The position numbers and the translations under genes are program-made. From Bdellovibrio bacteriovorus (GTDB lineage: Bacteria; Bdellovibrionota; Bdellovibrionia; Bdellovibrionales; Bdellovibrionaceae): DNA of 64,000 nt. Below the pieces are notes generated by a model. The model ran no database searches. It saw only the letters and a program-made list of their open reading frames with translations, and was not told the DNA's origin. The stretch's first letter is position 1. Every line of letters starts with the position of its first letter. Positions 1 to 64,000 of the stretch are shown one piece after another. Location: NCBI RefSeq assembly GCF_001592755.1, contig NZ_LUKF01000007.1, forward strand, positions 1 through 64,000. Reading direction: 5' to 3'.

Positions 1-142
1 TCAGTGGTGCGCTCTCTCTGCGAGCGGTTCCGTCCGGAAAAGATTCAAAGACCTGCGCCGTGCACTCTATTTTTTCGGAAATTGCGAAGGCAGAGACCGG
101 TAAAAAGAAAAATAAAACTACAGATAAAATACGCTTGAACAT
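1..142 (-). CDS. Exported protein, 5' end only
   Basis: The first 47 codons of a minus-strand gene enter the window and run off its left edge. Translation from the ATG at 142 gives a classic signal peptide: MFKR, a hydrophobic stretch rich in L, V and F, then a likely signal peptidase site after PVSAFA. A strong purine-rich ribosome binding site (GAGGGGGG) lies 3-10 bases upstream. The visible mature part has one Cys and no recognisable domain, so no function is offered. It is read in the same direction as the fibre genes, about 100 bases after the first, and has its own possible promoter in the gap. Confidence 0.7.
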   Translation of the reverse strand, partial: MFKRILSVVLFFFLPVSAFAISEKIECTAQVFESFPDGTARRESAPL

Positions 143-167
143 AAGCCCCCCTCAAAGCCTTGGGGGA

Positions 168-196
168 AGTCTATGAAGTTTTATTTTGAATTCCAA
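168..196 (-). promoter_or_regulatory. Possible sigma70-type promoter for the exported-protein gene
   Basis: On the minus strand TTGGAA (191-196) and TAGACT (168-173) are separated by exactly 17 bases, a fair match to -35/-10 boxes, and lie just upstream of the gene starting at 142. The region between this promoter and the start codon contains CCCCC and GGGGG runs that could pair and cover the ribosome binding site. Confidence 0.35.
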
Positions 197-249
197 TAAA
201 ATAAGAAATTTCCTCGCAGAATATTTTTTATTTCAGATATCAGTCATTT

Positions 250-3200
250 TTATTTTGAAAGGCCCAGCTTCTGTTCCAAACGTTCAAGTCGCTTTTTTAG
301 ATCGGCATTTTCGTCTTTAAGTTCTTTGATGGCGTTGTTCTTTTTTTCGTTTTCTTCTTCTAACGAGGCAATTCGGCGGTCGTGGGCTTCTATTTTTGCC
401 GACAAGCGCTGCAGTTGTTGTTCAGAGGCCTTACAAATCCCATACAGCTCTTTGGTAGATTCGATCAAGGGAGACACCAGCTTTGCGTAGTTCACCGATT
501 TATACCCATTCGCATCCGTTGATACGGCCTCGGGGAATACTTTCTCTGTTTCCTGAGCGATCACACCAATATCCGCGACCTTTTCAATCGCCACGGGCGT
601 GCTTTCGGGGATCCAATTAAAACGCACACCATTTAATTTTAGGACGTGCTCTAAAGCGCTCTCGATAGGTCGGATGTCCTTCTTAAAGCGACGATCCGAA
701 GGAGTATTCCAAGCGGTGGCGTAGGCCGTTCCGTTCACCGTGAATAGCTGTGAAGGAGCTGCCGTACCAACGCCGACAAAGCCATCAGTACTGCGAATAA
801 ACAATCGACTTACAGCAGATGCGTTTGTTTCAAATGAGAATCCAACGCTATCGGTATACCGCAATCGCCCGTGGTAATCGACCGCCAAATTGGAACTTCC
901 TCGAAAGTCGATGAAGGACGTGTCATCATTTCCACTGGCGATTTCAAAGCCTCCATCTTGAGAAGACGCGCGAATGTAACCGCCATTCACAGAATTCATG
1001 ATGTCTAAATCGGAAGAAGGCGACGTAGTTCCTATACCGACATACCCACCACCGTTGATAGTCAATCTTGGCGCGTTACCCGTGATCAAGTGTAAAGGCA
1101 CCGCACTTCCGGTACCAACAAGCATTGATGAAGACGGTTTGCCATTCCAACTACGAACAGCCACGGCATCAGCTGCGGAAACGCTTCCAAAAGAACCAGA
1201 GTGCGCTGACGAATAAGCCACGACTTCCATCGCTGCACTATCGGACTCGGCGGCGAATCCCGCGTAGGCTCCGACAGAAGTATTGGAGTTCTGCGCACGA
1301 ATCGCCGTAAAACCATCAAAGGATTTTAAAACATCCAAAGGAACTGTCGGAGATGTATTTCCAATTCCAACGTATCCATTTCCATCAATGCGCATTCTTT
1401 CCGTGCGAGTCGCAGCTCCGGTGCTTGTGGTTTCAAAAGTCATTCTAGATCCACGATTTGTCGTAGATTGGTTTTCCGTGGCACTGACTTCAATCGCTGA
1501 TGTCGTCGTACCTGTTCCCGAACCGTCATGTGCGCGGAAATAAAATCCACCAATGGTGTTTCCTGAAAGGACACCGGTGTTCGATGCCAACGTGCCTCGA
1601 GTCCGTGTCATCATCAAAGCCGCCCCATTATAGTCTGAATCAGAAGAGTGGAATAAGCGCTGTTGGAAAGCATCTGTTGATTGAACATCGACACTATAAG
1701 AAGGAGATGAAGCTCCGACACCTAAATAGCCTGAAGATGTCAGGTAGAGTTTCTGGTAAGTCCCACCCATCCCCAAATCCATACGACTTGTGGAATAGTC
1801 TACCGACAAGAAATTAGTGTAGCCACCGCAAGCGACCGACACACACTTTCCCATATTCATGCTTGTACCGTTGGTATAAAAACTGGTTAAGGTGCCCCCG
1901 CGATCCATAATGAATTGAGAAAACTGTCCTGTATCCCCTTTTACGACGAACGAATGATTCGTCCCTGTATAAGCCGTGCCGGAGCCGCCAGCGACGATGA
2001 TACCGTCATCATAGAAGAGTTTTGTTCCAGAGGCCTGCCATTGACCTAAAGTTGAAGGTAAAGCACTTGCAGGAAGTCGACCAGAGCCATCAAGTAATAA
2101 AACTTCGTTCGCCGCCGTACCCGCCGCTTTTGTCGCCGCACTACCAAGTCCGGTGACTTGCGTATTCGCAATAGAAATACTCTGACACTCAAACTTGTCA
2201 GTGATGGAACTCCAATTCAAAGTTTGAGAAGCCGTACAGCCCGCAATATTGAAAGCACTGCCACCAGTTGAATTTGTCAGTTCACTTAACTTAACGAAGG
2301 AAGGCGCCCATTTGCCAGTGCCACCGTCCCATTTCAAAACTTGATTGGCACTGCCGCCAGTAGAAATACCTGTACCGCCATTTGCAATTGGCAGAACTCC
2401 CGTTACATCCGTCGTAAGATCCACAGTGCTCGATCCATTTGTAGCTGCCGTGATTCTTCCTTGCGCGTCGACTGAGATATTTGCTTTCGTATAAGATCCC
2501 GGAGTCACCGCCGTGTTTGCCAGTGAAATTGTCCCTGTAGAAGTGATAGGACCACCACTAAGACCGGTGCCCGTTGCAATGTTCGTAACAGTACCGCTGG
2601 AAGAAGTATCGGTATCATTCGCACATTCCCAGCGAGAGTTGGCTGCGATCCACTTTAAAACTTGGCCATCACTACAAGCCACATTATTGGGTTTATAAGT
2701 TAAGTATTTTGTAGCAACACTTTGAATATCACCGAAATCCAGTGTCACTGCTCCCGTTTTGGTCGCAACTGAAGTTACTGGAAAAGCGATGTTCGCATTG
2801 CCTGCCGTGGTCAATCTTCCTTGAGCATCGACAGTGAAAGTGCCTACCTGGGTTGTTGAACCGTAAGCTCCCGCAGTCACCGCGGTGTTGGCTAAGGAAA
2901 TTGTTCCGGTTGAAGTAATGGGACCACCGCTTAAACCCGTTCCCGTTGCGATGTTAGTGACAGTCCCGCCAGCATTAGAATCATTGGCCGGAGCCCACTT
3001 GGTTCCGTCGTATTTAAGAACCTGCCCTGAAGTAAGACCCGTAGTATCGACATCGACACCTTTAATTTTATTCACGACGACAGCACCGATAGTTCCGCTG
3101 ACATCACCCGCAACGGAAACATTGATGGCTTGACATTGAAATGCGCCCGCAACGGAATTCCAGTAAGGAGTTTGATGGGCTCCACAATTAGCACTGCCCA

Positions 3201-4161
3201 CAGCTGAGTTAAACGCTGACGTCGTTTGATAGTTGCTTAAAGTCGAAGAAAGATTTGTGACATCGGAAATCGCGATACTTGCCGGAGCCCAATTGGTTCC
3301 AGAATATTTAAAAAACTGCCCCGATGTAGGAACTGTCGTTGCCACCACGACACCTTGTAACTTGCTCACTGTCGGATCGGGATATGTACCGCCCAAATCT
3401 CCACCGGCATTTCCTGTGGGGGTGCGAGCATCCGTAAAACGTGAATCATTTCCTGCCGCCACGGTATTTGCAGCGGTTCCCACATTCACCGTGATTTGTG
3501 GGGTGGAGTTTCCGTTCGTTACGGTCGCGTAGGCGTTTCCTGATGTGACGTTCGTGACTGTGCCACCGCTAGCACCGGTCACCGGCGCACATGAAAAAGA
3601 AGTTCCATCGAAAGTAAGAAAGTTATTCGCCGGACAACTGGTGACCGTATTTTTTAATACGAAATCATTGGCTTGGTAAGTTCCTAACTTTTCCGCTGCG
3701 GCAGAGTAAGCCGCATAGGGAACAGTACGAATGGTATTGTCTGGTGAAATTGTTTTCCAGCCCGAGCCATCGTGAAAACGCACGCGCAATCTTCTTTGAT
3801 CTCCCGAAGCGGCATTGTAAGTCGACCCACCATCGCAAGCGAATGAAGCCGAGTTATTGAAAGAATCTAAAAGTTTAAAAGTCGCAGAGACAGGGTGGCT
3901 TTGAGTTCCCCCACCAATGGGCACATCAAACACCCCACCTGAATTGGTCATGTCGATGTGATCGATTTGTTCACGATAGATAATGCATTGACCATTAGGA
4001 CTTGTGATTTCAAATTGAAAACTGACGTTATTAAATTCGAGCGGCGATCCGTCGGCCTTTAGAATACGACCTTGATAAGTTAATTGAGGCGGTGAAGCCT
4101 GCGCAGCGAGCGCAAGAAAATTCATGATCAACAGTAACGTGCCGGAGACTATGTTTCTCAT
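250..4161 (-). CDS. Giant secreted fibre protein with C-terminal S74 intramolecular chaperone domain (MAT-like)
   Basis: This 1303-residue protein has a signal peptide (about 1-22), an N-terminal domain shared with the next gene (about 23-165, starting at PPQLTYQGRI), a long shaft of Thr/Gly/Ser-rich repeats resembling phage tail fibres (GTGLSGGPITSTGTISLANT, twice), and several copies of a G-x-VGIG-x-x-SP-type motif at about 800-1130. It ends with a peptidase S74/endosialidase-chaperone domain starting SDRRFK (Ser1155 and Lys1160 fit the Ser-Lys dyad of the family) and a Glu/Lys-rich coiled coil (about 1240-1300). Such domains trimerise fibres and may cleave themselves off. Proteins of this build in B. 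bacteriovorus were described as mosaic adhesive trimer fibres acting at the prey surface; membership and role here are inferred. The ligand-binding part is probably the unique region at about 700-1130. No clear Shine-Dalgarno precedes the start. Confidence 0.85.
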   Translation of the reverse strand: MRNIVSGTLLLIMNFLALAAQASPPQLTYQGRILKADGSPLEFNNVSFQFEITSPNGQCIIYREQIDHIDMTNSGGVFDVPIGGGTQSHPVSATFKLLDSFNNSASFACDGGSTYNAASGDQRRLRVRFHDGSGWKTISPDNTIRTVPYAAYSAAAEKLGTYQANDFVLKNTVTSCPANNFLTFDGTSFSCAPVTGASGGTVTNVTSGNAYATVTNGNSTPQITVNVGTAANTVAAGNDSRFTDARTPTGNAGGDLGGTYPDPTVSKLQGVVVATTVPTSGQFFKYSGTNWAPASIAISDVTNLSSTLSNYQTTSAFNSAVGSANCGAHQTPYWNSVAGAFQCQAINVSVAGDVSGTIGAVVVNKIKGVDVDTTGLTSGQVLKYDGTKWAPANDSNAGGTVTNIATGTGLSGGPITSTGTISLANTAVTAGAYGSTTQVGTFTVDAQGRLTTAGNANIAFPVTSVATKTGAVTLDFGDIQSVATKYLTYKPNNVACSDGQVLKWIAANSRWECANDTDTSSSGTVTNIATGTGLSGGPITSTGTISLANTAVTPGSYTKANISVDAQGRITAATNGSSTVDLTTDVTGVLPIANGGTGISTGGSANQVLKWDGGTGKWAPSFVKLSELTNSTGGSAFNIAGCTASQTLNWSSITDKFECQSISIANTQVTGLGSAATKAAGTAANEVLLLDGSGRLPASALPSTLGQWQASGTKLFYDDGIIVAGGSGTAYTGTNHSFVVKGDTGQFSQFIMDRGGTLTSFYTNGTSMNMGKCVSVACGGYTNFLSVDYSTSRMDLGMGGTYQKLYLTSSGYLGVGASSPSYSVDVQSTDAFQQRLFHSSDSDYNGAALMMTRTRGTLASNTGVLSGNTIGGFYFRAHDGSGTGTTTSAIEVSATENQSTTNRGSRMTFETTSTGAATRTERMRIDGNGYVGIGNTSPTVPLDVLKSFDGFTAIRAQNSNTSVGAYAGFAAESDSAAMEVVAYSSAHSGSFGSVSAADAVAVRSWNGKPSSSMLVGTGSAVPLHLITGNAPRLTINGGGYVGIGTTSPSSDLDIMNSVNGGYIRASSQDGGFEIASGNDDTSFIDFRGSSNLAVDYHGRLRYTDSVGFSFETNASAVSRLFIRSTDGFVGVGTAAPSQLFTVNGTAYATAWNTPSDRRFKKDIRPIESALEHVLKLNGVRFNWIPESTPVAIEKVADIGVIAQETEKVFPEAVSTDANGYKSVNYAKLVSPLIESTKELYGICKASEQQLQRLSAKIEAHDRRIASLEEENEKKNNAIKELKDENADLKKRLERLEQKLGLSK
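2496..2972 (-). repeat. Internal repeats in the first fibre gene (two ~105-bp copies)
   Basis: Two segments at about 2496-2602 and 2866-2972 encode almost the same shaft module (GTVTNIATGTGLSGGPITST and onward, then SLANTAVT and a TVDAQGR motif). Two further copies lie in the paralogous gene at about 6144-6250 and 6520-6626. The four copies differ at many third codon positions, so the protein sequence is better conserved than the DNA. Confidence 0.8.
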
Positions 4162-4171
4162 ATATCACTTA

Positions 4172-4194
4172 TCGGCGTTTTAAGCGCTCGCCGA
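4172..4194 (-). promoter_or_regulatory. Leader hairpin before the first fibre gene
   Basis: TCGGCG and CGCCGA form a perfect 6-bp inverted repeat with an 11-base loop, ending 11 bases before the fibre start codon. No Shine-Dalgarno is visible in the short spacer, so the hairpin may position or hinder ribosomes. The spacer (CCGATA, four bases, then A-rich up to ATGAG) resembles the spacer before the paralogous gene at 7803. Confidence 0.35.
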
Positions 4195-4226
4195 GAGATT
4201 GTTGTTAAAAGTTAATAAAGATATGT

Positions 4227-4269
4227 GTTCCGTACGGTCTCATCCTGAGACGCTTCTCCAAGAACACGT
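4227..4269. promoter_or_regulatory. Nested inverted repeats between the two fibre genes
   Basis: An outer pair GTGTTC/GAACAC (4227-4232 and 4264-4269) encloses a perfect inner pair GTCTCA/TGAGAC with a three-base loop (4239-4253). There is no T run, so it is not a typical terminator; it could be a leader structure of the downstream fibre gene or an operator. Confidence 0.3.
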
Positions 4270-4347
4270 CGGGTTTTATCAAGGGAAGTCAGGAGTAATT
4301 CGAATACCCATCATAGCTCTGGAACAGTGCAGATGATGTATGAGTTC

Positions 4348-7300
4348 CTATTTCTGAGTGTCCATCTTATCAAGGCGCTGTTCGATCTTTTCTAAGCGAT
4401 CTTTTAAAGCTTCGTTCTCTTTCTTCAAAGTCTCAATCTGTGCGCTTTGATCAAGATAAAGTTTATGCAGTTCCTTCACCGCTTCTACCAAGGGTGCTAC
4501 TAAGTTTTGATAGGCCACACTCAGGTATCCTGATTTCGTCGTGCGCACGGCTTCTGGAAATACTTTTTCTACGTCTTGCGCGATAAGACCCATTTGCTTT
4601 TCTGAATCACGAGCGCGGTCTTTCCAGTAGTAAGTCACTCCATTAAGCTGATTGATCTTTGCTAGACTTGCCGGGATTCTTTCGATGTTTTCTTTTAAAC
4701 GGATATCTGAGTTTTGCGTTAGTGTTCCCGCCATCACGCCATTACCGCTTGAAGTAAAGTAAGTGTTTTGGACACCGTTGGTACCCAAAGCCAGCGTGGC
4801 TTCGACGTACGCATCCCACGTCCAAAGACCGCCGCCCCATCCTGTTGGTGGAGAAGTTAAATTGATCGGATGCAACTTTAAAAAGGGAGAAGTGCCTGAG
4901 TTCAACGCCACCCATTCTCCACCCACCATATTGTTCACGCGGAAAATGAGAGCATTGATAAGACCGGTTCCCACGTTGGATCTAAATCCCATGGCTGCTC
5001 TTTCCATATCTGTTCCGGTTCCTTGAGCAGAAAGGAAAGAGTTATTAACACCATCACGGGCCATTTGAATTCGCGCGCCCGTACTTAAAAGACTTGAGAG
5101 AGTTACATCACCCGTCATACGGGAAATCTGGAATGGAGTATCGATATAAGCTCCGGCATCGTTCGCGCGATTGATATAGAAGTCGGAACCTAAGTTACTG
5201 CCGCCCTCAGAGGCACTGCTAATACCCATGTGCCAGCGACGCGCGCCTGATGTTGTGAAGTTTAAATATCCAAAGGTTCCGTTCGGTCTATGAATCATCA
5301 GGGCTTCGCCACCCGAGTTCTCGATTGTCGCTGTACCACCGCTGACGTGAAGTTTTGCTCCAGGTGAAGCCGTGCCGATACCGACGTTACCTCCGGAAAG
5401 AATTGTCATACGAGTCGAACCACTTGTCTCAAAACCCAGCGCGTAGGCATCGTTGGTTCCGATAGTGGCCGCGGCGCCGAAGGAATTTCCACCATTTAAA
5501 ATCACACTGCTATTTACGAACGAAGTACATGTCATCAATCCCGTTGCATCAAAGGTCACCATCTGACCGTTGGCGCAGTTAAATGCAATCACAGCTGTGC
5601 CGGTGCCATTAGAAGCTAGAAGTCTATTCGCCGTTAATGAAGTCGATCCCGTACCACCTTTAGAAACAGGAACCGTTGATGGGAAGTTCACGGGATCCGC
5701 ACTGATCGTACCCGAAGTGACAGAAAGTCCGGCACCCACTTGCACGGCCCCTTTGGTCGTCGTTGTTGCATCACTGATTGAAATTGCCGGAGTTGTTGAA
5801 CCTGATGAAACAACAATCGGCGCTGTTCCCGTCACATTCGTCACAGTTCCATTTGTAGGTGTAATCCACTGCAAGCCAGAAGCTTGAGCAGAATTAGCGG
5901 AAAGTACTTGGCCATTTGTTCCTACAGGCAGACGAACATCATTTGTTCCATCGTTGACGATCAAATCACCTTTCGTCGTCGTGGGCGATAAAGCATTAAA
6001 TGCTGCCGTCGCTGTCGTTTGTCCCGTACCACCGTTAGCGATCGGAAGAGTTCCCGTCACTTCAGTTCCAAGATTTACAGCGGCACCATTGCTCGCCGCC
6101 GTTAGACGACCTTGAGCATCGACTGTGATATTCGCGCGAGTGTAAGAACCTGCGGTTACCGCCGTGTTCGCAAGAGAGATTGTGCCCGTAGATGTAATCG
6201 GTCCACCGCTAAGTCCGGTTCCCGTAGCAATATTGGTGACGGTTCCACCTGAAGATGTGTCGACATCATTCGCACATTCCCAACGCAAGTTCGCGTTAAC
6301 CCATTTTAAAGTCTGTCCGTCAGAACAAGCCACATTGTTCGGGCGATAAGTTAAATATTTAGAAGCGGCACTATTGATATCGCCATAATCTAAAGTGACT
6401 GCTCCCGTTTTAGTCGCGACACTCGTCACTGGAAAAGCGATGGCAGAATTTGAAGCTGCTGTTAAACGACCTTGAGCATCCACGGTGAACGTAGGCACTT
6501 GAGTCGTCGAACCATAAGCCCCCGCCGTAACAGATGTGTTCGCCAAAGAAATCGTTCCGGTCGAAGTAATCGGCCCTCCACTGAGGCCCGTTCCGGTTGC
6601 GATATTCGTGACAGTACCGCCGGCATTGCTATCAGACGCTGGCGCCCATTTTGTGCCGTCATATTTTAGAACTTGTCCTGAAGTCAGTCCCGTCGTATCG
6701 ACAGTGACACCTTTGATTTTATTAACGACCACGGCTCCGATAGTCCCACTGACGTCTCCAGCGACAGAGACGTTGATCGACTGACACTGGAAAGATCCTG
6801 AAACTGAATTCCAATAAGGAGTTTGGTGAGCGGCACAATTCGCGCTTCCTACCGCCGTATTAAATGCGGAAGTAGTCAGATAGTTTCCTAACGTCATATT
6901 TAGGTTGGCAACGTCCGACATTGCAATCGCGGATGACAACCACTGAGCTCCGTCGAATTTTAAGAAATGTCCCGAAGTAGGAGCCACTGAAGAAACAGCA
7001 ACATTTTGAATTTTAGCTACAGAAGGATTCGGATAAATTCCGCTTAAATCTCCACCCGCTGAACCCGTAGGAATTCTGGCGTCGTTTAAGCGCGCATCAT
7101 TCCCTGCGGCAACAGTTCCCGCAGTGGTTCCTACAGAGATTCCTATAACAGGAATCGATGCCGTGCCTGATTTTGTAAGTGGAGCCGTGACGTTGACGTC
7201 TGAAACCATACCAGCTCCACCCGCATCATTTTGACAGGTAAAGCTTGTTCCATCAAAAGTCAGATACTGACCTGGAGAACAAGAAGCGACGCTGTTTTTT

Positions 7301-7803
7301 AAAAGAAAATCGCTGGCAAGTTTATCACCCAATTTTTCTGCCGAATGAGCAAACGCTGAAAAAGGCACAGTACGAATTTCATTCGGTGGATCGATGACTT
7401 TCCAACCCGTTCCATCATGAAATTGCACTTTCAGCAGACGCCCGTCGCCTGATAAGGGCGCATATGTCGCGCCACCCGCACAGTTTTGCGTTTCTGAATT
7501 ATTGAAAGCATCTAGAAGAGAAAACAAAGGATCCGTGGGGAACAACTTCGTGCCGCTTCCAATCGGAACGTCGAAGACACCTTTAGAGCTTTGCATGTTG
7601 ATACCGTCTTTTTGTTCACGGTAAATCACACAAGTGCCATTGGGATTAGTAATTTCAAAAAGAAAGCTGACGTTCCCGTATTCTAAGGCGGTTCCATCAG
7701 ACTTCACGATACGACCTTGATAAGTGAAATACTTAGGCGCAGCTATCGCAAAGCAATTCCAAAGAAGTACCAAAATGAGAAGATACGTGCCGGAGAAACT
7801 CAT
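4348..7803 (-). CDS. Second giant fibre protein with S74 chaperone domain (MAT-like paralogue)
   Basis: This 1151-residue protein is a tandem paralogue of the gene at 250-4161. Both share the signal peptide region, the N-terminal domain (KYFTYQGRIVKSDGTALEYG), the repeat shaft up to about residue 600, and the terminal S74 domain. The chaperone domain starts SDIRLKENI (Ser1032, Lys1037) and contains GLIAQ and FPEAV; a coiled coil with KKENEAL and LEKIEQRL heptads closes the protein. The part between about 600 and 1030 is unlike the paralogue and carries one VGIG-x-x-SP motif (NVGIGTASPGAKLHV). A shared anchor and shaft with different outer parts is what a prey-recognition fibre repertoire would look like; this is inference. 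It lies upstream of the other fibre gene on the same strand, 186 bases apart. Confidence 0.85.
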   Translation of the reverse strand: MSFSGTYLLILVLLWNCFAIAAPKYFTYQGRIVKSDGTALEYGNVSFLFEITNPNGTCVIYREQKDGINMQSSKGVFDVPIGSGTKLFPTDPLFSLLDAFNNSETQNCAGGATYAPLSGDGRLLKVQFHDGTGWKVIDPPNEIRTVPFSAFAHSAEKLGDKLASDFLLKNSVASCSPGQYLTFDGTSFTCQNDAGGAGMVSDVNVTAPLTKSGTASIPVIGISVGTTAGTVAAGNDARLNDARIPTGSAGGDLSGIYPNPSVAKIQNVAVSSVAPTSGHFLKFDGAQWLSSAIAMSDVANLNMTLGNYLTTSAFNTAVGSANCAAHQTPYWNSVSGSFQCQSINVSVAGDVSGTIGAVVVNKIKGVTVDTTGLTSGQVLKYDGTKWAPASDSNAGGTVTNIATGTGLSGGPITSTGTISLANTSVTAGAYGSTTQVPTFTVDAQGRLTAASNSAIAFPVTSVATKTGAVTLDYGDINSAASKYLTYRPNNVACSDGQTLKWVNANLRWECANDVDTSSGGTVTNIATGTGLSGGPITSTGTISLANTAVTAGSYTRANITVDAQGRLTAASNGAAVNLGTEVTGTLPIANGGTGQTTATAAFNALSPTTTKGDLIVNDGTNDVRLPVGTNGQVLSANSAQASGLQWITPTNGTVTNVTGTAPIVVSSGSTTPAISISDATTTTKGAVQVGAGLSVTSGTISADPVNFPSTVPVSKGGTGSTSLTANRLLASNGTGTAVIAFNCANGQMVTFDATGLMTCTSFVNSSVILNGGNSFGAAATIGTNDAYALGFETSGSTRMTILSGGNVGIGTASPGAKLHVSGGTATIENSGGEALMIHRPNGTFGYLNFTTSGARRWHMGISSASEGGSNLGSDFYINRANDAGAYIDTPFQISRMTGDVTLSSLLSTGARIQMARDGVNNSFLSAQGTGTDMERAAMGFRSNVGTGLINALIFRVNNMVGGEWVALNSGTSPFLKLHPINLTSPPTGWGGGLWTWDAYVEATLALGTNGVQNTYFTSSGNGVMAGTLTQNSDIRLKENIERIPASLAKINQLNGVTYYWKDRARDSEKQMGLIAQDVEKVFPEAVRTTKSGYLSVAYQNLVAPLVEAVKELHKLYLDQSAQIETLKKENEALKDRLEKIEQRLDKMDTQK
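6144..6626 (-). repeat. Internal repeats in the second fibre gene (two ~105-bp copies)
   Basis: Two copies of the shaft module found in the other fibre gene lie at about 6144-6250 and 6520-6626. They encode the GTGLSGGPITSTGTISLANT stretch with different synonymous codons. Confidence 0.8.
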
Positions 7804-7986
7804 ATTTGATCTATCGGAAGAGTTCGGAGAAATTTAGAGCATTTTTTAACTGAATCTTGATCAGCTTCGATTTAAATCGCTTTTGAAGCAAGTGTGTAGA
7901 TCTCTTAATATTTTTAAGAGTGAGCCTCGACTTCGATAACCAAAATTAAAAGGTAAATTCGGATCGAAACTCATAAGTATACAAAC

Positions 7987-8016
7987 AAAAAAAGCCCCGT
8001 CTTTCGACGAGGCTTC
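7987..8016 (-). terminator. recA terminator
   Basis: On the minus strand, a few dozen bases after the recA stop, AAGCCTCGTC pairs with GACGGGGCTT around a GAAA tetraloop and is followed by seven T. This is a strong Rho-independent terminator and separates recA from the fibre genes. Confidence 0.9.
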
Positions 8017-8043
8017 ATAACTTTGAATCAATGATTCAGAAGA

Positions 8044-9171
8044 TTAGTGCTTACCTTTTTTTGATTTTTTAGGTGCTGCTTCTTCTGCCTCAACCGGCTC
8101 TGTACCTTCGTGGTCTTCGCCGTTATTGCCATTAGCATCAACCAACAATTTACCAATACCATTCGCTGCCAAGATTTTCGCGCGAAGTTCAGTCATGTAC
8201 TCTGGATGTTCTTTCAAGAATGTTTTTGCAGCATCACGGCCTTGACCCATGCGCTCACCATTCATAGAGAACCAGGCACCTGATTTTTCAACCAAGTTTG
8301 CAGTTACCGCTAGATCTAGCAAGTCCCCTTCTTCAGAAATACCTTCACCGTACATCAAGTCGAATTCAACTTTTGTGAACGGAGGAGCCATTTTGTTCTT
8401 CACAACTTTCACCGCCGTACGGTTTCCAGTCACGTCTTCACCGTTTTTGATCGCGCCCACACGGCGTACATCCAAACGAACTGAAGAATAGAATTTCAAT
8501 GCGTTACCACCTGTTGTTGTTTCAGGGTTACCGAACATAACACCGATCTTCATACGGATTTGGTTGATGAAGATAACCAGTGTGTTGGAACGATTGATAG
8601 CCGCTGTCAACTTACGAAGAGCTTGAGACATCAAACGAGCTTGAAGACCTACGTGAGAATCACCCATCTCACCTTCGATCTCTGCACGAGGAACCAACGC
8701 CGCTACGGAGTCGACAACCAATACGTCGATCGCGCCAGAGCGAACTAGAGTCTCTGTGATTTCCAAAGCTTGTTCACCCGTGTCTGGTTGAGAGATCAAA
8801 AGATCTTCTGTGTTTACACCCAATTTACGAGCGTAGTTAACGTCCAACGCGTGCTCCGCATCGACGAAAGCGACAACGCCGCCTTTTTTCTGAGCTTGAG
8901 CGATCACAGACAAGCAAAGAGTTGTTTTACCAGAAGACTCTGGACCGTAGATTTCTACGATACGACCTTTTGGAAGACCACCGATACCCAAAGCGATATC
9001 CAAGCTCAAAGCACCTGTGCTGATCGCTTCAACATCTTTCACTAGAGTTTCGTTTGCGCCCAAGCGCATGATCGAACCTTTACCGAATTGCTTTTCAATA
9101 GCAGAAACTGCTAGCTCCAAAGCTTTAGATTTTTCGCCGTTTACTTTGCCGTCTACAGAAGCGTTTGCCAT
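8044..9171 (-). CDS. recA: Recombinase RecA
   Basis: RecA forms filaments on single-stranded DNA, drives strand exchange and stimulates LexA self-cleavage. The 375-residue protein shows the Walker A motif GPESSGKTT (from residue 76), the MAW-type region [13 protein letters not shown], Walker [10 protein letters not shown], and the conserved [14 protein letters not shown] and [10 protein letters not shown] segments. Its acidic C-terminal tail ends in a Lys-rich KKSKKGKH. The start is supported by GAGAGGAAC upstream of ATG. The upstream gene ends 66 bases away and a perfect palindrome sits in the leader. recX lies about 5 kb away next to alaS rather than behind recA. Confidence 0.98.
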
Positions 9172-9185
9172 CTGTTGTTCCTCTC

Positions 9186-9203
9186 TCGTAGCACTTGCTA
9201 CGA
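9186..9203 (-). promoter_or_regulatory. Perfect 8+8 bp palindrome in the recA leader
   Basis: TCGTAGCA and TGCTACGA are perfect inverted repeats separated by two bases, ending just before the recA ribosome binding site. It does not match the LexA box reported for B. bacteriovorus (TTAC-N3-GTAA) nor the enterobacterial or Gram-positive boxes. It may be an operator for another repressor or an RNA hairpin next to the Shine-Dalgarno. Confidence 0.5.
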
Positions 9204-9237
9204 CTCTTTAATGTTAAATGTTCTGGCCGAGGCCGTT

Positions 9238-9738
9238 TTATTGTCGAGATTTCAAAGAAGCGTCCAGCGCTTCACACAGCCAATTCACTGAATAGTCGAC
9301 CGATGCATGCTGGATGGCTTTGCGATCTCCCGAAAACAACAGTCTTCGTGAATCTTCAAAGGCCGGTCCAGCAATAGCAATGCAGACAGTTCCTACTGGC
9401 TTCGTGGTTGTTCCACCACTCGGACCAGCAATACCTGTGATCGCCACAGACCAATCAGTTTTAAGCTGTCGACGCACTCCGTGCGCCATTTGACGAGCGA
9501 CCGCTTCGCTCACCGCACCCTCTTGCATGAGAGTGTCTCGACGGACCCCCAGAAGATCCTCCTTCGCCTCGTTAGAGTAAGAAACCACAGAGCCTAAAAA
9601 GATGTCGGATATGCCAGGCTGCTCTGTTAAAAAAGCCGAAAGTGCACCTCCAGTACAACTTTCCGCAAAACCCACTGTGAGTTTTTGGTCGCGAAGGGAT
9701 CGAATGAGTTCTTGAAGCTTTTCAGAATTCAGTGACAT
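9238..9738 (-). CDS. pncC: CinA C-terminal-type nicotinamide-nucleotide amidohydrolase
   Basis: The 166-residue protein matches the stand-alone CinA C-terminal domain, which deamidates nicotinamide mononucleotide to nicotinate mononucleotide in NAD recycling. Family signatures are GFAESCTGGALSAFLTEQPG, the VSYSNEAK stretch, GAVSEAVA and AITGIAGPSGGTT with KPVGTV. There is no N-terminal CinA (MoaB-like) domain. It begins two bases after the pgpA stop and precedes recA, so pgpA-pncC-recA may be partly co-transcribed. A cinA-recA order is common in bacteria. Confidence 0.93.
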   Translation of the reverse strand: MSLNSEKLQELIRSLRDQKLTVGFAESCTGGALSAFLTEQPGISDIFLGSVVSYSNEAKEDLLGVRRDTLMQEGAVSEAVARQMAHGVRRQLKTDWSVAITGIAGPSGGTTTKPVGTVCIAIAGPAFEDSRRLLFSGDRKAIQHASVDYSVNWLCEALDASLKSRQ

Positions 9739-9740
9739 TG

Positions 9741-10220
9741 TTATGGCACCAAAACCTGAGAGCCCAACCAGTTGGTTTGAGTGTAGAGAACTTGCATGAT
9801 GAGACTCGCAATTATCCCCGCGGCCACATCGTCCACCATCACTCCAAGACCTCCTTGGATCTTCTTATCTAAATATCCTATGAATAAAGGCTTTGTAATG
9901 TCCAGCAATCTAAACAGTGCAAAACCGATTAAAATGGCCTGCCATGTCAAAGGCAGCCAGACCATGGTGATCAAAAAACCTAAAACCTCATCAATTACGA
10001 TCTCTTTGTGATCGTGCCCGCCCTTGTCCTGCTCATAAACTTCGCAGGCAGCAATTCCGACTGGGAGCAGCAAAACAATTGCCGCCATATAGACCAGCGG
10101 CCCCGTTTTCCAGAGCAAAATCACCAAGGGAATCGTCGCTAAAGTCGCGACCGTTCCAGGTCCTTTCGGAAAACGTCCAACACCAAAGAGAATCGCCAGC
10201 TGTTTTAAGAATGTGCGCAT
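9741..10220 (-). CDS. pgpA: Phosphatidylglycerophosphatase A
   Basis: PgpA removes the phosphate from phosphatidylglycerol phosphate to make phosphatidylglycerol. The conserved start FGVGRFPKGPGTVAT, the acidic motif KEIVIDEVLGF and the late motif GVMVDDVAAG are all present, with three to four hydrophobic membrane segments. I chose the ATG at 10220 (159 residues) because the family normally starts just before the FGxGR motif; a GTG at 10277 would add 19 residues without a convincing ribosome site. It is followed after two bases by pncC. Confidence 0.93.
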   Translation of the reverse strand: MRTFLKQLAILFGVGRFPKGPGTVATLATIPLVILLWKTGPLVYMAAIVLLLPVGIAACEVYEQDKGGHDHKEIVIDEVLGFLITMVWLPLTWQAILIGFALFRLLDITKPLFIGYLDKKIQGGLGVMVDDVAAGIIASLIMQVLYTQTNWLGSQVLVP

Positions 10221-10370
10221 AAGTTGAAGAACTACGCTGTCCCATTTTTTATTGCAAAGCAAAATGAACGGCGTCACGGGAATGCAGAAGAAACTCTTAT
10301 ACCTTCGATCAAAATTAGCGATTCGACTTTGCTTCAGAACTGCCGCATGTTCTTAAAGCGGAGGCAAGCC

Positions 10371-10439
10371 ATGTTGAAATGGATGATGATTATAGCCACT
10401 CTAGTCTACATAGCGGACACGTTGGTCGCCGCCGTTTAG
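10371..10439 (+). CDS. Tiny hydrophobic ORF (22 residues), possible membrane peptide
   Basis: A 22-codon ORF begins ATG-TTG-AAA-TGG and encodes MLKW followed by a continuous hydrophobic stretch that could span a membrane, ending VAAV. A strong ribosome site (GGAGG with seven bases spacing) precedes it. It sits divergently upstream of pgpA and directly before a folded intergenic segment. Small single-span peptides include type I toxins and modulators of membrane complexes, but nothing here points to one of these, and the ORF may be fortuitous. Confidence 0.4.
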   Translation: MLKWMMIIATLVYIADTLVAAV

Positions 10440-10450
10440 TTATTTTTAAA

Positions 10451-10559
10451 TTCCCATCACAGCTCGCACGGCGTTCGTATTTTTTTGGAAGACTCCTACG
10501 AACTCGGATCAGATGGACCCACGTTGAATAAGGGAAAGTTCAGCAGCTTGTGATGGGAA
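10451..10559. ncRNA. Candidate structured RNA (three-way junction), strand uncertain
   Basis: A 14-bp closing stem (10451-10464 with 10545-10559, one bulged base) encloses two further hairpins: GTTCGTA/TACGAAC (10473-10479 with 10497-10503) and GTTGAA/TTCAGC (10523-10528 with 10539-10544, one G-U pair), the latter abutting the closing stem. It does not resemble tRNA, SRP RNA, 6S RNA or a c-di-GMP-I riboswitch as far as I can see. No strong T run follows on either strand. Together with the short ORF it accounts for the 10.28-10.59 kb gap. Confidence 0.4.
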
Positions 10560-10586
10560 ATATTTTAAGAAGTCTTATCGACCCTC

Positions 10587-11387
10587 TTACAAATCTTCGT
10601 AATAAGTCAGATCTTCCGGATAAACATAGCGAGCGACGATACCTCGGAAGGCACCCTCTATTTGCATGTCTTTGATAATCTTGCGGATCTCTTGAAACTC
10701 TGTCGGTGTTACACGACGTTTTGAAACGTAAATTCCAATTTCAATTTTGTTTTTAGGATCGCGCACGAAAGAGACCTTGTTGTGCATGTCTTTGATATCC
10801 ACGAAGTACTTGTTGAACACCGCCGACGAAAACATCGCTTGCGCACGACCATCTTTTAAAAAGTCATAAAGATGTTCCGGTCGAGGACTGCGAATCACGC
10901 GACGTTGTTTTTCAAGATTTTCAGATTCAGAAGGGTGATAAAAGAATCGTCCCCCCGTTTGATCAGCAAACTTGATACGCGGGTCTTTCAAATAATCTTG
11001 AATGCTTTTTTTGGGATCATAAATCGAATTGCTGACAACCAAAAGACGGGCCGCTTTGTACAAAGGAATGAAACGGCCCGACTTAGACCACTGCTCATCC
11101 GAGGTTCCGAATGCGAAGATGTCCGTACGTGCGCTTTTTAAATCTTCAAAAGCACGAGGCAACTCCACCGGATTCAAAGTCATTGTGCAACCCATGCGGT
11201 TTTCAATCGCTTTAATCAAATCAAAAGAAAGACCCTTGCCGCCCTTCTGTACATCCGGCACGAAATTGGGTGCCTGGTAGTTGACAGTGACTTTGTAGCG
11301 GCGTTCACAGATCTTTGTTTCAGCCTGTGCAAGCTGACAAAGTGTTACGCAAAATGCAATCAAGATTAAGTGTTTCACGATTAACAT
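10587..11387 (-). CDS. Periplasmic family 3 solute-binding protein
   Basis: The 266-residue protein has a signal peptide (about 1-22) and the fold markers of family 3 extracellular solute-binding proteins: a KGLSFDLIKAIENRMGC stretch near the N terminus and a second lobe containing RFIPLYKAARLLVVS. In ABC systems these capture polar amino acids, but no permease or ATPase gene is adjacent, and many Bdellovibrio proteins of this type are orphan binding proteins. Substrate unknown. It is a single minus-strand gene between the structured intergenic region and the acyl-CoA synthetase-like gene. Confidence 0.8.
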   Translation of the reverse strand: MLIVKHLILIAFCVTLCQLAQAETKICERRYKVTVNYQAPNFVPDVQKGGKGLSFDLIKAIENRMGCTMTLNPVELPRAFEDLKSARTDIFAFGTSDEQWSKSGRFIPLYKAARLLVVSNSIYDPKKSIQDYLKDPRIKFADQTGGRFFYHPSESENLEKQRRVIRSPRPEHLYDFLKDGRAQAMFSSAVFNKYFVDIKDMHNKVSFVRDPKNKIEIGIYVSKRRVTPTEFQEIRKIIKDMQIEGAFRGIVARYVYPEDLTYYEDL

Positions 11388-11458
11388 CTTAGCAGGATGT
11401 TAACAAAGAAACGCCTTACAAAGCAGTTAGAAAAATAAACAAATTTGAGACACTTTCC

Positions 11459-13147
11459 CTATGGAAGCTCCTGGGCCCACGCATCGGGAATACTGATTTT
11501 TGCATCTTCTTCCCAAAACTCATAAGGCGATTTCTCGCCAGAGTGGACTTTATCTCTTTCACGGGTAACTAATTCGGCCCTCATAATTTCCCCATGGGTG
11601 TTCATCGCGATTTCGGTGAACTCGACCCGGCGGATGCGTTTAAATGGGGACAATCGTGTACGCGCAAAATTCATAATGTCCAAGGCAAGATCTTTCGTGG
11701 GCTCGACGCCTTTGATAAGCGCCACTAAAGCCTTAGGAACGCAATCCCGTATTGGATCAGGGCTTGGAATCACGACAGCCTCGCGAATCGCTGGGAACTC
11801 TCGAAGAACATGCTCTAGTTCATAAGGGCTGATGCGATAGTCAGAAGATTTAAAGAGTCCATCAATACGCTCAGAGAACGAATAGTTGTTGGCATCGTCA
11901 TGATAAGCTAAATCGCCTGTGTGGAAGTAACCACTGTCCCCGCCAGCACCCGAGGCAAGACCTACCGGATGGTTTTCTAAACTGATGCAGACTTCGCCCG
12001 CATCGCCCGCGTTTTTCTTGTCGTCTAATAGAGCGATTTTAAATCCTGGCAAAGGTTTTCCCATAGTGCCGAAAGCACCTTTTTCTTCGGGCGGGATGCC
12101 GATGATTGTCGGCGTTTCTGTTTGACCATAACCATCGCGAACAAAGAGCTTCCAAGCCTTGTAGACTTTCGAAATCACTTCCGCACTGAGCGCTTCGCCG
12201 GTACTTACCGCTTCGCGAAGTTGAACTTTGTGCGAGGCCATATCTTCATGCATCAGCAAGCGCCAAACGGTCGGCGGAGCACAGAACGTCGTGATCGGAT
12301 ATTCAGACAGCGCATCTAAAACTGTCTTGGCGTTAAAACGCTCTTGTTTGTAAATAAAGATAGTGGCTTCGGCATTCCATGGAGCGATAAAGTTGTTCCA
12401 GTCATGCATCGCCCAACCCGTCGAGTTCACTCCAAAGTGAACGTCCCCGGGACGCAGACCAATCCAATACATTGTCGACAGATGCCCGATCGGAAATCCG
12501 CCGTAACTATGTTCGACGATACGAGGTTTTACGGTGTTCGAAGAGGTGAAATATCTGAAGAGCGGGTCATGCACTTTCGTGCGACTTTCCTCTTCAAAAT
12601 CCGCGCTTTCTTTTCTATATTCTGCAAAAGGTCTCCATCCTTCGGCCTCGCCGTCGACGATGAGTGAAAGAATGCTTGTGCCTTTGACAGAAAACTTATC
12701 GACATGTTTTTTTGTGGTCGCGATCACTTTAATCTGTTCGCGGTTCAATCGGTCGGAAAGCTCTTGTTGAGAGAGCAACGGATTATTAGGCACAAGGACT
12801 GCGCCCACTTTCATGGCTCCCAACATGAGTTCCCATAAAGCCACGTCGTTTTCGATTAGCAAAAAGATCGAGTCGCCCTTTTGCACGCCATGGTGACATA
12901 AATAATTAGCGACTTGGTTAGAGCGTTGTGAAAGCTCACCAAAGCTGTATTTATGCTCTTCACCGTTTTCGCTGACAATCCAAAGAGCCGTCTTGTCATT
13001 GCCTTCGGCCATGGGGTCAAAGTAATCAAGGGCCCAATTGAATTCTTCAAGGCGCGGCCACTCAAAATGCGCGTAGGCGTAGTCATAGTCAGAACGGTGC
13101 AAAATTAAAAAATCCCTCGCCTGTTCGAATTCGCTGCGGAAACTCAT
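11459..13147 (-). CDS. Acyl-CoA synthetase-like (ANL superfamily) protein with altered active-site motifs
   Basis: The 562-residue protein has the overall AMP-forming acyl-CoA synthetase layout: N-terminal adenylation domain, DGYGQTETP motif, GYFHTGDLAYHDD motif and a small C-terminal domain (YRISPYELEHVL). It is closest in appearance to medium-chain or acetyl-CoA synthetases. Two hallmarks are changed. The Thr/Gly-rich P-loop, normally TSGTTGKPK, reads TSSNTVKPR (201-209), and the C-terminal catalytic lysine of the GK motif is glutamate in THGEIMR (Glu520). In characterised relatives that lysine is needed for adenylate formation, so this may be inactive or have another chemistry. It is a stand-alone gene, with the start preceded by GGGAGGTC-like purines. 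Confidence 0.85.
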   Translation of the reverse strand: MSFRSEFEQARDFLILHRSDYDYAYAHFEWPRLEEFNWALDYFDPMAEGNDKTALWIVSENGEEHKYSFGELSQRSNQVANYLCHHGVQKGDSIFLLIENDVALWELMLGAMKVGAVLVPNNPLLSQQELSDRLNREQIKVIATTKKHVDKFSVKGTSILSLIVDGEAEGWRPFAEYRKESADFEEESRTKVHDPLFRYFTSSNTVKPRIVEHSYGGFPIGHLSTMYWIGLRPGDVHFGVNSTGWAMHDWNNFIAPWNAEATIFIYKQERFNAKTVLDALSEYPITTFCAPPTVWRLLMHEDMASHKVQLREAVSTGEALSAEVISKVYKAWKLFVRDGYGQTETPTIIGIPPEEKGAFGTMGKPLPGFKIALLDDKKNAGDAGEVCISLENHPVGLASGAGGDSGYFHTGDLAYHDDANNYSFSERIDGLFKSSDYRISPYELEHVLREFPAIREAVVIPSPDPIRDCVPKALVALIKGVEPTKDLALDIMNFARTRLSPFKRIRRVEFTEIAMNTHGEIMRAELVTRERDKVHSGEKSPYEFWEEDAKISIPDAWAQELP

Positions 13148-13254
13148 AGGACCTCCCAGTGCGACTCTTCAAATTTATCATTGTTTCCACAGGACTCCGA
13201 CGTGTGTTTTTACATTAGACTGTGCAAAATCATAGCAGCATGGTATGAAGCTAT

Positions 13255-14409
13255 ATGGGTTTATTTCGCACGCTTGCCAGCTCTTTTATCCTTCTCATTT
13301 TCATCTATGTATCCCATCAATTGACTCGCTTCACAGATTTCACATGGATCGGAACAACGGCGGTCATCATTCTACTGGCGTTCCTGTTCGCTTTGGTGAT
13401 CGGGACTTTTCTTTTCTTTTGGAAAGAAAAAAACTTAGACCATCGCCCTTGGCGAGATCGTCTTTTGGATGGTTCTTTGACGGTCATGGCATACATTAAC
13501 TTCCTTGTGAGTTTAGTCATATTGCGAGACGTTTTTGCCTTCGTCGAAAAATGGGTGATGCCTTCTCAGTTTGGAAATCTCTACAGCTCCCAAGCGACAT
13601 TTGCGATGCTGGGCCTACCACTAGTGTTTTTGATTTTCGGTAATGCCGTAATTCAAGTAGGCCCACGTCTAAAAAAGGTCCCGGTCTTTTTTAAAAACCT
13701 ACCAAAAGAATTAGAAGGTCTGCGCCTCTTACACATCACAGACCTTCACATCAGCCCCAGTCTTTCCCCTTCTTTTGTGAAGAAGCTGGTGGCACAAACT
13801 CTGCGTTTGCAACCTGACGTCATTGTATTCACCGGCGACATCCTGGACAGCTTCGTGGAAAAGCACGAAGAAGAATTTAAAATGCTGGCGGAGTTAAAAG
13901 CCCCGCACGGCATCTACTACGTTCCCGGAAATCACGAGTACTACTGGAATCCACAAAAAGGACTTCAGGCTTTTCGCGATATCGGGTTTCATGTGCTGAT
14001 AAATCAGGTTCAAAACATTGCATTCGGCCCCGCGACCTTGCAAATGGCCGGCATCCCCGACCCGGCCGCTTTACATTTTCGTGAAGAGGGCCCGGATCTG
14101 GCGCGCGTGCAAAAGCAGTTCACAGAGAATAGCTTCAAAGTGCTGTTATCACATCAGCCGTCCCTGGCTGCCAAGGTCCAGACCTTAGGCGTCGACTTGC
14201 AGCTTTCTGGTCACACTCATGGCGGGCAGTTCTTTCCTTGGAACTGGTTGATTGTCTTTTTCGAACGCTATGCCAAGGGCTTATACCGCATTGGAAATAT
14301 GCAGCTCTATGTCAATCAAGGAACAGGTTATTGGGGCCCGCGACTTCGTCTGGGAACATATTGTGAGCTGACCGAAATTGTTCTTCGCAAGGAGCCCAAA
14401 ACAGAGTAA
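13255..14409 (+). CDS. Membrane-anchored calcineurin-like metallophosphoesterase
   Basis: Residues 1-130 contain about four hydrophobic helices. The remainder is a metallophosphoesterase domain with the full set of metal ligands: HITDLHIS, FTGDILD, VPGNHEYYW, LLSHQPS and SGHTHGGQFFPW. This layout matches YkuE/YaeI-like phosphodiesterases; the substrate, perhaps a lipid pyrophosphate or UDP-sugar lipid, is not predictable. recX follows after 11 bases and probably shares its transcript. The ribosome site before ATG 13255 is weak. Confidence 0.88.
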   Translation: MGLFRTLASSFILLIFIYVSHQLTRFTDFTWIGTTAVIILLAFLFALVIGTFLFFWKEKNLDHRPWRDRLLDGSLTVMAYINFLVSLVILRDVFAFVEKWVMPSQFGNLYSSQATFAMLGLPLVFLIFGNAVIQVGPRLKKVPVFFKNLPKELEGLRLLHITDLHISPSLSPSFVKKLVAQTLRLQPDVIVFTGDILDSFVEKHEEEFKMLAELKAPHGIYYVPGNHEYYWNPQKGLQAFRDIGFHVLINQVQNIAFGPATLQMAGIPDPAALHFREEGPDLARVQKQFTENSFKVLLSHQPSLAAKVQTLGVDLQLSGHTHGGQFFPWNWLIVFFERYAKGLYRIGNMQLYVNQGTGYWGPRLRLGTYCELTEIVLRKEPKTE

Positions 14410-14420
14410 TAATCTCTGTC

Positions 14421-14885
14421 ATGTCTCGAGAGAAAGACCCCCAAAAAACCCGTCTGGCAGCGAAAAAGAAAGTCATGGACTTGATCGCCCGCCGAGACCA
14501 TTCCGAAAAAGAGTTACGCACAAAATTGCGCGAAAGATTTTCGGATGAGGAGTCTTTGGGGGAAATCATTGATGAAGCAATCGACTTCGCCAAAGACCAG
14601 AACTGGATTGGCGACCCGACGGACCTAGCTCAGCGCATGGCCGATATGCTTCATCGTCGCAACAAAGGCATTCACTACATCAATAACTACCTTCGTGAAA
14701 AAGGTTTGCCTTCTGTTTCTACCGACCGAGACTTGGAGCTTGAAAAGGCTCTTTCGATTGTAAAAACTAAGTATGATGAAGATTATGAATTCTCGCGCGA
14801 AGAAAAGGCCCGTGTTGGTCGCTTCTTGGCATCGCGAGGATTTGATTCCGAGACCGTAAGAAAGGTTATTTATGAAAAGCTCTGA
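14421..14885 (+). CDS. recX: Regulatory protein RecX
   Basis: RecX binds RecA and limits its filament growth. The 154-residue protein has the three-helix repeat layout of the family: KKKVMDLIARRDHSEKELR, then FSDEESLGEIIDEAIDFAKD, RRNKGIHYINNYLREKGLP and a final ARVGRFLASRGFDSETVRKV. It overlaps alaS by 14 bases, suggesting translational coupling. In this genome recX sits beside alaS and is separated from recA by four genes transcribed the other way plus the metallophosphoesterase gene, so it is not in the usual recA-recX operon. Confidence 0.9.
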   Translation: MSREKDPQKTRLAAKKKVMDLIARRDHSEKELRTKLRERFSDEESLGEIIDEAIDFAKDQNWIGDPTDLAQRMADMLHRRNKGIHYINNYLREKGLPSVSTDRDLELEKALSIVKTKYDEDYEFSREEKARVGRFLASRGFDSETVRKVIYEKL

Positions 14886-17598
14886 GATCCGCAACGCCTT
14901 TGTCGAATACTTCAAAAAGAAGGGTCACACTCATGTAGGTTCTTCTTCTTTGATTCCAGAAAATGATCCGACATTGCTTTTCGCGAACGCCGGGATGAAC
15001 CAATTTAAAAATACATTCCTGGGTTTGGAAAAACGCGATTACTCTCGCGCGGTCACTGTGCAAAAATGCGTGCGCGCCGGTGGTAAACACAATGACTTAG
15101 AAAACGTTGGCTTCACGGCCCGTCACCACACGTTCTTTGAAATGTTGGGGAACTTTTCTTTCGGCGATTACTTCAAAAAAGACGCGATTCACTTTGCTTG
15201 GGAATTTCTGACTAAGGAATTGAACATCCCTAAAGAGAAGCTTTACGTCACCGTTCATATCTCTGACGATGAAGCGGCTGAGATATGGCACACGCAAGAA
15301 GGCATTCCGAAGGATCGCATCTTCCGTTTTGATGCCGATAACTTTTGGAAAATGGGCGACACGGGTCCTTGCGGTCCTTGTACAGAGATCTTTTACGATC
15401 ACGGCCCGAAAGCAGGAACTATCTCTGATCCGTTTAAAGGGATCGCGGCTGGTGAAGATCGCTTCGTTGAAATCTGGAATCTGGTTTTCATGCAGTACTT
15501 CGAAAATCCTCCAGGCACTTTGACTCCGCTGCCAAAACCTTCTGTGGATACAGGTTCGGGTCTTGAGCGTGTCGTGGCGGCTATGCAAGGTAAATTCAAC
15601 AACTACGATACCGATCTTTTCATGCCAATGATTGAGCGCGCTTGCAAAATCGGAAAGATTGAATACATCACCGACAAAGAAGTTTTAGCAAAAGACAAAC
15701 ACGCGGCAGAGATCACTTCTGCTTTGCGCGTTCTTGCGGATCACTGTCGCTCGACGTCTTTCTTGATTGCAGATGGCGCTCTTCCTTCCAACGAAGGACG
15801 TGGTTACGTTCTTCGTCGTATCATGAGACGTGCGATTCGTTACGGACGAAAACTTTCTGCCGATCAATCTTTCTTACCAGCGATGGCAGAAGCCTTGATT
15901 GAAAGCATGGGCTCTGTCTACCCAGAATTGAATGCGCGTCGTGATCATATCTTAAATACGATTCGTGACGAAGAAGACCGCTTCATCAGCACTTTGGACA
16001 ACGGCACAAACATCTTGATGGATGAAATCGCGAAAGCCAAAGCCAAAGGTGCAAAAGAACTTACTGGCGAAGTTGTTTTCAGAATGTATGACACTTACGG
16101 ATTCCCGGCCGACTTGACTCGCGTGATTGCCAATGAGCAAGGCATCGAAGTGAACGAAGCCGCATTTGAAAAAGAAATGGAAGCCAACCGCGCAAAATCC
16201 AAAGCATCCTGGAAAGGGAAAGCTTTAGGCGCGGACGAACAACACTTGATCAAATTCGCGAAAGACTACGTAGCAACCGGAAAAACTGTGAAGTTTACGG
16301 GCTACGGCGACTTCGCGGGTGGCGGTCGTATTACAGCGCTTTCCAACGGCCAAGAAGTCGTAACTTCATTAAAAGAAGGCGACCACGGTGTGATCATCAC
16401 CGACGAAACTTCATTCTATGGTGAAGGCGGCGGTCAAGTAGGTGATATCGGTTACATCATGGATAAGAACGGATCGCGCGCTAAAGTTGTGAACACAACA
16501 AAGACGGACGATATCGTTCTTCACCACGTTGAAGTCGAACACGGTGAATTTAAAGTCGGCCAAGAAGTAGACACGATTGTAAATCCATTTGAACGTCGCA
16601 ACACAATGAGCAATCACTCGGCGACACACTTGTTGCACTCCGCTTTACGTAAAGTTTTGGGTGCGCACGTGACTCAAGCGGGTTCTTTAGTGGACTCGCA
16701 AAAAACTCGCTTCGACTTCACTCACAATAAGCCTTTGTCTTCCGAAGAAATTCGTCAAATCGAAGAGCTTGTGAATGAGCAGATCGCTATGGGTAACGAA
16801 GTGAAAGTCGAAGTGATGTCACCGAAAGAAGCTCAAGCGAAAGGTGCGATGGCTTTGTTCGGCGAAAAATACGGCGACAAAGTGCGCGTCCTAACTATGG
16901 GTGATTTCTCTTGCGAGCTTTGTGGTGGAACTCATGTGAAGAACACTTCACAAATTCGCTTGTTTAAGATCATTTCTGAAGCAGGCGTGAGCGCCGGCGT
17001 CCGTCGCGTGGAAGCTATCACTGGTGACGGTGCCGTTCGCTATGCGATGAATGCGGTTTCACACTTAGATGAGGCTCTGTCTGCGGCGGGTTTCCAAAAA
17101 AGCCCTCATTACTTGAAACATCTTGAAGCCACTGGCGAAACGGCAACTCTTGCCAATCGCGTAGAGGCTTTAAAAGAGCAAATCAAGCAGATGGAAAAAG
17201 AGATGAAGAAGTTGCAAGGCGGACAAGTGAATGTCGATGATCTTGCAGCTAAAGCTTTGACGTTCAAAACTAAAGCGGGTGCTTCTGCAAAACTAGTTCT
17301 TGCGGATCTAGCTTTGGATGACCGTCAGGTCCTTGCTGAAGTCACAGACCATTTGAAAAACAAAATTCAAAGCGGCGTTGTTGTCGTGGTAGGACAAGGT
17401 GAAGGCTCGAACCCCATCATCGTCAGCGTATCTAAAGAAATTTCCGGCGAAACCAAAGCGGGTGATCTTCTTAAAGAAGTCGCGGGCATCATGGGTGGAA
17501 AAGGCGGCGGTCGCCCTGACTTCGCCCAAGGCGCAGCTCCAAACAGAGCCAGCCTTCCTCAGGCCTTCGACAAAGTAAAATCCCTGTTGGGAGTATAA
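14872..17598 (+). CDS. alaS: Alanine-tRNA ligase
   Basis: AlaRS attaches alanine to tRNA-Ala and hydrolyses Ser- and Gly-tRNA-Ala. At 908 residues it has normal length. The class II core shows FANAGMNQFKNTFLG, ARHHTFFEMLGNFSFGDYF and GSGLERV. The editing domain has the zinc ligands in HSATHLLHSAL and CELCGGTHV, and the C-terminal DHHA1/C-Ala domain includes GKGGGRPDFAQGA. The start ATG lies inside the last codons of recX. Confidence 0.98.
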   Translation: MKSSEIRNAFVEYFKKKGHTHVGSSSLIPENDPTLLFANAGMNQFKNTFLGLEKRDYSRAVTVQKCVRAGGKHNDLENVGFTARHHTFFEMLGNFSFGDYFKKDAIHFAWEFLTKELNIPKEKLYVTVHISDDEAAEIWHTQEGIPKDRIFRFDADNFWKMGDTGPCGPCTEIFYDHGPKAGTISDPFKGIAAGEDRFVEIWNLVFMQYFENPPGTLTPLPKPSVDTGSGLERVVAAMQGKFNNYDTDLFMPMIERACKIGKIEYITDKEVLAKDKHAAEITSALRVLADHCRSTSFLIADGALPSNEGRGYVLRRIMRRAIRYGRKLSADQSFLPAMAEALIESMGSVYPELNARRDHILNTIRDEEDRFISTLDNGTNILMDEIAKAKAKGAKELTGEVVFRMYDTYGFPADLTRVIANEQGIEVNEAAFEKEMEANRAKSKASWKGKALGADEQHLIKFAKDYVATGKTVKFTGYGDFAGGGRITALSNGQEVVTSLKEGDHGVIITDETSFYGEGGGQVGDIGYIMDKNGSRAKVVNTTKTDDIVLHHVEVEHGEFKVGQEVDTIVNPFERRNTMSNHSATHLLHSALRKVLGAHVTQAGSLVDSQKTRFDFTHNKPLSSEEIRQIEELVNEQIAMGNEVKVEVMSPKEAQAKGAMALFGEKYGDKVRVLTMGDFSCELCGGTHVKNTSQIRLFKIISEAGVSAGVRRVEAITGDGAVRYAMNAVSHLDEALSAAGFQKSPHYLKHLEATGETATLANRVEALKEQIKQMEKEMKKLQGGQVNVDDLAAKALTFKTKAGASAKLVLADLALDDRQVLAEVTDHLKNKIQSGVVVVVGQGEGSNPIIVSVSKEISGETKAGDLLKEVAGIMGGKGGGRPDFAQGAAPNRASLPQAFDKVKSLLGV

Positions 17599-17766
17599 CG
17601 AATCCTTAATATTGGGGCCCCACTCGGGGTCCTAATTTCTCTCTCTATTAGCCAAATGAATTCATAATGAATTCACGACGGGAAATAAATTCAACTGAGT
17701 GGATCTTAGAATCCATTTCTAGTAAGGTGCGCCTTTCGAATGCTCTCACTAGGATAGGAACTTCCC

Positions 17767-18705
17767 GTGAAACTGCTTTCTCGAGTCGCCTTGGCTTTCA
17801 TTTTTATCGTTCCTGTATTTGTCTGTGCCGATATCTTTGGTCGTGATGATCGTAAAGATATCTTGCAAGTCCTTGCGAAGAATTCGCTCGCGCGTTCTGT
17901 CGCTGTCGGCGTCTTAAACAGCCTATGGACCGATCTTGGCAATGGTCACTCTTCTTTAGATATTAATAAAATGAGCGATTTCATGTGCCGGGATGAACGC
18001 TTCGCTAATCAAACAAGCATCGCTTACGCTTGCTCGGGCTTTTTAGTTGCTCCAGATCTTCTGATCACGGCCGGCCACTGTGCCGTGACCTTTGGTGAAA
18101 TCCGCGACGTTACTGATCAATATTGTGAAGTCTATACTTGGATGTTTGACTACGATTCAAAAATGAATCCCTCAAAGATCGCCAACGACAAGATCTTTAA
18201 GTGCAAAGAAATCATCTATGCAACGGTGAGTGAGAAGGGCGAAAACCATGACTTTGCCCTAATTCGCTTGGATCGCCCGACCGTCAACAGAATGCCTTTT
18301 AAAATATCAGACAAATCAGTGCAGATGAACGAACCCGTGACGATGTTGGGTTTTCCAATGGGACTTCCACTGAAGTACACTGACAATGCAAAAGTATTTC
18401 TACCGCAATATCGCAGTCGATCTTTTTTGACGGACTTAGATGCCTTTTCCGGGAATAGCGGTAGCCCCGTCTTTAATGCAAAAAATGAGATCGTGGGTGT
18501 TCTTATTGGCGGAAATCCTGGTATTTCCACCTATGCTGATCCCGTTCAAGGATGCGAAAGATATAATAGTTGTGATTCTAAAGGTGCTAACTGCAAAAGC
18601 CTGGCACCAAGCTATCCCCTTCAGGGATTTCCGAACACCTTTTCTGAAGTGCAGAGTCTTCTGTTTTATAAAGATATTATCAATAAAAGTATGAGTTCAA
18701 AATAG
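17767..18705 (+). CDS. Secreted trypsin-like serine protease (S1/V8 type)
   Basis: The 312-residue protein starts at GTG after AGGATAGGAA and has a signal peptide (about 1-21, ending VFVCAD). The catalytic triad is visible: His in LITAGHCAV, Asp in NHDFALIRLD and Ser in FSGNSGSPVF. The SGNSGSP form is closer to V8/glutamyl endopeptidase-like enzymes than to trypsin. Bdellovibrio uses many secreted proteases against prey protein; that role is inferred. The gene has its own terminator, shared with the convergent lipoprotein gene. Confidence 0.88.
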   Translation: MKLLSRVALAFIFIVPVFVCADIFGRDDRKDILQVLAKNSLARSVAVGVLNSLWTDLGNGHSSLDINKMSDFMCRDERFANQTSIAYACSGFLVAPDLLITAGHCAVTFGEIRDVTDQYCEVYTWMFDYDSKMNPSKIANDKIFKCKEIIYATVSEKGENHDFALIRLDRPTVNRMPFKISDKSVQMNEPVTMLGFPMGLPLKYTDNAKVFLPQYRSRSFLTDLDAFSGNSGSPVFNAKNEIVGVLIGGNPGISTYADPVQGCERYNSCDSKGANCKSLAPSYPLQGFPNTFSEVQSLLFYKDIINKSMSSK

Positions 18706-18717
18706 TCTACAAATAAA

Positions 18718-18746
18718 AACAGCTTCCTACTGGGAAGCTGTTTTTT
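18718..18746. terminator. Bidirectional terminator between protease and lipoprotein genes
   Basis: AACAGCTTCC pairs with GGAAGCTGTT around a four-base loop, with T runs on both sides when read on either strand. It ends both convergent genes. Confidence 0.9.
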
Positions 18747-18775
18747 GATCGCATCAGTTTGCGGGAATTTCATCA

Positions 18776-19363
18776 CTATTCGCAGTTCATCTCATTCCAA
18801 TGCTGCTTCACATGAGCTACGTAAGCCTGGAATACATCGGTAAGGGCTCCGCAAAGATCTTTTCTGCCCTTGCCACAAGAGTCTCTTTCTTCACCCAGCT
18901 TCACGCGTTCTTCATTCACATAAAGGGCTGCATACCAAGGCTTGTATTTCATAGAACAGACTTGATCATCACTTTGAGCTTCAGCTTCACAAATGCTGGA
19001 GCCACTTAAGATGGTTTTTAATTCGCTTAGATTGCTTGAATTCAAACAGCGCTTTTCTAAAACGTTGTTCGCATCATCAACCAGTTGAATAGAACCTGAT
19101 TCAGTAGAGATCACTAGACGGTAGGGTGTTACTTCTGTGGCTTTTGCCGAAACAGAAGTTTGCTCGTCAGAAATATTGGGAATTTCAATGAAAGTGACTG
19201 CCTTTGCCATGGAAGAATCTGCTTCATCAGAAATCTGTGGCGGCATATTGATGGAAACGTCGGTCGAAGCCAAGTCCCCTTGCCCTTGCAGTGCGCTTTG
19301 ACTGCAGTTTTGGAATCCCAAAACGAGACACAGTATCCCGATGAGTGCCAAACCTCTTTTCAC
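18776..19363 (-). CDS. Putative lipoprotein with FQNC lipobox
   Basis: I place the start at a GTG near 19363 because GGGGGAA lies just upstream; an ATG at 19411 would add a polar N-terminal extension before the signal peptide. The product then begins VKRGLALIGILCLVLGFQNCS, a typical lipoprotein signal except that the residues before Cys are Phe-Gln-Asn. The mature part (about 175 residues) has an acidic Ser/Asp-rich segment, then a Cys-containing domain of unknown type with CSMKYKPWYAALYV near its middle. Function unknown. A second protein with the same lipobox is at 34112. Confidence 0.65.
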   Translation of the reverse strand: MKRGLALIGILCLVLGFQNCSQSALQGQGDLASTDVSINMPPQISDEADSSMAKAVTFIEIPNISDEQTSVSAKATEVTPYRLVISTESGSIQLVDDANNVLEKRCLNSSNLSELKTILSGSSICEAEAQSDDQVCSMKYKPWYAALYVNEERVKLGEERDSCGKGRKDLCGALTDVFQAYVAHVKQHWNEMNCE

Positions 19364-19466
19364 AAATTCCCCCTTTTTCCCCGTCTCGTAATGAATAAAG
19401 GCAATATTCATTCCGACTCCAGTCCTTCGTAATATCGGGATAAGGTGTTAGAAACTTAACGCTGTC

Positions 19467-21764
19467 TTAAGAGTTCACAGAGGTCGTTTCGGCTTCAGAA
19501 ACGCAGTATTTTTGAACCAATTCGATAACAGTTTGCTTGCGCACAGGCTTACCCGCATGATTGTCGGCACCGGCCGCTAAGCTCTTTTCGATATCTTCAG
19601 CAAAACTATTGGCAGAAACGACGATCACTGGAGTTCTTTTGCGCTCTTGAATTCGTTCGAGATCCCGCAACTTGCGGATTGTATCAAGACCAGACATCTC
19701 GGGCATTTGAACATCCATAAAAATAAGGTCGTAATCGTAGCGCTCCCATTTTTCTAAACACTCATAGCCGTTGAAGGCGGAATCTGCATGGATATTCTCG
19801 AGCTTACGAATATAGGCTTTCAAAAGAGTGTGGTTTTCTTCCATGTCATCCACAATAAGGATACGACGCTGATTTTCCGTAGCGGCCTTTTTGATTTCCT
19901 TCGTCAGTGCTGCACTCATCTTCGTTGTCCAACGCACGTTCCAGTTTTCTGCCTTTCGACTTTGCATTTGGACCGAAAAGTAAAAGCGTGAGCCCATGTA
20001 TTGTTCGCTTTCACAGTGAAGCTCCCCACCCATCTCTTGCACGATTTTTTTCGAAATACTTAGTCCCAAACCGGTCCCACCGAAACGACGCGTGACCGAA
20101 GAGTCTTCCTGACCGAACTCATCGAAAATTTTTCGTAGGTTTTCTTTTGCGATTCCAACACCGGTGTCTTTAACTTCGAACAGGAAATATTCTGATTGCG
20201 AGTCCTTCCCGGGATAAGGCTGTACGGTCAGCTCGATACTTCCGCGGTCTGTGAACTTCACGGCGTTTCCAAGAAGATTCATCAAAATTTGTTTTAAGCG
20301 CAAAGAGTCCCCGACAACCCAACGATCTTGCTCAGGGCCGTGGAAATAAAACTTCAATCCCTTACGCAGAATAGATGTGGCCACCAAGGCATCCACTTCT
20401 CGCACCAGATCACTCAATAAAAACTCGCGCCGCTCTAACTGCATTCGGCCAGACTCAAATTTAGAAAAATCCAGGATGTTATTAAGCATGCTTAAAAGCG
20501 TTTCGCCAGAGCTCTGCAGGGACCGCAGAAGTTCGTTTTGTTCTAAAGTCAGCGGAGTTTCCGCTAACAGCTCAGAAGACCCTAACATAGAGTTTAAGGG
20601 CGTGCGGATTTCATGGCTCATCGTCGATAGAAACAAGGACTTTATTTTTGTTGCTGCTTCGGCCTTATCGCGGGATTCCAGCAACTCTTTAAGAGCGGCT
20701 TTATCCTGATTCACCACATATTTTCCCGTCAACCACACCATCAGCGTTAGCAAGAAGTAAGCACCCATGGCGACAAAGCCGAAAAAGAACATACGGAAAT
20801 AAAGACCAGAATAGGCTTCCGATTTTTCTTGATAGATCACCATGTGCCAAGGGCGACCCTTGATAGGCTTTGCATATGTGATGTAGGTTTTGCCATCAGC
20901 CCCCGCGAAATCTTGAAGTTTCGCTCCTTGGATATTGAATACTTTTTGGGACAGTGTCGGCAGTTTCTTAAACTCATCTCGGCTAAAAGCTCTTAGATAT
21001 TTAAAATCTAAAAGAGGCAGATCACGCGCGATCAAAGGCAACACCGGCCGACCATGATTGTCGACGATGATCACTCCGCCGGTTTCCCCTAAACGGAATG
21101 CCCCCAAACGATGAGCGATGTCTCCGGCAAGAGTATCAATCCCTACGACGGCGACAAGCTTTCCATCTTTATAAGCGCCTGTCGTCGTACTGAACATGAC
21201 TTTTTCCATGTAGCCTTTGTCGAAATAAAAGTCAGAAAAGTTGATTCCGACATTTTTTTCGTTCATGTGCCACCACTGCATATCCGGATCGGTGTTGTAG
21301 CCTGGAGCAAGGAATTCTTCATGAATGAAGTATTGTGGGTCGTTATAACGAGTGTTTGCAAATAAGGAGTAGTCACGAAGAACCACGTAAACGTAGGAAC
21401 TTTTACCGAAGTACTTCTTTGCTAGCTCGGGTCCCAAGGCGAAGTAAGCGTTGAACTGGGTTGAGTGTGGAGCAATTGTCATCGCCGCAAAGTTACGAAA
21501 CTGTTCGACTCTCATCGCAGGTGGCATCACCTCAAAAAGATCCACGATGCTTTTAAGGCGCTGTACATTGGCTTCAAGACTGGATATTTCGTTATTCGTT
21601 CTTTCGACCTCGCGACTTAACGCGGGATCCATCCTTTCGCGGATCGAGCGCTGCTCAGAAATAAATAAATGAGTGCCATAGACGGCGAGCACTAGAAGCA
21701 GAACTAGTGTCGTCGTAAGCTGGTTGAGCAGAAAGATATGGACAAGGGTCAGCTTTTTTTTCAT
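19467..21764 (-). CDS. Hybrid sensor histidine kinase with Cache-like sensor and receiver domain
   Basis: This 765-residue protein has a membrane helix near residues 12-32, a periplasmic sensor of double-Cache type (about 40-315) with GKLVAVVGIDTLAGDIA, a second helix (about 325-348), and a HisKA domain with the phospho-accepting His384 in MSHEIRTPLN. A HATPase domain (NLLGNAVKF, DTGVGIA and GGTGLGLS) and a C-terminal receiver domain (ILIVDD and the phospho-acceptor Asp in LIFMDVQMPEM) follow. No response regulator with a DNA-binding domain lies nearby, so output is likely through a phosphotransfer protein encoded elsewhere. Ligand unknown. Confidence 0.93.
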   Translation of the reverse strand: MKKKLTLVHIFLLNQLTTTLVLLLVLAVYGTHLFISEQRSIRERMDPALSREVERTNNEISSLEANVQRLKSIVDLFEVMPPAMRVEQFRNFAAMTIAPHSTQFNAYFALGPELAKKYFGKSSYVYVVLRDYSLFANTRYNDPQYFIHEEFLAPGYNTDPDMQWWHMNEKNVGINFSDFYFDKGYMEKVMFSTTTGAYKDGKLVAVVGIDTLAGDIAHRLGAFRLGETGGVIIVDNHGRPVLPLIARDLPLLDFKYLRAFSRDEFKKLPTLSQKVFNIQGAKLQDFAGADGKTYITYAKPIKGRPWHMVIYQEKSEAYSGLYFRMFFFGFVAMGAYFLLTLMVWLTGKYVVNQDKAALKELLESRDKAEAATKIKSLFLSTMSHEIRTPLNSMLGSSELLAETPLTLEQNELLRSLQSSGETLLSMLNNILDFSKFESGRMQLERREFLLSDLVREVDALVATSILRKGLKFYFHGPEQDRWVVGDSLRLKQILMNLLGNAVKFTDRGSIELTVQPYPGKDSQSEYFLFEVKDTGVGIAKENLRKIFDEFGQEDSSVTRRFGGTGLGLSISKKIVQEMGGELHCESEQYMGSRFYFSVQMQSRKAENWNVRWTTKMSAALTKEIKKAATENQRRILIVDDMEENHTLLKAYIRKLENIHADSAFNGYECLEKWERYDYDLIFMDVQMPEMSGLDTIRKLRDLERIQERKRTPVIVVSANSFAEDIEKSLAAGADNHAGKPVRKQTVIELVQKYCVSEAETTSVNS

Positions 21765-21782
21765 GCACCTTTAAACGGACAG

Positions 21783-23627
21783 CTAAAAATTAATACCTAA
21801 TCCCACAGTTCCGTAGAAAGTAGTCAATTTAGCACCACTGCCGTCAGAGCTTTTCTCGAAATAATAGTTTTTCAAACCAAATCCGGCCTCTCCGAAGAAG
21901 CTAGGGGTCCACAAAACTTTTCCATGGAAATTCAGAACGTAGTCGTCGCCCAGGGTGATATCACTGTCAGTCGACGACACATACTTGATGAACTCCATGT
22001 CCACCCACTTTGGATAGTTCATGAACGGAATTTTACTGAACCAGGTATCAATGGATTTCGGCATCGAACGCGCCCAGAAAAGGCCCACGCCTAACTTCGG
22101 AACATTGGCGTCTCCTAAAGTCATTGCTTCGTAAGCGACAATCGCTCCCACTGTTTCATCTTTTTCCCAAAGTCCCGGAGTGAATCTATAGCGAAGATCC
22201 GCTTCGGCCACTTTCAAATCGACATTCTCACTAGCGCCTGACTCATCTGTGGCTGGCAACTGGGTTAAAGACGTAAAGTAGCGAGCGCTTACACCCCATC
22301 TTTGCTTTGAAAGCCAGTAGTTTTGCGCGCCAAAAATATCGTTGAACCACCAAGACACGTGACCTTCACCTAGCATAACGAAGTCACCGTCAGTCGTTAC
22401 AACACCGGTCAGACGTAAACTCGCCTCCCCGGCGCCCGCTCGGTAAATTTCAAGATAGGATTTGTGCGTGGCTTTTTCGCCTTGCACATCGAGGTAAACG
22501 GTATTGTTCGCAAACTTTTGCGGAGCTTCGAACTCCCACGTTTGCATGTTGTCAGCGGCGTCGCGGACCTGCATTTGATCTTTGGATTTATAAGTCCCTT
22601 TGATGGCTCGATCGGAAATAAAACGACGATCCTGTTGGCGTGGCGGATTTTGGATTTCCAACTCATAACTGAAAATACCGCCGGACTTTCCAGGAATTAC
22701 CAAGCGAGATTTTTTTACCGGAAAATCCGCCGCCCACAAATCACGAGCTTCGGCGATCGTGCTTTGAAAACCCAAAATCTGCGTGATTTTACCATAGTCA
22801 TTGCCAGAGATCGTTTTTGCTTCTGCTTTTAGAGGCTTCGGCATTTCACCTGTGATGGTCACATGATCTTTCTTTTCCGATTCAATCATGTCTTTTACAA
22901 TCGGTGCCACCGGTTCAGAAACGAATTCATACGTTGCATTCGTGCTGAGAGTTGCAAGAAACTGCACGGGAGTTCCCACGGCCACTTCCTCGCCGCCTTT
23001 GAGTTTCTTTTCATCATTTTGAAAAATCACTCGCGGAGTCGTCGAAGATTTCGCGAGTCCCAGTTGCACGCCGGATTCTTTCACTTCAACCGCATAGTTT
23101 TGAGTACACATTCCAGAATAACCACGACCTACTTCAGAGCGGATACAGAAGTGAAATCTTTCACCATCTTTCCACTGAGGACCGTCAGATCCACGCACAC
23201 CCTTGAAGGACCATGTTCCTTTTCCGTCCGCCGCTTTTTTCCAAAGTTCTTTACCCTGCTCGTTGATGACCGAAATATCACCGCCGGGAACAAGCTCAGT
23301 GTCCCAAGTGAAATTCAATGTGTCGCCTTCAAGTTTTGCCGTGAACGAGTTGTTATTGAAAGTGACGCCGTTGATATCTAACTCTTGGCCTTTTGATTTT
23401 TGCAAATCGAAATCGACGCGAGGATTTTTGATTTTGAGTTCTTGATCAACGACCGAAAAGAAAAGCGGTTTATCAAACTCTGTCATTTTCTTTTCGACGG
23501 TTGCCGCTGGCGCTTCCTGTTTCTTCGGCTCTTCTTTTTTTGCGGCTTCAGTCTTCGGCGCTTCTTGTGCAAAAGCAAACTGTGAAAAACACCAGCTGCA
23601 AATCAATGATGCAATAACCAATTTCAC
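21783..23627 (-). CDS. Secreted protein with C-terminal outer-membrane barrel
   Basis: The 614-residue product starts at GTG after AGAGGGACG. It has a signal peptide, an Ala/Glu/Lys/Pro-rich linker (about 20-45), a large N-terminal part that looks beta-rich, and a C-terminal region (about 400-614) of alternating strands ending in the terminal aromatic signature GLGINF. That end fits assembly of a beta-barrel by the BAM machinery. The soluble part may bind peptidoglycan or polysaccharide; I do not recognise it. It is 18 bases upstream of the histidine kinase gene on the same strand and may be co-transcribed with it. Confidence 0.65.
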   Translation of the reverse strand: MKLVIASLICSWCFSQFAFAQEAPKTEAAKKEEPKKQEAPAATVEKKMTEFDKPLFFSVVDQELKIKNPRVDFDLQKSKGQELDINGVTFNNNSFTAKLEGDTLNFTWDTELVPGGDISVINEQGKELWKKAADGKGTWSFKGVRGSDGPQWKDGERFHFCIRSEVGRGYSGMCTQNYAVEVKESGVQLGLAKSSTTPRVIFQNDEKKLKGGEEVAVGTPVQFLATLSTNATYEFVSEPVAPIVKDMIESEKKDHVTITGEMPKPLKAEAKTISGNDYGKITQILGFQSTIAEARDLWAADFPVKKSRLVIPGKSGGIFSYELEIQNPPRQQDRRFISDRAIKGTYKSKDQMQVRDAADNMQTWEFEAPQKFANNTVYLDVQGEKATHKSYLEIYRAGAGEASLRLTGVVTTDGDFVMLGEGHVSWWFNDIFGAQNYWLSKQRWGVSARYFTSLTQLPATDESGASENVDLKVAEADLRYRFTPGLWEKDETVGAIVAYEAMTLGDANVPKLGVGLFWARSMPKSIDTWFSKIPFMNYPKWVDMEFIKYVSSTDSDITLGDDYVLNFHGKVLWTPSFFGEAGFGLKNYYFEKSSDGSGAKLTTFYGTVGLGINF

Positions 23628-23850
23628 GAAACGTCCCTCTTTTGAATTGCTGTAGATTGTTAAAGAATAAACTAATTAGTACTCTGAGAGACATTAAATC
23701 CTGGAAGCTCAGACCTTGTGCCAGAAACCTGCGGTCACTTTGCCGGAACGAATCAACCCCGCTCACCCTAAATAGTGCATTGCATTTGCATTGCCTGCTA
23801 CCCGTGGGTGAAATAGCCTCCCTTACGCAATCAACCTTAGGAGGGTTTTA

Positions 23851-24234
23851 ATGAAATCACTTATCGTAGCAGCTTTGGTTCTTATGGGTTCTTCTGCAAT
23901 GGCTGAAACTATTTTCAACTGCGCAGTTCCAGAGAGCAAATTCGTATCAATGAACATCGACCTAGCTGACGACCAATCAGCAGACTTCGTAACAGTTTCT
24001 TTGAGCGAAAAATCAAAACAATCGATTTTCTTCTCTCAGATGGATAAAGGCGCTGTAACAGAGCAATTGAACAACGGTTTCTTGCAACTTCTAGCTTTGA
24101 CTGACAAGTCAGCTCAAGAAGACGGCGTTATCAAAAACACAGGTTTCCTAGCTATTGGTAAAGAAGCAGACGGTTCATTCGGCGGCTTCCTAGCAGCTAA
24201 CGGCAACATCTACCCACTTTCTTGCTCTAAGTAA
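23851..24234 (+). CDS. Small secreted protein of unknown function
   Basis: The 127-residue product has a perfect ribosome site (AGGAGGG) and a signal peptide MKSLIVAALVLMGSSAMA, then a mature domain with two Cys (FNCAV near the start and SCSK at the end) that may form a disulfide. The mature part has no known motif. Codon use is strongly biased towards A/C-ending codons (many AAC, GAC, CTA and CTT), which suggests high expression. Its signal peptide resembles that of the small gene at 28004. It carries its own terminator. Confidence 0.7.
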   Translation: MKSLIVAALVLMGSSAMAETIFNCAVPESKFVSMNIDLADDQSADFVTVSLSEKSKQSIFFSQMDKGAVTEQLNNGFLQLLALTDKSAQEDGVIKNTGFLAIGKEADGSFGGFLAANGNIYPLSCSK

Positions 24235-24257
24235 TTAGAACGAAAAATGGAGAGTTG

Positions 24258-24284
24258 AAAAGGCACCTTCGGGTGCCTTTTTTA
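24258..24284 (+). terminator. Terminator of the small secreted protein gene
   Basis: AAAGGCACC pairs with GGTGCCTTT around a TTCG tetraloop, followed by a T run. Confidence 0.9.
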
Positions 24285-24406
24285 TTTTGGAAGAGAGTCT
24301 CAGGGTAAAGCCAGCAACGGGGACAGTGAATGAACACCGTACCTCGGCAGAACCGAATCCAACAATCACTTCACGACTCCAGATTTTAATCAAAAAAGAG
24401 ACTAAG

Positions 24407-24427
24407 TTACTGCCACCGTGGCAGTAA
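24407..24427. repeat. 21-bp palindrome, copy 1
   Basis: TTACTGCCAC and GTGGCAGTAA are perfect inverted arms around a single C. Related copies are at 24499 and 24777. Confidence 0.75.
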
Positions 24428-24498
24428 GCAAATGCGTCACACGCAAAACCGTGAATCAGTATGATCGGGCCGTCGCAAAATGGGAGCTTCTTAGCCGC

Positions 24499-24519
24499 TT
24501 ACTTCCACGGTGGAAGTAA
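24499..24519. repeat. 21-bp palindrome, copy 2
   Basis: TTACTTCCAC and GTGGAAGTAA are perfect inverted arms around a single G. Relative to copy 1 the G at position 6 is T and its partner C is A, so pairing is kept. Confidence 0.75.
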
Positions 24520-24761
24520 AATGAAGTTCCATGATTATCGTACTTCTGTTTGATTAGATTAATTAATGGGAAGCGAAATGTTTCGGTGATAACCGCCACC
24601 AATCTGTGCCCAACGGATTTGGATGAAATCTTACCTTTCGATTGGAAAAATTAATTCGATATTTGTGGGAGAGCTAACCGACCCAACTCCACTTCTCTTG
24701 CCCGACCAGATTCCGGAATAAAAGAACCCGGTACCTTTTCAACACAAACGGAAGCAGGTAC

Positions 24762-24797
24762 CTTTCACGGTGGAAGTTACTGCCACGGTGGCAGTAA
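24762..24797. repeat. Tandem palindromes, copy 3 plus a half-size relative
   Basis: TTACTGCCAC-G-GTGGCAGTAA (24777-24797) is directly preceded by a related inverted repeat CTTTCAC-G-GTGGAAG (24762-24776) with one mismatch. Such tandem arrangement is typical of operator sites or extragenic palindromes. Confidence 0.7.
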
Positions 24798-25014
24798 GTA
24801 TTTGCGCTAGAATATCAAGTAATTGGCACCCGAATTATCAATCATCCAGCGAGTTCGAAAAATCCACCACAAACGAAATCACGGCAAAGCCCAGACCCAA
24901 AAACACCGAACGTCCCAATAGATTCCAAAATAAAACAAATCCCTCGTTATCACGAAGACAGTTCATCCCAGTTTTTTAGAATTATTCGAAGAAACGAACA
25001 TCGAATCCAGCAAA

Positions 25015-25181
25015 GATTTGCGGATGTAAGTGCTACCTGCCTTAGCTGACTGGTCCGAAGAGAGGCCTTTGCCGGCGCATGAATGCGCGAACCGCCCAAA
25101 GGGCGGCGGCAACGAGCCCGGAAGGCGTGCCGACCGAAGCGACCAGCCAGCTAAGGCAGGCAGCACTTCCATCCGCAAATC
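25015..25181. repeat. Structured intergenic element, copy 1
   Basis: Arms at 25015-25055 and 25141-25181 form a 41-bp closing stem with three mismatches. Inside, TTGCCG/CGGCAA (25069-25074 with 25107-25112) closes a three-way junction holding hairpins GCGCAT/ATGCGC (25075-25088) and CCGCCC/GGGCGG with AAA loop (25092-25106), joined by GAA. The following strand GAGCCCGGAAGGCGTGCC (25114-25131) is almost identical in copy 2 at 53181. The same fold with different stem sequences occurs there. Ends are GATTTG and CAAATC. It lies downstream of the rpsI terminator. Which strand is transcribed, if any, is unknown. Confidence 0.75.
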
Positions 25182-25217
25182 CACCGCAAGAACGACGACC
25201 GACCCAGAGAAAAAAGC

Positions 25218-25248
25218 AAAAAAAAAGGGAGCTGAAACAGCTCCCTTT
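25218..25248 (-). terminator. rplM-rpsI operon terminator
   Basis: On the minus strand GGGAGCTG pairs with CAGCTCCC around TTT and is followed by nine T. Confidence 0.92.
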
Positions 25249-25270
25249 CCCGTCCGATAACCCGAAACGA

Positions 25271-25669
25271 TTAACGTTTAGAGTATTGGAATCTACGACG
25301 AGCGCCGGCTTTACCGTATTTTTTACGCTCAACCATACGAGGATCACGCATAACGAATCCAGCTTTCTTAAGAGTTCCTTTGAACTCCGCATTGAAAGCG
25401 ATCAAAGCACGAGTGATACCCAAACGGATTGCACCAGCTTGTCCAGACTCACCACCACCAGAAACAGTGATTTTAGCGTCGAACTTGCCAAGTTGGCCCA
25501 ATAGATCAAGAGGCTGTACGATCACCATGCGTGATTGCATACGGCTCAAGTAATCATCAGATTTTTTTCCGTTGATTGTGATGTTGCCTTTACCAGGCTT
25601 CAAGAAAACGCGCGCAGAGCTCGTTTTTCTTCTTCCAGTTGCATAATAGAATTTATCTGCTGCTGCCAT
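25271..25669 (-). CDS. rpsI: Small ribosomal subunit protein uS9
   Basis: The 132-residue protein is of normal length. It shows [18 protein letters not shown] at the start, [21 protein letters not shown] in the middle and the basic tail [17 protein letters not shown] that reaches the ribosomal P site. It follows rplM after 13 bases in the usual L13-S9 operon. Confidence 0.98.
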
Positions 25670-25682
25670 TGTCTATCTCCAA

Positions 25683-26123
25683 TTACTTCTTAGAAGGAAG
25701 TGTGTAAAGAGCTGGCTTTTGAGCAGCATGAGGATGCTCAGCACCAGTGTATGCCTTCATTTTCATGATAACTTGGCGAGAAAGCTTGTTTGTAGGAAGC
25801 ATTCCGCGAACAGCTTCGTGAATGATGAAAGTAGAATCTTTCTCTTTCGCTTGAGCTGCAGTCATCTCTTTCAAAGAACCGAAGAAGCGAGAGTGACGGT
25901 AGTATTTTTTGTCATCCCACTTAGTTCCAGAAAGCTCCATTTTGTCCGTGTTGATAACAACAACGAAGTCGCCAGTATCAACGTTAGGAGTGAAAATAGG
26001 TTTGTTCTTTCCACGAAGAATGTTTGCAACAGTTGTCGCTACACGACCGACCTTTTGGTCAGCGGCATCAACGATCCACCATTTTCTTTCAACTTCATCT
26101 GCTTTTGCATTGAAAGTTTTCAT
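25683..26123 (-). CDS. rplM: Large ribosomal subunit protein uL13
   Basis: The protein is 146 residues when started at ATG 26123 (MKTFNAKADEVERKWWIVDA). GGAGA six bases upstream supports this start over an in-frame ATG at 26141. Conserved segments are LRGKNKPIFTP, the HSRFFGSLKE stretch, EAVRGMLPTNKLSRQV and a final YTGAEHPHAAQ. First gene of the L13-S9 operon. Confidence 0.98.
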   Translation of the reverse strand: MKTFNAKADEVERKWWIVDAADQKVGRVATTVANILRGKNKPIFTPNVDTGDFVVVINTDKMELSGTKWDDKKYYRHSRFFGSLKEMTAAQAKEKDSTFIIHEAVRGMLPTNKLSRQVIMKMKAYTGAEHPHAAQKPALYTLPSKK

Positions 26124-26144
26124 TAGGGTCTCCAGTTTCATTTT

Positions 26145-26174
26145 GAATACGTCAGTTTTACCGTCTGCGTATTC
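26145..26174 (-). promoter_or_regulatory. Hairpin in the rplM leader
   Basis: GAATACG and CGTATTC pair perfectly and CAG/CTG continues the stem, about 20 bases before the rplM start. In other bacteria L13 controls its own operon through the leader; this is a candidate for such a site, but no conserved L13-leader motif is recognised. Confidence 0.4.
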
Positions 26175-26233
26175 GGCAAAAAATGTTTGAGTTTAACAAC
26201 GGGCTCTTACACTATTTTGCGGGAAGGGATGTT

Positions 26234-27031
26234 TTAAAGTTCTATACACCCATTGTCAAGGTCCTGGGGATAATAAACCTTCATTAAATAAAGGCCTTCC
26301 GCAGGGGCGGGGGGACCGGCTTTTCGACGGTCTTTGAAGCTTAAAATGCGCTCCATCTCTTGGGGATCTAAGCCCTTTCTCTCTAACATTAATGAGGTTC
26401 CCACAATATTGCGCACCATCTGCTTTAAAAAGCCGTTTCCGGTGACCGTAAATTGAAGAACGTCAGGACGACGCCACTCCCAATCCGCCTGATAAATCTC
26501 GCGCTCGGTATCTAAAACTGGTGTTCCGACCGACTGAAAGCTCTTAAAGTCATGATTTCCCAAAAGAAATTCAGAACTCGAGATCAGATGATGGATGTCG
26601 ATAGGCTTCCGTTCCCAAGCCATGTAACGAGCCAAATGAGCGCTGGGACGAGGGCGATTTAAAAGCAGATATCTATATGTCTTATGGGTCGCCGACAACG
26701 TCGCATGAAATTCTTGGGGAGCAATCCAGGCCTTTTTCACGACGATCGATGGAGGCAATTGAGAGTTCAAAGCCCAGCAGAAGTCCCATTTTTTAGCCGG
26801 ATCAATCTTGCGATGCGTAGAAAAGTGGCAGACTTGGTTCAGGGCATGAACCCCGGCATCAGTGCGGCCGGAAGCGAACAAGGTGATCTTTTCAGCAAAA
26901 ACCTTCTCTAAGGCCCTTTCGATCACATGGCCTACAGAAATCTGATCTTCTTGTTTTTGCTTCTGCCACCCGCAGAACCCGGTGCCGTCATAGGCCACGG
27001 TGAATTTCACTTTCGTCAACATGGGCGGCAA
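26234..27031 (-). CDS. truA: tRNA pseudouridine(38-40) synthase TruA
   Basis: TruA isomerises uridines at positions 38-40 of the tRNA anticodon arm. The 265-residue protein begins with VAYDGTGFCGWQKQ and contains the catalytic aspartate in FASGRTDAGVHALNQV, then KTYRYLLLN and FLKQMVRNIVGT. The first four residues may be extra, as an ATG three codons later also fits. Confidence 0.96.
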   Translation of the reverse strand: MPPMLTKVKFTVAYDGTGFCGWQKQKQEDQISVGHVIERALEKVFAEKITLFASGRTDAGVHALNQVCHFSTHRKIDPAKKWDFCWALNSQLPPSIVVKKAWIAPQEFHATLSATHKTYRYLLLNRPRPSAHLARYMAWERKPIDIHHLISSSEFLLGNHDFKSFQSVGTPVLDTEREIYQADWEWRRPDVLQFTVTGNGFLKQMVRNIVGTSLMLERKGLDPQEMERILSFKDRRKAGPPAPAEGLYLMKVYYPQDLDNGCIEL

Positions 27032-27121
27032 AGTATCAGCTTAGGTTCCTTGCGACAAGGCTATGTTTTCGTAGGCGCCGTCTCGGAAATTTTTCAACGG
27101 CGCCGACGATCTTTTAGGAGT

Positions 27122-27787
27122 CTATTTAGAAGTTTGAGGCTCTTCAGGCAAAGAAGGCTCTGTCGGCTCTTGCGGTTCCTGAGGCTTTGGTGGCTTCGGA
27201 GTCATCTTACAGATCTCAATCGTCGTCCCCTGCTGAACCAGGTTGTAGATTTCGTAGATCTCTTGATCCGTCACTGCGATACAACCTGCTGTCCAGTTGC
27301 TCGGATGGATGGCTCCGACAAACTTATTAAAATCCGGGCGAGATTTAGCATTCGGGAATCCGTGAATCATGATGTCGCCACCTGCGGACTTTCCTTTGGA
27401 CTTCGCATACTCAAGATCTTGCTTATTCGGGTAAGAGACATGAAGAGAAAGATAATAAGCACTCTTCGGATTCTTACCATCGATGTAGTAGATACCTTCC
27501 GGCGTTTTGTAGTCTCCCTCAAATTGTTTGTGACCTTCAGGGACAAGTCCGAAAGCGACCTTGTAAGACTTCACCATTACATCTTTGCTTAGAAGATAAA
27601 GCTCTTTGCGATCTTTACTCACAAGAATGCGGTCGATCTTGTTCTTTTTATCCAAACCGAAACGCTTGAACTGGTCTGAATTCAGACGAGGAAAGTTGTC
27701 GACACGTTGAATGTCATCACAGTAGCGAGTTTGTGCGAATGACAAAGACGTAATGAATAATCCGGTAAGAAGAATGAGTTTTTTCAT
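27122..27787 (-). CDS. L,D-transpeptidase (YkuD family) with Pro-rich tail
   Basis: The 221-residue protein has a signal peptide ending SLSFAQ and a YkuD domain whose active site is IMIHGFPN followed by NWTAGCIAVTDQEI, giving the catalytic Cys in TAGC and its partner His. Such enzymes form 3-3 peptidoglycan crosslinks or swap D-amino acids. In B. bacteriovorus, L,D-transpeptidases modify prey wall during invasion, so this could act on prey or on its own wall. The final 30 residues are a Pro/Glu/Lys tail (PKPPKPQEPQEPTEP) that is not part of the enzyme fold. Confidence 0.9.
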   Translation of the reverse strand: MKKLILLTGLFITSLSFAQTRYCDDIQRVDNFPRLNSDQFKRFGLDKKNKIDRILVSKDRKELYLLSKDVMVKSYKVAFGLVPEGHKQFEGDYKTPEGIYYIDGKNPKSAYYLSLHVSYPNKQDLEYAKSKGKSAGGDIMIHGFPNAKSRPDFNKFVGAIHPSNWTAGCIAVTDQEIYEIYNLVQQGTTIEICKMTPKPPKPQEPQEPTEPSLPEEPQTSK

Positions 27788-27933
27788 AGCGGAATTGATA
27801 GCACGGCCACCGAAAAAACCCCTAAAAATTTATAGCGTATTTCGCGGAACAAGTATGAATACAGCGAGCACGATTTAAAGTGGACTTCGCGGTGTACAGA
27901 CTGTAGTCACCTCTGTTCTCTTTTCACGGTGTA

Positions 27934-27962
27934 TTGACCACCCCTAAGGAAAGTCGTACTCC
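27934..27962 (+). promoter_or_regulatory. Weak promoter candidate for the small Cys-rich gene
   Basis: TTGACC (27934-27939) is a good -35 match; 17 bases further TACTCC is a poor -10. The following leader contains AAGGAGT before ATG 28004. Confidence 0.3.
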
Positions 27963-28003
27963 ATGCCATCTTTTTTTAATAACCAAATCCAAGGAGTAAA
28001 ATC

Positions 28004-28261
28004 ATGAAATCATTAATCGTAGGTTTGATGTTAGTTGTTTCTTCAACTGCAATGGCTCAAGAAGATATCGTTAGCCATCGTGAATCTGACTACCAAGTAG
28101 ACGTTCTTAGCTGGTGTGAAGAGAACTACGTAATGGGCCAAAACTCAAAAGGTGAAGTTGAAGTTCGTTACAACTGTTCTGAGCAAGGTTTGAAATGCAC
28201 AGCGGGTTCTATGTACCGTATGAACCGCACTATTCACTTCGCTTCTTGCCAACCTCAGTAA
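28004..28261 (+). CDS. Small secreted Cys-containing protein
   Basis: The 85-residue product has a strong ribosome site (AAGGAG), a signal peptide MKSLIVGLMLVVSSTAMA and a mature domain of about 67 residues with four Cys (WCEENY, YNCSE, LKCTAG and ASCQPQ), likely two disulfides. No family is recognised. Its last seven bases overlap the end of the convergent barrel gene, so neither gene has room for a terminator between them. The signal peptide is close to that of the gene at 23851, suggesting a group of small exported proteins. Confidence 0.7.
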   Translation: MKSLIVGLMLVVSSTAMAQEDIVSHRESDYQVDVLSWCEENYVMGQNSKGEVEVRYNCSEQGLKCTAGSMYRMNRTIHFASCQPQ

Positions 28262-29334
28262 TCGACTGTGATACCGGCACCCGCTATGCCGGAAGTGAAA
28301 TCCAGATCTTCATTGAAGGTCTGGAGATAGCGGTAGTCTAAAGACACCCACAAATTAGAGATGCCGTATTCCGATTTCAAAGTGAATGCGGTTTCTCGAT
28401 CCATCGCTGAAATATTAATTAACAATCCTGCAGCTCCGTAAGCACCCGGTGTTCCCACCGCAGATGGTGTGGCTCCGTCGTCACGAAATTCAGCCACTCC
28501 GATATAAGTTCCACCACCAGAAACATAAGGCGCGAACCACTGACGATCCATCCACTCCAAACGATAGACAAGTCCCAAGTTCAAAGGCACAGCTAAGAAC
28601 GTGTAACTTTCTTTCGCTTCTTGTCCGACTAAGTCCCCTTCGATGAAGCGGCCTTTGCCATTAGCGATCATAAAACCAAAGCCCGCTTGAATACCGAATT
28701 TTCCGTAGCCATTAAAGGGCTGCCACTCATAATCAAACATGAAAAGTGGCTGAGAAGATCCTGAATACATTGTATCGAAGCTTGTCGTCCCATCCGCTGA
28801 AATAATTCGTGGTGGATCGATCAAACCCAGACGGAAACTTCCGGTGTGATTGTATTCACCCGACTCTTTGGTGCGATAGATGTAAGCGCCTTCTTTAGTG
28901 ATCGCGATCAAACCATTCGCCGCTTGAGGATGTTCGATGTACTCGGTCCCACCACGAGCAGAACGACGAATCACTTTACCTTGCTGAATCGGACTTGCCG
29001 GTTTGACTTCAACCACTGGAGCTGGAGGCGCAGGAACCACTTCAGGTTCTTCGGCGACAACAGGAGATTCATCTTCGATTGACAGCTCTTCTTCTAAGTC
29101 TTTATTCGGATCGGCGTCTTCATTCAGATTCACCGTTTCTTTTTGCGGCGGTTGAAGATTTGATTCCGGAGCGGCACTTTGAATTTCGTCTTCAATGCTT
29201 AAGGCCTCTGAATCAAATTCGGTGTCTTCTTGAACAAACGGAGGTTCTTGCGGAGCCGACTCGGCCTCTTGCGCTTGAACTGTGTGAAACGAAACCACTG
29301 CTAAAAGAGCGATAAAATATTTCGACCAAGTCAC
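28255..29334 (-). CDS. Outer-membrane barrel protein with acidic Pro/Glu-rich segment
   Basis: The 359-residue product starts at GTG after GAGGTGAACT. It has a signal peptide, an acidic Glu/Pro-rich linker (about 22-118) in which a LSIEDE motif occurs twice, and a C-terminal beta-barrel-like domain (about 120-359) of repeated aromatic-glycine strands ending in Tyr. The start overlaps the stop of the upstream CFI-box gene (GTGA), so the two are translationally coupled and may act together at the surface. Function unknown. Confidence 0.65.
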   Translation of the reverse strand: MTWSKYFIALLAVVSFHTVQAQEAESAPQEPPFVQEDTEFDSEALSIEDEIQSAAPESNLQPPQKETVNLNEDADPNKDLEEELSIEDESPVVAEEPEVVPAPPAPVVEVKPASPIQQGKVIRRSARGGTEYIEHPQAANGLIAITKEGAYIYRTKESGEYNHTGSFRLGLIDPPRIISADGTTSFDTMYSGSSQPLFMFDYEWQPFNGYGKFGIQAGFGFMIANGKGRFIEGDLVGQEAKESYTFLAVPLNLGLVYRLEWMDRQWFAPYVSGGGTYIGVAEFRDDGATPSAVGTPGAYGAAGLLINISAMDRETAFTLKSEYGISNLWVSLDYRYLQTFNEDLDFTSGIAGAGITVDY

Positions 29335-30659
29335 AGTTCACCTCGGAATCGACGGCCTAAAATCAAACGGCGATAAAGACCATAAATAGTCACGCCACCC
29401 AAAGAAAGAAGGGCAAAAGCAGTCCAAAATCCTAAAGCCACACTGGCACGCGCAAATAAAAGCAAAGGCCATAAAGCCGCGCGGACTGCCGCTTTCGCAA
29501 CTTCGCTTTCGGCAATCAGGTTCGCATAGTAAGGACTGTGTTTGTAATAGAACTTAACAAAAGCTTTTCCCCATTTGCTAGGAAGAAGGAACTTGTTACG
29601 GAACTCACGGAAGCTTTCCACTTCGGGTGCCATCTGACTGCCGAAAGCCGCGGTCGCAATGAAGCAGCTTTTATCATCCAGCAATCCCACAACCGCTGCC
29701 GGCGTACCGCAAAGCTCAGCCGCAGTCACTGGTGATCCCGAGCTTCCCGGAATCGGCGTGAAATGAGAAATCACACCCGTCATATCCATATTCGCCATGA
29801 CCATGCAATAGCGCTGACCATTGACCAGACCATCCACGCGATCATCAACAATCGGAGGATTTGCGGAACGATTCACCGGAAGTTCAAACATCGACGAAGC
29901 GTTGCTGATACTTGCAATCGTCGTATTGTCGTCGGTAACAAAAGGTTCGTAAAAGAAAACAACCGAGCGGAATTCTACACCGGGAGCTGGTGAAGCCGGA
30001 TACCCATCCGAGTAAACCATGTTTTCTACGTAAAGTTTTTCATCACCCGGAAAGACATTGAAGTGACAGAACCCTTGGTTCGCAGCAACTGGAGCTGTAT
30101 TGCAATCTGTATAAAGAGAATCAGAACCATCCGCAGCAGCCACACGCGTATTCAACCTAAATGTCATTGAATCCGTTGCCGCTGATCCACCGGATGTCGT
30201 GTTGATTCCAACAACCAAATCCTTATTCATGCTGCTATCGCAATTGCCGACACCCGCAGCTTGGCAGATTTCAGCCCACGTCGCTTGAAACGTCAGAACA
30301 CCACTGTCGAAAGTCCAAGGCAGAGTAGAGCTGACATCGTCTTCGCCAATTTTCGCATAAACCGTCCCCGTCGTGTTCGTCGAAGTCATTTGAATGACTA
30401 AACGAAGATTGGGATAAGCGCTGGTTCTGTTACACGAAAAAAGTTTTCCGCCCGCAGAAGTTCCTGTGCAGCTGTCACAAGTAAAAGATCCGTCACCAGT
30501 ACAGGCGACCGCCGGAGTAAACCCCGCATAAATAATAGGTTTCGCTGGATCAGAAAGATCACGGTTTGAGTCGCCAGAAATAGAATTCAAAGTCATGGTG
30601 GCATGACTGCTGAACGAAAGAAGGAAAATGCTGGCTGCCGTGATTACAGAAAGCTTCAT
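29331..30659 (-). CDS. CFI-box-CTERM domain protein, exported
   Basis: I start at ATG 30659 (MKLSVITAASIFLLSFSSHA), which gives a clean signal peptide; the frame remains open to a TTG at 30695. The ectodomain (about 20-340) has several Cys and resembles a series of beta domains. The C terminus has the CFI-box (SCFIATAAFGS), then a conserved FREFRNKFLLPSKWGKAFV region, a membrane helix (about 405-428) and a basic tail. This resembles known C-terminal sorting signals that are processed or retained in the membrane. The partner barrel gene follows with overlapping start and stop. Confidence 0.75.
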   Translation of the reverse strand: MKLSVITAASIFLLSFSSHATMTLNSISGDSNRDLSDPAKPIIYAGFTPAVACTGDGSFTCDSCTGTSAGGKLFSCNRTSAYPNLRLVIQMTSTNTTGTVYAKIGEDDVSSTLPWTFDSGVLTFQATWAEICQAAGVGNCDSSMNKDLVVGINTTSGGSAATDSMTFRLNTRVAAADGSDSLYTDCNTAPVAANQGFCHFNVFPGDEKLYVENMVYSDGYPASPAPGVEFRSVVFFYEPFVTDDNTTIASISNASSMFELPVNRSANPPIVDDRVDGLVNGQRYCMVMANMDMTGVISHFTPIPGSSGSPVTAAELCGTPAAVVGLLDDKSCFIATAAFGSQMAPEVESFREFRNKFLLPSKWGKAFVKFYYKHSPYYANLIAESEVAKAAVRAALWPLLLFARASVALGFWTAFALLSLGGVTIYGLYRRLILGRRFRGEL

Positions 30660-30742
30660 CCTTTTAATCGAACCATGCGAAGGTCGAGATGTCAAAAAAA
30701 GCTCAAACTCAAGACCTTCGTCGAATCAGACGGGGATTATGT

Positions 30743-30768
30743 AAAAAGGTGGGAAAACCCACCTTTTT
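30743..30768 (-). terminator. Terminator after asd
   Basis: AAAAAGGTGGG pairs with CCCACCTTTTT around TTTT, starting one to two bases after the asd stop codon on the minus strand. Confidence 0.88.
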
Positions 30769-30769
30769 A

Positions 30770-31777
30770 TTAACTGAAGAAGATTTGTTCGGCGATTTGG
30801 ATACCGTTCAGAGCAGCCCCTTTACGGATATTGTCTGAAACCACCCACATCAACCACATTTTTGGGTTCTCGGGATCGCGATGCACGCGTCCCACGTACA
30901 CAGGGTCTTTGCCAGAAACATCGCGGGCCAAAGGATAAACACTTTTCTTAGGTTCATCTTGAAGCACAATGCCTTTGAATTCGGAAAGTGTCGCCATGAC
31001 TTGATCGCGGCTGACTTCTTTGTTCAAAGTCACCCACACAGATTCGCTGTGCGCATTCAATGCGGGGATACGAACTGTGAACGCCGAAACTTTCAGTTTG
31101 TCCTGACCCAAGATCTTGCGCGTTTCTTTCATGATTTTGACTTCTTCACTGCAGTAGCCATCGTCATTAAAAGAACCGATTTGCGGGATACAGTTAAAAA
31201 GAATCGTATGCGGGAATGTTTTTGGTTGATGATCGTCTTTGTGATTTGACGTTTGCTCCATCAACTCATCATAGCCACCTTGTCCAGCGCCACTCACCGC
31301 TTGATAAGTGCTGACTCGCACTTCTTCTAAACCAAACTTATCCAAAAGTGGTTTTAGTGCCACAACCAACTGAATGGTTGAGCAGTTTGGATTAGCAATG
31401 ATTTGCGGCTTGGAATCTTTAGTGACTAAGTTGCCATTCACTTCCGGAACTACCAGCACTGTGTCTGGATCCATACGGAAAGCGGCCGAGTTATCAACAG
31501 CAAACGCACCGGCTTTCACCGCCTTAGGTGCCCACTCTTTAGAAATATCATCACCGGAAGAAAAGAACACAAGATCAAGGCCGTCAAAGCAGCCCTCTTT
31601 AAGGACTTGCACCGGCCAAGAAGTGCCCTGCAAATCGATTTTCTTTCCTAGTGAGTTCTCAGATGCAAAAGGGCGCAGCTCCTGAATGGGAAAACTGCGC
31701 TCTTCAAGAAGTTTCATGAAAGTTTGGCCTACCATGCCGGTAGCGCCAACGACTCCGACTTTAAGTTTTCTTTTCAT
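30770..31777 (-). CDS. asd: Aspartate-semialdehyde dehydrogenase
   Basis: Asd reduces aspartyl phosphate to aspartate semialdehyde with NADPH, the branch point to lysine/diaminopimelate, threonine and methionine. The 335-residue protein has the nucleotide fold GVVGATGMVGQ, the catalytic cysteine in ANPNCSTIQ, the SGAGQGG loop and a His in the RIPALNAHSE motif. It overlaps the pssA gene by 17 bases, suggesting coupling of cell-wall precursor and phospholipid synthesis genes. Confidence 0.96.
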   Translation of the reverse strand: MKRKLKVGVVGATGMVGQTFMKLLEERSFPIQELRPFASENSLGKKIDLQGTSWPVQVLKEGCFDGLDLVFFSSGDDISKEWAPKAVKAGAFAVDNSAAFRMDPDTVLVVPEVNGNLVTKDSKPQIIANPNCSTIQLVVALKPLLDKFGLEEVRVSTYQAVSGAGQGGYDELMEQTSNHKDDHQPKTFPHTILFNCIPQIGSFNDDGYCSEEVKIMKETRKILGQDKLKVSAFTVRIPALNAHSESVWVTLNKEVSRDQVMATLSEFKGIVLQDEPKKSVYPLARDVSGKDPVYVGRVHRDPENPKMWLMWVVSDNIRKGAALNGIQIAEQIFFS

Positions 31778-32615
31778 CTTTCTTCGCCTCTTCTTCCTCT
31801 TCTTCGAGGACTAAGTCACTCTCGTGCACTTGCGCGGGAGCATACACACTGGGCTTAATTTTACGAATGTTCTTTCCAAGCTTGAAGACACCGAAAACTG
31901 CACCCAAAGCGGCATAACCCATGAAAAGCACGAACAGCATCACTTCAGGGCGAAGTGCAACGACAACCAAAACACCGACACCCAAAATCAGGTAACGGAA
32001 TGGAAGGCGCTCTTTCAGATCTAAATCTTTAAAGCTACGGAAACGGAAGTTACTTACCATCACTAGCGCCAAAAGGATCGTCATGATCAAAAGACCATAG
32101 TTACCTAGTGGCTCTAATTCCAAATCTTGGAAGGCAAGAACTGAAGAAGCTACGATACCCGCAGCCATCGGAATTGGTAAACCTTGGAAATAGTTTTTTT
32201 CAACAACGTTTGCTTGAACGTTGAAACGCGCCAAACGAAGAGCACCGCAAGCTACGAAAAGGAAGCACGCCACCCAACCCAAGCGACCAAACGGCTGAAG
32301 CGCCCACAAGAACAATAAAGTCCCTGGAGCCATACCAAAGCTGACAAGGTCACATAAAGAATCGTATTCGGCACCGAACTTACTTGTTGAACGAGTCAAA
32401 CGCGCCAAACGACCATCTAATTGGTCAAAGACCGCCGCAACAACAATTGCATAAGCGGCATAAAGATAATTTCCTTTGATAGATTGAATCACTGCAAAGA
32501 AACCAGAGAACAAGTTTCCTGTCGTCATCAAATTCGGAAGAATATAGATATACATTGCCAAGCGCTGTGCTTTGGCATCTTCGGAATCAATTTTTTCTAG
32601 ATGAGTATCTGCCAT
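31761..32615 (-). CDS. pssA: CDP-diacylglycerol-serine O-phosphatidyltransferase
   Basis: PssA makes phosphatidylserine, the precursor of phosphatidylethanolamine. The CDP-alcohol phosphotransferase signature (D-x2-DG-x2-AR-x8-G-x3-D-x3-D) is complete in DQLDGRLARLTRSTSKFGAE followed by YDSLCD. Six to eight hydrophobic helices follow. The C terminus is charged and acidic (EEEEEAKKDEKK). The start has a good ribosome site (GGGAGAAG). No phosphatidylserine decarboxylase gene is beside it. Confidence 0.93.
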   Translation of the reverse strand: MADTHLEKIDSEDAKAQRLAMYIYILPNLMTTGNLFSGFFAVIQSIKGNYLYAAYAIVVAAVFDQLDGRLARLTRSTSKFGAEYDSLCDLVSFGMAPGTLLFLWALQPFGRLGWVACFLFVACGALRLARFNVQANVVEKNYFQGLPIPMAAGIVASSVLAFQDLELEPLGNYGLLIMTILLALVMVSNFRFRSFKDLDLKERLPFRYLILGVGVLVVVALRPEVMLFVLFMGYAALGAVFGVFKLGKNIRKIKPSVYAPAQVHESDLVLEEEEEEAKKDEKKT

Positions 32616-32652
32616 TGTCTTCTCCCGCCATGTGGTCCATGGCAGGGAAACA

Positions 32653-33318
32653 TTATCCTACAGTGGCAAAAAATCCAAAGAAATAAAACAGGATGGTGAG
32701 GCCAACGGCGCTCATCACAGGCAAAGTCAGGTTGTCATCAAGCTTTCCGATGGGAATAAGCTCTGCAAATGCACCGACAAGACCGGCGAACAAGCTGACC
32801 ACGACGATGCGATCCATGAGATAATTGTGATATAGCAAGTAGAAGAAAGTAAGTGCGGCGCAAACAAAGAACGCTGCCATGAAGCCTTGGATTGATTTAT
32901 GTCCAAAGATTTTATCTTTACCGTACAAAATTCCAAAGTAACTTGCGATGGGATCTGCGAAAGCCAAGAACAATAAAGTCAAAGCTACGATCTGACGAGG
33001 AAACAAAATATCAACAATAAGAACGCCCGAAAGTAAGAACGTCGTCCCCGCCAACTTTTTTACTTCGCTTTGGCGCATGATCGGTTTGAAAGCGTGCACG
33101 GCCCAATCATTGAGAGCTGCATTTTTTTGACGCAAAAAATCGAAAGGAACAAACATCAACCAAGCGGCCACAAGAATTGTCATAGACACAGCCGGCGGAA
33201 GATAGACGTACGCAAGGAACATCACGGAGACTCCCGACATATGCCATATTTTTCGAGCATAATGAATGTCCGAACGCTTCTTTAAATCCACTGGCTGTAA
33301 AAATCCTTCAAGTAACAT
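32653..33318 (-). CDS. Dolichol kinase-like / phosphatidate cytidylyltransferase-like membrane protein
   Basis: This 221-residue, six- to seven-helix membrane protein has the motifs of the SEC59/dolichol kinase-type family: ARKIWHMSG near the N terminus, FLAFADPIASYFGILYGK and FGHKSIQGFMAAF. Members phosphorylate polyprenols, phytol or diacylglycerol, often with CTP. I start at ATG 33318; the frame begins one codon earlier at TTG. It is 37 bases upstream of pssA on the same strand, so a lipid-metabolism role fits, but the substrate is unknown. Confidence 0.75.
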   Translation of the reverse strand: MLLEGFLQPVDLKKRSDIHYARKIWHMSGVSVMFLAYVYLPPAVSMTILVAAWLMFVPFDFLRQKNAALNDWAVHAFKPIMRQSEVKKLAGTTFLLSGVLIVDILFPRQIVALTLLFLAFADPIASYFGILYGKDKIFGHKSIQGFMAAFFVCAALTFFYLLYHNYLMDRIVVVSLFAGLVGAFAELIPIGKLDDNLTLPVMSAVGLTILFYFFGFFATVG

Positions 33319-33409
33319 CAATTTTATCCCACGTTAGGCATCCGTAAAGGGGCCTGGAGTGTGCTAAATTTGCAACGCCGGCGGCTACCTTAAAGGGTGA
33401 GGAACGGAA

Positions 33410-33426
33410 GATCAATTTAATTGATC
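33410..33426. promoter_or_regulatory. 17-bp palindrome between convergently arranged operons
   Basis: GATCAATT and AATTGATC are perfect arms around a single T. It lies between the stop of the gene at 33467 and the start of the dolichol-kinase-like gene, both on the minus strand, so it could be an operator for the latter. There is no T run on either side. Confidence 0.35.
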
Positions 33427-33466
33427 CTACTCTAGCTGAGTGCATTAAGATATTGATTTGTTTATG

Positions 33467-33973
33467 TTAAATCTTAGACGAATGAATACGAACAACCTCT
33501 TCCACGGCTTTTCCAGAGCGTTCGCGATAACGAATCGCGATTTCATTGTCGCCATTCTGAAGTTGGATGAGGTCGGTTTGATATTTGTCAGCACCGCTGT
33601 TGAAGATCGAAGCAGTGTAACCATTGCTCTTATTAATGATTTCAAGCTCCCCGTCTTTCAGATTTTTTAGACAGTTCTTTCCTTGAAATTGAACATAGCC
33701 ACCCGTCACCGTCACTTTGCCTGCCGCTTTTTTTGCGCAGTTCAAATCGTAGTGAGTGAAATGGGACAAAGCTGCTGGAGCTTGTACGGACGCACCTTGA
33801 GGCACGCTTGCAGGCTCACGTTGAGAAAGAGTTGGCGACGTTTGCACATCCGCAGTGACGACTTCAATAGGATCATTGCTTGTCAGCGTGAAAAACGTAG
33901 GGATGCCTAGAAGCGCTACAAGAAAAGACGTAATAATAAGGAAATGAGTATCTGTTGGCTGACTCTTAAACAT
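33467..33973 (-). CDS. Membrane-anchored periplasmic protein of unknown function
   Basis: The 168-residue protein has an N-terminal hydrophobic anchor (about 10-30), a Ser/Pro/Ala-rich linker (about 35-70) and a small beta-rich domain with two Cys (LNCAKK and KNCLKN) that may pair. The domain end reads EIAIRYRERSG. A good ribosome site (AGGATATT) precedes the start. No family recognised. Confidence 0.65.
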   Translation of the reverse strand: MFKSQPTDTHFLIITSFLVALLGIPTFFTLTSNDPIEVVTADVQTSPTLSQREPASVPQGASVQAPAALSHFTHYDLNCAKKAAGKVTVTGGYVQFQGKNCLKNLKDGELEIINKSNGYTASIFNSGADKYQTDLIQLQNGDNEIAIRYRERSGKAVEEVVRIHSSKI

Positions 33974-34111
33974 AATATCCTAGATCGGATATTTGCTTCC
34001 AGACTTTAGCCGTATCAATTTGAGAAACTAAACAGAATTACCGGCTGTTTCCTCAAGTTTTTCCACATTTCTTCCGTATTTAAGTCTAGTAAACTTTCGG
34101 GGGAATGTTGA

Positions 34112-35200
34112 ATGAACACGCGAATTCTCAAAAAGATCCGCAAATTCCGCGTATTCTCTGGGCTTTTGATCATGTCCCTCACAGTTTTGTCGTTTCAAAA
34201 CTGTGCTCCGGCTCCTATGGAAGAAAAGACAGAAGGTTCAACTTCTGGTTCATCGACTAGCAAAGATTCTTCATCTATCTGGAATTCACGTCCGTCAAGT
34301 GGCGGAGGTAACGGCGTTACCATTGGTGGAGGCGGATCTTCTGGCGGTGGTGGCACTGTTGGTGTCGGCAGCGGTTCCTCAGGAGGAAACTCGGGTTCTG
34401 GCGGCGGAAGTATCGGCGTCGGCGGCGGAGGCTCGGGTGGTTCTTCAGGTGGCGGCGTAAATCCTGGCGGAGGCGGAACTCCAAGTCAGACTGGATTTCG
34501 TATCGTGACTCAACCCCAAGGCGTGACTGTGCAAGAAGGCGCTCAGTACAATCTTGAAGTCGTCGCAACGGGCGGAACTCAACCTTATAGTTTTCAATGG
34601 TATAAAGACAGTAAAGCCATGACTGGTATTTGGGGCACTTATAGTTTTATCAGTGACAATGCGACCAGCTATTCCAAAGAGGGCACTTACTATGTCATCG
34701 TGAAAGATGCGACTGGTAAGAGCATACAAAGTACATTGGCGCGCGTTTCGATCTCGGAACCTGCCGTGGGCTGTACAGCCGGATCCTACTTCACATTCAC
34801 GGAAGCCGCGTACGATGCGGCTTATGGATATTTCCCTGAATACTTCGATGGACCGCGCGGAAAGTTCCTTCTTCATTCTAGCTATGACACTTTGAACTTC
34901 CTTTATAACAATCGTAACTTCACGAAACTTTCTGATTATAACGTGCCTGCGAATTTGTCGTACTTACAGCAAACAACGGTTTCTTGCCGCACAACAATTC
35001 CGCGCATTCACACGCCTCAACCGAATCCCTCTTATCAATATGATTCGGGATATGGACGCTTCGATGATAACGGATATTGGACTTACCATGGTCGCATCAG
35101 TTTTGAATGTCGTAACAAAAAATTGAAATTGCTGACGAATACCTGTCAGTGGGTGCACAACCCGAACTACAACAATGCCGACGGCGGTGGCGGGAATTAG
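34112..35200 (+). CDS. Lipoprotein with poly-Gly/Ser linker and immunoglobulin-like domain
   Basis: The 362-residue product has a lipoprotein signal ending LSFQNCAPAP (Cys31), then a Ser/Gly linker (about 45-130) made almost entirely of GGG and SGG runs, a single Ig-like domain (about 130-220; VTQPQGVTVQEGAQYNLEV, QWYKDS and EGTYYVIVKD) and a Cys-containing Tyr/Asn-rich C-terminal domain of unknown type. The linker probably extends the domains from the cell surface. The DNA of the linker (about 34295-34480) is a GGC/GGT/GGA microsatellite-like stretch and may vary in length. The gene ends in a bidirectional terminator. Confidence 0.75.
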   Translation: MNTRILKKIRKFRVFSGLLIMSLTVLSFQNCAPAPMEEKTEGSTSGSSTSKDSSSIWNSRPSSGGGNGVTIGGGGSSGGGGTVGVGSGSSGGNSGSGGGSIGVGGGGSGGSSGGGVNPGGGGTPSQTGFRIVTQPQGVTVQEGAQYNLEVVATGGTQPYSFQWYKDSKAMTGIWGTYSFISDNATSYSKEGTYYVIVKDATGKSIQSTLARVSISEPAVGCTAGSYFTFTEAAYDAAYGYFPEYFDGPRGKFLLHSSYDTLNFLYNNRNFTKLSDYNVPANLSYLQQTTVSCRTTIPRIHTPQPNPSYQYDSGYGRFDDNGYWTYHGRISFECRNKKLKLLTNTCQWVHNPNYNNADGGGGN

Positions 35201-35218
35201 TTTTCTAAATTCAGAAAT

Positions 35219-35250
35219 AAAAAAAGGGCTCTTACCGAGCCCTTTTTTAT
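35219..35250. terminator. Bidirectional terminator between the lipoprotein and ExbD genes
   Basis: AAAAAGGGCTC pairs with GAGCCCTTTTTT around a short loop; A and T runs on both sides allow termination in both directions. Confidence 0.9.
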
Positions 35251-35657
35251 TATTTTTTATCGATGCTAATTGCGAATTTTTTGACTCCGGAACCCTTGAC
35301 GATATCAAGAACCCCAACCACTTTTCCGTGGGGCACATCTTTATCGGCCGAGATAATGGCTTGAACATCGGCATTCTTAGCCACTTCTTCCTGAGCTTTT
35401 GCTTGCACATCAGCCTCACTCACGAAAGAACCGTTCAAATTGATTCTTCCATCGGCAGTAAGGGCAATGTTCAATTTACTTGGAGCCGTTTGATCTCCGC
35501 TAGCTGCTTTCGGCAAATTCACGTTGATCGTGGGCTTCATGAACATAGGAGCTGTCACCATGAAGATGATCAGAACCACCAGGATGATATCCACGAGCGG
35601 GACGACGTTAATGTCCGCTATGGCTTCGTTATCATTTCCACCGTCTTTAAATGCCAT
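35250..35657 (-). CDS. ExbD/TolR family proton-channel subunit
   Basis: The 135-residue protein has a short cytoplasmic N terminus, a membrane helix with the critical aspartate (VVPLVDIILVVLIIFMVTAP), and a periplasmic domain of ExbD/TolR type. With ExbB it turns the proton gradient into force on a partner protein. It follows the ExbB-like gene after three bases. No tonB, tolA, tolB or receptor gene is adjacent, so the energised partner is unknown. Confidence 0.92.
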   Translation of the reverse strand: MAFKDGGNDNEAIADINVVPLVDIILVVLIIFMVTAPMFMKPTINVNLPKAASGDQTAPSKLNIALTADGRINLNGSFVSEADVQAKAQEEVAKNADVQAIISADKDVPHGKVVGVLDIVKGSGVKKFAISIDKK

Positions 35658-35660
35658 GGT

Positions 35661-36290
35661 TTAAACACCTTTTTTCTTAGCATAAGCAAGGCAAAGTTCT
35701 TTAACGCTCTCTAAGTTTTGGAAAATGCTTTTCACTTGTTTGCTGTAGTAGTTGTAAAACGCTACTGCTGGGATCGCCACGAAAAGGCCCGCTGCCGTTG
35801 CCACAAGGGCCATAGAGATACCGGCCATCACCGTTTGTTGTCCCGCTTCTGGAGTTGTCGCCAAATCATTGAAGGCCTTCATGATACCAAGAACCGTACC
35901 AAATAGACCGATGTAGGGAGCATTGGAACCTACAGTCGCCAAGAAGCCCAAGAATTTTTCTAGCTCAGGACGTTCTGTTAAAGCGAATGTATTAAAAATT
36001 TCTTCTAGACCTTTGCTGCCTGATTCACGCATGTGTTTCATAGCGTAACCTGCGGCGCGACCCTCAACAGAGTTTGGATCTTTCGCAAGATCTTCCACAT
36101 CATCAAGACTGTTGCTTTGCAAAGCCAGCTTAATGCGTGCGCGAACACGTTGTGATTCTGCCGAGATTTTTTTAAGTGCAAAATAACGTTCCAAAATCAT
36201 GCCGATGCTGAGCACACTGAGCACAAGTAAGATCCATAAAACGACCTGATCTGCCAGGTGGGCTACTGTAAATATTTTTTCTGTGAGCAT
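35661..36290 (-). CDS. ExbB/TolQ/MotA-type proton-channel protein
   Basis: This 209-residue protein has three membrane helices, the last two within ATVGSNAPYIGLFGTVLGIM and MVALVATAAGLFVAIPAVAF-like segments, as in ExbB and TolQ. It starts with a good ribosome site (GGAGGAAAT). It is operonic with the ExbD-like gene. Such pairs in Bdellovibrio serve uptake, envelope constriction or gliding; which of these applies cannot be read from the sequence. Confidence 0.92.
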   Translation of the reverse strand: MLTEKIFTVAHLADQVVLWILLVLSVLSIGMILERYFALKKISAESQRVRARIKLALQSNSLDDVEDLAKDPNSVEGRAAGYAMKHMRESGSKGLEEIFNTFALTERPELEKFLGFLATVGSNAPYIGLFGTVLGIMKAFNDLATTPEAGQQTVMAGISMALVATAAGLFVAIPAVAFYNYYSKQVKSIFQNLESVKELCLAYAKKKGV

Positions 36291-36367
36291 CGGTGATTTC
36301 CTCCAAATCTTTGACTGCGCAAAATTATTGATCCATTATCTCTAAAACCATTACTTCCGGTCAAGGT

Positions 36368-38176
36368 ATGCAGAAAGTCATTTTAACTCTTCTTCTCACA
36401 CTCCTGAGCTTGGTCCAGCTTTCTTGCAAGGCGAACGACAAAAACTCCGTTTTAGTCATCGCCGTGGATGAGTTGACCATTAGCGACGTGCTATGCAGTC
36501 AGGAAGAAGCAGAAAGATCCGGCTTTCAATTGCTTTGCAATGAATCGGTTCGTTTCACTCACGCTTTTTCACCTTCGACTCTTTCAGTTCCGGCATTGGC
36601 ATCCTTGCTTACGGGTCTTTACCCATATCAACATAAAGTGCGCCACAACGGTCGCCCTGGTCTAGCTCCCGAAATTGAAATGGTTTCTGAGCTTGCTCTT
36701 CAACAAGACTATCGTACGAGTTTCTTTTCAGGCGGAGCACCCGTTTTTCGTCGTTCCGGGTTGAACCAAGGCTTTGAACTTTTTGAAGACAACATCGTTC
36801 CCACCTTTTCAAGTCTATTTCGCCCTTTTAAAAAGAACGCGGATGCCTTCACGCAATGGCTGCAACAGGACGTCGATACAGATGCGTTTTTTAGCGTGCT
36901 TTATGTTCCTGATTTGATCTTCACCACCACCGAAACCGTGACGGATCTGGGGGAAACCAGAAATCTCAGTTTTGAAAGTCAGCTCGACGAGCTTGATGAA
37001 AGCCTCTATGAACTTTTTCAAAATCTGAAGGCGGCAAAACGCTGGGATAATACAACCGTGGTTCTTGTGGGCCTGAACGGTCACACGACCAGTGACCGCT
37101 ACAAAGAACTTTCGTCGCTCAACTTGCACGGTGAAAATACACAGGTGGCTTTGTTCATTAAGCCGGCGCAAAAAAGAAAACGGGATTTAGCCATTCATTG
37201 GAAAGTGGATCAGAACGTCACTTTAGTGGATGTGGGCCGCACTCTTTTTGAACTTCTTGGTGAAAGTAATCTGGATGCGGACTCTAGCTTTCCGGTCCAC
37301 TCTCTTTTAGGCGCTTTGAAAAGTCCGAACGTCACTTGGCCGGAAGATCGTCCCCTTTTGATTGAATCTGGATGGGCTTTTTGGCGAAAAGCGGGACCGA
37401 TTCGCACAGCCGCCATTTCTCACCATGTTCTTTACATCAATGATGAAAATCCTTTGCTCTACAACACATTGGTGGACCGTTTTGAAGTCAATCCCTTGCC
37501 CCTTTTACAAGAAAGTATTTTGCCGACGACACAAAAGCTGCAGGGCCTTTTAAGCAAGAATCAATTTCCGGTATTCCCGCCGATTCAATCCGAGTGGACG
37601 AAGAAATTAAGCCTGCCTTTTGCGCGATGGATGCGTGCGGATCAGGAAGCAGAGTTGTTGCGAGATCTAAGACGTCTTTTAATGCAGCAGCCGCAAAGCT
37701 TGGACCTATTAAATTGGACAGCTCAGATTGCTTTAAATCAAAAAGACTGGGAAACGCTTAAAAATCTCGGCCTTAAAAATAAGATTTCTGTATGGCAGTA
37801 CGTCGCTGAAAGAAATCTGAACGCCAAATCAACAAAGGTTGTTGATTCGTGCTTCCCTTTATTGACGGCACCGAGCATTGAAACCGAACAGCTTAAAAAC
37901 TGCAGCGACCCTTTATTTCTCGAATATATCGATTGGATTCGTGCCGACGTGCGCGGGCTATCTAAGGAAGCGCAACGAAAACGTTTTGAACGCTCGTTCA
38001 GAAACTACATGTTAGATCAACAAATTCAGCGTGCGAATATTGCTGCGGGACTTATTTGGGATACATCGCGCGAAAACATCTTCGCTCCCTCACGCACAGA
38101 GTTCGCCCTGAACCTTCCAGAATACGCGAAAATTCGTTCGCAGGCGTATAAAGCTCTACAAACGGAAGACTACTAA
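36368..38176 (+). CDS. Sulfatase-like (alkaline phosphatase superfamily) lipoprotein
   Basis: The 602-residue product has a lipoprotein signal (VQLSC, Cys20) and a sulfatase/phosphodiesterase-like N-terminal domain: AVDELT, then AFSPSTLSVPALASLLTG in place of the usual sulfatase active-site segment, and VVLVGLNGHTT for the metal site. The CxPxR signature of true sulfatases is absent. The C-terminal 230 residues look helical and repeat-like. The enzyme probably acts on an envelope or prey polymer, but substrate and activity are uncertain because the canonical nucleophile motif is not evident. It reads towards the FHA operon with only three bases between stops. Confidence 0.75.
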   Translation: MQKVILTLLLTLLSLVQLSCKANDKNSVLVIAVDELTISDVLCSQEEAERSGFQLLCNESVRFTHAFSPSTLSVPALASLLTGLYPYQHKVRHNGRPGLAPEIEMVSELALQQDYRTSFFSGGAPVFRRSGLNQGFELFEDNIVPTFSSLFRPFKKNADAFTQWLQQDVDTDAFFSVLYVPDLIFTTTETVTDLGETRNLSFESQLDELDESLYELFQNLKAAKRWDNTTVVLVGLNGHTTSDRYKELSSLNLHGENTQVALFIKPAQKRKRDLAIHWKVDQNVTLVDVGRTLFELLGESNLDADSSFPVHSLLGALKSPNVTWPEDRPLLIESGWAFWRKAGPIRTAAISHHVLYINDENPLLYNTLVDRFEVNPLPLLQESILPTTQKLQGLLSKNQFPVFPPIQSEWTKKLSLPFARWMRADQEAELLRDLRRLLMQQPQSLDLLNWTAQIALNQKDWETLKNLGLKNKISVWQYVAERNLNAKSTKVVDSCFPLLTAPSIETEQLKNCSDPLFLEYIDWIRADVRGLSKEAQRKRFERSFRNYMLDQQIQRANIAAGLIWDTSRENIFAPSRTEFALNLPEYAKIRSQAYKALQTEDY

Positions 38177-38179
38177 ATT

Positions 38180-38866
38180 TTATTCTTCAACTTTGATAAG
38201 GCCTAACCAAAAGGGAGCTTCAGGATTTTCCTGAATCATCTTCGTGGTGACGGACCCCAATTCCGCGGGTTCCGATTGAGAAACCCATAACGACGTCGCA
38301 ATCGTGGTACTGGCTAAAAGAATCAAACGGTCGCCGTCGTTCACGGAAGTATGCCCGCATTGAATGGAGCATGTTGGTTCAAGTCCCAATAGCTGCGCTG
38401 GAAGTGGTGGTAAAGAATCCCCATCGTCCAGACGTTCACTAGAAAGATCCAGCCCGATGGATAAAGGCTGAAGACTTTTATTTTTTCTTTGAATAAATAA
38501 ACTGGGGCAACCGACTTGCGCCCACGCCAGCTGAGTCCCGCGACGAAATAACGCCAGGATTTCGACGCCTGAAAAATACTCCATCTTATTTTCACCGCGA
38601 TACAGAATGTCGTTCGCAATAAGAATTCCCGTGCGAACGTAATTCACTTCATCGGTCAGACAGCTTAAAAATTCAAAAGGAGAGGTCACTTCCACATCGG
38701 ACTTGGCAGCGCTCACGTACTTTACGACTTCATCCAAAGCTCTTTGAGCGTGTTCTGGCTGTCCCCAAGATGTCGCCACAATAATCAAGGAGCCGTCGTC
38801 TTCTTGATGCACAAGAGGTTTAGGACGCAGAATTTTCGTACTGTAAGATCTTTCCTGCAACTTCAC
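38180..38866 (-). CDS. PP2C-like protein lacking metal ligands (last gene of the FHA/TadC operon)
   Basis: The 228-residue product starts at GTG overlapping the stop of the upstream FHA gene. Its order of features (VATSWGQ near the start, a central FRRGTQLAWAQVGCPSLFIQ, then VNDGDRLILLAST) follows the PP2C fold, in which the equivalent positions are usually a metal-binding DG, a VGDSR-type segment and a D-G-L motif. The aspartates that bind metals are not present at these positions, so it may be a pseudophosphatase. The PP2C assignment is my reading by eye, not a search result. Linkage to FHA genes supports it, because phosphatase and FHA proteins often work together. Confidence 0.55.
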   Translation of the reverse strand: MKLQERSYSTKILRPKPLVHQEDDGSLIIVATSWGQPEHAQRALDEVVKYVSAAKSDVEVTSPFEFLSCLTDEVNYVRTGILIANDILYRGENKMEYFSGVEILALFRRGTQLAWAQVGCPSLFIQRKNKSLQPLSIGLDLSSERLDDGDSLPPLPAQLLGLEPTCSIQCGHTSVNDGDRLILLASTTIATSLWVSQSEPAELGSVTTKMIQENPEAPFWLGLIKVEE

Positions 38867-40908
38867 TAAAGCGCTCCGTACTTCTTCAACTTGATATAAG
38901 CTTTTTTGTAATACTCACCATCCGGAACATCGAGCTCTAGAATTTTCTTCCACTTGTCCTTGGCTCCGGCTTTGGATTCGCCACCATCGACGTTACCAAA
39001 ACTTTCCTCCAAGATACCTTCTTGATAGATCGTCATCATTTGCTTGCGCAATTCACCGGTGTAGCGTTCGATCTTTTCTGGAAGCTCCGGATTTGTTGGA
39101 TCCATGACCCGCGCCTTACGCAATGACATGATGGCGCCTTTTAAGTTTTGAGCCTGATAGAATTTTTCTGCCTCCCCTTGCAAGGAAGCCGTTTTTGAAT
39201 TCATCATTTGGCGAATCGAGGCGATATTGCGTTTGGCTTGTCCCTTGTAGCCGTTAGGATCCGGCAACGGCGCGGCAATGACTTTTTCATAAGCCGCAAT
39301 GGCATCCAAAGGTTTGCCTTTTTTATGAACCTTTTCAGCACTGTTATAGATAGCACGAAGCTTGGATACTTGAGACTGATAAACTGCCTTTTCAGCGGCT
39401 TTGGCATCTCTTTGCGCCGTGATCGCTTCCACCTGAACTTTTAAATCCACAATCCTGGGATGTTCAGGGTTGAACTGCATGACGTCACTTAAGCATTCTT
39501 CCATTTCTGAAATGGTAATATCAGGGTTGATCTTTTTCTGACATTCCACTGCCGCTTTCTGAATTTTTTCTTCAGTTTCAATTTTCGCCTTTTCGATTTG
39601 TTCTTGGCGACGTTGTTGCTCTTGAATGAAGATCGCCTCTTTAGAAAGACGTTCGATCTCTCTGATATCCTCATAGTCCGGAACTAATTCCTGGATTTTG
39701 ATGATTTCATCTTGAGCTAATTGATACTTCCCTTGCATGTAAAGGTTCTTCGCATCTTTATAGCGCTGACGAACCAAAGCTTGTTGCTCTGGAGGAAGTT
39801 TATTAAAGATTTCTAAAGGCGAACCCGGCGCCGTCGAAGCACCTGGTTGTGGAACCGGAGGTTTTGCGGTGTCGTCACCGGAAAAGAAATAAGCCAAGGC
39901 CAACAAAAGAACCGCACCGGCAATAATCTTCGGACGATTCTTTTGAAAATCAAATTTCCCGTCAGCTACCGGAGTCGGGTGAGGCATCGGCGCCCCAGGA
40001 TATTGCATTTGCGGCTGATACGGCATTGGCGCCATACCACCTTGATAGGCCATCAGCTCATGCTGTTGTTGCTGCTGGTACTCCATCGGTAAAGCTTCAT
40101 TGCCCACCTGAACTAAAGGATTTGGTGGTGGAACATTGACCAACTCTAAGCGACTTTGGAAACCGGCGTCGTGCAATTCAAAATACAAATAGTTTGTCAG
40201 AACACTGATCGCATCGCCGGAACGTATGGTTGTCGGATCGCTTGAAGAGATCGGATTTCCATTCAACAAAGTACCATTCACGCTACCGAGATCAATAATC
40301 ACATATTGAGAACCCGCGCGACGAATTTCAAATTGGCGTCGGCTGACCCGTTGATCACGAATTTGGATGTGACATGAAGACTCTCGTCCCGCCACCCAGG
40401 ATTCACCGGCATCAAGACGAATTAATTCTTTGGCTTCATTGTTTTGCCCGTCCATGATTTTGATGTAAGCCACTTGGGGGGCCACACCAATCACAGTTTT
40501 TTCTTCACTGCCACCAAAGCCGTCGGAACCTTCGCCCTGCACGGCAGGAAGATTTGCAGAGGTGCCGCCACCATAATCCGGCGTTGGAGCTACGGATTCA
40601 TCTGAAGTTGTGGCTGCAGTCAGTACGAAATCAAATTCATAAGGAGGAATGGAAAATTGACTTCCATGCTCTAAGGCAAACTGTTGCACCTGTTCACCTT
40701 TGTACGTGATATCACCATAACGTGAAATCACATCCACGGTCCAAGCGCCACTCACGAACGACAGCTTAAAGTGTTCGCGCGAGATTCCTTTTTCGGGTTG
40801 CAAGACAATGTCACAATCCTCTTTACGACCCGCCACATAAGTGCGGTCTTCTGTAAGTTGAATGTCGTAAACGGGTTTGCCACGAAGGCGGACTTTGAGG
40901 CGGGCCAT
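38866..40908 (-). CDS. Membrane protein with two FHA domains and TPR-like periplasmic part
   Basis: The 680-residue protein has FHA domain 1 (about 1-100; VAGRKEDCDIVL and ISREHF), a spacer, FHA domain 2 (about 160-240; AGRESSCHIQI, VSRRQFEI and SVNGTLLNG), a Met/Gln/Pro-rich linker, one membrane helix (about 330-346) and a helical, TPR-like C-terminal region (about 370-680). FHA domains bind phosphothreonine peptides; here they would face the cytosol and the helical repeats the periplasm. The start overlaps the upstream stop as TAATG. Confidence 0.85.
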   Translation of the reverse strand: MARLKVRLRGKPVYDIQLTEDRTYVAGRKEDCDIVLQPEKGISREHFKLSFVSGAWTVDVISRYGDITYKGEQVQQFALEHGSQFSIPPYEFDFVLTAATTSDESVAPTPDYGGGTSANLPAVQGEGSDGFGGSEEKTVIGVAPQVAYIKIMDGQNNEAKELIRLDAGESWVAGRESSCHIQIRDQRVSRRQFEIRRAGSQYVIIDLGSVNGTLLNGNPISSSDPTTIRSGDAISVLTNYLYFELHDAGFQSRLELVNVPPPNPLVQVGNEALPMEYQQQQQHELMAYQGGMAPMPYQPQMQYPGAPMPHPTPVADGKFDFQKNRPKIIAGAVLLLALAYFFSGDDTAKPPVPQPGASTAPGSPLEIFNKLPPEQQALVRQRYKDAKNLYMQGKYQLAQDEIIKIQELVPDYEDIREIERLSKEAIFIQEQQRRQEQIEKAKIETEEKIQKAAVECQKKINPDITISEMEECLSDVMQFNPEHPRIVDLKVQVEAITAQRDAKAAEKAVYQSQVSKLRAIYNSAEKVHKKGKPLDAIAAYEKVIAAPLPDPNGYKGQAKRNIASIRQMMNSKTASLQGEAEKFYQAQNLKGAIMSLRKARVMDPTNPELPEKIERYTGELRKQMMTIYQEGILEESFGNVDGGESKAGAKDKWKKILELDVPDGEYYKKAYIKLKKYGAL

Positions 40909-42059
40909 TAGAATCTACCCTCCAAATTCAAAGTACACTCTTCATAGAATTGCTTAGCTTCTTTAAACGTCGGATCATCTTTGCGATTCTGAAGCATCGT
41001 CAGCACATTCTGATAATTTGATTGGCACATACGCCAATTTCTTTTCTCTCTATAACGATTGCCCTGAATCATATTAAACTTAACCAACTCATCAAACTTG
41101 ATCTTCGATAAATGATAATAACGTTTTGCAAGCTCGTTGTCAGGGTCCAGGTTTAATACGACCTGAAAAGCCTCACGTGCACGGGCATACTGACCTTGCT
41201 GAAAGTCGCGGAAACCTTTAATAAAGTTTTCCTGCGCACGACGATACTGAATCGAATCGTACTTTTCTTTCTTGATCGTCAGAAGTTCTTGCGAACGTTT
41301 TTCAGCATCCATCACGTCCTGCATACTGATCGAGCTTGTACGAATCGCATTGGGATCTTTTTTCGCCTTAGTACCCGACGAAGAAAAGAACCACCAGCCT
41401 ACGACCGCTACAATGGCAATGATTCCATAAAAACGAACTTTAGGATTTGCTAAAGGGCCACTCCCCGCAGCTTTAGGTCCTGGACCCGGCATCGGACCCG
41501 CACCCGGCGGAGGAGGTTGATATCCTCCATAAGCCATGGGCTGAGCTGGTGGCATTCCTTGCGGCGGCATTGTCGGCAATCCACCATAGCCTTGCGATGC
41601 ATTCGGTGTCGGCGTTGGTCGAGGCATCGGTGCTTGGGGCTTCGGCATTTGCGGCGTCACCGGAGACGGTGTCGGCGTTAAAATGGAAGCCGTGGGTGAA
41701 GCTAACGGTGCGGACTGAGATACCGACGGTGGCAACTCGGCCTGAAAACGAATCTCTGTATCGCCGATCTGAATCACCGAATCATTGTTAATGATTTCGG
41801 ATTGAATGTTCTGGCCATTCACCAAAACATAGTTCTTCTGACTTAGATTGACGATCACAAATTCGTGACCGGAACGCTGCTTGATTTCTGCATGTTGACG
41901 ACTGGTGCGTGGATCCCCTGAAAGAACGATATCATTTTCAGGGCCACGGCCGATAGTGACTGACGCTTTGGCAAAAGTAGACTTCAAGCCCGCATGCGGA
42001 CCTTTTGTCACTTCAATATTAAATTTAATTGTGTCTTTCACCTGAGGCGCAGCACTCAT
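40908..42059 (-). CDS. Membrane protein with FHA domain and TPR-like periplasmic part
   Basis: I use ATG 42059, overlapping the upstream stop (TGATG). It has an FHA domain near the N terminus (GRGPENDIVL, SRQHAE and NLSQKNYVLVNG), a long Pro/Met/Gly/Ala-rich linker, a single membrane helix (about 225-245) and a helical repeat region that continues to the end. The build matches the neighbouring double-FHA protein, with one FHA domain fewer; the three FHA genes probably arose by duplication. Its phosphopeptide partner is unknown. Confidence 0.85.
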   Translation of the reverse strand: MSAAPQVKDTIKFNIEVTKGPHAGLKSTFAKASVTIGRGPENDIVLSGDPRTSRQHAEIKQRSGHEFVIVNLSQKNYVLVNGQNIQSEIINNDSVIQIGDTEIRFQAELPPSVSQSAPLASPTASILTPTPSPVTPQMPKPQAPMPRPTPTPNASQGYGGLPTMPPQGMPPAQPMAYGGYQPPPPGAGPMPGPGPKAAGSGPLANPKVRFYGIIAIVAVVGWWFFSSSGTKAKKDPNAIRTSSISMQDVMDAEKRSQELLTIKKEKYDSIQYRRAQENFIKGFRDFQQGQYARAREAFQVVLNLDPDNELAKRYYHLSKIKFDELVKFNMIQGNRYREKRNWRMCQSNYQNVLTMLQNRKDDPTFKEAKQFYEECTLNLEGRF

Positions 42060-43726
42060 CAAGAGCTCCCTTCAGTCGGTGAAACCGTCACGATATAATA
42101 ATCAATTTCTTGTCCGCTGGAACACATCGCCTGACAGCTTAAGATACACAAGTGACCACTGAACTCTAACTGGTCCGTGTGGATCGCTCGCGGATTTTCT
42201 CGCGTGCGCGCTAAAAGACCATCCAGGTTCTGCTGAAGGGCTGCATCTGGAATAGTATTAAACATATGACCTTGCAGTTGCGCCACTTCGGCTCTGGCCA
42301 CTTGAGCAAACGAAGCACTGCACGCGATAATACGACCTTCACGTGAAATCGCTATTGACGGGAAGCCGATCAATTGCACTAGATTTTCCGCTTCGCCATC
42401 TTTATTGACAAAGCCTGCTGCTCCCGCGCCACCACTGTCTGCCTCACCATGAATATAGCGAGTTAAAAGACTGTTGATATTTCCAATCAAAGCCTGAAGC
42501 GCAGGGAACTGAAAGTTCACTTCTGTGTTGTCTTTCTTTTCTCTCATCGCGGTATCTAATTGCGCGTTCAAAGTGACAATCGGATACTCAATAAGTTTGT
42601 ACATGAAGAAATAAATCAACAGACCTATAAGAGAAGCGATCACAAGCGTCTGCATGAACAAACTAATTGCTCGTCCGTCATCAAAAGCCAAGCTTCCGAT
42701 ATCATAAAGCACGATGGCGTGCGCTTTCACTGCTTGTTCACCTGTGTTGGGATCAAAGAGCCCAATCGGGAAACTAGCTCCAATAGTTGAAGAATCCACT
42801 TCCACCGCTTGCGGGCGCATTTCGGTACGAGCTCTATGTACAAATGGCAAGTCCGGCGTCGTTCCCGCGCGAGTTGCCGGCGCCAGAATCATCCCGTCAG
42901 ATTGTTGCACAATCAGAACCTGCTTCACACCGTCTTCGGCTTCCGCGGCGTTTGTGCTTAATGACGAATAGCTGTTTTGAATAAGAGCCGCCTGATTGAT
43001 CGTCGCCAAAGTTCTTGCGATTGAAGCCGCGCGACGTTTACTTTCACTGATAATGCTGGCTCTTGTGATGGCCACCATCGGGATCATCGAAAGCAAGGTT
43101 GTCGAAAAAATGAATAATGCGACAAAGCCCAAAAGAACTAGTTTTAATTCCAGGAATTGTGGAAGTTTGTAAACTCCAGGCAAAGCCACACGATCTAAGT
43201 AATCGTTGACCTTATCCATCAAACCTTTAAATCCACCTTGTTGATACGCAGGCGCTGGCGCCGGAGCACCCGGTGCGGCGCCAGGCATGGCTCCCATCGG
43301 TTGCGGCATACCTTGAGGCATTCCATTCGGCATTCCCATTTGCTGCGGCATTTGCGGAGCCGCGCCTCCGCCGTAATAAGGCATCGGTGCCGGAACACCT
43401 TGTCCCTGTTGAGGGCGCGGTGTCTGCGGGCGAGCTTCAGGAGCTGGAATTACATCGACTAAAATATCATGTACGCCCAGCTTATCACCCAGTCTCATAA
43501 TACCGTTTTGAATACGGATACCATTTAAATAAGTGCCGTTGCTGGATTTCAAATCTGTGATGACAATTTTTTCTTTAAAGACAGCGACTTCGGTATGTTC
43601 TTTAGAAACACCTGGAGACACCAACTTGATATCACATTGCGGAGCACGGCCAATGAGGTTTTTCCCCATCTTAAGCTCAATAATTTGTCCCGCCTGAGGG
43701 CCGGTTAAAATCCTAAGCGCCCACAT
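42059..43726 (-). CDS. FHA - membrane sensor - PAS protein without an output domain
   Basis: The 555-residue protein has an N-terminal FHA domain (about 1-95; LIGRAPQCDIKL, VSKEH and SSNGTYLNG), a Met/Pro/Gly/Gln-rich linker (about 98-165), two membrane helices (about 190-210 and 350-372) bracketing an extracytoplasmic sensor-like domain, a helical HAMP-like stretch and a C-terminal PAS-like domain (about 435-550). No kinase, cyclase or phosphatase domain follows, so it seems to be an integrator or scaffold. The start is preceded by GGGAGATC and overlaps the DUF192 gene by 14 bases. Confidence 0.85.
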   Translation of the reverse strand: MWALRILTGPQAGQIIELKMGKNLIGRAPQCDIKLVSPGVSKEHTEVAVFKEKIVITDLKSSNGTYLNGIRIQNGIMRLGDKLGVHDILVDVIPAPEARPQTPRPQQGQGVPAPMPYYGGGAAPQMPQQMGMPNGMPQGMPQPMGAMPGAAPGAPAPAPAYQQGGFKGLMDKVNDYLDRVALPGVYKLPQFLELKLVLLGFVALFIFSTTLLSMIPMVAITRASIISESKRRAASIARTLATINQAALIQNSYSSLSTNAAEAEDGVKQVLIVQQSDGMILAPATRAGTTPDLPFVHRARTEMRPQAVEVDSSTIGASFPIGLFDPNTGEQAVKAHAIVLYDIGSLAFDDGRAISLFMQTLVIASLIGLLIYFFMYKLIEYPIVTLNAQLDTAMREKKDNTEVNFQFPALQALIGNINSLLTRYIHGEADSGGAGAAGFVNKDGEAENLVQLIGFPSIAISREGRIIACSASFAQVARAEVAQLQGHMFNTIPDAALQQNLDGLLARTRENPRAIHTDQLEFSGHLCILSCQAMCSSGQEIDYYIVTVSPTEGSS

Positions 43727-44063
43727 AAAGTTGATCTCCCACGCTGACTTTCATTTTGCTGACCGAACCTGCTGACATTTCAATGACGGAACTGGCTCCC
43801 CATACAGGAAAAACCAAACGTCCCGGTCGCACATCTTCGTAGATTGCTTTGACCTTCAAGTTTTTATCTACGAACACACAATCAATAGAAAACTGCATAA
43901 AGAACGTGTGAATGCTATTGCATCTTAAAATCCACAATGCTTCTTCTTGAGGTAATGAAGCGCGACCCAAAAGGCCCTTGCCCCGACTCCAGAAAGTTTT
44001 TGCTACTTTCAGATCCGGAACTAAAGTTTGATTTGTCGTTTTGTTAATCAAAGCTGCCATCAT
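43713..44063 (-). CDS. DUF192 family protein
   Basis: The 116-residue protein has the small DUF192 fold (COG1430): SRGKGLLGRASLP near the start, CNSIHTFFMQFSIDCVFVD and a final VWGASSVIEMSAG. Many DUF192 proteins have a signal peptide; this one shows none. Function of the family is unknown, although members are often seen near Tad pilus genes. It starts two bases after the TadC-like gene stop. Confidence 0.85.
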   Translation of the reverse strand: MMAALINKTTNQTLVPDLKVAKTFWSRGKGLLGRASLPQEEALWILRCNSIHTFFMQFSIDCVFVDKNLKVKAIYEDVRPGRLVFPVWGASSVIEMSAGSVSKMKVSVGDQLYVGA

Positions 44064-44065
44064 CT

Positions 44066-44974
44066 TTATTTCCCGCCGTACATAAAGGACACGGCCACCG
44101 GTCCAAACACGATAATGAAGACCGCTGGTAAAATAAATAACATCAAAGGAATCAAAATAGTCTGCGATGCTTTCGCACCGGCTTTTTCAGCGCGAACGAA
44201 TCTTTCTAGACGCATCTGCACCGACTGATCTTTCAAAACTTGAGAAATACTGGCACCCGTAGACTCGGCATCCACTAGAACCGCGACGAAGCTTGTAATC
44301 TCGTTCATATCCAAACGCTCGGCCATGTCTTTTAAGGCTTGGGTTTTGGAGGCACCGATTTTAATATCTTTCAAAACTGTTCCCAGTTCATCAGCAAGGA
44401 CGCTGTCTGTACCTTGTGCCTTATCCACGATTTTTTGAATCGCCGAAAAGAAATCCAGACCGGCTTCAACGGACAACGCCAAAAGATCAATGAAGAAAGG
44501 AAGATCTGCGCGCACAGAAAGCTCACGGCGTTTCTTTTCACCTTTGGCGTGAATTTGCGGAAGATAGAAACCCATCAATCCCACACCAATCACCATAGGA
44601 ACGGGCAATCCCAACTGCAAAGAGAAGTTCATGATCAAAAGGAAGATCGGGAACATCACGCCCCATAAAAGCTGCAAGCCAATGAACTCATCTTCGTTGA
44701 TTTCTGCGGAAAGACCTGAGGTCTTAATGTATTTGCGAACCCGTTTGCGATAACCTTCACTGCGAATTCTTAAAGCGTGCTGCAAAGTGAATTGATGAAC
44801 CAAAGGACGCGAAAAATTGATGATCGCGTTTTTAGATTTAACGGGTTCATCATTGTTGGCCCACGAAAGTTGTTGCTTGTCGGTGTTGCTTGCGAAAATG
44901 GAATTTACAAATAGGAACACCGCCACTCCCGCGAGTAGCAAGCCTAGAATCAGCATTAATTCTGCGCTTCCCAT
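44066..44974 (-). CDS. tadC: Type II secretion F / TadC-like inner-membrane protein
   Basis: The 302-residue protein is of T2SSF/TadC type: N-terminal membrane helix, then the F domain with ADLPFFIDLLALSVEAGLDF and QALKDMAERL, and a C-terminal pair of helices (about 270-300). TadC with TadB forms the platform of Tad (Flp) pili. No tadA, tadB or pilin gene is within the window, so it could be an orphan or partner a Tad system elsewhere. First gene of a six-gene operon, with a clear ribosome site (AAAGAGGC). Its start is only 29 bases from the divergent maf gene. Confidence 0.85.
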   Translation of the reverse strand: MGSAELMLILGLLLAGVAVFLFVNSIFASNTDKQQLSWANNDEPVKSKNAIINFSRPLVHQFTLQHALRIRSEGYRKRVRKYIKTSGLSAEINEDEFIGLQLLWGVMFPIFLLIMNFSLQLGLPVPMVIGVGLMGFYLPQIHAKGEKKRRELSVRADLPFFIDLLALSVEAGLDFFSAIQKIVDKAQGTDSVLADELGTVLKDIKIGASKTQALKDMAERLDMNEITSFVAVLVDAESTGASISQVLKDQSVQMRLERFVRAEKAGAKASQTILIPLMLFILPAVFIIVFGPVAVSFMYGGK

Positions 44975-45003
44975 TTGTGCCTCTTTGTGTTCAAGTAAAT
45001 CTC

Positions 45004-45600
45004 ATGACACCACTTCAACTTGTCTTGGCATCAGAGTCTCCACGTCGTCGCGCACTTCTTAAAGAAGCTGGTTTTAACTTTGACGTGGTTCCATCTAAAG
45101 TATCGGAAATTCCTAACAAAAACCTGAATGTAAACGATCAGATTTTGGATATTGCTAGACGTAAAGCCAGAGCGGTGTACGAAGTTCTGAAGCCCGGTCG
45201 CACCGGCCCCTTCGTGATTTTAACGGCTGATACCGAAGTTATTTTCGGTGGGGCCCCACTCGGGAAGCCTTCAGATAAGGACGACGCCTACCGCATTTTA
45301 AAACTTTTGTCGGGGCATTTTCACGAGGTCATCACAGCCGTTTGCGTGATGAATAGCGAAACCGGCAAAGAGATTTCTCAAATTGAGACAACGCAGATTT
45401 ACTTTAAAGAACTTACCGACAAAGAAATCTGGGATTACATAAATACCGGCGAGCCCATGGACAAAGCCGGAGCCTATGGCATTCAAGGGGGCGGTGGAAA
45501 TTTCGTCCAAAAGATTGAAGGTCCTTTTGATAATGTTGTGGGCCTTCCCATGAAACTCGTGCGGACACTCCTCACTGAAATCGGTTTTATCCCTTCTTGA
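45004..45600 (+). CDS. maf: Maf family nucleotide pyrophosphatase
   Basis: Maf proteins hydrolyse nucleoside triphosphates such as dTTP, UTP or modified nucleotides and can affect septum formation. The 198-residue protein starts MTPLQLVLASESPRRRALL, the family signature, and contains TADTEVIF, LGKPSD and GAYGIQGGG. I use ATG 45004 because it gives the family N terminus; an in-frame ATG at 44890 lies inside the opposing tadC-like gene. The ribosome site is weak. Confidence 0.95.
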   Translation: MTPLQLVLASESPRRRALLKEAGFNFDVVPSKVSEIPNKNLNVNDQILDIARRKARAVYEVLKPGRTGPFVILTADTEVIFGGAPLGKPSDKDDAYRILKLLSGHFHEVITAVCVMNSETGKEISQIETTQIYFKELTDKEIWDYINTGEPMDKAGAYGIQGGGGNFVQKIEGPFDNVVGLPMKLVRTLLTEIGFIPS

Positions 45601-45728
45601 TTGCCTGTGAAGGTTCGCTTCGCAAACAGTCCTGTAAATAGTGCTGTCCAATTTGTTTACACCTCTCTAATTTTAGTGTTTTTGAGAAAACTCTGATACC
45701 TTCGGTTCGATCACCCGAGGGGGCTTTT

Positions 45729-46571
45729 ATGAACGTTCGATCATCTCTTCTGCTTGCTTCTGCCGCTTTGCTTTTTACGGCATGTACACAGAGCAAAACT
45801 TCTTCTTTAAATCTGGATAATAAAAATACATCGATTGTGAATGGGTCCGCAGCGTTGCCTCAGGATCCGGTGACAGCTTCCACGGTCGCCCTTATCGCTA
45901 AGTACGAAGGCAAGCCCTATTCTTTTTGTACAGGCACTTTAATTTCTGAAGATTTGGTTCTGACTGCGAACCACTGCCTGGAATACACAGAAAAACCCTC
46001 AGATGTTTGGATCTTTTTTGGAGCTGATCTTCCTAAAGAGTTTTCCGACACTCGCATTCTACAAGTCGAAAACTTTGAAAGACATTCTGGCTATGAAATG
46101 ATCTTTGATGAAACAGGCTATCCAGTGACTGGTATCAATGACGTTGCCGTCATTCGTCTTCAAAAAAAGGCGCCAGCAGGAACGACTGTGGTCCCGGTTC
46201 TAGCTCCTGAAACAGTATTAAAAGACGGCCAATCTTTGCTTCTGGCTGGCTACGGTTTGATCGACGATGTGAAAGGTGTCCGAGCTGAGGGCCTTAACTT
46301 CACTCAAGTTCCTCTTGCTAAAGTGTGGGACACTATCTTAGTCACCGATCAATTGCGTTCCGGCGCTTGCAGTGGAGATTCTGGGGGCCCTGCTTATATT
46401 GAAAATAATAACGGACTTGTCGTTGTCGGCATTACGCGTGGACCTCATGACAAAGCTCCTGATTGCCACACTTACGGTGAGTACACTTACGCTTCAAAAC
46501 ACAAAGAATTCATTTTGGAAGCTGCAAAAAAGCTGGGTGCGCAAGAACCTCAATTTGTCGACCTGAAGTAA
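45729..46571 (+). CDS. Trypsin-like serine protease lipoprotein
   Basis: The 280-residue product has a lipoprotein signal (LLFTAC, Cys19), then an S1 protease domain with N-terminal VNGS in place of the typical IVGG, catalytic His in LTANHCLEY, Asp in INDVAVIRL and Ser in CSGDSGGPAY. A Cys pair flanks the His (FCTG and NHC). It is likely anchored in the outer membrane facing the periplasm or surface. A second S1 protease is encoded at 17767. Confidence 0.9.
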   Translation: MNVRSSLLLASAALLFTACTQSKTSSLNLDNKNTSIVNGSAALPQDPVTASTVALIAKYEGKPYSFCTGTLISEDLVLTANHCLEYTEKPSDVWIFFGADLPKEFSDTRILQVENFERHSGYEMIFDETGYPVTGINDVAVIRLQKKAPAGTTVVPVLAPETVLKDGQSLLLAGYGLIDDVKGVRAEGLNFTQVPLAKVWDTILVTDQLRSGACSGDSGGPAYIENNNGLVVVGITRGPHDKAPDCHTYGEYTYASKHKEFILEAAKKLGAQEPQFVDLK

Positions 46572-46593
46572 GTCTTCTGTTACAGTTCAGGGC

Positions 46594-47253
46594 ATGGACT
46601 TAAAAACGCTTCACCAGCAAACAGCCCCTGCCCGCATCTTAGCTGTCTCTAAATTACAGCCCGAAGAAAAAATTCGCGCTCTTTATAGCGAAGGGCAGCG
46701 AATGTTTGGCGAAAACTACGTGCAAGAAGCCTTAGATAAAATCGAGCACTTGCAAGACCTTTCCGATATTCAATGGCACTTAATCGGCCACCTACAAAAA
46801 AATAAAGCGAAATACGTTGCCGGAAAGTTTGCGCTGATCCATTCGATAGATTCACTGGAACTCGCCCAGGTCTTAAGCCGTCAGTGCGAAAATAAAAACG
46901 TTCAGCAAAACATTTTGATTCAGGTCAATGTCGCTCAGGAAGAAACAAAGGGCGGTTTTGACAAAGATAGTCTGAAAAAACACTGGAACGAGCTCACCCA
47001 CCTGCCATGCCTAAAAATTAATGGCTTTATGACCATGCCACCATTAACCGAAAACCCCGAGGAAGTACGTCCTTACTTTCAGGAGCTTCGCAAGCTTAAG
47101 GAGGAACTGAAGAGTCAGACAGATCTGAATCTTCACCCTCTCAATGAGCTGTCAATGGGCACGAGTCACGATTACGGCGTCGCCGTCGAAGAAGGAGCGA
47201 CAATCCTGCGTCTTGGGACTATTTTGTTTGGCGAACGCCCCATCAAAAGGTAG
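46594..47253 (+). CDS. yggS: YggS/PLPBP-family PLP homeostasis protein
   Basis: The 219-residue protein is of the PROSC/YggS family that carries pyridoxal phosphate. The PLP lysine is in LAVSKLQ; other motifs are FGENYVQEALDK, WHLIGHLQKNK, VNVAQEETKGGF and MGTSHDYGVAVEEGAT. It begins the conserved block yggS-proC-divIVA-yggU seen widely in bacteria, 45 bases before proC. Confidence 0.95.
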   Translation: MDLKTLHQQTAPARILAVSKLQPEEKIRALYSEGQRMFGENYVQEALDKIEHLQDLSDIQWHLIGHLQKNKAKYVAGKFALIHSIDSLELAQVLSRQCENKNVQQNILIQVNVAQEETKGGFDKDSLKKHWNELTHLPCLKINGFMTMPPLTENPEEVRPYFQELRKLKEELKSQTDLNLHPLNELSMGTSHDYGVAVEEGATILRLGTILFGERPIKR

Positions 47254-47297
47254 GATTATTTTAGTCGCAGATAATACAGGCTGCGTTCTGGAGTAAC

Positions 47298-48125
47298 ATG
47301 AACCCACTGTTGAAAACGCAAAAAGTAGGATTTCTGGGTGCAGGGAACATGGCTCAGGCCATGATTAAGGGTCTCGTTGAAGGCGGAGTTCCAGCAAAGA
47401 ACATTTACGCTTCCAACCGCACTCCCGGTAAGCTTCAAAAACTCGAAGAACAATTTAAAATCAACCCGGTGTCCAGCAACGACGAACTGATCGATCGTTG
47501 TGACATTATTATTCTAGCGGTGAAGCCTCAAGACTTGCTCAATGCTCTTGAGCCTGTCACGCGTGCTTTTGATGAACACAAAATCGTCATCAGCGTGGCG
47601 GCAGGCATTCGCATGGAAAAGTTAGAACGCTTCATTCAAGGTGCTCGCTTGGCTCGAGTCATGCCGAACACGCCGTCTTTAATTGGCCGTGGTGTTATCG
47701 GCTATCTTCTAAATGATGACGACGATAACGCTCTTGAAAGCACCGTCGAAGATCTTTTCGCGCCTTTGGGTCGCGTAATCAAAGTGGGCGACGAAGATCA
47801 GTTCGAAGCGTTGATGATTTCTTGTTCTAGTGGCACCGGCTTTGTCTTTGAAATGATGATGTACTGGCAAGATTGGATCGAAGAGCATGGCTTTTCAAAT
47901 GAAGAAGCTCGCTTGATGACGATTGAAACCTTTGTGGGAGCTTCGTTGCTGGCAGCTCAGGCTCGCGAGGGCGTTGAAGATCTGCAAGCGCGAGTAACGT
48001 CTAAAAAAGGTGTCACCGCAGCTGGACTTCAGTCCATGAGAGAACTCGAAATCGAACGCGCTTTGCGCATTAGCTTTGAAAAAGCGGCTATGAGGAACAA
48101 AGAAATGGCGAGGGAAATCAAATAA
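47298..48125 (+). CDS. proC: Pyrroline-5-carboxylate reductase
   Basis: ProC reduces pyrroline-5-carboxylate to proline. The 275-residue protein shows the dinucleotide fold GFLGAGNMAQAMIKG, DIIILAVKPQ, RVMPNTPSLIGRG, and the C-terminal signature with TSKKGVTAAGL. GGAG lies five bases upstream of the ATG. It is in the yggS-proC-divIVA block. Confidence 0.95.
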   Translation: MNPLLKTQKVGFLGAGNMAQAMIKGLVEGGVPAKNIYASNRTPGKLQKLEEQFKINPVSSNDELIDRCDIIILAVKPQDLLNALEPVTRAFDEHKIVISVAAGIRMEKLERFIQGARLARVMPNTPSLIGRGVIGYLLNDDDDNALESTVEDLFAPLGRVIKVGDEDQFEALMISCSSGTGFVFEMMMYWQDWIEEHGFSNEEARLMTIETFVGASLLAAQAREGVEDLQARVTSKKGVTAAGLQSMRELEIERALRISFEKAAMRNKEMAREIK

Positions 48126-48185
48126 CCTTGCCCTGGCACAGACTCGCCCTTTATCCTTAATTCATATTGTTCAAGGAGGAACAAA

Positions 48186-48734
48186 ATGAGAATCACTCCT
48201 ATAGATATTGCTCATAAGTCTTTCACGAAAAAGATGATGGGTCTTGATGCTGACGAAGTTATGGATTTCCTTCAGCAAGTGGCTTCGCAAATGGAGTCTT
48301 TAATTCAAGAACGCAATGCCTTGAAAGAAGGCATCCGCGAAAAAGAACTTTCCTTGATGGAATACAAAGAACGCGATCAAGTGTTGAAAGAAACAATCGC
48401 AACAGCTTCGCAAATGGCCGAGCGTCTTCGTCAAGATGCAGACCGTGAAGCGAAATTGATCATTGCTGATGCTCAACAAAAAGCGGAAATCATCACTCGG
48501 GACTCTCGCGATTCATTGAAAAAGATGTATCAAGAAGTGACGGACTTAAAACGTGCTCGCATGCAGTTTGAAGCAAACTTAAAAGCTTTGGCCCAAGCTC
48601 ACCTTTCTTTGCTTGAGCAAGGTGAAAAGTACATGCCACAAATGCAGCTTCCAAACCATAACATCGCGAACACGAATGGAAATGGTAACGGACCGGGCCG
48701 CTCTCCCAATGTATCCCCTCTGTCTGCAGAGTAA
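48186..48734 (+). CDS. divIVA: DivIVA family cell-pole/division protein
   Basis: The 182-residue protein starts MRITPIDIAHKSF, the DivIVA membrane-binding region, followed by FTKKMMGLDADEVMDFL and a long coiled coil (about 35-150). In B. bacteriovorus the DivIVA protein is important for progeny cell shape. It has an excellent ribosome site (AGGAGGAAC). The C terminus (about 150-182) is Asn/Gly/Pro-rich. Confidence 0.94.
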   Translation: MRITPIDIAHKSFTKKMMGLDADEVMDFLQQVASQMESLIQERNALKEGIREKELSLMEYKERDQVLKETIATASQMAERLRQDADREAKLIIADAQQKAEIITRDSRDSLKKMYQEVTDLKRARMQFEANLKALAQAHLSLLEQGEKYMPQMQLPNHNIANTNGNGNGPGRSPNVSPLSAE

Positions 48735-48752
48735 GCGGGATTTGTTTTATCC

Positions 48753-49034
48753 ATGTTAGAAATTATAAAAGGTGGAGTTCGGCTCCACCTTTTTATTCAG
48801 CCAAAGTCCTCTAAAAACGAAGTTGTGGGTCCTCACAACGGCGAACTCAAAATTAAAATCACCGCCCCGCCTGTCGATGGCAAAGCCAACGAAGCGCTGA
48901 TCGAATTTCTTTCAGACTATTTTGATATTCCAAAAAGGCAGGTTGTTTTAGTGAAAGGCGATACCGGCCGCCATAAAACCGTCGACCTTATGGGTGTCGA
49001 AGAAAAAACGGCTCGCGAGCTTTTAAAGCTTTAA
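48753..49034 (+). CDS. yggU: YggU (DUF167) family protein
   Basis: The 93-residue protein has the DUF167 signature: RLHLFIQPKSSKNEVVG, LKIKITAPPVDGKANEALIEFL and VKGDTGRHKTVDL. Function is unknown but it is conserved next to the proC/divIVA genes. It ends in a hairpin terminator shared with the convergent gene. Confidence 0.92.
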   Translation: MLEIIKGGVRLHLFIQPKSSKNEVVGPHNGELKIKITAPPVDGKANEALIEFLSDYFDIPKRQVVLVKGDTGRHKTVDLMGVEEKTARELLKL

Positions 49035-49035
49035 A

Positions 49036-49071
49036 AAAGAAAACCGCTGATTAGCGGTTTTTCTTTTTCTT
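49036..49071. terminator. Shared terminator overlapping the end of the convergent gene
   Basis: AAACCGCT pairs with AGCGGTTT around GATT, followed by a T-rich run in the plus direction. The stop codon of the minus-strand gene lies in the hairpin loop and its last codons in the stem. Confidence 0.88.
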
Positions 49072-50199
49072 CTTATCTGATTTCAGTTCGACGCTAAATT
49101 CCGTGTCATCAAGCTGTTGCTGCAAGTAAGTGTCGTCGACTTTTTTCTTGCGGGGTTTCTTCGTCGGGCGAGGCTTAAAGAGATTCTGATCAATGCCATC
49201 GTCCGTTTGTTCTCGGAAGGTTGGCACTTGCTTTTCAGAACTCATTTCAGACTCGTACATATTGGAGCGATATTTCGGCACCGGAGAGTTTACCGGTTCA
49301 TAAGCAGGCTCTTCGGAATATCCTTCCGTCATATCAAAGGAATAACGAATAAATCCACCGACGTGAAAACCGGCGGCCATATTAGATCCGGTCAAAGTTG
49401 TTCCGCCGTTCACTTGCAAAGTCCACTTAGGCGATATCAACCAGTTTAAATAAACTTGCGAGTCTAATAAGTTAGGATTCACCGAATAAAATTTCATGGA
49501 TCCGGCATTGGCTCCATTGATGTAACCCGTGCGAACCACAGTGTCTTCGGTGTCGTCCGTGATACTGCGATAGCCGAAAAGCTCTGCGCCTAAACGCATG
49601 CGCTGAAGTTTAAACTGAGCACCCAATCCATAAGGCAAAAGAAAGGAGCGTCCATCTCCACGATAGTTAAAACCCGCCCATCCATAACCACGGAATGAAC
49701 CGAAATCTTTTTGCGCGATCAAACGAGAGTGAAACTCAAAGACCCCTTCCGAATTCAAAACGGCGTCTGAATTGGGATCGACATCTTCTAAAGGAATAAT
49801 CGCGATGAATTCAGGAACGAGTTGAAAAGATCCGTTGTACATCATGAAGTCCATACCGGCAGCAATTTCCGTGATCGAACTATTACTACGAGTTGCCAAC
49901 GAATCTTTGCTTTCAGAGTTACTCAACTTACCCCAGCCGAACAAAGACCAATCCGAACGCGGCATATAACGAGATTCAAGATTCAGATCCCATAAAGAAT
50001 AGTGATTCCCGCTAGGAAGGTTCTGCGAGCTTCCACCGGAGGAAGGGTAATTGGCTTCAGAATAAAAGTACTGTGTACTGAGCTCAAAATCCCATCGGTC
50101 TCGACGGTATTCCTTGTAGTTATCCACGGCCCCTGCCGGTAACGACAGGAAAGAAAGGACTGCAATGAGAAGTTGCCAACGCTGAAGATTATTTGCCAT
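49051..50199 (-). CDS. Probable outer-membrane barrel protein with basic C-terminal tail
   Basis: I prefer ATG 50199, eight bases after AGGAAG; an ATG two codons earlier is also possible. The product has a signal peptide (MANNLQRWQLLIAVLSFLSL, with AGA as a likely cleavage site), repeated aromatic strands typical of a porin-like barrel (about 30-290) and a long charged tail with EPVNSPVPKYR and KKPRKKKV and a final KSDKKKKKNR. The tail may face the periplasm. Function unknown. Confidence 0.65.
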   Translation of the reverse strand: MANNLQRWQLLIAVLSFLSLPAGAVDNYKEYRRDRWDFELSTQYFYSEANYPSSGGSSQNLPSGNHYSLWDLNLESRYMPRSDWSLFGWGKLSNSESKDSLATRSNSSITEIAAGMDFMMYNGSFQLVPEFIAIIPLEDVDPNSDAVLNSEGVFEFHSRLIAQKDFGSFRGYGWAGFNYRGDGRSFLLPYGLGAQFKLQRMRLGAELFGYRSITDDTEDTVVRTGYINGANAGSMKFYSVNPNLLDSQVYLNWLISPKWTLQVNGGTTLTGSNMAAGFHVGGFIRYSFDMTEGYSEEPAYEPVNSPVPKYRSNMYESEMSSEKQVPTFREQTDDGIDQNLFKPRPTKKPRKKKVDDTYLQQQLDDTEFSVELKSDKKKKKNR

Positions 50200-50228
50200 T
50201 TTCATAACTTCCTAATATTAACAACCCT

Positions 50229-51446
50229 ATGACTTCGACATCAAACAAATCACAGCTTGCTATCATCTTTTTCACTGTTTTCCTGTATTTAGTAGGCTTT
50301 GGTGTAGTCATCCCTATTCTTCCAATTTTAAGCCGAAACTTTGGCGCAACTGCTTTGCAAACCGGTTTGTTATTATCCGTCTATTCACTAATGCAGTTCT
50401 TATTTTCTCCGTTTTGGGGAAGACTGAGTGACCGCTTAGGACGCCGACCCATCTTATTGTTCTGTCTTCTGGGTGAAGGACTTTCCTACATCGCGTTTGC
50501 CATGGCTCGCAGCTTAGAATGGCTTTTCGTGGCTCGTATCTTGGCGGGTTTCTTTGGCGCAAGCTTATCGACGGCTTCAGCTTACATCTCGGACATCACT
50601 CCAAAACATGAGCGCTCTAAAGGCATGGCCTTGATTGGTGCCGCCTTTGGATTGGGATTCGTTGTAGGCCCTGCGTTAGGCGGAGGCTTAGCAGTATGGG
50701 GTCACTCGATTTCTGCAGAACCACACTTCGACACTTCTTTTTCCGCATACTGGGTCGCGGCCTTGTGTTTTGCCAACTTGCTTTTCGGCATCAAATTCTT
50801 GAAAGAATCTTTATCTGATAAGAGCGAATCAGCTGAAAAGAAAAAAAGATTCTCGGTGATGTGGCATTACTTAAATGTCAAAACTGTGGGCGCATTGATG
50901 ACCGTTTTCTTATTGGCCTCTTTTGCAATGTCTTCAATGGAAGCGACTTTGATCCTTTATATGGGTGAAAAGTTTCAGTGGGACATCAAACAAGTCAGTT
51001 TCGGTTTTGCCTACATCGGAGTGATCATTGTTTTCACTCAAGGCTTCCTGGTTCGCCGACTTCTTCCGAAATGGGGCGAAAGAAAAGTTCTGCGTTTGGG
51101 TCTGACACTTTTTGCAATGGGTCTGACGACCATCGCCATATCGAACAGTATTGGTATGATGGCGGTCGCGATGACTCTGCTCTCTTTGGGTAATGGTCTT
51201 TCCAATCCCAGCATCCTAGGAAGTGTCAGCCTACTTACTGACAGCAAAGAACAAGGTGTTACTATGGGAGTCACGCAAAGCATGGCCTCTTTGGGACGTA
51301 TCATCGGCCCCGCCTTCGGTGGATTTTTGTATGGAGCCGTCACGATAACAGCCCCATTCTGGGCTTCGGGCGCTTTGGCATTCGCAGGTCTTGCAATCGT
51401 ACTCTATATTTATAGATTCATTCCTGAACACGGAAGAGTGGGATAA
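50229..51446 (+). CDS. MFS transporter, multidrug/tetracycline type
   Basis: The 405-residue protein has 12 likely membrane helices and the MFS motif FWGRLSDRLGRRPILL, with GFVVGPALGGGLA in the family-typical place. It resembles 12-helix TetA/multidrug-type antiporters. Substrate unknown; it need not be an antibiotic. It is 23 bases from the divergent barrel gene and two bases before a rhodanese-like gene. Confidence 0.88.
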   Translation: MTSTSNKSQLAIIFFTVFLYLVGFGVVIPILPILSRNFGATALQTGLLLSVYSLMQFLFSPFWGRLSDRLGRRPILLFCLLGEGLSYIAFAMARSLEWLFVARILAGFFGASLSTASAYISDITPKHERSKGMALIGAAFGLGFVVGPALGGGLAVWGHSISAEPHFDTSFSAYWVAALCFANLLFGIKFLKESLSDKSESAEKKKRFSVMWHYLNVKTVGALMTVFLLASFAMSSMEATLILYMGEKFQWDIKQVSFGFAYIGVIIVFTQGFLVRRLLPKWGERKVLRLGLTLFAMGLTTIAISNSIGMMAVAMTLLSLGNGLSNPSILGSVSLLTDSKEQGVTMGVTQSMASLGRIIGPAFGGFLYGAVTITAPFWASGALAFAGLAIVLYIYRFIPEHGRVG

Positions 51447-51448
51447 TT

Positions 51449-51787
51449 ATGTTTAACACAATCGGATACTTCCAATTCAACAACCTTATTCAAGGTCGCA
51501 TCCCCATGTTGTTGGTGCTTTTAGACAACATTGATCTGGCGCCATGGTTCAACCAAGTAACGCGTCTTCATTTAGAGAACATTGTTGTCCACTCTCAACC
51601 AGAACAAGTTCTGCCTTTGATTCAAGAAAGAAAATTACCTTTGCACTATGCCGTCTTAGTTTTAGATAACGATGGAGTTAGAAGTGCTTCCACGGTGGAG
51701 ACTTTAGAAAAAGCCGGTTTCACTAACGCGTACTACGTAAAAGGTGGATTTACCGCTTTAGCGAACGAACGCACACAACAAATCTGA
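51449..51787 (+). CDS. Rhodanese-like domain protein lacking the catalytic Cys
   Basis: The 112-residue protein has the rhodanese end motif DNDGVRSASTVETLEKAGF with YYVKGGF. The active-site loop (usually C-x-x-G-x-R-S) reads D73-N-D-G-V-R-S, so the sulfur-carrying cysteine is replaced by Asp and the protein has no other Cys. It is likely a non-catalytic binding domain. It is co-transcribed with the MFS gene (two bases apart). Confidence 0.75.
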   Translation: MFNTIGYFQFNNLIQGRIPMLLVLLDNIDLAPWFNQVTRLHLENIVVHSQPEQVLPLIQERKLPLHYAVLVLDNDGVRSASTVETLEKAGFTNAYYVKGGFTALANERTQQI

Positions 51788-51810
51788 CAAAACTCATATA
51801 ATAAAAAAAC

Positions 51811-51844
51811 AAAAGAAAGCGTTGTTACTCAACGCTCTTGTTTG
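51811..51844 (+). terminator. Likely terminator of the MFS-rhodanese operon
   Basis: AGCGTTG and CAACGCT pair perfectly around a five-base loop, followed by a CTTGTTTG tract with few T. Moderate terminator. Confidence 0.55.
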
Positions 51845-51894
51845 TAGCATTAAGTACATCGAAACAACTTAAAAACTTTACACAAGGATGTACT

Positions 51895-52956
51895 ATGAAA
51901 AAGTTTTTGTTCACAACATTGGTGACAACAGCGACAGCTTTGTCAGCTCAAGCAGGTTCATTGAACCTCGACTTGCGCGCTGACTACAACTCAACAACCT
52001 ACACAGATTCAACTCTGCCAGACCAAACGAAGTTCTACTTCAAAACAGGTCGTCTTGATTACCAAGCAAAAGCTTTGGAAGATCTTTCTTTCCGTGTACG
52101 TCTAGCATTCAATAAAGACGCTACTCGCGGTGTAGACGCGGCACAAACAGCGGTCGAGTACGCTTACTTGACACACAAAATGAACGACACGTTCTCTTTG
52201 AGCTTCGGTAAATTCAACACAGAATTCGGTGGTTTCGAGGGCGCAACAAGCGGCGCTGACTTGTATCTAACTTCTGAGTTCTACACTCGTGCAAACTTGA
52301 CAGGCGCTGCCGGACAAACTCTAGGCGCTTTCAACTTGGGTACTTCTACTTTGCTATACGCAACGGGTGTTAAGGGAACATTCTCATTCTCTGGTCAAAC
52401 AGTTCACGTTCTTGCAACAAACGAAGCAGGCGGCGATACAGCAGTTGGCCCAACGGCATCTCAAAACTCTTCTATGTACGGCGTAATCTACCGTGGCGCC
52501 TTCCTAGAAAAAGCTTTGAACTTCAACCTAAGCTACCACACGATGACCGGCCCAACAGCTGACGACAAACATCAGTTCATGGCAGCAGGCGTATTGTGGA
52601 ACTCTTCTCCAATCACATTCCAATTCGACTACCTAGTATCTGAATTCAAACAAGATCTTACAGATTCAAAAGATACAACAACATCCATGGTAGCAAAATT
52701 GGCGTACACAGGTTGGGAACAATGGACACCACGTCTTGAGTTCACATCAACAGAAGACAAACAAGAAATCGCCGGCGACATCACACAAAAATTCATGGGC
52801 TACGGCGTAGTTGTTGAATACAAACCTTACGTAGACACAAACTTCCGCTACCACCTTTCTTACAACAACATCACAGAAAAGCCAGAAACAGGCGACGATG
52901 TTAAAAGAGACGAAGTCGTAGTAGGTGCCCGCCTTATGGCCGATTTCTTGAAGTAA
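51895..52956 (+). CDS. Outer-membrane porin-like protein
   Basis: I start at ATG 51895 (MKKFLFTTLVTTATALSAQA), preceded by AAGGATG and a signal peptide cleaved near SAQA; an in-frame upstream ATG has neither. The 353-residue product is a 16-strand-like porin with alternating aromatic and Gly/Thr residues, as in FKTGRLDYQAKA and SFGKFNTEFGGFEG. Codon use is very biased (AAC, TTC, GAC and CTA rich), like the gene at 23851, so it is probably abundant. It has a strong terminator. Confidence 0.8.
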   Translation: MKKFLFTTLVTTATALSAQAGSLNLDLRADYNSTTYTDSTLPDQTKFYFKTGRLDYQAKALEDLSFRVRLAFNKDATRGVDAAQTAVEYAYLTHKMNDTFSLSFGKFNTEFGGFEGATSGADLYLTSEFYTRANLTGAAGQTLGAFNLGTSTLLYATGVKGTFSFSGQTVHVLATNEAGGDTAVGPTASQNSSMYGVIYRGAFLEKALNFNLSYHTMTGPTADDKHQFMAAGVLWNSSPITFQFDYLVSEFKQDLTDSKDTTTSMVAKLAYTGWEQWTPRLEFTSTEDKQEIAGDITQKFMGYGVVVEYKPYVDTNFRYHLSYNNITEKPETGDDVKRDEVVVGARLMADFLK

Positions 52957-52989
52957 AAAAACACTTCAACCAAATCAACTTCAAAAGAA

Positions 52990-53022
52990 AAAACCCACAA
53001 CAAAAATGTTGTGGGTTTTTTT
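52990..53022 (+). terminator. Porin gene terminator
   Basis: AAACCCACAAC pairs with GTTGTGGGTTT around AAAAAT, followed by a T run. Confidence 0.92.
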
Positions 53023-53180
53023 ATGCCCGCAAACCTGTAAATAAAAAGATTCCTAAGTTTTACCTTTAATCCTTCGAATTCATTCTTCATCGATTTTCGA
53101 ATTCCACCACCAACCGCCTATTAGAAAACGCATCACCTCTTAGACTTGAATGTTCGAAGCACGATAGAAGCATCAGCACA

Positions 53181-53339
53181 GATTTGGGTGAGGGAGAGGG
53201 CTTGGAAGTGAACTCGAAGAAAGGGCCTTCGGTGGCGCCACGACGGCGCGAACCGAGGCGAAGCCTCGGCACCGACTGAGCCCGGATGGCGTGCCCGCAC
53301 GAAGCGGTTCACTTCCAAGCCCTCTCCCTCACCCAAATC
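53181..53339. repeat. Structured intergenic element, copy 2
   Basis: Perfect 33-bp inverted arms (53181-53213 with 53307-53339) close the element. The internal fold equals copy 1: TCGGTG/CACCGA (53229-53234 with 53270-53275) holds hairpins GCGCC/GGCGC (53235-53249) and CCGAGGC/GCCTCGG with GAA loop (53253-53269), joined by GAA. The conserved strand GAGCCCGGATGGCGTGCC (53278-53295) differs by one base from copy 1. Ends GATTTG/CAAATC are the same. It lies between the porin terminator and valS. Confidence 0.75.
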
Positions 53340-53418
53340 CGTCGCTCGAAGCGAAATAAACGCACTTAAAACCAGATCAAAGCCCAAGCCCGTGACGCAA
53401 CAAGAAAAGGAAGGTCCG

Positions 53419-53475
53419 ATGAAAGGCATTAGAACTATCGCAAAGCCCCCGAATTTGCTAATCTCTAACGGTTAA
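53419..53475 (+). CDS. Possible 18-codon leader ORF before valS
   Basis: ATG with a strong ribosome site (AGGAAGG, six bases spacing) opens an 18-codon ORF encoding MKGIRTIAKPPNLLISNG. It contains Pro-Pro-Asn, a motif that stalls ribosomes without EF-P, and no valine. It ends 46 bases before valS. It may be a translational leader or chance. Confidence 0.35.
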   Translation: MKGIRTIAKPPNLLISNG

Positions 53476-53480
53476 AAACC

Positions 53481-53499
53481 TAAGAATTTCTTATTCTTA
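53481..53499 (+). promoter_or_regulatory. Hairpin in the valS leader
   Basis: TAAGAAT and ATTCTTA pair perfectly around TTCTT, 22 bases before the valS start and just after the short ORF. No T run follows. Confidence 0.3.
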
Positions 53500-53521
53500 A
53501 AGTCAGTTAGAGGTCGCTTAA

Positions 53522-56200
53522 ATGTCACAACAATTATCGGATCGTTATAATCCTGCTGAAGTTGAAGGTCGTACGTATCAGTGGTGGGAATCCTCCGGCT
53601 ATTTCAAAGCCCAAGATCAATCCACAAAACCTCCATTCTCTATCATTCTTCCTCCGCCGAACGTCACTGGCTTTTTGCACATGGGTCATGCTTTGGATCA
53701 TACTATCCAAGACATTCTGATCCGTTGGAAAAGAATGAACGGTTACAATGCCATGTGGTTGCCGGGAACGGACCATGCGGGTATTGCCACGCAATCTGTC
53801 GTTGAAAGAGAACTTAAAAAAGACGGTGTTACTCGCCATGATTTAGGCCGCGAAAAATTCGTGGAAAAAGTGTGGGAGTGGAAACACCAATACGGCGATC
53901 GCATTTATTCGCAAATGCGCCGCTTGGGTGATTCTTGTGATTGGGATCGCGCGGTTTTCACTTTGGATGAAGGCGTTTCAAAAGCGGTTCGCAAAGTCTT
54001 CGTTACTTTGCACAAAAAAGGTTTGATCTATCGTGGCCAAAGATTGGTGAACTGGTCAGGTCCTCTTGAAACGGCGATTTCTGATTTGGAAGTTGAACAC
54101 AAGCAAGTCAAAGGATCGTTGTATCACATCTCTTACCCGATCGAAGGCACGCAAGAGACGGTGACTGTCGCAACGACTCGTCCAGAAACTATGTTAGGTG
54201 ATACGGCTTTGTGCGTTCATCCTGAGGACGAGCGCTATAAACACTTGATCGGCAAAAACGCGATCATCCCTTTGATCAACAGAAAGATTAAAGTCATCGC
54301 GGACACTTATGTTGATAAATCTTTCGGTTCGGGTGTGGTGAAGATCACTCCAGCGCATGACTTTAACGATTACAAAATCGGTAAGGCTCACAATTTAGAG
54401 TTCATCAACATTCTGACTAAAAAAGCCGAGTTGAATGAAAATGCTGGGCAATACAAAGGCCTTAAAGTTCAAGAAGCTCGTAAGCGCATTCTTGAAGATC
54501 TAAAAGCTTTGAACTTCCTCGTGAAGGAAGAGCCTCATGTTCACTCTGTAGGTCACTGCTCTCGCTCGGGCGCGGTGGTAGAGCCTTTCTTGTCAGAACA
54601 ATGGTTCGTAAAAATGGAGCAGCTTGCAACTCCGGCTAAACGCGTGGTTGAAAGCGGAACGATTCGTTTTGAACCTGAATCTTGGACAAAAGTTTACCTT
54701 CACTGGATGAACAACATTGAAGACTGGTGTATTTCTCGTCAGTTGTGGTGGGGTCACCGTATTCCGGTTTGGTACTGTGAAAATTGCGAACACCAAACTG
54801 TCAGTGAAACCGACGTTACGGCTTGTGAAAAATGTGGCAACACGAAGATTCATCAAGACGAAGACGTTTTGGATACGTGGTTCAGCTCGGGCTTGTGGCC
54901 GTTCTCTACAATGGGATGGCCGAATGACACTGAAACACAAAAAACATTCTATCCAACGAATTATCTAGTTACTGGTCACGATATCATCTTCTTCTGGGTG
55001 GCTCGTATGATCATGCTAGGTCTTGAGTTTAAGCGTGATGTTCCGTTCCGCACGGTTTACATCCACGGACTGGTTCGCGATTCTCAAGGTCGTAAGATGT
55101 CTAAGTCTTTGGGGAACTCTGTTGATCCAGTAGAAATGATCGAGAAATATGGCGCGGATGCCTTGCGCTTTACGTTCTCGGCTCACTTGTACTCTGGAAA
55201 AGATTTTAAATTCAGTGAACAACGTCTTGAAGGCTACAGAAACTTCATGAATAAGATTTGGAATGCGGCTCGTTTCGCACTTTCAAACTTGCAAGACTTC
55301 CAAGTGCCAGCGGAAGGAGTCAAAGCTCTTCCGAAACAAGCTGACATCAGCGTATTTGACCAATGGATCATCACGAAACTTGCTGAAGTCACGAAGGAAG
55401 TTGAAGAAGCGATGGAGACGGAAAGATTCTCTGACGCCGCCAACGCTCTTTATCACTTCATCTGGAATCAGTTCTGTGACTGGTATATCGAGTTTACGAA
55501 ACCGATTATGAATGGAACGAACGCTGAAGAGAAAAAAGCAACTCAACTTGTGATTGCTCAGGTTCTAAACCGCATCACTCGTTTGTTGCATCCATTTGCG
55601 CCGTTCATCTCGGAAGAGATTTACCAAAAGCTTCCGATCAAGGGCGCTGCTTGTATCGTGGATCAATTCCCGAACACTCGTAACGACAAAGAATTCTTAA
55701 GCCTGGGTTCTGCTCAAGCGGCTTTAGAAATCGATATCGTGAAAGAAGTGATCACAGCGATTCGTAACATTCGTGGTGAAAACCGCATCAGCCCGGCGAC
55801 TAAAATCAACGCACGTTTGGGTGTGATGAATGACCAAGTTCAAAAAATCTTGGGCAATAATAAAACCGCGATTATGACGATGGGACGTTTAGAAAATCTA
55901 GACATCGGTGAAGAAGGCAACTTAATGAAGTGTGCCGTAGCTCCAGTTGTCGTTAAAGATGCCAGCGTAAAAGTAATCATCCCGCTTGAAGGCCTTGTGG
56001 ATTTCGATGAGGAAGTAAAACGCATCAATAAAACGATCGAAAAGCTTCAAAAAGACATCACGATGCTGACGGGTAAACTTTCAAATGAAAAGTTTATCGC
56101 CAATGCGGATGAGGATGTTGTGGCGGCGGATAAAGCATTGCTAGCTCAATCTAAGATCCAACTAGAATCATTGAAAGACGCTTTAACGCGTTTCCAATAG
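53522..56200 (+). CDS. valS: Valine-tRNA ligase
   Basis: ValRS charges tRNA-Val and edits threonine. The 892-residue protein has the HIGH-type motif PPPNVTGFLHMGHAL, the CP1 editing domain (TTRPETMLGDTA), the KMSKS motif GRKMSKSLGNSVDP and a C-terminal coiled coil (about 820-890). AGAGG precedes the start. It ends in a hairpin terminator. Confidence 0.98.
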   Translation: MSQQLSDRYNPAEVEGRTYQWWESSGYFKAQDQSTKPPFSIILPPPNVTGFLHMGHALDHTIQDILIRWKRMNGYNAMWLPGTDHAGIATQSVVERELKKDGVTRHDLGREKFVEKVWEWKHQYGDRIYSQMRRLGDSCDWDRAVFTLDEGVSKAVRKVFVTLHKKGLIYRGQRLVNWSGPLETAISDLEVEHKQVKGSLYHISYPIEGTQETVTVATTRPETMLGDTALCVHPEDERYKHLIGKNAIIPLINRKIKVIADTYVDKSFGSGVVKITPAHDFNDYKIGKAHNLEFINILTKKAELNENAGQYKGLKVQEARKRILEDLKALNFLVKEEPHVHSVGHCSRSGAVVEPFLSEQWFVKMEQLATPAKRVVESGTIRFEPESWTKVYLHWMNNIEDWCISRQLWWGHRIPVWYCENCEHQTVSETDVTACEKCGNTKIHQDEDVLDTWFSSGLWPFSTMGWPNDTETQKTFYPTNYLVTGHDIIFFWVARMIMLGLEFKRDVPFRTVYIHGLVRDSQGRKMSKSLGNSVDPVEMIEKYGADALRFTFSAHLYSGKDFKFSEQRLEGYRNFMNKIWNAARFALSNLQDFQVPAEGVKALPKQADISVFDQWIITKLAEVTKEVEEAMETERFSDAANALYHFIWNQFCDWYIEFTKPIMNGTNAEEKKATQLVIAQVLNRITRLLHPFAPFISEEIYQKLPIKGAACIVDQFPNTRNDKEFLSLGSAQAALEIDIVKEVITAIRNIRGENRISPATKINARLGVMNDQVQKILGNNKTAIMTMGRLENLDIGEEGNLMKCAVAPVVVKDASVKVIIPLEGLVDFDEEVKRINKTIEKLQKDITMLTGKLSNEKFIANADEDVVAADKALLAQSKIQLESLKDALTRFQ

Positions 56201-56222
56201 CTCTGTAAGTTCTAAAACAAAA

Positions 56223-56263
56223 AAAGGCGAGGTCAGGAAACGGACCTCGTCTTTTTTATTTTT
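56223..56263 (+). terminator. valS terminator
   Basis: CGAGGTC pairs with GACCTCG around a loop of eight to ten bases, followed by a T run. The A run on the left lets it serve the convergent gene as well. Confidence 0.85.
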
Positions 56264-56276
56264 TGAATATCAAAAA

Positions 56277-57044
56277 TTACTTACACGTGCATGACATAGT
56301 GACGGCGGAGTCAGCTCCGGTGCAACTGAAGATCTTTCCATCATGTGGAAGTTCAAAAGAATAGATCTTCCCGTCTCTTTCCACTAACAACAAGTCATCA
56401 CCGTTTTGATAAAAGATACGGCGTGAATTCGCCTTACCAACAATGCTTCCATCCGATTCCAACGTCGCAATTAATGTATCCGTGGGGTTGTTGGTTTGTT
56501 CTGCTGCTAAGGGGATTTCTCGTTGCGCCCCATTGGATTCCATAACGGAATATTTCAAAGTGCGAGTGGGCTCGCCACTAGCCGTGTTCGTATTTTCAAC
56601 ATAGATGCGACGAACTTCTCCAGAAGGCGTGCGAATATCTGTCGTAAACCATTCATCACTTTGCGCGACGACGTCCCCGAGGTCAGCGGAAATAGCTTTA
56701 TTGAAATTATCAAAATTAATTTCGGCTTGAGGATCTAGAGGCTGAATCTTCATGTTCAGACACGTTGCCATGGCTTGAGTGTGCTTTTGGTAGGCCTGAA
56801 ACTTTTGGGGATCTTCCATTTTCGTCGGCAAAAATCCCGCGGCAGTTCCCGTCGGCACCGCTGCATCCATGGGAGGCGGAGGCGTTGCTTTATTTGCGCG
56901 AGCGGATGCTTCAGGCGGAATCGTTCCCATACTTTCGGGATTCACCGAAGGTTCTTCGGGAGTATTTGCGGGCTTCAAGTAAAAGAAAATAAGAAGCCCG
57001 ATAATGATAGCGACGATAAGAATGGCGACATTTCGTTTGTGCAT
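56277..57044 (-). CDS. Membrane-anchored periplasmic protein, Cys-ended
   Basis: The 255-residue protein has an N-terminal membrane helix (VAILIVAIIIGLLIFFYL), a Pro/Glu/Ala-rich linker (about 30-75) and a beta-rich domain ending in a Cys cluster (FSCTGADSAVTMSCTCK). No catalytic motif is recognised. It starts seven bases after the upstream gene's stop and the two are likely one operon. Confidence 0.65.
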   Translation of the reverse strand: MHKRNVAILIVAIIIGLLIFFYLKPANTPEEPSVNPESMGTIPPEASARANKATPPPPMDAAVPTGTAAGFLPTKMEDPQKFQAYQKHTQAMATCLNMKIQPLDPQAEINFDNFNKAISADLGDVVAQSDEWFTTDIRTPSGEVRRIYVENTNTASGEPTRTLKYSVMESNGAQREIPLAAEQTNNPTDTLIATLESDGSIVGKANSRRIFYQNGDDLLLVERDGKIYSFELPHDGKIFSCTGADSAVTMSCTCK

Positions 57045-57051
57045 TCTTTAA

Positions 57052-57522
57052 CTATCGACTGATCTCGACAGCGACGTCAACGGGTTCAAAATTCAGAAGC
57101 GAAACACCGATAAAGCGCAGGCGAACGTGCAAATAGTCAAAAAGATGAGCGACGCGTTCACAACCTGGACCTTGTAATGTCATGTACATCAAATAGTGCG
57201 GTAAACCCGGAGAATAATCGAAATGCCAATCGGAAACGACTTTGCAGTCCTCACCTAGCTCAGGCCAGTCTTTGGCAACGAATTCAGCCTTGCGTGCAGA
57301 AGAAAAAGAAATGTCCCTGCCGACTAAGACCGGATCGATTTGGTCAACCACAAGTCCCACTCTTAAAAGCGCTTCCTGTGTGATTGGATTCCAAAGCGAA
57401 GAGTATTCGTACTGATTCGGAGCCAGCTCACGAATACGAAAACTCATTTGATTGTCGACGGCCTGCGAGTGCACGGACCACAAGCTGACCAAAACCATCA
57501 TCAAAAACACAAAATATCTCAT
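57052..57522 (-). CDS. Secreted protein of unknown function
   Basis: I use ATG 57522 (AGGGGGAT upstream), giving a signal peptide MRYFVFLMMVLVSLWSVHSQA; the upstream in-frame start adds five residues. The mature protein of about 135 residues has two Cys (GEDCKVV and GPGCERV) and no known motif. It is first in a two-gene operon with the protein at 56277. Confidence 0.65.
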   Translation of the reverse strand: MRYFVFLMMVLVSLWSVHSQAVDNQMSFRIRELAPNQYEYSSLWNPITQEALLRVGLVVDQIDPVLVGRDISFSSARKAEFVAKDWPELGEDCKVVSDWHFDYSPGLPHYLMYMTLQGPGCERVAHLFDYLHVRLRFIGVSLLNFEPVDVAVEISR

Positions 57523-57589
57523 GGCATCCCCCTGCATGGATCTTCGTGATAGACATGTTCTTAATAGTAAATGTGACCCTTAAAATGCA

Positions 57590-57616
57590 AGAAAGGGATC
57601 TTTGCAGATCCCCTTC
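57590..57616 (-). terminator. Weak terminator after the oxygenase gene
   Basis: GGGATC and GATCCC pair around TGCAAA on the minus strand, followed by TTTCTTGCATTTT. Moderate. Confidence 0.5.
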
Positions 57617-57651
57617 TTGAAGTGATTTCAGTTTCAGTGACAAGAAATGTC

Positions 57652-58635
57652 TTACTTAATAAGACCGATCTCGCGCAAACGCTGCATCAAGAAGTCATGA
57701 CCAGTGATATCAGCGTATTTTGCACCTGTCCCTTTACAAGATGGCAAGCAGCTCAACATAGCTTCAGGGTGTGGATGCATAAAGAATGGCATTGAATAAC
57801 GGCTTTGGTTTGTGCCGTCTTGAGGATTGATCACTCGGTGAGTTGTGGACGGAAGAACATCGTTCGTCAAACGCGCCAACATATCACCCACGTCGACGAT
57901 CAAAGTGTCTGGTTCAGAATCGATATCCAACCACTGACCATCGCGGTCTTTCAATTGCAAACCAGAAGCTGTCGCCGCTGGAAGAATCGTGATGAAGTTA
58001 ATGTCCTCGTGAGCCGCGGCTCTTACGCAACGAGGATCCACACCTTCTGGAATTGGTGGATAGTGAAGAAGACGCAAGATTGAGTTTCCATCTTTCGTCA
58101 TTTTCGCGAAAAAGTCTTTTTCAACTTCTAGTGGCATCGTCAACGCTTCCAGCATTACGTTACCCGCTTCTTCAAGCGCATCATAAAGAGCTGTGAAGTG
58201 AGTTTTGAATTCAGGAATTTCTGTCGGCCATACGTTTTCTGGGTAGACAGTTTTCAAGGCATTGCCTTCTTCAAGAACACGGCCGACGTGCCAGAATTCT
58301 TTAAGATCCATAACCGGAGAATCTTTAGCGTGCTCTTGACCAAACGGAGTGTAACCACGTTGGAAGCCCGCTTTCGGAGAGATGTAAGATTTTTTTACGT
58401 CAGTTGGAAGAGAGTAGAATCTTTTTAGGATATCGTAAGCTTTGTGAAGGTCTTCAGCTTTCACGTTGTGATCTTTAAGAATGATGAATCCATATTCTTT
58501 AAGACCTGTAAAAAGACTGTCGATAAACTTCGCGCGGTCTGCATCGGTGCCTTTAGTATAACTTGCAAGGCTCAATGTCGGAACTTTACGAAGAGTGCTC
58601 TGTTCAGAATGAGAAGCCGTTTCCATTGTTCTCAC
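57652..58635 (-). CDS. 2-oxoglutarate/Fe(II) oxygenase, isopenicillin N synthase-type
   Basis: The 327-residue protein starts at GTG after GGGAGGAATATC. It has the non-haem iron dioxygenase fold with HED (AAHEDINFITIL) and a second His (STTHRVINP), plus the Arg-x-Ser motif (QSRYSMPFF) that binds 2-oxoglutarate or substrate. It resembles isopenicillin N synthase-family enzymes, which are diverse; substrate unknown. Its own weak terminator follows. Confidence 0.9.
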   Translation of the reverse strand: MRTMETASHSEQSTLRKVPTLSLASYTKGTDADRAKFIDSLFTGLKEYGFIILKDHNVKAEDLHKAYDILKRFYSLPTDVKKSYISPKAGFQRGYTPFGQEHAKDSPVMDLKEFWHVGRVLEEGNALKTVYPENVWPTEIPEFKTHFTALYDALEEAGNVMLEALTMPLEVEKDFFAKMTKDGNSILRLLHYPPIPEGVDPRCVRAAAHEDINFITILPAATASGLQLKDRDGQWLDIDSEPDTLIVDVGDMLARLTNDVLPSTTHRVINPQDGTNQSRYSMPFFMHPHPEAMLSCLPSCKGTGAKYADITGHDFLMQRLREIGLIK

Positions 58636-58700
58636 GATATTCCTCCCTTGTTAGGTTCATAGCGAATCTAGCAAGGTGCGCAAATAAAAGGCAACTGCAA

Positions 58701-59459
58701 CTAATTATGCGTAAAAAGAATATCTAATACTCGAACGAGGGTGGGCGTTTCGAACTTAAAGTGAATATCTCCATCGAACAAACGAACCGCGTGCTCATTG
58801 CGATAAGGGGACTCTTTTTCCTCGTAACCGCGGTAAATCACAGGACGCGGGTCCAATTGCAGCGTACCCACGACGATTTCGCGAAGAGCTTTCTCGGGAT
58901 TGCGACTTTCCCAATCACGCATGACGTTTTCGGCGTGCTCGGTAAATTCTACATGGATCTGTTCTTTGGCCACTTCCGCCGGCCACCCCGTGCGCGCATC
59001 AGGGATGGCCTCCACTTCAGGAAGATACGGTTTGATATCTAAAATCGGAGTGCCATCGACTAAGTCAGCACCCGAAACGACGATGCCGTCTTTTTCCACG
59101 GCGATTAATTCGACAAGCGAAAGTCCAATAGGATTGGGACGATGAGGACTGCGGGTTGCGAAAAGCCCCATGGTTTTTCCTCCCAAACGAGGAGGATGAA
59201 CTTTCGCGTGATAACGAGCGGTTTTATTTTGATGAAAAACCCACACAAGCCACACATGACTGAAACCCTCAAGACCTTGCAAAGATTCTTCGGGTTGCAA
59301 ATCGGCACGAATCTTCAAACGCGCCCAAGCCTTCTTCACCAAACCAGGTTGCCTGGGAGTGCCGAATTTATCTCTAAAACAGGATTCTAAATAGCCAATA
59401 GGTTCCATCATTAAGGAAGGCAGTAACTTTTCGAATCGCCTTGCGTCAAGGACTTTCAC
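58701..59459 (-). CDS. trmO: tRNA (N6-threonylcarbamoyladenosine(37)-N6)-methyltransferase TrmO
   Basis: TrmO methylates the t6A base of tRNA-Thr. The 252-residue protein contains GLEGFSHVWLVWVFHQN, the conserved RSPHRPNPIGLS active-site segment and DGTPILDIKPYLP. The family usually starts at about residue 17 (MMEPIGYLES), so ATG 59411 is an alternative start; neither has a clear ribosome site. Confidence 0.93.
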   Translation of the reverse strand: MKVLDARRFEKLLPSLMMEPIGYLESCFRDKFGTPRQPGLVKKAWARLKIRADLQPEESLQGLEGFSHVWLVWVFHQNKTARYHAKVHPPRLGGKTMGLFATRSPHRPNPIGLSLVELIAVEKDGIVVSGADLVDGTPILDIKPYLPEVEAIPDARTGWPAEVAKEQIHVEFTEHAENVMRDWESRNPEKALREIVVGTLQLDPRPVIYRGYEEKESPYRNEHAVRLFDGDIHFKFETPTLVRVLDILFTHN

Positions 59460-59508
59460 TCAAGCGCGCCGTGAGATCTATTTTTTCGAGCGAGACAACG
59501 CTTTAAAA

Positions 59509-59546
59509 ACAAAAAGCCCGGTCACAGTGACAGGGCTTTTTGTTTT
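59509..59546 (-). terminator. Terminator after the Crp/Fnr gene
   Basis: AAAAAGCCC pairs with GGGCTTTTT with an inner TCAC/GTGA stem, followed by T-rich sequence on both strands. Confidence 0.88.
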
Positions 59547-59570
59547 TGTGGTTTTTGCTGAATCGGCAAA

Positions 59571-60287
59571 TTAGAAATTGCCAGATCTTCTCATCAAGCC
59601 TTCTTTATTCTTGATGATGATCTCTTTACCGTTCAAATCGATCAGACCTTCGTTTTTAAACTCAGTCAGGTGACGAGACAATGACTCGTTGATCGTACTA
59701 GCAAGCTGAGCGAACTCATTGCGAGTCAATTTAAGGTTCAAAGAGATACCGTTTGGAGTTTGCACACCAAATTTGTCAGAAAGCAACACAAGCTGGTAAG
59801 CGATACGCTCTTGAACTGACGCCAAGTAATGCAATTGGCTTGTTGTTTCGAAAGACTCAAGGTCATTCACTGCTTGATTCAAAAGAAGTTTGATCAATGG
59901 GCTTGCTTGAGCCATTGCAACTTGAATCAATTCGCGTGGATACAACCACAAGACTGTCGATTTAACAGCTTTTGCATGAGATTGAACGGGAGCTCCTTTA
60001 ACCAGTGCTTTGTAGCCAAAATATTCGCCTGGTGAAACAAGCTTAGTTACGTACTCGTTCGTAGTTGTGCGTCCGCGTGCATGCGAGCGGTTCACTACAA
60101 CTTTGACACAGCCAGATTGCACATAGTACAGGCCCTTCGCCGGCTCCCCTTCTTTGTAAATCATCTCTTCTTCCTTCAAGTGAATCACCTCATAGGGAAC
60201 GCTTGAAGTATTTGGAATGTTTAAGTTTTGATTGCCCATAAAACCAAGGGAGTTTACTCCGCCGTTGAGTATTGTCTGAGATTCCAT
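59571..60287 (-). CDS. Crp/Fnr family transcriptional regulator
   Basis: The 238-residue protein has a cyclic-nucleotide-binding-like domain (about 30-150; GEPAKGLYYVQSG and PGEYFGYKAL) and a winged helix-turn-helix (about 175-225; LTRNEFAQLASTINESLSRH). The ligand is not evident: the Arg and Ser typical of cAMP binding are not in clear place, and the Fe-S cysteines of Fnr are absent. A strong ribosome site (GGAGGAAAT) precedes the ATG. A palindrome upstream could be its own target. Confidence 0.9.
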   Translation of the reverse strand: MESQTILNGGVNSLGFMGNQNLNIPNTSSVPYEVIHLKEEEMIYKEGEPAKGLYYVQSGCVKVVVNRSHARGRTTTNEYVTKLVSPGEYFGYKALVKGAPVQSHAKAVKSTVLWLYPRELIQVAMAQASPLIKLLLNQAVNDLESFETTSQLHYLASVQERIAYQLVLLSDKFGVQTPNGISLNLKLTRNEFAQLASTINESLSRHLTEFKNEGLIDLNGKEIIIKNKEGLMRRSGNF

Positions 60288-60325
60288 ACTCTATTTCCTC
60301 CGCACTTTCTTCTTTGGGTTAAATG

Positions 60326-60342
60326 TTTAGGTCGATCCTAAA
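60326..60342. promoter_or_regulatory. Palindrome upstream of the Crp/Fnr gene
   Basis: TTTAGG and CCTAAA form a perfect inverted repeat with five bases between, 39 bases before the start codon. Not a match to Crp (TGTGA-N6-TCACA) or Fnr (TTGAT-N4-ATCAA) boxes. Candidate autoregulatory operator. Confidence 0.35.
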
Positions 60343-60546
60343 CTGGCTTTAAACAAGTGCCTAATTGAAATTTCGACATAACTTACTTGTAACGGGCTCC
60401 TGTTAAGGTGCTGACAAGCTTTTGACTTGACTCACATTGCCACCTCTCCTAACTTCTGCCTCACATAAATTTTAAGATTTTTTTGTGATATCAATCGCTT
60501 AATCGCTGCCAAAACGCAGCCAAGTTAGATGATTCTGAGGGCTCAG

Positions 60547-61530
60547 ATGATGTTAAAAACGATCCTTACTACCCTGTTAATCTTGTCTTTTAACATAGTT
60601 TCACATGCTAAAACGCTTAAAGTTGGCTTGGTCTTAGATAAGGGCGGCAAAGACGATAAGTCGTTTAATTCTGCGGCCTACGTCGGTGCTACCAAAGCAG
60701 AAAAAGATTTTAAAATTGAACTGAAGTATGTCGAAGCCACGGATACAAACGCGGTGGAAAATCTTCTTCGTTCTTTCGCTCGTAAAAATTTTGATCTGGT
60801 GATTGGAATTGGCTTTGGTCAGAAAGAGCCCGTTAAAAAAGTCGCTCCACAGTTTCCTCAAGTAAAATTTGCTGTTGTCGATTCTGAAGTCAGCCTTCCG
60901 AACGTGCGCTCTTTGTTGTTTGAAGAACACGAAGGTTCGTTCCTTGTCGGCGCCCTTGCCGCTATGGCTTCAAAAACCAATGCTGTCGGATATGTCGGAG
61001 GAATGGATATTCCTTTAATCCGTCGATTCGCCATGGGTTACGCCGCTGGTGCGAAGTATGTAAATCCTAAAATTAAAATCACAGAAAACTATATCGGCGT
61101 TACGGGTGAGGCTTGGAACAATCCTGCAAAAGCCAAAGAACTTGCTCTTTCACAAATCGCTTCGGGCACAGACGTTATCTTCGTAGCGGCCGGTGCATCG
61201 AATACCGGTGTGTTTGATGCCGCTGAAGAAAAAAAGAAACTCGCGATCGGTGTGGATTCCAATCAGAACTGGATTAAGCCGGGCGTGATTTTGACAAGCA
61301 TGATGAAAGCCGTCGACGTGGCTGTGTATGACACGATCAAAGAAACGAACGAAGGCAAGTTCACTCCGGGTATTATTCGTTATGGATTGAAAAACAAAGG
61401 TGTTGATTACACTTTGGATCAATATAACGAAAAGCTGATCACTCCAGACATGAAAAAGAAAGTCGAAGAGATTAAAAAGAAAATCATCGCGGGACAAATC
61501 ACTGTTCCTGACTACTATAAAAAGAAATAG
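60547..61530 (+). CDS. BMP-family nucleoside-binding protein of an ABC importer
   Basis: I start at ATG 60547, five bases after GAGGG; an in-frame ATG at 60529 lacks a ribosome site. The 327-residue product has a signal peptide (cleavage near VSHA) and the basic membrane protein/PnrA fold: KVGLVLDKGGKDDKSFN, VEATDTNAVENLLRSFA and EEHEGSFLVGALAAMAS. Such proteins capture purine nucleosides. It is followed immediately by its ATPase and permease genes, forming an uptake system; prey-derived nucleosides are a plausible cargo. Confidence 0.92.
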   Translation: MMLKTILTTLLILSFNIVSHAKTLKVGLVLDKGGKDDKSFNSAAYVGATKAEKDFKIELKYVEATDTNAVENLLRSFARKNFDLVIGIGFGQKEPVKKVAPQFPQVKFAVVDSEVSLPNVRSLLFEEHEGSFLVGALAAMASKTNAVGYVGGMDIPLIRRFAMGYAAGAKYVNPKIKITENYIGVTGEAWNNPAKAKELALSQIASGTDVIFVAAGASNTGVFDAAEEKKKLAIGVDSNQNWIKPGVILTSMMKAVDVAVYDTIKETNEGKFTPGIIRYGLKNKGVDYTLDQYNEKLITPDMKKKVEEIKKKIIAGQITVPDYYKKK

Positions 61531-61532
61531 TG

Positions 61533-63002
61533 ATGTCAGTTCCAGCCCTCGAGTTTAAAAAAGTCTCTAAATTCTTCGGCGAAGTCCGCGCCAATACCGA
61601 TATTTCATTCTTTGTCGAGCGCGGTGCTATCCATGCCATCGTTGGCGAAAATGGTGCCGGCAAGTCGACGGCGATGAAAATCCTTTTTGGCATGTATCGC
61701 CCCGATGAGGGCGAAGTTTTTGTGAACGGACAGCAAGTTCACTTTCATTCTCCGATTGATGCCATGGCGGCAAAAATCGGAATGGTTCATCAGCACTTTA
61801 TGCTCGCAGAACCATTCACCGCTTTGGACAATATTCTTCTACAGCAAAAAGGCTCCGCGTTTTCGCTTCTGCCCAGAGCCTCTCAGAAAAACCGTCTTGA
61901 AGAAATCGCGCATCGTTATGGTTTTCAAATAAATCTGGATGCCAAAGTCGAAGATCTTTCTGTCGGTGAACAACAACGCTTGGAAATTCTGAAAATTCTT
62001 TCGCAAGATTCTGAGATTTTGATTCTGGATGAACCTACGGCCGTGTTAACTCCCCAAGAAGTCCAAGATCTTTTCGCAAATCTTCGTCGTTTGCGTGAAG
62101 AAGGTAAAACTATTCTTATCATCACTCACAAGCTGAAAGAAGTGATGGCGTTGACGGATTCCGTGACGGTCTTCCGTGCTGGTCATGTCGTTGGTCATAA
62201 GTGGACTCGCGAAACAAATGCCGAAGAACTTGCCGAAATGATGGTCGGTCGGCGCATTCAGAAACCTCAGGAAAGAAACACGGCAGTTGACCAGGCCAAG
62301 ACTGTTTTACACTTTGAATCTGTTTCAGGACGACTGGGCAGTCACGGCATTGATGATATCAAACTTTCTGTTCACGCTCGTGAAATCGTGGGTGTCGCGG
62401 GAGTTGAAGGCAACGGTCAAGACGTCCTTATTCGAGCGTTGTTAGATAAACAGGCCTTGGAAGATTTTACGGGCAAAGTAACGACGTTAGGTTCCGTGGG
62501 ATCGTTTCCAGAAGATCGTTTGCGCTTTGGAGTTCTGCCTTCTCGTCCCGTTTACGAAAACTTCATTTTAGGTCAGCACAAGTCCCTGCTTTTCGCTAAG
62601 GGACTTTTCCTTAAAACGAAAGAGATCTTGCAAAGAACCAAAGACATCATGAATAAGTATGATATCCGCCCTCACAATGCTCATCTGCCCTTCGATAAAA
62701 TGTCGGGGGGAAATCAGCAAAAATTGGTCGTGGCACGGGCTCTTCTGCAAAATCCGCAAGTCATTATCGCCGCACAACCCACTCGCGGTGTCGATATTGG
62801 AGCCATTGAATTCATTCATAATGAACTCCGCAAATCACGCGATGAAGGGGCCGGAATTCTTCTGATCTCTTCCGAACTGGATGAGCTGATGGCGCTTTCA
62901 GACCGTATCGTTGTTCTTTATAAAGGCCGCCTCGTGAAAGAATTTACGCGCGCGCAGTTTGATGAAATTGCTTTGGGTAAAGCAATGGGATGTGGCAATT
63001 GA
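61533..63002 (+). CDS. Nucleoside ABC importer ATPase (RbsA/NupA type)
   Basis: The 489-residue protein is a fused pair of ABC ATPase domains. Domain 1 has the Walker A motif [23 protein letters not shown] and [14 protein letters not shown]. Domain 2 has a divergent Walker A (GVEGNGQD) but a normal [16 protein letters not shown] signature, as in sugar/nucleoside RbsA-type proteins. Start codon ATG 61533, two bases after the binding-protein stop; a GTG one codon earlier is also possible. Confidence 0.92.
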
Positions 63003-64000
63003 AACGTTTGATCGGATTTGCCATAGGCTTAGTGGCCGCTTTGCTTTTGACGTTCTTTGCGGGTGAAAATCCTTGGAATATTTTTATGATCCTCATGCGC
63101 AGTGCCTTTGGCTCGATGTATGATTTGGGTCTGACTTTGTCCTATACAACACCGCTGATTTTCTGCGGGCTTTCTGTGGCGATTTGTTTTCATGCGGGAC
63201 TTTTTAATATCGGTGCTGAAGGTCAGTTGACGATGGCCGTAGTGACGGCGGCGGCAGTGGGGATCTTACTTCCGCAGATTCCTTTTCCTTTAGCTCCTTT
63301 GGTTGCGTTTATGGCGGCCCTTCTTGTTGGTGGCTTTTGGGGTTGGATTGCGGGTTGGTTGCGCGCAGTTCGTGGCAGTCACGAAGTTATTATAACTATC
63401 ATGCTGAACTTCATCGCTGCCGGTCTTGCGAGTTGGTTCACGCTGAAAGTGATTCCAAATCCGAACTCACAAAGCCCCGAAACGGCGATGGTGTCGGCGA
63501 ACTATATGTTTAAAGACTATGATTTGATTGCGCGCCTTTTTCCCGATACCCCGGCAAATGCCTCTTTGGGATTTGCGATTGTTTTTGCGATTTTGATGTG
63601 GATATTTCTCTGGAAAACCACGTGGGGCTTTGAATTGCGAGCCGTGGGATCTAATCCTGAAGCCGCTCATCGCGCAGGAATTTCTGAAAAGAAAATGCGC
63701 ATGGTTGCGATGGCGTTGGGTGGAGCTTTAGCTGGTTGTGTGGCTTTGTCTGAAGTTTTAGGAAGTGCGGGTCAATATCGTATCGGTTTTTCACCGGACT
63801 ATGGATTTATCGGAATTGCAGTCGCCTTGCTTGCGAACAACAATCCTTTGGGAATTATCGCTGCCGCCTTTTTGATGGGCGCTCTTCACAAAGGGGCCTC
63901 AGATCTGGATTTAGAAACTTCAACGATCACGCGTGATTTCTCTCGCATTATTCAAGCCTTCATTATTCTTGGTGTTGCGGGACAAGCTTACTGGGAATGG
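62999..64000 (+). CDS. Nucleoside ABC importer permease (RbsC/NupB type), partial
   Basis: The gene starts with TTG overlapping the ATPase stop codon and runs beyond the window. The visible 334 residues show repeated membrane helices and the RbsC-type motifs FHAGLFNIGAEGQL and VRGSHEVIITIMLNF, with GFIGIAVALLANNNPLG near the end. It completes the importer with the binding protein and ATPase; a second permease gene usually follows, beyond the window. Confidence 0.9.
   Translation, partial: MKRLIGFAIGLVAALLLTFFAGENPWNIFMILMRSAFGSMYDLGLTLSYTTPLIFCGLSVAICFHAGLFNIGAEGQLTMAVVTAAAVGILLPQIPFPLAPLVAFMAALLVGGFWGWIAGWLRAVRGSHEVIITIMLNFIAAGLASWFTLKVIPNPNSQSPETAMVSANYMFKDYDLIARLFPDTPANASLGFAIVFAILMWIFLWKTTWGFELRAVGSNPEAAHRAGISEKKMRMVAMALGGALAGCVALSEVLGSAGQYRIGFSPDYGFIGIAVALLANNNPLGIIAAAFLMGALHKGASDLDLETSTITRDFSRIIQAFIILGVAGQAYWEW

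Follow-up and report, generated by a model that had tools for sequence, protein, structure and literature searches.

The window analysed here is a stretch of 64,000 nucleotides of Bdellovibrio bacteriovorus (contig NZ_LUKF01000007.1, positions 1 to 64,000), and its minus strand carries, between positions 38180 and 44974, six open reading frames (ORFs) encoding TadC, a DUF192 protein, three FHA membrane proteins (FHA3, FHA2 and FHA1) and a PP2C-like protein (Table 1). The genes overlap or abut one another, as the first-pass annotation had described: 2 bases separate TadC from DUF192, 14 bases are shared by DUF192 and FHA3, and the FHA2/FHA1 and FHA1/PP2C-like junctions overlap by 1 base each, as does the FHA3/FHA2 junction when the ATG at 42059 is taken as the start of FHA2 (4 bases with the TTG at 42062). 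This packing is more than a chance arrangement and is kept across orthologous loci, where the five junctions had median gaps of -1, -15, -1, -1 and -1 nt (71-92 loci). The gene order, on whose conservation the first-pass annotation had made its proposal depend, was maintained in close relatives; 44 of the 51 Bdellovibrionales-type loci with enough flanking sequence had exactly the six genes in this order, and the remaining seven retained TadC-FHA3-FHA2-FHA1.

Table 1. Features of the six-gene operon (positions in the window)
Feature	Coordinates	Strand	Length (aa)	HD100 counterpart	Evidence
TadC, Tad pilus inner-membrane platform protein	44066..44974	-	302	Bd0470	Pfam T2SSF, 57 bits
DUF192 protein	43713..44063	-	116		Pfam DUF192, 70.5 bits
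FHA3	42059..43726	-	555	Bd0472 (by position)	FHA, 52.7 bits; weak PAS_4
FHA domain of FHA3	43484..43657	-			
FHA2	40908..42059	-	383	Bd0473 (by position)	FHA, 57.5 bits; TPR_2, 24 bits, just under cut-off
FHA domain of FHA2	41763..41960	-			
FHA1	38866..40908	-	680	Bd0474	FHA, total 97.7 bits over two stretches
FHA domain a of FHA1	40648..40839	-			
FHA domain b of FHA1	40204..40398	-			
PP2C-like predicted pseudophosphatase	38180..38866	-	228	Bd0475 (by position)	Fold and missing catalytic Asp

The T2SSF family comprises TadB, TadC and GspF, and its match in the first gene product identifies the platform protein of a Tad system; no other full-length TadC was found in the genome. Profile searches recovered TadC orthologues in 113 of the 114 genomes sampled from the phylum. 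The exception was G028, listed as 100% complete, which had a Tad locus and no detectable TadC/FHA block; a block hidden at a contig end of G028 was considered and rejected, because the FHA fragment present there had the wrong neighbours. The DUF192 gene kept its position between TadC and FHA3, and its product, which has relatives in the PDB (3m7a and 3pjy) and no hydrophobic segment in the hydropathy analysis, is probably cytoplasmic. Long frames (404-513 aa) suggested a TadC-DUF192 fusion in one family (f17), which was also rejected because DUF192 had its own ORF and the additional residues belonged to the N-terminus of TadC.

Pfam FHA domains were found in three proteins of the operon, FHA1 carrying two such domains. 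From the N-terminus, FHA3 consists of an FHA domain, a disordered Pro-rich linker, a transmembrane (TM) segment, an extracytoplasmic sensor-like domain, a second TM segment, a long helix and a PAS-like domain (TM segments at 197-215 and 353-371 by hydropathy), and its AF2 model (pLDDT 76.7) gave Foldseek matches to a WalK model and to FHA structures. FHA2 has one FHA domain, a Pro-rich linker, a TM segment (208-226) and a TPR region, and FHA1 has its two FHA domains followed by a linker, a TM segment (326-344) and TPR-like helices. The topology initially proposed, with the FHA domains in the cytosol and the TPR helices in the periplasm, fits both the hydropathy profile and the topology predicted for Bd0474 in PMC12034629, where its FHA domains were placed at 2-100 and 134-241. 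The phosphothreonine (pThr) contact residues of FHA3 (G26, R27, S41, H44, N63 and G64) were invariant in 39/39 aligned sequences; in FHA1 domain a, three residues of this site (Arg, Ser and His) were invariant in Bdellovibrionales, with the Asn lost, and FHA1 domain b and FHA2 mostly kept these contacts. The FHA domains are plausible pThr readers with conserved contact residues. The NCBIfam models TagH, GltG and SctD all scored under their curated cut-offs (60 vs 120, 32 vs 650 and 28 vs 86 bits, respectively).

No Pfam or NCBIfam match was obtained with the PP2C-like protein. Its AF2 model (pLDDT 89.8) resembled the cyanobacterial phosphatase tPphA (Foldseek E 3.5e-13; VIA-align Z 19.7, rmsd 4.0 over 208 residues), so that a PP2C fold is predicted with confidence, and PppA (PDB 6jkv) was among the Foldseek matches. 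At the aligned Asp positions of the DGxGG, GDSR and SDG motifs, no Asp was present in any of 14 Bdellovibrionales sequences; orthologues in other lineages had the DGxGG Asp in 16/17, the SDG Asp in 10/17 and the GDSR Asp in 0/17. Judged by these residues, the Bdellovibrionales protein is probably now non-catalytic, a predicted pseudophosphatase. The same genome holds another PP2C with all the canonical motifs. The PP2C gene of the operon was not found in loci L093, L110, L174 and L180 or in family f18.

The Tad locus of this genome lies on another contig and contains TadZ-TadA, TadB, RcpC/CpaB and secretin genes and no TadC. Pfam scores at L046 were 199 bits for T2SSE (with a ParA domain), 71 for RcpC and 70 for Secretin, with 65 for the TadB of the partner locus; the TadZ-TadA protein (C19:272558-274771) matched ParA and T2SSE and not FHA, and the FHA matches of the genome did not overlap its gene. 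Comparative genomics supports TadC as the partner missing from the locus that holds TadB and TadZ-TadA, which would explain the apparent absence of TadC from the Tad operon; on this view Bdellovibrio has one Tad machine split in two loci. In Bdellovibrionales the TadC operon and the Tad locus were far apart, by hundreds of kb in closed genomes such as G001 and G017. Outside this order, the FHA block shared both contig and strand with the Tad ATPase gene in at least 25 genomes, drawn from eight families, the distance between the block and TadZ-TadA being mostly about 10-19 kb; this count was made from coordinates read by eye, two of the genomes (G132 and G055) coming from a separate reading of their loci. 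The loci read in sequence showed, after PP2C or FHA1, small ORFs or TadE-like genes followed by CpaB, secretin, TadZ-TadA and TadB.

Among the 114 genomes, FHA3 was present in 112 and TadZ-TadA in 114. In three of the at least 25 genomes mentioned above (G121, G088 and G133) TadC was apart from the FHA block, and FHA1 was very diverged in family f18 (L089 and L090). Since some lineages have TadC apart, have no PP2C or have a diverged FHA1, the complete set of six is not required in every lineage. The best 80 loci of a genome scan carried labels that were essentially all Bdellovibrionota-type or unclassified; one was labelled Streptomyces and looks mis-binned.

The contiguity of the block with Tad genes in other families of the phylum strongly supports the earlier suggestion of a pilus-linked machine; the link of the operon to a pilus is well supported by this gene linkage, and the same data support the view that the FHA, PP2C and DUF192 genes belonged to one ancestral Tad gene cluster. 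On balance we favour, with moderate confidence, the interpretation that the operon is a detached half of the Bdellovibrionota Tad (type IVb/IVc) pilus machine, with proposed FHA gating and a non-catalytic PP2C. A common sigma-28 promoter for tadC and the Tad locus was considered and rejected, because the best score 5' of tadC (19) was at chance level (shuffled mean 16.7, maximum 20). A better sigma-28 match was located 5' of the Tad locus, whose operon is published as being controlled by FliA, in contrast to the region upstream of tadC. A sigma-70 promoter scan gave no excess.

The first-pass annotation had regarded these genes as not described as a unit, which is not the case. Matched to the genes of the window by gene order and annotation, Bd0470-Bd0475 of strain HD100 have been named as one operon with TadC first and Bd0474 as an FHA and TPR protein (PMC6561027, PMC12034629), two of its genes have known roles in predation, and an abundance of FHA proteins is already established for the Kil Tad system of Myxococcus. 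According to published data, the Bd0470::tn mutant does not attach to, kill or round prey, the Bd0474::tn mutant attaches and neither kills nor rounds prey, and bd0470 and bd0108-0121 are downregulated in host-independent strains; Bd0474 binds Bd0075 (PMC12034629). HD100 is reported to have four flp genes and Bdellovibrio no TadV, and deletions of flp1, flp2 or flp4 leave attachment and abolish predation (PMC5430801). Neither the linkage to Tad genes across the phylum, nor the separation into two loci, nor the missing PP2C catalytic residues is mentioned in the HD100 operon papers (PMC6561027, PMC12034629). What is new here is the occurrence of TadC across the phylum, the contiguity of the FHA block with Tad genes and the catalytic loss of the PP2C with retention of the FHA contacts.

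In agreement with the original observation, we saw no gene for a Ser/Thr kinase close to the operon. The only clear kinase is a conserved Ser/Thr kinase encoded elsewhere in the genome and present in 107 of 114 genomes; it is unlinked to the operon, and because it is near universal in the phylum, its co-occurrence with the operon says little. The proposal of phosphorylation control stands in part: the conserved pThr contacts and the distant kinase make it plausible, and against it are the missing link between kinase and operon and a PP2C that in this order has no catalytic residues.

These observations also bear on the possibility that the FHA proteins are structural adaptors carrying no phospho-signal, like the degenerate cytoplasmic FHA-like domain of SctD/YscD in type III secretion. 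Phosphothreonine is not always required for binding by FHA domains. Pfam also matched the YscD cytoplasmic domain, Foldseek listed YscD/PscD structures, no kinase lies nearby, and the PP2C is degenerate in Bdellovibrionales and was not found in some other lineages, all of which would suit adaptors. Retention of the full set of pThr contacts (G-R, S, H and N-G), invariant in FHA3 and mostly kept in FHA1 and FHA2, would be unexpected in pure scaffolds, however, and the neighbouring PP2C keeps its DGxGG Asp in most other lineages, so that we regard this explanation as doubtful, though a serious one.

It is unlikely that the TadC operon encodes a small secretion or envelope machine of its own, independent of TadZ-TadA and TadB and driven, for example, by the orphan CpaF-like ATPase at C14:240315-241412. 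The existence of this extra ATPase and the wide separation of the two loci in closed Bdellovibrionales genomes would allow it, but the orphan CpaF has no TadB or TadC neighbour, the Tad locus has no other full-length TadC, and in at least 25 genomes beyond Bdellovibrionales the block and the TadZ-TadA and TadB genes are contiguous. A role in gliding motility, by a GltG-like FHA/TPR complex working with an ExbB/ExbD-type proton channel and not with a Tad pilus, seems very improbable. The exbB/exbD genes and a sulfatase gene are neighbours of the operon throughout the Bdellovibrionales, and GltG (NCBIfam NF033760) weakly matched the FHA regions; these matches covered the FHA region only, with 22-32 bits against the cut-off given above, and the exbB/exbD linkage was confined to Bdellovibrionales, whereas the linkage to Tad genes recurred in eight other families.

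If the operon is half of a Tad machine, the three FHA membrane proteins may surround the TadB/TadC platform, where their cytosolic FHA domains would bind phosphothreonines on the platform, the motor or a kinase substrate, and their periplasmic TPR domains would bind envelope partners; binding of Bd0474 to Bd0075 is published. FHA3, built as a sensor kinase minus the kinase, might sense an envelope signal, and from their architecture the FHA proteins together could gate pilus assembly or firing after prey contact. The phosphate mark, if any, would be set by the conserved Ser/Thr kinase and removed by the separate PP2C, and the Bdellovibrionales PP2C-like protein probably binds the complex rather than erasing the mark. 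We tentatively propose, as a possibility more than an expectation, a built-in pThr checkpoint on the TadC platform of Bdellovibrionota Tad pili, in which a sensor FHA protein, two FHA-TPR couplers and a phosphatase would gate the pilus; with the phosphatase non-catalytic in Bdellovibrionales, the switch may be slow or one-way in attack phase.

Under the favoured interpretation, two Bdellovibrio loci that are essential for predation become parts of one machine, derived from an ancestral gene block common to most of the phylum, in which the readers (FHA) are conserved while the eraser (PP2C) decays. For the FHA proteins around the predatory Tad pili of Myxococcus, a contact-signalling cascade has been proposed without a mechanism, and the question can now be tested.

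Several known systems resemble parts of this arrangement. The PP2C-like protein shares its fold with tPphA (PDB 2xzv/5iti) and differs in having no metal-binding Asp at the aligned motifs. The threonine-phosphorylation pathway of the Pseudomonas type VI secretion system (PpkA-PppA-Fha1) likewise places an FHA reader and a PP2C on a contact-triggered envelope machine, an analogy only, since the machine is another one, the operon described here has no kinase and its PP2C has no catalytic residues. According to PMC8460266, the Kil system of Myxococcus xanthus (MXAN_3102-3108 and MXAN_4648-4661) is also a Tad machine that kills prey and has its genes in two clusters, and its FHA proteins are of unknown function, with relatives reported in Bdellovibrionales. 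Both systems encode several FHA proteins with their Tad genes, three per block in Bdellovibrionota; the KilF ATPase has an N-terminal FHA domain, whereas the Bdellovibrio ATPase is a fusion to a ParA-like (TadZ) domain with no FHA match. Compared with the canonical Tad/Cpa pilus (TadZ, TadA, TadB, TadC, RcpA and RcpC), the core parts are present between the two Bdellovibrio loci, to which three FHA proteins, DUF192 and PP2C are added, with TadZ and TadA fused and the loci split in Bdellovibrionales.

Six minus-strand open reading frames, in the order TadC-DUF192-FHA3-FHA2-FHA1-PP2C-like, were found in the block, and the tight packing proposed in the first-pass annotation was confirmed, with 1-base and 14-base overlaps and a 2-base gap between them. 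Pfam matches corresponded to T2SSF (TadC-like protein), DUF192 and FHA domains; the last product, the PP2C-like protein, had no match in Pfam or NCBIfam. The maf and tadC genes are divergent, with about 29 bases from ATG to ATG. The block order was retained in 13 family- and order-level relatives wherever the contig permitted it. Over 71-92 loci, the median junction gaps were -1, -15, -1, -1 and -1 nt. The gene order, on whose retention in relatives the proposed unit depended, was exact for all six genes in 44/51 Bdellovibrionales-type loci with enough flank, and TadC-FHA3-FHA2-FHA1 was kept in 51/51. Among the sampled genomes of the phylum, TadC orthologues (TadC profile), FHA3 and the TadZ-TadA ATPase were present in 113/114, 112/114 and 114/114, respectively.

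Block content and order agree with Bd0470-Bd0475 of HD100, so the claim that the unit had not been described does not hold. These genes were named as a single operon (PMC12034629), where the FHA domains of Bd0474 were assigned to the cytosol and its TPR to the outside, and Bd0474 bound Bd0075 in a two-hybrid assay. A transposon mutant in Bd0470, identified as TadC, was unable to attach to, kill or round prey (Duncan et al., PMC6561027), and bd0470 and bd0108-0121 were among the pilus genes downregulated in host-independent strains (PMC3818213). The operon is thus already known yet left unexplained in the literature found.

The Tad locus of the window's own genome, on another contig, encodes TadE-like proteins, RcpC/CpaB, a secretin, a fused TadZ-TadA and TadB, and no TadC; the sole full-length TadC found in this genome is that of the block. 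Outside Bdellovibrionales, the block and the Tad locus form a single cluster in many genomes, read from sequence (L077/L097, L078/L098, L091/L100, L092/L099, L112 and other loci) as TadC-DUF192-FHA3-FHA2-FHA1-PP2C followed by small ORFs and TadE-like, CpaB, secretin, TadZ-TadA and TadB genes. Block and TadZ-TadA shared contig and strand, mostly about 10-19 kb apart, in at least 25 genomes of 8 families, counted by eye from coordinate tables (23 from the tables for TadC, FHA3 and TadZ-TadA, plus G132 and G055 from loci read in sequence); TadC lay apart from the block in three of them (G121, G088 and G133). Gene neighbourhood strongly supports the suggestion of a pilus link. Contiguity was seen in 0/27 Bdellovibrionales genomes, and the simplest reading of these arrangements is one ancestral cluster that may have been split in the Bdellovibrionales ancestor, with joining as the alternative direction. 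One order member listed as 100% complete (G028) had a full Tad locus and no detectable TadC/FHA block; its assembly may have a gap there, or its Tad system may work without the block. Further observations on these loci are collected in the table.

Coordinates of the block and of associated features (G000 denotes the window's own genome)
Feature	Locus	Positions	Observation
Six-gene block	window	38180-44974
Flanking genes	window	35250-38176; 45004-48734	beyond one end exbB/exbD and a sulfatase-like gene, beyond the opposite end maf-yggS-proC-divIVA; conserved order-wide (also L049-L060, L114-L175)
Tad locus of G028	L094	8931-17198
RHS-repeat/DUF6531 protein	L046 (G000, C19)	9686-11338	about 550 aa, after TadB at Tad locus end; also after TadB in L094, L097, L098, L099, L100, L102 (widely separated families); conserved, unexplained candidate Tad component or cargo
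TadC of family f17	L086	9660-10874	N-terminal extension of about 100-200 aa (all three f17 loci); signal-peptide-like start, then Sel1-like stretch (by eye)
TadC of family f17	L088	9068-10594	no Pfam domain in extension
TadC of family f17	L103	13793-15007
Two short overlapping ORFs	L047 (G000, C1)	9945-11107	164 and 245 aa; the 164-aa ORF a weak TadC match, distant from other Tad genes
Orphan CpaF/TadA-like ATPase	L195 (G000, C14)	8313-9425	370 aa, 44% identical to Tad ATPase domain; no TadB/TadC neighbour; FHA protein of about 410 aa 12 kb away

FHA3 comprises an FHA domain, a disordered linker, a TM segment, an extracytoplasmic sensor-like domain, a second TM segment, a long helix and a PAS-like domain; among multi-domain structural matches the best was a WalK sensor-kinase model, but Pfam found no kinase domain in FHA3. 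FHA1 and FHA2 carry FHA, linker, one TM segment and TPR-like helices. The phosphothreonine-contact residues of known FHA domains were invariant in FHA3 (39/39 aligned sequences) and mostly retained in FHA2 and the second FHA domain of FHA1, the first lacking the contact Asn.

The AlphaFold2 model of the PP2C-like protein (pLDDT 89.8) matched PP2C phosphatases (Foldseek hit to tPphA at E 3.5e-13; VIA-align aligned 208 residues at an rmsd of 4.0, with Z 19.7). The DGxGG aspartate, the SDG aspartate and the N-terminal acidic residue were each present in 0/14 Bdellovibrionales sequences, versus 16/17, 10/17 and 16/17 orthologues elsewhere, which exceed the Pfam PP2C cut-offs; the GDSR aspartate was missing from both groups. 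A second PP2C of the same genome, with DGMGG, GDSR and SDG intact, served as internal control. With these residues lost, and with several lineages yielding no PP2C gene behind the block, the putative phosphate remover is the least conserved part of the block. In family f18 (L089, L090) the block was strongly diverged, with FHA1 barely recognisable and no PP2C gene found.

The genome contains one strong Ser/Thr kinase (contig C16, 650 aa, PEGA domain) and a second, weaker match. Relatives of the C16 kinase occurred in 107/114 genomes, never noted near the block; this conserved kinase leaves phospho-control possible without demonstrating it. The proposal of a phosphorylation-controlled machine is only partly supported: conserved FHA contacts and a kinase in the genome favour it, whereas the kinase is unlinked and the Bdellovibrionales PP2C has lost its catalytic residues.

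Sequence features, conservation, linkage and catalytic-residue loss were established directly. In the proposed model, the FHA proteins would be docked on the TadC/TadB platform as phosphothreonine readers that gate the pilus, with the PP2C-like protein as a putative non-catalytic subunit. The block very probably belongs to the Tad machine, and the case for the phospho-gating step is evenly balanced; the two taken together are for that reason held with intermediate confidence, on the favourable side.

The nearest known system is the Kil machine of Myxococcus (PMC8460266, PMC12075869). This Tad machine is encoded by two gene clusters and includes numerous FHA proteins with no assigned role, which have been suggested to form a contact-signalling cascade. 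The FHA-ATPase fusion that defines Kil is not present in the window's own genome; both are Tad systems divided between two clusters and accompanied by several FHA-domain proteins.
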